Source: Gracilaria domingensis (taxonomy: Eukaryota > Rhodophyta > Florideophyceae > Gracilariales > Gracilariaceae). Taken from it: a stretch of DNA of 30,826 nt. Of this stretch, positions 1 to 30,826 are shown piece after piece. The stretch spans positions 123,779 through 154,604 of the forward strand of contig VCMS01000161.1 of assembly GCA_022539475.1 (NCBI GenBank). Direction: 5' to 3'. Numbering within the stretch: position 1 is the first letter of the stretch; each line of letters starts with the position of its first letter. The notes below the pieces were generated by a model that saw only the letters and a program-made list of their open reading frames with translations, made no database searches and was not told the origin of the DNA. The position numbers and the translations under genes were made by a program.

Positions 1-181
1 ACTGTTGGAAGTCATGCTGTCACTGACATCAAGCAGTTGAGATGTGTGGAGTCTAGAATGGTACCTTGATACGTGAAACCGAGATTGATGTTGTTCTGTT
101 TGGTATACTACGTTGCTGTGTGGTATACTCATTATGGGTTGAACGTTTATGGCTACACTGGAACGCTATCGTTCAGCTGGG

Positions 182-223
182 ATGACCACAAGGTACAACG
201 ATGACAGGTTGTACAGTGGTCAT
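182..223 (+). promoter_or_regulatory. Nested inverted repeat in U3 of LTR A
   Basis: ATGACCAC (182-189) pairs with GTGGTCAT (216-223), and inside it GTACAAC (193-199) with GTTGTAC (208-214). Present in all complete type A LTRs. It lies upstream of the promoter and would fold in RNA only at the 3' end of the transcript. Confidence 0.65.
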
Positions 224-417
224 GAAGTACAGGGTTGAAGGCTATGTATGTGCACACAAGGTACAGGTGGCAGCACTGTCAGTGTTGTGAAGTTTACACC
301 ATGTTTGAGTTGTGCTACATGCAAATGTGTGTGTATGGATGAATGGAACATGTTGCAGCTAAGTGACTGACGTCATGTGGTTTACAGGTACTTGTTGATA
401 ATGTGGGACTTGGGTAT

Positions 418-464
418 CTGGCACGTACACATTACGGTGTGGTGTACAGATTACAGCGTGCCAG
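418..464 (+). promoter_or_regulatory. Second nested inverted repeat in U3 of LTR A
   Basis: CTGGCACG (418-425) pairs with CGTGCCAG (457-464), and GTACAC (425-430) with GTGTAC (442-447). Copies differ in the loop (ATTACGG or TCTACGG) but not in the arms. Confidence 0.6.
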
Positions 465-877
465 CAACACGTGAAGTGTGATGTGATGTTCCGTAAGCAT
501 GGCTGGTCATGATGGTGAGGTGTTGCATTGTGTGTATGCATGGTCGTGTTACTATGGTGAGCTGTCATATTGTTGACTGCGTTGATGTGTGGTGCTCGTG
601 GTGTGGTGTAGAAATGTGTCGGTACACTGTCAGGGACGTGCATGGCTACTACATTGGTGTGCATTGTTGTGCATTGTTGTGCACTGCTGTGCAGTAGTGT
701 ACGGAATTGTTGTGCACTGTTGTACACTGTTGTGCGTTGTTGTGCACTGCTGTTGTAAGCAGTTTGGCACTGTTACCATGTTATGTCTGTAGATGATTGG
801 TAGTATTGAGTGTCTCTGGTTAGTGAGTTGCATGTTGGTCAGAGTTGGAGTCCCATGATGGAGTAGCGAAGAAGTGC

Positions 878-883
878 TATATA
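878..883 (+). promoter_or_regulatory. LTR A core promoter, TATA box
   Basis: TATATA in the context GTGCTATATAGG, about 115 bp before the LTR end, with an AP-1/Gcn4-like TGACTCA at 889-895. The same block is in every full type A LTR, and the related type B LTR has TATATAA at the matching position. Transcription would be expected to start about 25-30 bp downstream; that start is inferred. Confidence 0.6.
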
Positions 884-995
884 GGTTGTGACTCAAGCAC
901 CTCCAAGAAAATCTGAGCCAGAGCTGGCGAACTTCCCTTGCATCCCCCCATCCTTCCTCATGTCAACTTTCCGATCCCAGCTATAACCTCTAACA

Positions 996-1009
996 GGTTA
1001 TGGGCCCAG
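996..1009 (+). other. Primer-binding site, half initiator-Met tRNA
   Basis: GGTTATGGGCCCAG follows the LTR with no spacer. It is complementary to the anticodon stem-loop region of eukaryotic initiator-Met tRNA, not to its 3' CCA end. This is the copia arrangement, in which a cleaved half tRNA primes minus-strand synthesis. The identical 14-mer follows the LTRs at 8036, 12478, 15876, 19534 and 30198. Confidence 0.9.
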
Positions 1010-2096
1010 CCCCGCTGACCTCTGCCGTTGTCGTTCGTCATGAGGTTTCCCTTTCCGCCGCTCTCCCTCACCGCCGTCCATGTTGTTGAACGCCGTTGTT
1101 GATGTTTTCGATGTTTTTTTTTTCGTCGTGTTTCTTGTCGTTGACCGGTTTGGTGGTGTTGTATTTCCCTTTTGGTTTGCGTTCCTCCCTGAGGGCGTTG
1201 TGGTGGTAGTGGCTCGACGCTGTTCTACTTTCGTGATTCTGTTTGGTTTCTAGTTCATTTTCGTTTTCGTCGATCGCTATCCGCTTTGTTGGTTTCTCGC
1301 CTATGTTTTCGTTGTTGTGATCCCCGTGTCGTGTTTGCGGGTTCTGATCCGAGGGGTTGAGTACCGTTGTCGTTGAAGTCTGTGCACTTGTGTGTTGTGC
1401 TCAGCATTCGTTTTTTCGTTGAAGTCCGGGCACTGCCTGTGTGCTCGGCATTTGTGGTGATCACTTGGGTTTCGGTGCGACGAGCGGTTGATCCGAGCAA
1501 TCGGGGACGTTAGTCTGGCGGCTTGAACCAATTCGGACGCGCTGTCCAGCGGGCTCCCACCGGTCCTTCGGGGCGGATAACGGTGTCGGTCGAAAGACCT
1601 GGTAGTACCGCGAGTGCTGAAGTTGACGGGGTGCCGTGACGTACTGCATCGAACAGGGGTGGTTCACCTTTGTTGTGTGTGACCTGACTGTGTGTTGGGT
1701 TCTTGATCTGTTGGGAAGACAAACTGAAACGAGCTTTTGATCCGTACTGCTGCGGTGGTGCGGGGAGGCGACGTGTCGTAGGCTGACCTCCTTTTCAGGA
1801 TCAGGCCGCTTGTGAACTTGATTGTTTGCTTGCTGGAAGCGTACCTCGGTTTGTCATAGTACCTGCAGTATCAGGGTCGCGCAAGTTCTTGCAAGAGACC
1901 AGAGAGGGTTTAACTTGGTGAAGGCATATCTTTGGTCACTAACCATCCTCTGGACGTCTCGTAGAGAGCGACGCGCCTTCTCCTGGAACGCAGGAGGAGG
2001 TAGACAGAAGAAAGTCGTTTCCTACCCGGAGGGTCTCCGGGGGTCAGGGGTCCGACTCCCTAGGGTACCAGGAATCTTAGTTCCTTATGCACCCGA
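996..2096 (+). other. Type A leader, homologous to the type B gag-pol leader
   Basis: About 1.1 kb between the PBS and the hairpin array. It aligns along its length with the 5' untranslated leader of the autonomous type B element (12478-13571); homology stops just after the shared GCACCCGA. Near its 3' end are three consecutive hairpins: CCCGGAG/CTCCGGG at 2025-2041, AGGGG/TCCCT at 2046-2061, and AGGAA/TTCCT at 2070-2085. A small hairpin GCAAG/CTTGC lies at 1881-1892. A 132-codon open frame at 1822-2220 begins with TTG and is closed by TAG after four codons in the type B leader, so I treat it as chance. Conservation between two element types suggests packaging or priming signals; that role is inferred. 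Confidence 0.8.
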
Positions 2097-2131
2097 TCGC
2101 TTGCAGTTTGTTGTTGTTATTCTCGCTACAG

Positions 2132-2324
2132 TTCAGGAGGTGGAGTGTTTCCTGCCTGAGACTGTGTGTGTGAGATTCGTTTATGACACTTCCTGGGTGT
2201 TTGTTGTTGAACATGTCTGAGCTCTTCTTTGTATCAACTTTCGAAAGTTGCGATGTTACTTGTCCGTTGTTATCGTGACTTCCTTACGCAGGCTCAGAAG
2301 GTTGTCATTATGTATGCCCGGGAG
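2132..2324 (+). ncRNA. Hairpins 1 and 2 (array entry)
   Basis: Hairpin 1 is at 2132-2160: outer arms TTCAGG and CCTGAG (one T-G wobble), inner pair GGA/TCC in place of the usual TGA/TCA, a double compensatory change. A 16-bp perfect palindrome, CAACTTTCGAAAGTTG, lies at 2235-2250; elements 2, 3 and 4 have TTTGGAAA in its centre. Hairpin 2 (core AGGTTG at 2299-2304, ATG at 2314-2316) is degenerate: only CTC/GAG of its outer stem is clear. Between them, 2161-2234 shows nothing I can name. Confidence 0.6.
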
Positions 2325-2329
2325 TTGTG

Positions 2330-2730
2330 CTGTGTTCTTCGCTTTACTTATGTTGTACCGGAAGGTTGCTATTTGTCTGCATGTCCGGTGTGTACGGAAG
2401 AGCTGTTTGACTCAGGAGGTTGAGTGTTTCATGCCTGAGTGTATTATTGATCACTTGTGATGTGTGTTTTGCTCTCCATGTTGTTTTCATGTTACCGGGA
2501 GGTTGTTACATGTATGCATGTCTGGGTTATGGAAGAGCTGTTCGATTCAGGAGGTTGAGTGTTTCATGCCTGAGTGTTTGTTTCATTGCTTGTGATGTTT
2601 GTTATGCTCTTTGTTTCAGTTTGTTGTCACTGGAAGTTTGCTATGTGTTTGCATGTCCGGTGTGAATGAAAGAGCTGTTTGACTCAGGAGGTTGACTGTT
2701 TCATGCCTGAGTGTGTAGGACATCATTTTG
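2330..2730 (+). repeat. Three ~135-bp higher-order repeat units, two hairpins each
   Basis: Each unit has one CCGG-type and one CTCAGG-type hairpin separated by a GAAGAGCTGTT-like linker. Unit 1: hairpin 3 at 2357-2389 (ACCGGA/TCCGGT) and hairpin 4 at 2410-2440 (ACTCAGG/CCTGAGT). Unit 2: hairpin 5 at 2494-2527 (ACCGGGA/TCTGGGT, one mismatch) and hairpin 6 at 2545-2575 (ATTCAGG/CCTGAGT, a T-G wobble). Unit 3: hairpin 7 at 2628-2662 (CACTGGA/TCCGGTG) and hairpin 8 at 2682-2712 (ACTCAGG/CCTGAGT). The spacing and shared linker show growth by segmental duplication followed by divergence that kept pairing. Confidence 0.75.
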
Positions 2731-2741
2731 TATGGACGGGG

Positions 2742-3050
2742 CCTGGAAGGTTGTCATTTTGCAAGTCCAGGATGCCTGTGTTGCAATTCTCTTTGTGTGT
2801 TATTCGCGGAAGGTTGCTGTGATTTTGCATGTCCGCTGTTTGAAGAGATTTGTTGAGCTGGAAGGTTGCTCTCTTTTGCATGTCCAGCTGTTACGAAGGT
2901 GATGTTGAACTGGAAGGTTGCTACTTGTTGCATGTCCGGTGTTCAGAAAATCGGTCTCGAACCAGAAGGTTGCGTGTGTTTGCATGTCTGGTTGAAGTAC
3001 TGTGATTAATGGTGCTCCGAGAGGTTGTTATGTGTTACATGCTCGGAGCA
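2742..3050 (+). ncRNA. Hairpins 9-14, individually diverged
   Basis: Hairpin 9 at 2742-2771 (CCTGGA/TCCAGG); 10 at 2806-2836 (GCGGA/TCCGC); 11 at 2856-2889 (AGCTGGA/TCCAGCT); 12 at 2909-2940 (ACTGGA/TCCGGT, one T-G); 13 at 2960-2993 (AACCAGA/TCTGGTT); 14 at 3013-3050 (TGCTCCGAG/CTCGGAGCA, 9 bp). Loops are 18-21 nt and keep AGGTTG at the 5' side and CATG (CAAG in 9) at the 3' side. Hairpin 14 has inner pair TGT/ACA where 10-13 have TGC/GCA. Spacing is 50-60 bp. Confidence 0.78.
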
Positions 3051-3168
3051 ACATTTGTTTTCGGTGTCTAGAATGTGGTCACTTATGGACGTCTAGATCC
3101 CTTTTGTGAAGGACTCTGAGGTGCATTTTCGTTCCGAGAGAAGTTCAAAGCCAGTGAGAGAGGGAGGG
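3051..3168 (+). other. Spacer after the array with an extra hairpin and internal polypurine motif
   Basis: TCTAGA at 3067-3072 pairs with TCTAGA at 3092-3097; inside, TGT pairs with ACG here and with ACA in element 3. CAGTGAGAG at 3152-3160 pairs with CTCTCACTG at 3196-3204. The segment ends in the purine run GAGAGAGGGAGGG, directly followed by TGTC at 3169, which resembles the true polypurine tract plus LTR start. Confidence 0.6.
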
Positions 3169-3285
3169 TGTCAGAGTAACATCCTCAGACTTAAGCTCTC
3201 ACTGTCTGTTGTTGATATCTGTTTGAACCGGAAGCTGTTGTCTTCGTTGCCATACGAAGGATGAGTAAGAAGTTCAGAGTGTGTG

Positions 3286-3298
3286 ACAAAAGGAGGGT
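3286..3298 (+). promoter_or_regulatory. Second internal polypurine-like motif
   Basis: ACAAAAGGAGGG followed by TGTTT. It is the middle one of three GGAGGGTGT motifs in this 3' region; the others end at 3168 and 3528. I see no junction starting here, so use as a plus-strand primer is not supported in this window. Confidence 0.4.
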
Positions 3299-3514
3299 GT
3301 TTCCAGAACATCCGAATCGTACAGAACAGAACTATGATCTTGGTATACTGCTAGAACGGTACAGCCGTGGGCTTGGACACACACTAACTGCACTTGATGT
3401 TTAGTTGTCACCGTTGGCCATCGTAAGGCTTATTTGCAGTGACATTGGTTTCTTGACTGCCCGACTTGTTACTTAGCAAGTACTTGACCAGGAGCGCTGG
3501 TTGCTTGAAGTCAG

Positions 3515-3528
3515 TAACAGAGGGAGGG
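3515..3528 (+). promoter_or_regulatory. Polypurine tract, element 1
   Basis: AACAGAGGGAGGG abuts the 3' LTR start TGTTGG, the expected position of the plus-strand primer. The same block precedes LTRs at 4875, 10566, 18543, 22115 and 29278. Confidence 0.85.
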
Positions 3529-4521
3529 TGTTGGAAGTCATGCTGTCACTGACATCAAGCAGTTGAGATGTGTGGAGTCTAGAATGGTACCTTGATACGT
3601 GAAACCGAGATTGATGTTGTTCTGTTTGGTATACTACGTTGCTGTGTGGTATACTCATTATGGGTTGAACGTTTATGGCTACACTGGAACGCTATCGTTC
3701 AGCTGGGATGACCACAAGGTACAACGATGACAGGTTGTACAGTGGTCATGAAGTACAGGGTTGAAGGCTATGTATGTGCACACAAGGTACAGGTGGCAGC
3801 ACTGTCAGTGTTGTGAAGTTTACACCATGTTTGAGTTGTGCTACATGCAAATGTGTGTGTATGGATGAATGGAACATGTTGCAGCTAAGTGACTGACGTC
3901 ATGTGGTTTACAGGTACTTGTTGATAATGTGGGACTTGGGTATCTGGCACGTACACATTACGGTGTGGTGTACAGATTACAGCGTGCCAGCAACACGTGA
4001 AGTGTGATGTGATGTTCCGTAAGCATGGCTGGTCATGATGGTGAGGTGTTGCATTGTGTGTATGCATGGTCGTGTTACTATGGTGAGCTGTCATATTGTT
4101 GACTGCGTTGATGTGTGGTGCTCGTGGTGTGGTGTAGAAATGTGTCGGTACACTGTCAGGGACGTGCATGGCTACTACATTGGTGTGCATTGTTGTGCAT
4201 TGTTGTGCACTGCTGTGCAGTAGTGTACGGAATTGTTGTGCACTGTTGTACACTGTTGTGCGTTGTTGTGCACTGCTGTTGTAAGCAGTTTGGCACTGTT
4301 ACCATGTTATGTCTGTAGATGATTGGTAGTATTGAGTGTCTCTGGTTAGTGAGTTGCATGTTGGTCAGAGTTGGAGTCCCATGATGGAGTAGCGAAGAAG
4401 TGCTATATAGGTTGTGACTCAAGCACCTCCAAGAAAATCTGAGCCAGAGCTGGCGAACTTCCCTTGCATCCCCCCATCCTTCCTCATGTCAACTTTCCGA
4501 TCCCAGCTATAACCCCTAACA
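3529..4521 (+). repeat. 3' LTR of element 1 (type A)
   Basis: 993 bp, nearly identical to 3-995; both share private variants such as TCATTATGGG where other copies have TCAGTATGGG. It is followed at once by a type A tail lacking its first seven bases, not by unrelated flanking DNA. Confidence 0.95.
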
Positions 4522-4874
4522 GTAACATCCTCAGACTTAGGCTCTCACTGTCTGTTGTTGATATCTGTTTGAACCGGAAGCTGTTGTCTTCGTTGCCATA
4601 CGAAGGATGAGTAAGAAGTTCAGAGTTTGTGACAAAAGGAGGGTGTTTCCAGAACATCCGAATCGTACAGAACAGAACTATGATCTTGGTATACTGGTAG
4701 AATGGTACAGCTGTGGACTTGGACACACACTAACTGCACTTGATGTTTGATTGTCACCGTTGCACGTCGTAAGGTCTAAGTGCAGTAACGTTGGTTTCCT
4801 CATTACCCGACCTGTTACTTAGCATGTACTTGGGCAGCAGCGATAGTTGCTTGAAGTCAGTAACAGAGGGAGGG
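4522..4874 (+). repeat. Orphan type A tail, lacking its first 7 bp
   Basis: 353 bp matching the 360-bp tail (3169-3528) minus TGTCAGA. It lies between two LTRs and ends with the polypurine tract. It is the 'b' subtype (ATGGTACAGCTGTGG, GTTGCACGTCG), like 18184-18542 and 28918-29277, whereas element 1's own tail is the 'a' subtype. It therefore came from a different copy. Confidence 0.85.
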
Positions 4875-5845
4875 TGTTGGAAGTCATGCTGTCACTGGCA
4901 TCAAGCAGTTGAGATGTGTGGAGTCTAGAATGGTACCTTGATACGTGAAACCGAGATTGATGTTGTTCTGTTTGGTATACTACGTTGCTGTGTGGTATAC
5001 TCAGTATGGGTTGAACGTTTACGGCTACACTGGAACGCTATCGTTCAGCTGGGATGACCACAAGGTACAACGATGACAGGTTGTACAGTGGTCATGAAGT
5101 ACGGGGTTGAAGGCTATGTATGTGCACACAAGGTACAGGTGGCAGCACTGTCAGTGTTGTGAAGTTTACACCATGTTTGAGTTGTGCTACATGCAAATGT
5201 GTGTGTATGGATGAATGGAACATGTTGCAGCTAAGTGACTGACGTCATGTGGTTTACAGGTACTTGTTGATGATGTGGGACTTGGGTATCTGGCACGTAC
5301 ACATTACGGTGTGGTGTACAGATTACAGCGTGCCAGCAACACGTGAAGTGTGATGTGATGTTCCGTAAGCATGGCTGGTCATGATGGTGAGGTGTTGCAT
5401 TGTGTGTATGCATGGTCGTGTTACTATGGTGGGCTGTCATATTGTTGACTGCGTTGATGTGTGGTGCTCGTGGTGTGCTGTAGAAATGTGTCGGTACACT
5501 GTCAGGGACGTGCATGGCTACTACATTGGTGTGCATTGTTGTGCATTGTTGTGCACTGCTGTGCAGTAGTGTACGGAATTGTTGTGCACTGTTGTACACT
5601 GTTGTGCGTTGTTGTGCACTGCTGTTGTAAGCAGTTTGGCACTGTTACCATGTTATGTCTGTAGATGATTGGTAGTATTGAGTGTCTCTGGTTAGTGAGT
5701 TGCATGTTGGTCAGAGTTGGAGTCGCATGATGGAGTAGCGAAGAAGTGCTATATAGGTTGTGACTCAAGCACCTCCAAGTAAATATGAGCCAGAGCTGGC
5801 GAACTTCCCTTCATTCCCCCATCCTTTCAGCTTCAACCTCTAACA
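4875..5845 (+). repeat. Chimeric LTR: type A body with a type B-like U5 end
   Basis: 971 bp. It matches type A until CTTCCCTTCATTCCCC, then ends CATCCTTTCAGCTTCAACC TCTAACA, which follows the end of the type B LTR (12430-12477) rather than the type A end with TGTCAACTTTCCGATCCC. No primer-binding site follows; the next bases are TAAAC and an integrase fragment. It is either a lone LTR with an attached tail or the real right end of a composite starting at 3. Confidence 0.85.
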
Positions 5846-7042
5846 TAAACCACCTCCGCGGAGCACGACGCGTGCGCTGCGGGTATCGCGATGGCTCCGC
5901 AGATTGGCCGATGTTGTCAGTGGACGTGTGATCTGTGCTGTTCGGAGGCTCATGCTCATTTTCATCACCAGAGCTGGCACTTTCAACATTTTCCTCACCA
6001 TCATCACTGCTCTCATTACCCAGTGCTGGTGGTGCTTCCTCGGCGGTCGGGTCAGATTCTAACGCAGATTCATCATCAGTGCCACTCGGAGTGTCACAAA
6101 TGTCGTCCACATTCACTTCGTGTACTTGGTTGCCTGAGCAAGAGCCGTAGGAGTCAGAGCATGACTCGGGGTCCGAAAGGTAATCAGTGTCAGATGCACT
6201 CTCATCCTCCATGTACTCCTCCAAGTATTCGGCACCGGGGAAAGAATCCTCGTCAAAGGTGACGTGACGAGAGCACATGATGCGCGGTATACCATCACCA
6301 TCCCTAACAAGTATGTCGAACACACCATGCTCAAGAGTCTGCAAGTACACCCCCTCAAGTGCACGAGACTCGAACTTGGTTCCTTCGATCATCTTGAGTA
6401 CGAAAGCAGCACATCCAAAAACACGAGTGTGCTTCAACGTCAGCCTGTTGCCAGTCATCAACGAGTGCGGAATTCTTCCAGTAGCTGAATGTGGAACACG
6501 ATTCCGCACGAACAGTACATGTTTCAACGCAAACACCCACAAACATTCCGGTAGATTGGCCTGAATGAGCATAGCTCGAGCAGCTTCCTCCATGGTACGA
6601 TTGATGCGCTCGGCTATGGCGTTTTGTTCCGGAGTGTACGGAGGTGAGAAAGAAGTATCCTCGAATTCATTGTCTGGATTGTCTTGCAACGCAATGTACT
6701 CCTTAGCATCATCCGAGTGCAGTTTCTTCACCACCACTCCTCCAAGCTGCTTGAGCTTCTGCGCGACAGCATCATACACATCATTGAGTTCGCTACGATG
6801 TTTCATGAATCCAATGAGGACATATCGTGAGTGGTCATCCACGAATGCCGACGCATACTTGAACCTTTGTGGGAACGACAGAGTGAGTGGTCCGATGATA
6901 TCAGTGTGCACTTTGTCACCAACTGACGATTCACGAACAAAAGAACCAGGAAACGGTAGTTTGTGTGCTTTTCCGAGACGGCATGGCCGACATACCTCCT
7001 CCATTTCAGCGAGGCGAGGCACACCATCGGCATGTTTGTGAA
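5846..7042 (-). pseudogene. Integrase-region fragment of a different copia-family pol
   Basis: An open minus-strand frame of about 400 codons, truncated at both ends. Its N-terminal part has the second half of the GAG-pre-integrase zinc finger (CRPC, then GKAHKLPFPG). The integrase core follows with D (HTDIIGPL), D (HSDDAKEY) and E (TPEQNAIAERINRT). An acidic Ser/Asp/Glu linker comes next, and the frame ends in the basic YPQRTRRAPRRWF motif that usually precedes the reverse transcriptase. No RT, protease or Gag remains. Its sequence differs strongly from the type B integrase in this window. The right edge is cut by an LTR at 7043 and the left edge by the LTR ending at 5845. Confidence 0.88.
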
Positions 7043-8035
7043 TGTTGGAAGTCATGCTGTCACTGACATCAAGCAGTTGAGATGTGTGGAGTCTAGAATG
7101 GTACCTTGATACGTGAAACCGAGATTGATGTTGTTCTGTTTGGTATACTACGTTGCTGTGTGGTATACTCAGTATGGGTTGAACGTTTATGGCTACACTG
7201 GAACGCTATCGTTCAGCTGGGATGACCACAAGGTACAACGATGACAGGTTGTACAGTGGTCATGAAGTACAGGGTTGAAGGCTATGTATGTGCACACAAG
7301 GTACAGGTGGCAGCACTGTCAGTGTTGTGAAGTTTACACCATGTTTGAGTTGTGCTACATGCAAATGTGTGTGTATGGATGAATGGAACATGTTGCAGCT
7401 AAGTGACTGACGTCATGTGGTTTACAGGTACTTGTTGATGATGTGGGACTTGGGTATCTGGCACGTACACTCTACGGTGTGGTGTACAGATTACAGCGTG
7501 CCAGCAACACGTGAAGTGTGATGTGATGTTCCGTAAGCATGGCTGGTCATGATGGTGAGGTGTTGCATTGTGTGTATGCATGGTCGTGTTACTATGGTGA
7601 GCTGTCATATTGTTGACTGCGTTGATGTGTGGTGCTCGTGGTGTGCTGTAGAAATGTGTCGGTACACTGTCAGGGACGTGCATGGCTACTACATTGGTGT
7701 GCATTGTTGTGCATTGTTGTGCACTGCTGTGCAGTAGTGTACTGAATTGTTGTGCACTGTTGTACACTGTTGTGCGTTGTTGTGCACTGCTGTTGTAAGC
7801 AGTTTGGCACTGTTACCATGTTATGTCTGTAGATGATTGGTAGTATTGAGTGTCTCTGGTTAGTGAGTTGCATGTTGGTCAGAGTTGGAGTCCCATGATG
7901 GAGTAGCGAAGAAGTGCTATATAGGTTGTGACTCAAGCACCTCCAAGTAAATCTGAGCCAGAGCTGGCGAACTTCCCTTGCATCCCCCCATCCTTCCTCA
8001 TGTCAACTTTCTGATCCCAGCTATAACCTCTAACA
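7043..8035 (+). repeat. 5' LTR of element 2
   Basis: 993-bp type A LTR, TGTTGGAAG...CTCTAACA, followed by the primer-binding site. It carries TACACTCTACGG in the 418-464-type inverted repeat where element 1 has TACACATTACGG; the outer stem is unchanged. Confidence 0.94.
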
Positions 8036-9136
8036 GGTTATGGGCCCAGCCCCGCTGACCTCTGCCGTTTGTCGTTCCTCATGAGGTTTCCCTTTCCGCC
8101 GCTCTCCCTCACCGCCGTCCGTGTTGTTGAACGCCGTTGTTGATGTTTTCGATGTTTTTTCTCCGTCGTGTTTCTTGTCATTGACCGGTTTGGTGGTGTT
8201 GTATTTCCCTTTTGGTTTGCGTTCCTCCCTGAGGGCGTTCTGGTGGTAGTGTCTCGACGCTGTTCTACTTTCGTGATTCTGTTTGGTTTCTAGTTCATTT
8301 TCGTTTTCGTCGATCGCTATCCGCTTTGTTGGTTTCTCGCCTCTGTTTTCGTTGTTGTGATCCCCGTGTCGTGTTTGCGGGTTCTGATCCGAGGGGTTGA
8401 GTACCGTTGTCGTTGAAGTCTGTGCACTTGTGTGTTGTGCTCAGCATTCGTTTTTTCGTTGAAGTCCGGGCACTGCCTGTGTGCTCGGCATTTGTGGTGA
8501 TCACTTGGGTTTCGGTGCGACGAGCGGTTGATCCGAGCAATCGGGGACGTTAGTCTGGCGGCTTGAACCAATTCGGACGCACTGTCGAGCGGGCTCCCAC
8601 CGGTCCTTCGGGGCAGATAACGGTGTCGGTCGGAAGACCTGGTAGTACCGCGAGGGCTGAAGTTGACGGGGTGCCGTGACGTACTGCATCGAACAGGGGT
8701 GGTTCACCTTTGTTGTGTGTGACCTGACTGTGTGTTGGGTTCTTGATCTGTTGGGAAGACAAACTGAAACGAGCTTTTGATCCGTACTGCTGCGGTGGTG
8801 CGGGGAGGCGACGTGTCGTAGGCTGACCTCCTTTTCAGGATCAGGCCGCTTGTGAACTTGATTGTTTGCTTGCTGGAAGCGTACCTCGGTTTGTCATAGT
8901 ACCTGCAGTATCAGGGTCGCGCAAGTTCTTGCAAGAGACCAGAGAGGGTTTAACTTGGTGAAGGCATATCTTTGGTCACTAACCATCCTCTGGACGTCTC
9001 GTAGAGAGCGACGCGCTTTCTCCTGGAACGCAGGAGGAGGTAGACAGAAGAAAGTCGTTTCCTACCCGGAGGGTCTCCGGGGGTCAGGGGTCCGACTCCC
9101 TAGGGTACCAGGAATCTTAGTTCCTTATGCACCCGA
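8036..9136 (+). other. PBS and leader of element 2
   Basis: PBS at 8036-8049, then the 1.1-kb leader homologous to type B. It differs from the element 1 leader only by scattered substitutions and small indels. No coding capacity is supported. Confidence 0.8.
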
Positions 9137-9171
9137 TCGCTTGCAGTTTGTTGTTGTTATTCTCGCTACAG

Positions 9172-10089
9172 TTCAGGAGGTGGAGTGTTTCCTGCCTGAG
9201 ACTGTGTGTGTGAGATTCGTTTATGACACTTCCTGGGTGTTTATTGTTGAACATGTCTGAGCTCTTCTTTGTATCAACTTTGGAAAGTTGAGATGTTACT
9301 TGTCCGTTGTTATCGTGACTTCCTTACGCAGGCTCAGAAGGTTGTCGTTATGTATGCCCGGGATGTGTGCTGTGCTCTTCGCTTTACTTCTGTTGTACCG
9401 GAAGGTTGCTATTTGGTTGCATGTCCGGTGTGTATGGAAGAGCTGTTTGACTCAGGAGGTTGAGTGTTTCATGCCTGAGTGTATTATTGATCACTTGTGA
9501 TGTGTGTTTTGCTCTCCATGTTGTTTTCATGTTACCGGGAGGTTGCTACTTGTATGTATGTCCGGTGTATGGAAGAGCTGTTTGATTCAGGAGGTTGAGT
9601 GTTTCATGCCTGAGTGTTTGTTTCATCGCTTGTGATGTTTCTTTTGCTCTTTGTTTCAATTTGTTGCACTGGAAGATTGCTATGTGTCTGCATGTCCGGT
9701 GTGAATGAAAGAGCTGTTTGACTCAGGAGTTTAAGTGTTTCATGCCTGAGTGTGTAGGACATCACTTTGTATGGACGGGGCCTGGAAGGTTGTCATTTTG
9801 CAAGTCCAGGATGCCTGTGTTGCAATTCTCTTTGTGTGTTATTCGCGGAAGGTTGCTGTGATTTTGAATGTCCGCTGTTTGAAGAGATTTGTTGAGCTGG
9901 AAGGTTGCTCTCTTTTGCATGTCCAGCTGTTACGAAGGTGATGTTGAACTGGAAGGTTGCTACTTGTTGCATGTCCGGTGTTCAGAAAATCGGTCTTGAA
10001 TCAGAAGGTTGCGTGTGTTTGCATGTCTGGTTGAAGTACTGTGATTAATGGTGCTCCGAGAGGTTGTTATGTGTTACATGCTCGGAGCA
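9172..10089 (+). ncRNA. Hairpin array, element 2
   Basis: The same succession of hairpins as element 1. Changes keep pairing: the left arm of the AACCAGA hairpin reads AATCAGA (C-G to T-G), and the fifth hairpin reads ACCGGGA/TCCGGT with one bulge instead of a mismatch. The last hairpin TGCTCCGAG/CTCGGAGCA is intact at 10052-10089. Confidence 0.78.
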
Positions 10090-10565
10090 ACATTTGTTTT
10101 CGGTGTCTAGAATGTGGTCATTGTGGACGTCTAGATCCCTTTTGTGAAGGACTCTGAGGTGCATTTTGGTTCCGAGAGAAGTTCAAAGCCAGTGAGAGAG
10201 GGAGGGTGTCAGAGTAACATCCTCAGACTTAGGCTCTCACTGTCTGTTGTTGATATCTGTTTGAACCGGAAGCTGTTGTCTTCGTTGCCATACGAAGGAT
10301 GAGTAAGAAGTTCAGAGTGTGTGACAAAAGGAGGGTGTTTCCAGAACATCCGAATCGTACAGAACAGAACTATGATCTTGGTTACTGGTAGAACGGTACA
10401 GCCGTGGGCTTGGACACACACTAACTGCACTTGATGTTTGGTTGTCACCGTTGGCCATCGTAAGGTTTATTTGCAGTAACATTGGTTTCTTGACTGCCCG
10501 ACTTGTTACTTAGCATGTACTTGACCAGGAGCGCTGGTTGCTTGAAGTCAGTAACAGAGGGAGGG
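10090..10565 (+). other. 3' region of element 2 with tail and polypurine tract
   Basis: The internal polypurine motif is followed by TGTCAGAG at 10207; the 359-bp tail runs from there to the true polypurine tract at 10552-10565. It is the 'a' tail subtype (ACGGTACAGCCGTGG). Confidence 0.75.
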
Positions 10566-11557
10566 TGTTGGAAGTCATGCTGTCACTGACATCAAGCAGT
10601 TGAGATGTGTGGAGTCTAGAATGGTACCTTGATACGTGAAACCGAGATTGATGTTGTTCTGTTTGGTATACTACGTTGCTGTGTGGTATACTCAGTATGG
10701 GTTGAACGTTTATGGCTACACTGGAACGCTATCGTTCAGCTGGGATGACCACAAGGTACAACGATGACAGGTTGTACAGTGGTCATGAAGTACAGGGTTG
10801 AAGGCTATGTATGTGCACACAAGGTACAGGTGGCAGCACTGTCAGTGTTGTGAAGTTTACACCATGTTTGAGTTGTGCTACATGCAAATGTGTGTGTATG
10901 GATGAATGGAACATGTTGCAGCTAAGTGACTGACGTCATGTGGTTTACAGGTACTTGTTGATGATGTGGGACTTGGGTATCTGGCACGTACACTCTACGG
11001 TGTGGTGTACAGATTACAGCGTGCCAGCAACACGTGAAGTGTGATGTGATGTTCCGTAAGCATGGCTGGTCATGATGGTGAGGTGTTGCATTGTGTGTAT
11101 GCATGGTCGTGTTACTATGGTGAGCTGTCATATTGTTGACTGCGTTGATGTGTGGTGCTCGTGGTGTGCTGTAGAAATGTGTCGGTACACTGTCAGGGAC
11201 GTGCATGGCTACTACATTGGTGTGCATTGTTGTGCATTGTTGTGCACTGCTGTGCAGTAGTGTACTGAATTGTTGTGCACTGTTGTCACTGTTGTGCGTT
11301 GTTGTGCACTGCTGTTGTAAGCAGTTTGGCACTGTTACCATGTTATGTCCGTAGATGATTGGTAGTATTGAGTGTCTCTGGTTAGTGAGTTGCATGTTGG
11401 TCAGAGTTGGAGTCGCATGATGGAGTAGCGAAGAAGTGCTATATAAGTTGTGACTCAAGCACCTCCAAGTAAATCTGAGCCAGAGCTGGCGAACTTCCCT
11501 TGCATCCCCCCATCCTTCCTCATGTCAACTTTCCGATCCCAGCTATAACCTCTAACA
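10566..11557 (+). repeat. 3' LTR of element 2
   Basis: 992-bp type A LTR ending CTCTAACA. It is followed by GCTTGAATGAGC, the start of a degenerate integrase fragment. Confidence 0.94.
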
Positions 11558-11695
11558 GCTTGAATGAGCAAAGCTCGAGCAGCTTCTTCCATGGTACGGT
11601 TGATGCGCTCGGCAATGGCGTTATGTTCCGGAGTGTATGGGGCAGAGAAAGATGTATCGTCGAAGGAGTTCTCCGGATTGTCCTGCAGAGCTATG
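11558..11695 (-). pseudogene. Short integrase fragment, second copy of the 5846-7042 family
   Basis: 138 bp clearly homologous, with many substitutions, to the integrase stretch at about 6562-6700. It includes the bases coding for the AERINRT catalytic-glutamate region. It is cut on the left by the element 2 LTR and on the right by the type B LTR. It is too diverged to be a recent duplicate of 6562-6700. Confidence 0.8.
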
Positions 11696-12477
11696 TGTTG
11701 GATGTTGACCCTGTGCTGTCACTGAAAACCAAAAGTGCTGGGGAGCATGGGCTGTTTTGAAGTGTGCCGTTGGAAAAGCGCATATGCGCCTCTGCGCAAA
11801 CTCAACGTGAAACGGGCTTCTGATTGGCTACTGCAAATGGTCATATGCATTGTGGTTGTACAAGTGTTGTGGCGCTAATGGGTTGTTTCCGGGGTACACG
11901 TGTGTAGCTAGTACACTGGGCATACTGTACATGATGCACAGGTACACACGTATGTACGTGGACATGTAGGACAGCTTCATGTGACTTTGGCACTATGGTG
12001 AAGAGTAGATGCGCTGTCAAGAGGTTTACACTGGTATTGTTGGTGACGTAGGACTTGGAGTGAGTTTGTGGTGACGTGTTAGTTGGTGAGCTTGTACGTA
12101 AGTGTTATGGTGACGTGTACGGATTACAGTGTGTTGGCACTATGTGAATCTGTGCATGGTCATGGTTATGTGTAGGCACGTAACTTGATGTGCACGGTTG
12201 TGCACTGTTGTGCGTTGTTGTGCTTTGTTGTTGTAAGCTGTCATGATAGTGTGGCAGTGTTACCATGTTATGTTAGAAGATGATTGGTAGTATTGAGTGT
12301 CTCTAGCTAGTGGTTTAGGTACTGCTTGGAGTTGAAGTTGTGCGATGATTGCGCAAAGTAGTTCTATATAAGCGGTGACTCGAGCGCCTCCAAGTAAATT
12401 CCGAGCCAGAGCTGGCGAACTTCCCTTCATTCCCCTATCCTTTCTTCAACCTTCCCTTTCAGCTTCAACCTCTATCA
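11696..12477 (+). repeat. 5' LTR, type B
   Basis: 782 bp, TGTTGGATG...CTCTATCA. The first part is unlike the type A LTR and holds a 12-bp palindrome GCGCATATGCGC at 11778-11789. The last ~240 bp are clearly related to type A: the GATTGGTAGTATTGAGTGTC block, the TATA region and the GAGCCAGAGCTGGCGAAC block. TATATAA is at 12365-12371. Confidence 0.93.
12365..12371 (+). promoter_or_regulatory. LTR B core promoter, TATA box
   Basis: TATATAA in GTTCTATATAAGCGG, about 107 bp before the LTR end, at the position matching the type A TATA box. Confidence 0.6.
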
Positions 12478-13723
12478 GGTTATGGGCCCAGCCCCGCTGA
12501 CCTCTGCCGTTATCGTTCCCTCTCGCCGCTGATTCTCGCCGCTCTCCCTCACCGCCGTTCATCCGCTTCGCTGTTTTCCCTTTCGTTCCCTTCTCCGTTG
12601 CGTCGGGTGTGTTGACCGTATCGTTGGTCGGTGTTGACTTTCTTCTTTCGGTCGTTCGTTCCTCCCTGAGGGCGTTTTGTTGGTGGTGGTTCGACGTTGA
12701 CTTTCTATCGTGATTGTGTTTGGGCGCTCGTTGTTGCCCGTGTTGTCGATCGCTATCCGCTTCGTTTGGTCTCCCTCTGTTATTATTGTTGGGATCCCCA
12801 CGTCGTCTTTGTGGATTCTGATCCGAGAGGTTGAGGACCTTGTGTTGTTGAAGTCTGTGCACTTGTGTGTTGTGCTCAGCATTCGTTTCTGTTGAAGTCC
12901 GTGCACTGCATGTGTGCTCGGCAGGTGTGGTGATCACTTGAGTTTCGGTGCGACGAGCGGTTGATCCGAGCAATCGGGGACGTTAGTCTGGCGGCTTGAA
13001 CCAAAGCATTTGTTCCGTCTTGCGAGTTTCCCACCGGTCCTTAGGGGCAGATAACGGTGTCGGTCGAAAGACCTGGTATTCTTCGCGGGGGCATTTGTGG
13101 ACGGGGTGCCGTGACGTACTGCACTGGACAGGAGGTGGTCCACCTTTATTGTTGCTGACCTGACTTTGTGTTGGGTTCTTGATCTGTGGCGAAGGCAAAC
13201 TGAAACGAGCTTTTGATCCGTACTGCTTCGGTGGTGCGGGGAGGCGACGTGTCGTAGGCTGACCTCTTCTTTAGGATCAGGCCGCTTGTGAACTTCATTG
13301 TTTGCTTGCTAGAAGCGTACCTCGGTTTGTCATAGTACCTGCAGTTTCAGGGTCGCGCAAGTTCTTGCAAGAGACCAGAGAGGGTTTTACTTGGTGAAGG
13401 CATATCTTCGGTCATTAACCATCCTCTGGAAGTCTCGTAGAGAGCGACGCACCTTCTCCTAGAACGCAGGAGGAGGTAGAGTGCAGAAGTAATTTCTTAC
13501 CCGGAGAGTCCCCGGGGGTCAGGGGTCCGACTCCCTAGGGTATCAGGAATCTTAGTTCCTTTTGCACCCGACTATTCATCTTTATTGTTGTTGTTCTTTG
13601 CTGTTATTGTTGTTTCTTGTTGTTTGTTGTTGTTGTTTGCTGTTTTTGTTTACCGCTGTCGTTTGCTATTGCCGCCTGTCTGCCACCGCATTATCTGGTT
13701 CGCTGCAGTTCCTCTCTTACATC
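12478..13723 (+). other. PBS and 1.25-kb leader of the type B element
   Basis: PBS 12478-12491, then the leader homologous to type A up to 13571. The last 150 bp (13572-13723) are specific to type B and rich in TTG/TTGTT repeats, likely unstructured RNA in front of the gag start. The hairpin cluster at CCCGGAG...GGTATCAGGAATC is kept, with one A-C mismatch in the first stem. Confidence 0.78.
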
Positions 13724-14131
13724 ATGGACTCGTTTAGTGGGCTCAAGATCGAGAAGTTGGGTGAGGATAACTTCCATACTTGGAAGCAGAAGATTCAGTA
13801 TGTACTTGCACTGAAAGACCTCAAGAACCATCTCACCACTTCTGCACCCACGGATGAATAGGAACTGGTAAAGTAGCAAATCCGCGACGAAAGGGCTAGA
13901 GCTATCATTGGACTCACGCTTGCCGACGAGCACTTGGATCACATTCGAGACATCGAGACTGCTGCTGACGCATGGAAGGCCATTTGCAATGTGTTTCAAC
14001 GTAAGACTCTTCTTAACCGAATCAACGCCAGACGTGCCTTCTACTCTGTCAAAATGCGCGAGGACGAGAAGATGTTGCAATTCATCAATCGTGTTCGGCA
14101 CTTGGCCTCCGACCTCTAGAGTATGGACGTC
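13724..14131 (+). pseudogene. gag: gag N-terminal fragment, type B, with three stop codons
   Basis: Starts at ATG 13724 (MDSFSGLKIEKLGEDNFHTW) and shows the copia Gag N-terminus with the AADAWKAICNVFQ motif. In-frame TAG codons lie at 13859-13861, 13874-13876 and 14117-14119; the minus-strand sister has GAG, TGG and AAG at those sites. The frame is otherwise kept, including the place where the sister copy lost one base. It cannot give a functional Gag and ends at the type A LTR junction. Confidence 0.88.
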
Positions 14132-14882
14132 TGTTAGAGGTTATAGCTGGAATCGGAAAGTTGACATGAGGAAGGATGGGGGGATGCAAGGGAAGTTCGC
14201 CAGCTCTGGCTCATATTTACTTGGAGGTGCTTGAGTCACAACCTATATAGCACTTCTTCGCTACTCCATTATGCGACTCCAACTCTGACCAACATGCAAC
14301 TCACTAACCAGAGACACTCAATACTACCAATCATCTACAGACATAACATGGTAACAGTGCCAAACTGCTTACAACAACAATGCACAACAATGCACACCAA
14401 TGTAGTAGCCATGCACGTCCCTGACAGTGTACCGACACATTTCTACAGCACACCACGAGCACCACACATCAACGCAGTCAACAATATGACAGCCCACCAT
14501 AGTAACACGACCATGCATACACACAATGCAACACCTCACCATCATGACCAGCCATGCTTACGGAACATCACATCACACTTCACGTGTTGCTGGCACGCTG
14601 TAATCTGTACACCACACCGTAATGTGTACGTGCCAGATACCCAAGTCCCACATCATCAACAAGTACCTGTAAACCACATGACGTCAGTCACTTAGCTGCA
14701 ACATGTTCCATTCATCCATACACACACATTTGCATGTAGCACAACTCAAACATGGTGTAAACTTCACAACACTGACAGTGCTGCCACCTGTACCTTGTGT
14801 GCACATACATAGCCTTCAACCCCGTACTTCATGACCACTGTACAACCTGTCATCGTTGTACCTTGTGGTCATCCCAGCTGAA
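14132..14882 (-). repeat. Minus-strand type A LTR, part 1 (R/U5 and most of U3)
   Basis: Reverse complement of the type A LTR from its CTCTAACA end to the middle of U3. It lacks about 73 bp of the TGTTGTGCA minisatellite and has CCATTATGCGAC (CATAATGG in sense); both traits are shared with the LTR at 29278. It is interrupted at CTGAA by the composite 14883-23106 and resumes at 23112. Confidence 0.92.
14878..14882. repeat. Target-site duplication, left copy (CTGAA)
   Basis: CTGAA directly before the composite; the same five bases follow it at 23107-23111. Removing the composite and one copy restores an uninterrupted type A LTR. Confidence 0.92.
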
Positions 14883-15875
14883 TGTTGGAAGTCATGCTGT
14901 CACTGGCATCAAGCAGTTGAGATGTGTGGAGTCTAGAATGGTACCTTGATACGTGAAACCGAGATTGATGTTGTTCTGTTTGGTATACTACGTTGCTGTG
15001 TGGTATACTCAGTATGGGTTGAACGTTTACGGCTACACTGGAACGCTATCGTTCAGCTGGGATGACCACAAGGTACAACGATGACAGGTTGTACAGTGGT
15101 CATGAAGTACGGGGTTGAAGGCTATGTATGTGCACACAAGGTACAGGTGGCAGCACTGTCAGTGTTGTGAAGTTTACACCATGTTTGAGTTGTGCTACAT
15201 GCAAATGTGTGTGTATGGATGAATGGAACATGTTGCAGCTAAGTGACTGACGTCATGTGGTTTACAGGTACTTGTTGATGATGTGGGACTTGGGTATCTG
15301 GCACGTACACATTACGGTGTGGTGTACAGATTACAGCGTGCCAGCAACACGTGAAGTGTGATGTGATGTTCCGTAAGCATGGCTGGTCATGATGGTGAGG
15401 TGTTGCATTGTGTGTATGCATGGTCGTGTTACTATGGTGGGCTGTCATATTGTTGACTGCGTTGATGTGTGGTGCTCGTGGTGTGCTGTAGAAATGTGTC
15501 GGTACACTGTCAGGGACGTGCATGGCTACTACATTGGTGTGCATTGTTGTGCATTGTTGTGCACTGCTGTGCAGTAGTGTACGGAATTGTTGTGCACTGT
15601 TGTACACTGTTGTGCGTTGTTGTGCACTGCTGTTGTAAGCAGTTTGGCACTGTTACCATGTTATGTCTGTAGATGATTGGTAGTATTGAGTGTCTCTGGT
15701 TAGTGAGTTGCATGTTGGTCAGAGTTGGAGTCGCATGATGGAGTAGCGAAGAAGTGCTATATAGGTTGTGACTCAAGCACCTCCAAGTAAATATGAGCCA
15801 GAGCTGGCGAACTTCTCTTGCATCCCCCCATCCTTCCTCATGTCAACTTTCCTATCCCAGCTATAACCTCTAACA
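14883..15875 (+). repeat. Left LTR of the tandem composite
   Basis: 993-bp type A LTR, 'b' subtype (GGCATC, TTTACGGC, TACGGGGTTG), followed by the PBS at 15876-15889. Confidence 0.94.
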
Positions 15876-16976
15876 GGTTATGGGCCCAGCCCCGCTGACC
15901 TCTGCCGTTTGTCGTTCGTCATGAGGTTTCCCTTTCCGCCGCTCTCCCTCACCGCCGTCCGTGTTGTTGAACGCCGTTGTTGATGTTTTCGATGTTTTTT
16001 CTCCGTCGTGTTTCTTGTCATTGACCGGTTTGGTGGTGTTGTATTTCCCTTTTGGTTTGCGTTCCTCCCTGAGGGCGTTCTGGTGGTAGTGGCTCGACGC
16101 TGTTCTACTTTCGTGATTCTGTTTGGTTTCTAGTTCATTTTCGTTTTCGTCGATCGCTATCCGCTTTGTTGGTTTCTCGCCTCTGTTTTCGTTGTTGTGA
16201 TCCCCGTGTCGTGTTTGCGGGTTCTGATCCGAGGGGTTGAGTACCGTTGTCGTTGAAGTCTGTGCACTTGTGTGTTGTGCTCAGCATTCGTTGTTTCGTT
16301 GAAGTCCGGGCACTGCCTGTGTGCTCGGCATTTGTGGTGATCACTTGGGTTTCGGTGCGACGAGCGGTTGATCCGAGCAATCGGGGACGTTAGTCTGGCG
16401 GCTTGAACCAATTCGGACGCACTGTCGAGCGGGCTCCCACCGGTCCTTCGGGGCAGATAACGGTGTCGGTCGGAAGACCTGGTAGTACCGCGAGTGCTGA
16501 AGTTGACGGGGTGCCGTGACGTACTGCATCGAACAGGGGTGGTTCACCTTTGTTGTGTGTGACCTGACTGTGTGTTGGGTTCTTGATCTGTTGGGAAGAC
16601 AAACTGAAACGAGCTTTTGATCCGTACTGCTGCGGTGGTGCGGGGAGGCGACGTGTCGTAGGCTGACCTCCTTTTCAGGATCAGGCCGCTTGTGAACTTG
16701 ATTGTTTGCTTGCTGGAAGCGTACCTCGGTTTGTCATAGTACCTGCAGTATCAGGGTCGCGCAAGTTCTTGCAAGAGACCAGAGAGGGTTTAACTTGGTG
16801 AAGGCATATCTTTGGTCACTAACCATCCTCTGGACGTCTCGTAGAGAGCGACGCGCTTTCTCCTGGAACGCAGGAGGAGGTAGACAGAAGAAAGTCGTTT
16901 CCTACCCGGAGGGTCTCCGGGGGTCAGGGGTCCGACTCCCTAGGGTACCAGGAATCTTAGTTCCTTATGCACCCGA
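15876..16976 (+). other. PBS and leader, composite left unit
   Basis: The same 1.1-kb leader as elements 1 and 2, ending at GCACCCGA. No coding sequence is supported. Confidence 0.8.
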
Positions 16977-17011
16977 TCGCTTGCAGTTTGTTGTTGTTAT
17001 TCTCGCTACAG

Positions 17012-18065
17012 TTCAGGAGGTGGAGTGTTTCCTGCCTGAGACTGTGTGTGTGAGATTCGTTTATGACACTTCCTGGGTGTTCATTGTTGAACATGTCTGA
17101 GCTCTTCTTTGTATCAACTTTGGAAAGTTGAGATGTTACTTGTCCGTTGTTATCGTGACTTCCTTACGCAGGCTCAGAAGGTTGTCGTTATGTATGCCCG
17201 GGATGTGTGCTGTGCTCTTCGCTTTACTTCTGTTGTACCGGAAGGTTGCTATTTGTCTGCATGTCCGGTGTGTATGGAAGAGCTGTTTGACTCAGGAGGT
17301 TGAGTGTTTCATGCCTGAGTGTATTATTGATCACTTGTGATGTGTGTTTTGCTCTCCATGTTGTTCTCATGTTACCAGTAGGTTGTTACATGTATGCATG
17401 TCCTGGGTATGGAAGAGCTGTTTGACTCAGGAGGTTGAGTGTTTCATGCCTGAGTGTATTATTGATCACTTGTGATGTGTGTTATGCTCTCCATGTTGTC
17501 CTCATGTTACCAGAAGGTTGTTACATGTATGCATGTCCTGGTTATGGAAGAGCTGTTCGATTCAGGAGGTTGAGTGTTTCATGCCTGAGTGTTTGTTTCA
17601 TTGCTTGTGATGTTTGTTTTGCTCTTTGTTTCAGTTTGTTGTCACTGGAAGTTTGCTATGTGTTTGCATGTCCGGTGTGAATGAAAGAGCTAATTGACTC
17701 AGGAAGTTGAGTGTTTCATGCCTGAGTGTGTAGGACATCATTTTGTATGGACGGGGCCTGGAAGGTTGTCATTTTGCATGTCCAGGATGCCTGTGTCGCA
17801 ATTCTCTTTGTGTGTTATTCGCGGAAGGTTGCTGTGATTTTGAATGTCCGCTGTTTGAAGAGATTTGTTGAGCTGGAAGGTTGCTCTCTTTTGCATGTCC
17901 AGCTGTTACGAAGGTGATGTTGAACTGGAAGGTTGCTACTTGTTGCATGTCCGGTGTTCAGAAAATCGGTCTTGAATCAGAAGGTTGCGTGTGTTTGCAT
18001 GTCTGGTTGAAGTACTGTGATTAATGGTGCTCCGAGAGGTTGTTATGTGTTACATGCTCGGAGCA
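17012..18065 (+). ncRNA. Hairpin array, composite left unit, one extra repeat unit
   Basis: Same order as element 1 with one additional two-hairpin unit (about 130 bp near 17341-17475), giving about 16 hairpins. The duplicated CCGG-type hairpins read ACCAGTA/TCCTGGGT and ACCAGA/TCCTGGT; element 1 has ACCGGGA/TCTGGGT there, so both arms changed. The ninth hairpin has the canonical GCATG (GCAAG in the other copies). Confidence 0.78.
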
Positions 18066-18542
18066 ACATTCGTTTTCGGTGTCTAGAATGTGGTCACTTG
18101 TGGACATCTAGATCCCTTTTGTGAAGGACTCTGAGGTGCATTTTCGTTCCGAGAGAAGTTCAAAGCCAGTGAGAGAGGGAGGGTGTCAGAGTAACATCCT
18201 CAGACTTAGGCTCTCACTGTCTGTTGTTGATATCTGTTTGAACCGGAAGCTGTTGTCTTCGTTGCCATACGAAGGATGAGTAAGAAGTTCAGAGTTTGTG
18301 ACAAAAGGAGGGTGTTTCCAGAACATCCGAATCGTACAGAACAGAACTATGATCTTGGTATACTGGTAGAATGGTACAGCTGTGGACTTGGACACACACT
18401 AACTGCACTTGATGTTTGATTGTCACCGTTGCACGTCGTAAGGTCTAAGTGCAGTAACGTTGGTTTCCTCATTACCCGACCTGTTACTTAGCATGTACTT
18501 GGCAGCAGCGATAGTTGCTTGAAGTCAGTAACAGAGGGAGGG
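18066..18542 (+). other. 3' region of composite left unit: tail and polypurine tract
   Basis: TCTAGA/TCTAGA hairpin with inner TGT/ACA, internal polypurine motif, then the 359-bp 'b' subtype tail from 18184 to the polypurine tract ending at 18542. Confidence 0.75.
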
Positions 18543-19533
18543 TGTTGGAAGTCATGCTGTCACTGGCATCAAGCAGTTGAGATGTGTGGAGTCTAGAATG
18601 GTACCTTGATACGTGAAACCGAGATTGATGTTGTTCTGTTTGGTATACTACGTTGCTGTGTGGTATACTCAGTATGGGTTGAACGTTTACGGCTACACTG
18701 GAACGCTATCGTTCAGCTGGGATGACCACAAGGTACAACGATGACAGGTTGTACAGTGGTCATGAAGTACGGGTTGAAGGCTATGTATGTGCACACAAGG
18801 TACAGGTGGCAGCACTGTCAGTGTTGTGAAGTTTACACCATGTTTGAGTTGTGCTACATGCAAATGTGTGTGTATGGATGAATGGAACATGTTGCAGCTA
18901 AGTGACTGACGTCATGTGGTTTACAGGTACTTGTTGATGATGTGGGACTTGGGTATCTGGCACGTACACATTACGGTGTGGTGTACAGATTACAGCGTGC
19001 CAGCAACACGTGAAGTGTGATGTGATGTTCCGTAAGCATGGCTGGTCATGATGGTGAGGTGTTGCATTGTGTGTATGCATGGTCGTGTTACTATGGTGGG
19101 CTGTCATATTGTTGACTGCGTTGATGTGTGGTGCTCGTGGTGTGCTGTAGAAATGTGTCGGTACACTGTCAGGGACGTGCATGGCTACTACATTGGTGTG
19201 CATTGTTGTGCATTGTTGTGCACTGCTGTGCAGTAGTGTACGGAATTGTTGTGCACTGTTGTACACTGTTGTGCGTTGTTGTGCACTGCTGTTGTAAGCA
19301 GTTTGGCACTGTTACCATGTTATGTCTGTAGATGATTGGTAGTATTGAGTGTCTCTGGTTAGTGAGTTGCATGTTGGTCAGAGTTGGAGTCGCATGATGG
19401 AGTAGCGAAGAAGTGCTATATAGGTTGTGACTCAAGCACCTCCAAGTAAATATGAGCCAGAGCTGGCGAACTTCCCTTGCATCCCCCCATCCTTCCTCAT
19501 GTCAACTTTCTATCCCAGCTATAACCTCTAACA
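18543..19533 (+). repeat. Middle (shared) LTR of the composite
   Basis: 991-bp type A LTR, 'b' subtype. Preceded by the polypurine tract and followed by PBS 19534-19547, so it belongs to both units. Confidence 0.94.
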
Positions 19534-20631
19534 GGTTATGGGCCCAGCCCCGCTGACCTCTGCCGTTGTCGTTCGTCATGAGGTTTCCCTTTCCGCCGCT
19601 CTCCCTCACCGCCGTCCGTGTTGTTGAACGCCGTTGTTGATGTTTTCGATGTTTTTTCCGTCGTGTTTCTTGTCATTGACCGGTTTGGTGGTGTTGTATT
19701 TCCCTTTTGGTTTGCGTTCCTCCCTGAGGGCGTTCTGGTGGTAGTGGCTCGACGCTGTTCTACTTTCGTGATTCTGTTTGGTTTCTAGTTCATTTTCGTT
19801 TTCGTCGATCGCTATCCGCTTTGTTGGTTTCTCGCCTCTGTTTTCGTTGTTGTGATCCCCGTGTCGTGTTTGCGGGTTCTGATCCGAGGGGTTGAGTACC
19901 GTTGTCGTTGAAGTCTGTGCACTTGTGTGTTGTGCTCAGCATTCGTTTTTTCGTTGAAGTCCGGGCACTGCCTGTGTGCTCGGCATTTGTGGTGATCACT
20001 TGGGTTTCGGTGCGACGAGCGGTTGATCCGAGCAATCGGGGACGTTAGTCTGGCGGCTTGAACCAATTCGGACGCACTGTCGAGCGGGCTCCCACCGGTC
20101 CTTCGGGGCAGATAACGGTGTCGGTCGGAAGACCTGGTAGTACCGCGAGTGCTGAAGTTGACGGGGTGCCGTGACGTACTGCATCGAACAGGGGTGGTTC
20201 ACCTTTGTTGTGTGTGACCTGACTGTGTGTTGGGTTCTTGATCTGTTGGGAAGACAAACTGAAACGAGCTTTTGATCCGTACTGCTGCGGTGGTGCGGGG
20301 AGGCGACGTGTCGTAGGCTGACCTCCTTTTCAGGATCAGGCCGCTTGTGAACTTGATTGTTTGCTTGCTGGAAGCGTACCTCGGTTTGTCATAGTACCTG
20401 CAGTATCAGGGTCGCGCAAGTTCTTGCAAGAGACCAGAGAGGGTTTAACTTGGTGAAGGCATATCTTTGGTCACTAACCATCCTCTGGACGTCTCGTAGA
20501 GAGCGACGCGCCTTCTCCTGGAACGCAGGAGGAGGTAGACAGAAGAAAGTCGTTTCCTACCCGGAGGGTCTCCGGGGGTCAGGGGTCCGACTCCCTAGGG
20601 TACCAGGAATCTTAGTTCCTTATGCACCCGA
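19534..20631 (+). other. PBS and leader, composite right unit
   Basis: Type A leader as in the other copies, with small indels. No coding sequence is supported. Confidence 0.8.
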
Positions 20632-20666
20632 TCGCTTGCAGTTTGTTGTTGTTATTCTCGCTACAG

Positions 20667-21017
20667 TTCAGGAGGTGGAGTGTTTCCTGCCTGAGACTGT
20701 GTGTGTGAGATTCGTTTATGACACTTCCTGGGTGTTTATTGTTGAACATGTCTGAGCTCTTCTTTGTATCAACTTTGGAAAGTTGCGATGTTACTTGTCC
20801 GTTGTTATCGTGACTTCCTTACGCAGGCTCAGAAGGTTGTCGTTATGTATGCCCGGGATGTGTGCTGTGCTCTTCGCTTTACTTCTGTTGTACCGGAAGG
20901 TTGCTATTTGTCTGCATGTCCGGTGTGTATGGAAGAGCTGTTTGACTCAGGAGGTTGAGTGTTTCATGCCTGAGTGTATTATTGATCACTTGTGATGTGT
21001 GTTTTGCTCTCCATGTT

Positions 21018-21058
<41 letters not shown>

Positions 21059-21639
21059 TGTTTTGCTCTCCATGTTGTTCATGTTACCAGAAGGTTGTTA
21101 CATGTATGCATGTCCTGGTTATGGAAGAGCTGTTCGATTCAGGAGGTTGAGTGTTTCATGCCTGAGTGTTTGTTTCATTGCTTGTGATGTTTGTTTTGCT
21201 CTTTGTTTCAGTTTGTTGTCACTGGAAGTTTGCTATGTGTTTGCATGTCCGGTGTGAATGAAAGAGCTATTGACTCAGGAGTTGAGTGTTTCATGCCTGA
21301 GTGTGTAGGACATCATTTTGTATGGACGGGGCCTGGAAGGTTGTCATTTTGCAAGTCCAGGATGCCTGTGTTGCAATTCTCTTTGTGTGTTATTCGCGGA
21401 AGGTTGCTGTGATTTTGATGTCCGCTGTTTGAAGAGATTTGTTGAGCTGGAAGGTTGCTCTCTTTTGCATGTCCAGCTGTTACGAAGGTGATGTTGAACT
21501 GGAAGGTTGCTACTTGTTGCATGTCCGGTGTTCAGAAAATCGGTCTTGAATCAGAAGGTTGCGTGTGTTTGCATGTCTGGTTGAAGTACTGTGATTAATG
21601 GTGCTCCGAGAGGTTGTTATGTGTTACATGCTCGGAGCA
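20667..21639 (+). ncRNA. Hairpin array, composite right unit, with poly-T insertion
   Basis: The same hairpin order as element 1. A run of 39 T interrupts the linker between hairpins 4 and 5. Hairpin 5 reads ACCAGA/TCCTGGT. The final hairpin TGCTCCGAG/CTCGGAGCA is intact at 21602-21639. Confidence 0.77.
20999..21077. repeat. T39 run flanked by a 20-bp direct repeat
   Basis: Thymines fill 21019-21057. The 20 bases before (20999-21018, starting GTGTTTTGC, ending CATGTTG) are exactly repeated after it (21058-21077). The other type A copies have a single copy of this linker and no T run. This resembles a target-site duplication around a poly(A) tail inserted on the minus strand by a non-LTR retrotransposition event. 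A sequencing or assembly artefact cannot be excluded. Confidence 0.7.
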
Positions 21640-22114
21640 ACATTCGTTTTCGGTGTCTAGAATGTGGTCACTTGTGGACATCTAGATCCCTTTTGTGAAG
21701 GACTCTGAGGTGCATTTTCGTTCCGAGAGAAGTTCAAAGCCAGTGAGAGAGGGAGGGTGTCAGAGTAACATCCTCAGACTTAGGCTCTCACTGTCTGTTG
21801 TTGATATCTGTTTGAACCGGAAGCTGTTGTCTTCGTTGCCATACGAAGGATGAGTAAGAAGTTCAGAGTGTGTGACAAAAGGAGGGTGTTTCCAGAACAT
21901 CCGAATCGTACAGAACAGAACTATGATCTTGGTATACTGGTAGAACGGTACAGCCGTGGACTTGGACACACACTAACTGCACTTGATGTTTGTTGTCACC
22001 GTTGGCCATCGTAAGGTTAATTGCAGTAACATTGGTTTCTTGACTGCCCGACTGTTACTTAGCATGTACTTGACCAGGAGCGCTGGTTGCTTGAAGTCAG
22101 TAACAGAGGGAGGG
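21640..22114 (+). other. 3' region of composite right unit: tail and polypurine tract
   Basis: Internal polypurine motif, 357-bp tail from 21758 ('a' subtype, ACGGTACAGCCGTGG), and the polypurine tract ending at 22114. Confidence 0.75.
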
Positions 22115-23106
22115 TGTTGGAAGTCATGCTGTCACTGACATCAAGCAGTTGAGATGTGTGGAGTCTAGAATGGTACCTTGATACGTGAAACCGAGATTGA
22201 TGTTGTTCTGTTTGGTATACTACGTTGCTGTGTGGTATACTCAGTATGGGTTGAACGTTTATGGCTACACTGGAACGCTATCGTTCAGCTGGGATGACCA
22301 CAAGGTACAACGATGACAGGTTGTACAGTGGTCATGAAGTACGGGTTGAAGGCTATGTATGTGCACACAAGGTACAGGTGGCAGCACTGTCAGTGTTGTG
22401 AAGTTTACACCATGTTTGAGTTGTGCTACATGCAAATGTGTGTGTATGGATGAATGGAACATGTTGCAGCTAAGTGACTGACGTCATGTGGTTTACAGGT
22501 ACTTGTTGATGATGTGGGACTTGGGTATCTGGCACGTACACATTACGGTGTGGTGTACAGATTACAGCGTGCCAGCAACACGTGAAGTGTGATGTGATGT
22601 TCCGTAAGCATGGCTGGTCATGATGGTGAGGTGTTGCATTGTGTGTATGCATGGTCGTGTTACTATGGTGGGCTGTCATATTGTTGACTGCGTTGATGTG
22701 TGGTGCTCGTGGTGTGCTGTAGAAATGTGTCGGTACACTGTCAGGGACGTGCATGGCTACTACATTGGTGTGCATTGTTGTGCATTGTTGTGCACTGCTG
22801 TGCAGTAGTGTACGGAATTGTTGTGCACTGTTGTACACTGTTGTGCGTTGTTGTGCACTGCTGTTGTAAGCAGTTTGGCACTGTTACCATGTTATGTCTG
22901 TAGATGATTGGTAGTATTGAGTGTCTCTGGTTAGTGAGTTGCATGTTGGTCAGAGTTGGAGTCGCATGATGGAGTAGCGAAGAAGTGCTATATAGGTTGT
23001 GACTCAAGCACCTCCAAGTAAATATGAGCCAGAGCTGGCGAACTTCCCTTGCATCCCCCCATCCTTCCTCATGTCAACTTTCCGATCCCAGCTATAACCT
23101 CTAACA
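22115..23106 (+). repeat. Right LTR of the tandem composite
   Basis: 992-bp type A LTR, 'a' subtype at GACATC and GTTTATGG, ending CTCTAACA. It is followed by the right CTGAA duplication. Confidence 0.94.
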
Positions 23107-23111
23107 CTGAA
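23107..23111. repeat. Target-site duplication, right copy (CTGAA)
   Basis: Matches 14878-14882. The interrupted minus-strand LTR continues immediately after it. Confidence 0.92.
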
Positions 23112-23279
23112 CGACTAGCGTTCCAGTGTAGCCGTAAACGTTCAACCCATACTGAGTATACCACACAGCAACGTAGTATACCAAACAGAACAACATCAAT
23201 CTCGGTTTCACGTATCAAGGTACCATTCTAGACTCCACACATCTCAACTGCGATGCCAGTGACAGCATGACTTCCAACA
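23112..23279 (-). repeat. Minus-strand type A LTR, part 2 (5' end of U3)
   Basis: Reverse complement of the first ~170 bp of the type A LTR, ending in CTTCCAACA (sense TGTTGGAAG). Together with 14132-14882 it makes one 919-bp LTR. It is the 3' LTR of a minus-strand type A element, because tail sequence follows. Confidence 0.9.
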
Positions 23280-23421
23280 CCACACGATGCCACCTACATG
23301 AGTCAACGTGCCAAGTACATGCTAAGTAACAGGTCGGGTAATGAGGAAACCAACGTACTGCACTAGACCTTACGACGTGCAACGGTGACAATGCAAACAT
23401 CAAGGCAGTTAGTGGTGCCAA
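23280..23421 (-). repeat. Minus-strand type A tail fragment, polypurine tract missing
   Basis: Reverse complement of the last ~150 bp of a 'b'-like tail (GTAACAGGTCGGGTAATGAGG and CGTGCAACGGTGACAATG are recognisable). The 30 bp next to the LTR read CCACACGATGCCACCTACATG instead of the usual polypurine complement, so the plus-strand primer site is mutated or replaced. The fragment stops at 23421, where the type B LTR begins. Confidence 0.8.
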
Positions 23422-24194
23422 TGATAGAGGTTGAAGCTGAAAGGGAAGGTTGAAGAAAGGATAGGGGAATGAAGGGAAGTTCGCCAGCTCTGGCTCGGAA
23501 TTTACTTGGAGGCGCTCGAGTCACCGCTTATATAGAACTACTTTGCGACACCATCGCACAACTCCAACTCCAAGCAATACCTAAACCACTAGCTAGAGAC
23601 ACTCAATACTACCAATCATCTTCTAACATAACATGGTAACACTGCCACACTATCATGGCAGCTTACAACAACAAAGCACAACAGTGCACAACAGTGCACA
23701 ACAACTTACGTGCCTACACATAACCATGACCATGCACAGATTCACATAGTGCCAACACACTGTAATCCGTACACGCCACCATAACAGTTACGTACAAGCT
23801 CACCAACTAACACGTCACCACAAACTCACTCCAAGTCCTACGTCACCAACAATACCACAGTGTAAACCTCTTGACAGCGCATCTACTCTTCACCATAGTG
23901 CCAAGTCACATGAAGCTGTCCTACATGTCCACGTACATACGTGTGTACCCTGTGCATCATGTACAGTATGCCCAGTGTATAGCTACACACGTGTACCCTG
24001 GAAACAACCCATTAGCGCCACAACACTTGTACAACCACAATGCATATGACCATTTGCAGTAGCCAATCAGAAGCCCGTTTCACGTTGAGTTTGCGCAGAG
24101 GCGCATATGCGCTTTTCCAACGGCACCCTCCAAAACAGCCCATGCTCCCCAGCACTTTTGGTTTTCAGTGACAGCGCAGGGTCAACATCCAACA
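23422..24194 (-). repeat. 3' LTR, type B
   Basis: 773 bp; in sense TGTTGGATG...CTCTATCA, matching 11696-12477 with scattered substitutions and small indels. The palindrome GCGCATATGCGC and the TATATAA box are retained. The left flanking bases are TGCCAA of the type A tail. Confidence 0.93.
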
Positions 24195-24206
24195 CCCCCC
24201 CTCTGT
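24195..24206 (-). promoter_or_regulatory. Polypurine tract, type B
   Basis: In sense, ACAGAGGGGGGG directly before TGTTGGATG. It lies about 10 bp after the pol stop codon, so type B has essentially no 3' untranslated spacer, unlike type A with its 360-bp tail. Confidence 0.85.
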
Positions 24207-24214
24207 CACTGACT

Positions 24215-27200
24215 TCAAACTTCTATGTGGATCACACCACCGGCTTCGCGGAACTTCTCGTGCTTCACTCGCGCAAGTGGCTTATTCAGCATGTCGGCAA
24301 CCATGGAATCCGTCGGGCAGTAGAACAGCACAATCGACTTGGCCTGCAGAGCTTCTCGAGTGAAGTGGAACCGAATGTCAATGTGCTTGGTTCGCCTGTT
24401 CACCACTCCATTTCGAGCAAGGTCAATGCTGCCCTGGTTGTCAACATACATGGGAGTTGGTTCAACCAGCAGCTTCACAGACCCGTCTGCTTCCATGCCA
24501 ATCACACTGCCAATGCCGTTCCAAAGTCGCCTAAGCCAGATCGCCTCCTTGGTGCCAGAGCACAAGCTCACGTACTCAGCCTCTGCACTCGACAGAGCAA
24601 CTACCTCCTGTTGACGAGAGACCACGACACAGCACCACCGCACATCATGAACAAGTATCCACTAGTGGACTTGCGGTTGGCAACATCGCCAGCCCAGTCA
24701 GAGTCCACATAGCCGTGCAGTTGCAAATCGGTGCTGGAGCCATACGTCAACCCGAACGTGGTAGTGCCATTGAGGTAGCGAAGAACACGCTTGACCGCCT
24801 TCCAGTGAGTGTTTCCCGGCTTCTCAACATACTTGGCCAGCTTAGCCACAGCATATGAGATGTCTGGACGAGTTCCCACAGACAGATACATGAGGCAGCC
24901 AATCGCCTGACGATACGGTACATGCGTGAGCACTTCCTCCTCAACAGACAAGTCCACACCGCACTCCATAGGAGTGTCAACGGGTTTCGACAGCTGCATG
25001 CCAAATCGCTCCAGGACCTTGTTCGTGTACGCTGACTGAGTCAAGTACAGCTCTCGCTTGGTTCTGTCTCGATGGATTTCAAATCCAAGAACCATGCGAG
25101 CTTCTTTGAGGTCCTTCATGCGGAAACGACTTGACAGCTCTGCCTTCACACGTTCCACGGTTTTCATGCTCGGACTCGCAATCAGCAAGTCGTCAACATA
25201 CAGAGCAATGATAACCAAGAAACCCAGTATGATCCCGGTGTAGACACACTCGTCTGCGTCATTCGGCTTGAGGTGCATTTCACCAACAAGGAAGGCGTAT
25301 ATCTTGGCGTGCCACTGTCTTGGTGCTTGTCTAAGCCCATAGATCGCTTTCTTCAGTCGGCACACCAAGTCCTCCTTTCCCTGCTGTGTGAATCCCATTG
25401 GCTGCTCCATGTACACTGTCTCGTCAAGGTCACCGTTCAGAAAGGCAGTCTTCACATCCATCTGGTGCAAGTGGAAGTCTCGTACGGCAGTCACTGACAG
25501 GATCATTCTGATGGATGTGAACTTCACCACAGGTGCATATGTCTCTGAGAAGTCCACACCCTCGATCTGCAGGAAGCCTCTTGCAACTACACGAGCCTTG
25601 TAACGCACTGTCGGTTCACCAGATGACGAAGCCTCATACTTCTGTACATACACCCACTTGGACGAAATCACGTTGCTGTCTGCTGGCCTTGGCACTAGAT
25701 CCCATGTGTCATGCTCCATCAATGACTCGTACTCACTCTTCATCGCCTTCTTCCAAGCTTCGGAATCAGGACGTGACACTGCGTCACCGTACGACGAAGG
25801 AGTATCATCACTGGCTGTAAGGAAAGCACTGGCACCACGCCACCACGAGGATGGCGTCTTTCTCTGACGTGTGGATCTACGAAGGGGCTGCGTCTCTGTC
25901 ACTTCCGGCTCATCTTGTGGAACTGGTGTGGTGTCTTCATCCGTACTGGCATTCGTGGTACTCTCATGAGAAGCTGGTGCAGAAGGATCATCTTCAGAAT
26001 GATCGGCGGATGTGTCGGAGGTTGGGGCTTCAGCAGATACCGACTTGTCGACCAAGTCGATATCCGCATAGTCCTCGTGTTCAGAGTGCTCGTCACTTTC
26101 AGTTGCAGAGCACTCGTCAAACCTCACATCTCGTGACACAATCACCTTCTTCTTCTGGCTGTCCCACAACTTGTACCCGTGGGAGCCTGAAGTGTACCCA
26201 ATGAAGATGGCCTCCACTGCACGCTCTTCCAGCTTCTTCAACTTGTGATCAACCACCTTGTACCAGCAACGGCTACCAAACACACGCAGATTGCTCAGAT
26301 CAGGCTTCTGTCCATGCCACAGCTCAAACGGCGTCACGTCACTCGGAAGCGCTTTGCAGGTCACTCTGTTGCGCACATACACAGAAACATTCAGAGCCTC
26401 AGCCCAAAAGCTTTTTGGCACATTCTTGTGATGCAATATTGACCTGACCAAGTCCATGAGTGTGCGATTGAACCTCTCGGCAAGCCCGTTCTGCTGTGGA
26501 TTATAAGGCACAGTTCGCTGATGCTCAATACCGTACTGCTCAAGCTTTTCGGAGAACCGATTGGACAAGTACTCACCACCATTGTCAGTGCGTAATGCAC
26601 GCAACACACTCTTGCGAGCGGTGATGGTTAACACTTTCCTGCCCATCTGGTTCTCCACAAACCTGAGCCACTTGATGAACATCCGGAACACCTCATCCTT
26701 CGTCTTGAGCATGTACAAGAAGCAGTAGCGGCTGTGGTCATCGATGAATGTGACAAAGTAGTGCGAGCCTCCCAAGGACTTCACGTTCACTGGACCCGAT
26801 ATATCAGAGTGTACCAGGTCCAGTACGTGTTCAGCTCGTTCCCCCCCTTGCTTGGGAGTCGGAGCACGGGTTGCTTTGCCCACTACACAAGAGCCACACA
26901 CATCCAGCTTCTGAGCCACATCCACATTCAGACCTGACACAACACCGTTTCGAGCCATCTGCTTGATGCCTTCCACATTCACATGAGCCATTCGAGCATG
27001 CCAAAGAGACAAGTCTGACACAAGCGCACTGTCCGTGTCCGTGAACTGATCTGCAGCAGTGCAAAGGTAGTACAGGTCTTTGACGCGGCGCCCAACGGCA
27101 ACCACTTTTGACCCCTTGTACACACATACCTTTTCTTTGTCAAACACTACCGTGCAGCCCAGATCACAAATCTGTGACACAGACAACAAATGGTACCGTA

Positions 27201-28247
27201 AGTTGGGCACGTGTACCACCTGCTTTAGCTTGCACTTACGCTTGGACCCTTCAACTGTCAGATCGAGCTCCACACTTCCGTGACCAACAGACTGCAACTT
27301 GGAATCATTGCCGATACTCACACCCGACGACACCTTTGTCTCGTACGTTTGGAACATTGAGTCATCATAAGTCATGTGTGCAGTAGCTCCAGAGTCAACA
27401 ATCCAGTCACTGTTAGTGGCCTTGTCGGCACCATTCGCAATGAGGCATACAAAGTCAGAATCGCTGCCGCCCGTACCTTGCTCATCGTTGAGCGCGGTAT
27501 GTACACTTGGGTGAGCAGCATCGATCTGATCCTTGTTAGCCCCATCACGTTGCTTTTTGAAACAGTTCTTCTGGATATGACCCTTTATGCCACAATAGTA
27601 ACACACAACCGACTTCAATGACTTCCTACGAAACTGGCGTCCCAAGAGTGCAGCATCAACACCGGACTCCTCCTTGGCACGATCACTCATACGTTGCTCT
27701 TCTTGCAATAGACGGCTCTTCACAAACTCCATAGTGAGTTGGCGATCTCCGATCGTGGTGTCAATTGCAACAATGAGGTGCTCAAAACGATCCGGAAGTC
27801 CACATAGAGCAGCCATAGCAATGTCCTCTTCTTCAACGTTGACGTCCATACTCTTGAGGTCGGAGGCCAAGTGCCGAACACGATTGATGAATTGCAACAT
27901 CTTCTCGTCCTCGCGCATTTTGACAGAGTAGAAGCACGTCTGGCGTTGATTCGGTTAAGAAGAGTCTTACGTTGAAACACATTGCAAATGGCCTTCCATG
28001 CGTCAGCAGCAGTCTCGATGTCTCGAATGTGATCCAAGTGCTCGTCGGCAAGCGTGAGTCCAATGATAGCTCTAGCCCTTTCGTCGCGGATTTGCCACTT
28101 TACCAGTTCCTCTTCATCCGTGGGTGCAGAAGTGGTGAGATGGTTCTTGAGGTCTTTCAGTGCAAGTACATACTGAATCTTCTGCTTCCAAGTATGGAAG
28201 TTATCCTCACCCAACTTCTCGATCTTGAGCCCACTAAACGAGTCCAT
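24215..28247 (-). pseudogene. gag-pol: Copia-type gag-pol polyprotein, two frameshifts
   Basis: Starts at ATG 28247 and ends at TGA 24215, about 1345 codons, normal for copia. Gag N-terminus first; a 1-nt deletion at about 27934 breaks the frame (the plus-strand copy has CGTGCCTTC, this one CGTGCTTC). A continuous 1105-residue frame follows (27918-24601). In that frame: zinc knuckle C106/C109/H114/C119; protease DSGA at 175-178; integrase zinc finger H307/H312/C341/C344; catalytic D372, D445, E481; acidic linker about 600-675; RT with D821 and YVDD 907-910; RNase H start D1072. A second 1-nt loss near 24616-24622 (TGGTCTCTCGTC) shifts the frame; RNase H continues with SSAEAEY and VDNQGSIDL to the stop. 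No envelope gene. The domain order is protease-integrase-RT-RNase H, which defines Ty1/copia. Confidence 0.93.
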
Positions 28248-28917
28248 GATGTAAGAGAGGAACTGCAGCGAACCAGATAATGCGGTGGCAGACAGGCGGC
28301 AATAGCAAACGACAGCGGTAAACAACAACAGCAAACAACAACAAACAACAACAAACAACAATAACAACAAACAACAACAACAATAAAGATGAATAGTCGG
28401 GTGCAAAAGGAACTAAGATTCCTGGTACCCTAGGGAGTCGGACCCCTGACCCCGGAGACTCTCCGGGTAAGAAACGACTTCTGCAGTCTACCTCCTCCTG
28501 CGTTCTAGGAGAAGGTGCGTCGCTCTCTACGAGACTTCCAGAGGATGGTTAATGACCGAAGATATGCCTTCACCAAGTAAAACCCTCTCTGGTCTCTTGC
28601 AAGAACTTGCGCGACCCTGAAACTGCAGGTACTATGACAAACCGAGGTACGCTTCTAGCAAGCAAACAATGAAGTTCACAAGCGGCCTGATCCTAAAAAG
28701 GAGGTCAGCCTACGACACGTCGCCTCCCCGCACCACCGAAGCAGTACGGATCAAAAGCTCGTTTCAGTTTGCCTTCGCCACAGATCAAGAACCCAACACA
28801 AAGTCAGGTCAGCAACAATAAAGGTGGACCACCTCCTGTCCAGTGCAGTACGTCACGGCACCCCGTCCACAAATGCCCCCGCGAAGAATACCAGGTCTTT
28901 CGACCGACACCGTTATC
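28248..28917 (-). other. Type B leader, minus strand, 5' part missing
   Basis: Homologous to 13042-13723. The part next to gag is (TTG)n-like in sense (28321-28385 reads CAACAACAA on the plus strand). The CCCGGAG/CTCCGGG hairpin is intact here. It stops at CCGTTATC, where the full leader would continue TGCCCCTAAGG. Confidence 0.82.
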
Positions 28918-29277
28918 TGTCAGAGTAACATCCTCAGACTTAGGCTCTCACTGTCTGTTGTTGATATCTGTTTGAACCGGAAGCTGTTGTCTTCGTTGCC
29001 ATACGAAGGATGAGTAAGAAGTTCAGAGTTTGTGACAAAAGGAGGGTGTTTCCAGAACATCCGAATCGTACAGAACAGAACTATGATCTTGGTATACTGG
29101 TAGAATGGTACAGCTGTGGACTTGGACACACACTAACTGCACTTGATGTTTGATTGTCACCGTTGCACGTCGTAAGGTCTAAGTGCAGTAACGTTGGTTT
29201 CCTCATTACCCGACCTGTTACTTAGCATGTACTTGGGCAGCAGCGATAGTTGCTTGAAGTCAGTAACAGAGGGAGGG
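28918..29277 (+). repeat. Type A tail as 5' extension
   Basis: 360 bp, exactly the tail length in element 1, 'b' subtype. It is joined on the left to the type B leader at TTATC/TGTCAG; a two-base TG overlap leaves the exact joint slightly ambiguous. Confidence 0.85.
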
Positions 29278-30197
29278 TGTTGGAAGTCATGCTGTCACTG
29301 GCATCAAGCAGTTGAGATGTGTGGAGTCTAGAATGGTACCTTGATACGTGAAACCGAGATTGATGTTGTTCTGTTTGGTATACTACGTTGCTGTGTGGTA
29401 TACTCAGTATGGGTTGAACGTTTACGGCTACACTGGAACGCTATCGTTCAGCTGGGATGACCACAAGGTACAACGATGACAGGTTGTACAGTGGTCATGA
29501 AGTACGGGGTTGAAGGCTATGTATGTGCACACAAGGTACAGGTGGCAGCACTGTCAGTGTTGTGAAGTTTACACCATGTTTGAGTTGTGCTACATGCAAA
29601 TGTGTGTGTATGGATGAATGGAACATGTTGCAGCTAAGTGACTGACGTCATGTGGTTTACAGGTACTTGTTGATGATGTGGGACTTGGGTATCTGGCACG
29701 TACACATTACGGTGTGGTGTACAGATTACAGCGTGCCAGCAACACGTGAAGTGTGATGTGATGTTCCGTAAGCATGGCTGGTCATGATGGTGAGGTGTTG
29801 CATTGTGTGTATGCATGGTCGTGTTACTATGGTGGGCTGTCATATTGTTGACTGCGTTGATGTGTGGTGCTCGTGGTGTGCTGTAGAAATGTGTCGGTAC
29901 ACTGTCAGGGACGTGCATGGCTACTACATTGGTGTGCATTGTTGTGCATTGTTGTTGTAAGCAGTTTGGCACTGTTACCATGTTATGTCTGTAGATGATT
30001 GGTAGTATTGAGTGTCTCTGGTTAGTGAGTTGCATGTTGGTCAGAGTTGGAGTCGCATAATGGAGTAGCGAAGAAGTGCTATATAGGTTGTGACTCAAGC
30101 ACCTCCAAGTAAATATGAGCCAGAGCTGGCGAACTTCCCTTGCATCCCCCCATCCTTCCTCATGTCAACTTTCTGATCCCAGCTATAACCTCTAACA
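29278..30197 (+). repeat. Type A LTR with 73-bp minisatellite deletion
   Basis: 920 bp. GCATTGTTGTGCATTG is followed directly by TTGTTGTAAGCAG, so the minisatellite is cut short; CATAATGG replaces CATGATGG. Both traits are shared with the minus-strand LTR at 14132/23112. Confidence 0.93.
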
Positions 30198-30826
30198 GGT
30201 TATGGGCCCAGCCCCGCTGACCTCTGCCGTTTGTCGTTCGTCATGAGGTTTCCCTTTCCGCCGCTCTCCCTCACCGCCGTCCGTGTTGTTGAACGCCGTT
30301 GTTGATGTTTTCGATGTTTTTTCTCCGTCGTGTTTCTTGTCATTGACCGGTTTGGTGGTGTTGTATTTCCCTTTTGGTTTGCGTTCCTCCCTGAGGGCGT
30401 TCTGGTGGTAGTGGCTCGACGCTGTTCTACTTTCGTGATTCTGTTTGGTTTCTAGTTCATTTTCGTTTTCGTCGATCGCTATCCGCTTTGTTGGTTTCTC
30501 GCCTCTGTTTTCGTTGTTGTGATCCCCGTGTCGTGTTTGCGGGTTCTGATCCGAGGGGTTGAGTACCGTTGTCGTTGAAGTCTGTGCACTTGTGTGTTGT
30601 GCTCAGCATTCGTTGTTTCGTTGAAGTCCGGGCACTGCCTGTGTGCTCGGCATTTGTGGTGATCACTTGGGTTTCGGTGCGACGAGCGGTTGATCCGAGC
30701 AATCGGGGACGTTAGTCTGGCGGCTTGAACCAATTCGGACGCACTGTCGAGCGGGCTCCCACCGGTCCTTCGGGGCAGATAACGGTGTCGGATCGAAGAA
30801 CCTGGTATACCCGGAGTGCTGAAGTT
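30198..30826 (+). other. PBS and partial leader at window end
   Basis: PBS 30198-30211 followed by type A leader, cut by the window edge before any hairpin array. Confidence 0.8.

Follow-up and report, generated by a model that had tools for sequence, protein, structure and literature searches.

The question raised by this locus is what a retroelement that encodes no protein does with an array of small hairpins at the position of gag-pol. The element occupies positions 3-4521 of the window, by which we mean the whole 30,826-nucleotide stretch of Gracilaria domingensis DNA that was analyzed, and it is a complete LTR element with no protein genes (Table 1). Its LTRs, its polypurine tract (AGAGGGAGGG, immediately before the 3' LTR) and its primer site, which is the same as that of a Copia element in the same window (hereafter the partner), are those of an LTR retroelement of the partner's group. 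The gag-pol with integrase before reverse transcriptase that marks an autonomous Ty1-Copia element was not found, as the element has no long coding frame. Specifically, ATG frames in 2132-3528 reach at most 58 codons on the plus strand and 61 codons on the minus strand, which agrees with its preliminary description as non-autonomous and rules out the array as coding sequence. A 132-aa frame (1822-2220, TTG start) that spans the leader end and the array start is without a Pfam match. The kilobase-size non-coding internal domain between the LTRs is that of a LARD, while a TRIM, with very short LTRs and almost no internal domain, is excluded by the LTR length of 993 bp and the internal region of 2533 bp (996-3528). 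We class the element as LARD-like, an assignment made from its layout. Judged by LTR identity the element is also young, since its own LTR pair is 99.9% identical and the LTR pairs within the window are 99.6-99.9% identical.

Table 1. Features of the array element and of its Copia partner (window coordinates)
Feature	Position	Strand	Basis
5' LTR (TGTTGGA...CTAACA)	3..995	+	1 mismatch/990 vs 3' LTR, aligned part 3-992; last three bases read from sequence
Primer binding site, GGTTATGGGCCCAGC	996..1010	+	15-nt exact complement of host tRNA-Met positions 26-40 (anticodon arm)
Leader, common to Copia partner	1011..2131	+	84% to 12476-13597, 91% to 28917-28373
Hairpin unit u1	2131..2161	+	pattern scan, unit alignment, hairpin model
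Degenerate hairpin unit, core kept	2292..2323	+	two A.C mismatches among five proximal outer pairs; 12.5 bits, E=0.37
Hairpin unit u2	2356..2390	+	pattern scan, unit alignment, hairpin model
Hairpin unit u3	2410..2440	+	pattern scan, unit alignment, hairpin model
Hairpin unit u4	2493..2527	+	pattern scan, unit alignment, hairpin model
Hairpin unit u5	2545..2575	+	pattern scan, unit alignment, hairpin model
Hairpin unit u6 (AGTT core)	2628..2662	+	pattern scan, unit alignment, hairpin model
Hairpin unit u7	2682..2712	+	pattern scan, unit alignment, hairpin model
Hairpin unit u8 (AG replaces TG)	2741..2772	+	pattern scan, unit alignment, hairpin model
Hairpin unit u9	2804..2838	+	pattern scan, unit alignment, hairpin model
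Hairpin unit u10	2856..2889	+	pattern scan, unit alignment, hairpin model
Hairpin unit u11	2908..2941	+	pattern scan, unit alignment, hairpin model
Hairpin unit u12	2960..2993	+	pattern scan, unit alignment, hairpin model
Hairpin unit u13 (9-bp outer stem)	3013..3050	+	pattern scan, unit alignment, hairpin model
Non-coding tail, polypurine tract (AGAGGGAGGG) at its end	3051..3528	+	longest ATG frames short; tail copies found
3' LTR	3529..4521	+	aligned to 5' LTR; last three bases read from sequence
Partial Copia partner copy: leader end, gag-pol frames, polypurine tract, LTR	23425..28917	-	alignment, Pfam, hairpin model (no match)

The surrounding layout has several further features. The polypurine-tract motif together with an LTR-like TGT start occurs three times in the tail (3148-3171, 3277-3300 and 3508-3531), and the first two of these copies look like fossil or extra plus-strand start sites. 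Tail copies that lack both leader and array are located at 4521-4874, directly after one LTR and followed by another, and at 28918-29277, before an LTR. A compound LTR-internal-LTR-internal-LTR unit at 14883-23106 has CTGAA on both flanks and lies within an inverted LTR, and thus looks like a single insertion or a later duplication within it. Finally, each of eight plus-strand LTRs of the array-element type contains an antisense frame of 122-178 aa (for example 359-727 on the minus strand); these frames overlie 10-bp repeats and are probably a composition effect rather than a gene.

The partner copy at 28917-23425 on the minus strand has the second half of the leader, which is 91% identical to that of the array element, followed by the Pfam order gag (Retrotran_gag_2), integrase and RVT_2, with a coding region that is broken into several frames. 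Its Gag zinc knuckle scores 20.7 bits, just below the Pfam cut-off of 20.8 (E=0.00043). The 15-nt primer site at 12478, which opens a partner-type leader in another partial copy (12476), is the same 15-mer as in the array element and is matched by four host tRNA-Met genes; we take the primer site of both elements to be of the half-tRNA type, as in Drosophila copia. Leader similarity to the partner stops about ten bases before the array start, and the partner has gag-pol at that position, so the preliminary description of an array in place of gag-pol is borne out. The window's Copia pol has 561 relatives; the named ones among the 120 listed are a transcriptome entry (84% over 56% of the query), Chondrus crispus proteins (45%, 42% and 40%) and a few with unspecific names.

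We compared the hairpin model with these coding elements. At E up to 10 it does not match the window's partner sequence, and at E up to 1 it does not match the gag-pol parts of four other loci (L050, L056, L057 and L058), so the array appears to be special to the non-coding element. Outside the arrays, a strict scan did find single AGGT/TG hairpins in two LTRs of the partner type, at 12321 (plus strand) and 23578 (minus strand). These have stems that are mostly G.U and an inner stem of ACT or ATT, not TGN, and were rejected as array units because the hairpin model is silent on them at E up to 10. They are probably chance hits, as about one is expected across both strands of the window.

The array itself, at 2132-3050, consists of 13 well-formed two-helix hairpins and one degenerate unit, so that the preliminary description of about 14 units sharing one fold was correct, coordinates included. 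Outer stems range from GCGGA/TCCGC up to TGCTCCGAG/CTCGGAGCA, inner stems are TGC/GCA, TGA/TCA, TGT/ACA or GGA/TCC, and apical loops are 5, 6, 8 or 9 nt, with the outer-stem range present as described, all four inner stems found and the loops within the 5-9 nt given earlier. The internal loop that had been called fixed is nearly so: AGGT is exact in 12 of the 13 units and TG likewise in 12 of 13, the exceptions being AGTT in the unit at 2628 and AG at the TG position in the unit at 2741. Units follow one another at intervals of 161 and then 64 nt, and at 52-83 nt from there on; tandem periods of 135 and 52 are also present. A strict scan (exact AGGT/TG core, 3-bp inner stem, at least 4 outer pairs) finds 11 units in 2132-3050, compared with a mean of 0.022 and a maximum of 1 in 500 shuffles of 2101-3100; a relaxed scan that permits one core change per side finds 13, compared with a mean of 1.34 and a maximum of 5 in 200 shuffles. 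RNAalifold returns the same fold for the 13 units when no structure is supplied. When pairing probabilities are computed on the whole internal RNA with a span of up to 120, the drawn outer stem has a mean probability of at least 0.86 in 9 of the 14 units, 0.45 and 0.62 in the units with inner stems at 2367 and 2421, and at most 0.01 in the three whose inner stems start at 2303, 2504 and 2693. No Rfam family matched, either at the gathering threshold over the window or at E up to 10 for 1800-3530, a search that the preliminary description had suggested. By eye no known catalytic core is seen, which sets aside a ribozyme, and a palindromic apical loop is seen by eye in u4 only, which sets aside kissing loops. 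A perfect inverted repeat, ATCAC-TT-GTGAT, is located between array units at 2450-2461.

The preliminary description also held that the stems covary from unit to unit, and this is clearly observed. Covariation was computed on the 13 alignable units with the degenerate unit left out, which gives 10 pairs and 130 pair cells. Paired cells make up 95.4% of the 130, a level reached by 0 of 500 shuffles, and only 20.9-45.9% of cells pair when the registers are slid by one to three columns. The covariation score is 0.746 versus 0.306 in shuffles (0 of 500 as high), both sides have changed in 9 of the 10 pairs, a number reached by 1 of the 500 shuffles, and the count of further pair types is 19, reached by 12 of the 500. 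The comparison to a phylogenetic null that had been proposed for this fold was run in a simple form, using a unit tree based on 35 columns and re-throwing the parsimony changes of each column randomly on its branches in 2000 sets. Observed pairing was 0.954 versus a null maximum of 0.869, and the double-change score was 0.654 versus a null maximum of 0.300, with 0 of 2000 sets reaching either value. Since paired letters change together, the fold of this RNA appears to be maintained for some purpose, and we regard it as highly probable that the hairpin array is selected.

Regarding what the purpose might be, the constant parts of the units are the unpaired AGGU/UG loop and the inner stem, and the variable parts are the outer stems and apical loops, which is as expected of an internal-loop protein site that is shown many times. 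The array element and the partner have the same primer site and the same leader, and the LTR pair of the array element is young. We propose that the array element would move using the partner's Gag, reverse transcriptase and integrase. Where the partner has gag-pol, its RNA has about 13 hairpins that display one small motif, an asymmetric AGGU/UG internal loop beside a UGC/GCA-type inner stem, with outer stems that are free in sequence provided that they pair. The array would work by multivalent docking of an RNA-binding protein, and with so many binding sites an RNA lacking genes could compete for particle entry. Packaging of gene-less RNAs into the particles of another element has, to our knowledge, been worked out in few cases only. 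The partner's Gag is the first candidate for the docked protein because a gene-less RNA must enter Gag particles and because zinc knuckles bind unpaired G, the zinc knuckles of retroviral nucleocapsids being known to bind unpaired guanines. The whole reading, that a selected array presents the AGGU/UG loop repeatedly to a binding protein with Gag as first candidate, is offered tentatively, and Gag as the putative ligand is no firmer than that. A stronger version is more doubtful, namely that a non-coding parasite swapped its whole coding region for purpose-evolved covarying hairpins that capture the helper's Gag and win packaging by valency.

The ligand could instead be a host factor, a putative assignment that we regard as possible and nearly as likely as Gag. 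The array may dock an RNA-binding protein of the host that exports the RNA from the nucleus, stabilizes it or keeps it from ribosomes, much like retroviral export elements, and although doubtful this would fit a conserved internal loop beneath freely covarying stems. It would also fit the result that the hairpin model did not match the Gag-encoding RNA of the partner in the parts searched, which is expected if the ligand is not Gag. Indeed, with the motif absent from partner RNA the normal cargo of Gag is seemingly without it; this is the main argument against Gag and places a host factor close behind. However, the partner RNA copes without the motif, and an export or stability need that is peculiar to the array element must therefore be assumed. 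The constitutive transport element and the Rev response element also present hairpin internal loops to a protein, but they do so at few sites versus about 13 in the array, for which an export role is putative.

We next consider whether the units could be a tandem array without function, serving at most to keep the transcript at a sufficient length, with stems left over from its duplication history. Evidence comes from other copies in the genome (77.9 Mb, 680 contigs). Array DNA gave 61 first-look candidates, 40 of them scored, with 45 places listed, and first-look candidates elsewhere number 80 for the tail, 196 for partner gag and 319 for the leader, all of these being rough candidates and not exact copy numbers. 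As array candidates are fewer than those of partner gag (61 versus 196, both rough), there is no sign that the array element outran its partner. The genome contains 165 occurrences of a unit pattern with 18 set bases, and none of the reversed pattern. A first version of a core-only scan, with up to 2 core mismatches, gave 1325 hits that included chance hits in LTRs; as used, with at most 1 mismatch, 418 were dropped and 738 hits lie inside arrays, a number that includes loci repeating the window copies, and 169 outside. All five proximal outer pairs are present in 595 of the 738 hits inside arrays versus 0 of the 169 outside (102 of 160 versus 0 of 44 as distinct sequences), and four of the five pairs are reached outside arrays in 42 of 169 (4 of 44 distinct). 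Among the best 40 of the 319 leader candidates, 38 continue into array sequence: 26 by adjoining array places, one (win4) by window alignment and 11 in fetched loci, two of which hold only the first 205 bases of the array and one of which is cut at base 701. The other two, L057 and L058, are interrupted before the array. Using the most divergent array (C167) as query revealed no more distant array family among 40 scored of 57 first-look candidates, and a guessed junction pattern had no match.

Between leader end and tail start, 49 array readings, in which some loci repeat the window copies and one (L046) was read twice, contain 6 to 13 structured units, with 13 units in 19 readings and 12 units in 13. 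Array lengths run from 506 to 1054 with classes of 784, 919 and 1054, about 135 bases apart. These variable unit numbers and length classes, and the tandem periods of 135 and 52, are what a tandem array would show. So is a pooled comparison of orthologous copies (37 arrays, of which 5 duplicates were dropped to leave 32 distinct copies, with five copies that have a 135-bp duplication and best pieces under 800 bases left out): variable columns are 28% of paired sites versus 31% of spacer, so that stem variation is not lower than spacer variation. This pooled comparison is uninformative, however, because private variants, which probably date from after insertion, make up most of the total.

We therefore separated private variants from variants common to at least 3 copies, using 62 sequences from which 3 with fewer than 500 mapped positions were removed and in which 7 of the remaining 59 are identical to another, leaving 52 distinct copies. 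The ratio of stem plus core to spacer plus loop variants is 116:183 when private and 36:112 when shared (p=0.0029), and pairing is kept, at normally paired pairs, by 20 of 77 private versus 18 of 29 shared variants (p=0.0012). With thresholds of 2, 4 or 5 copies, pair-keeping has p=0.002-0.009 and density p=0.016, 0.033 and 0.17, and among 28 full-length copies density has p=0.032 and pair-keeping p=0.011. Removal of the units at 2303 and 2504 leaves pair-keeping at 10 of 20 shared versus 20 of 70 private (p=0.11) and density at p=0.0003. When partners are slid by 2-4 columns, pair-keeping has p=0.14-1.0, while the density test stays low (p=0.01-0.08) because the slid stems overlap most of the real sites. 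A compensatory change within an orthologous unit, C-G to T-A at 2295/2320, is present in three copies and falls in the degenerate unit. Inherited variants thus bear a signature of selection, visible only with shared and private variants separated. For the claim of a functional fold this means that the avoidance of stems and core by shared variants speaks in its favor, whereas the pooled variation and the loss of pair-keeping significance without two units do not. A non-functional tandem array is rendered improbable by this avoidance, and by stems that change on both sides together, which duplication alone does not make.

A related issue is the strand on which the hairpins act. Compared with shuffles, the 1000-nt region has a slight excess of folding stability as sense RNA (z -1.9) and a larger one as antisense (z -8.0), and we do not use this folding energy as support. 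Among the 13 units there are 10 G.U and 0 A.C cells, versus 177 and 69 in registers slid by 1-4, a ratio from which ten of ten G.U has a chance of about 0.04. This is a mild excess of G.U over A.C between units, and the degenerate unit, outside the 13-unit count, has two A.C. Variants in copies have a G.U to A.C ratio of 9:5 when shared and 18:15 when private. Sense RNA is thus only weakly favored over DNA or antisense. The hairpins might instead work at the DNA level, for example by cruciform extrusion or as palindrome-like sites for a protein in the integrated or cDNA copy, or else as antisense RNA, which would agree with the antisense folding energy and with variant ratios that do not single out sense RNA. 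We consider it quite improbable given the G.U cells between units, a predicted stability that is higher for sense than for antisense RNA in 14 of 14 units, and an internal loop that is asymmetric and non-palindromic. Least probable of all is that the hairpins tie up a processing enzyme and so act as a decoy or shield against silencing by the host. Only their number and their location in the RNA of a non-coding parasite speak for it, and their stems, at 5-9 bp plus 3 bp, are short for known Dicer substrates.

Returning to multivalent docking, its nearest way of working is found among viruses, where dispersed packaging signals consist of many stem-loops that have a short common motif and variable stems and are read by the coat protein. 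Such dispersed signals are described for single-stranded RNA viruses (PMC6281560). They are scattered through viral genomes, whereas the array units are 52-83 nt apart from the third on and are in a non-coding retroelement. Among retroelements, BARE2 is a Copia element that lacks a Gag of its own; its RNA enters BARE1 particles, and it is said to retain dimerization and packaging signals, according to the available part of its description (PMC3735527). The array element would likewise be a Gag-less RNA in a partner's particles, though packaging of BARE2 was demonstrated experimentally, as far as that description goes, while for the array element we infer it. The same part of the BARE2 description (PMC3735527) does not mention a hairpin array. 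Like the array element, grass LARDs have LTRs, a primer site and a polypurine tract around a long non-coding interior without gag-pol; compared by description, the array element differs in its repeated small hairpin with a fixed internal loop, its Copia partner and its red algal host. As regards novelty, titles and abstract openings in the open-access literature, outside which most subscription papers lie, revealed no LTR element with such an array, in keeping with the preliminary description. Conserved RNA structure as such is not new, since non-autonomous LARDs and TRIMs are already stated to have well-conserved RNA secondary structure in the available part of a report (PMC7215508).

This locus places a likely helper and a likely parasite side by side, with a common primer site and leader, that differ by a compact and separately testable array. 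The units of the array, about 13 in number, are natural variants of a single internal loop that is a candidate site for protein binding. The array is also a clear test case for the idea that retroelements without coding capacity build up RNA structures through duplication and compensatory change.
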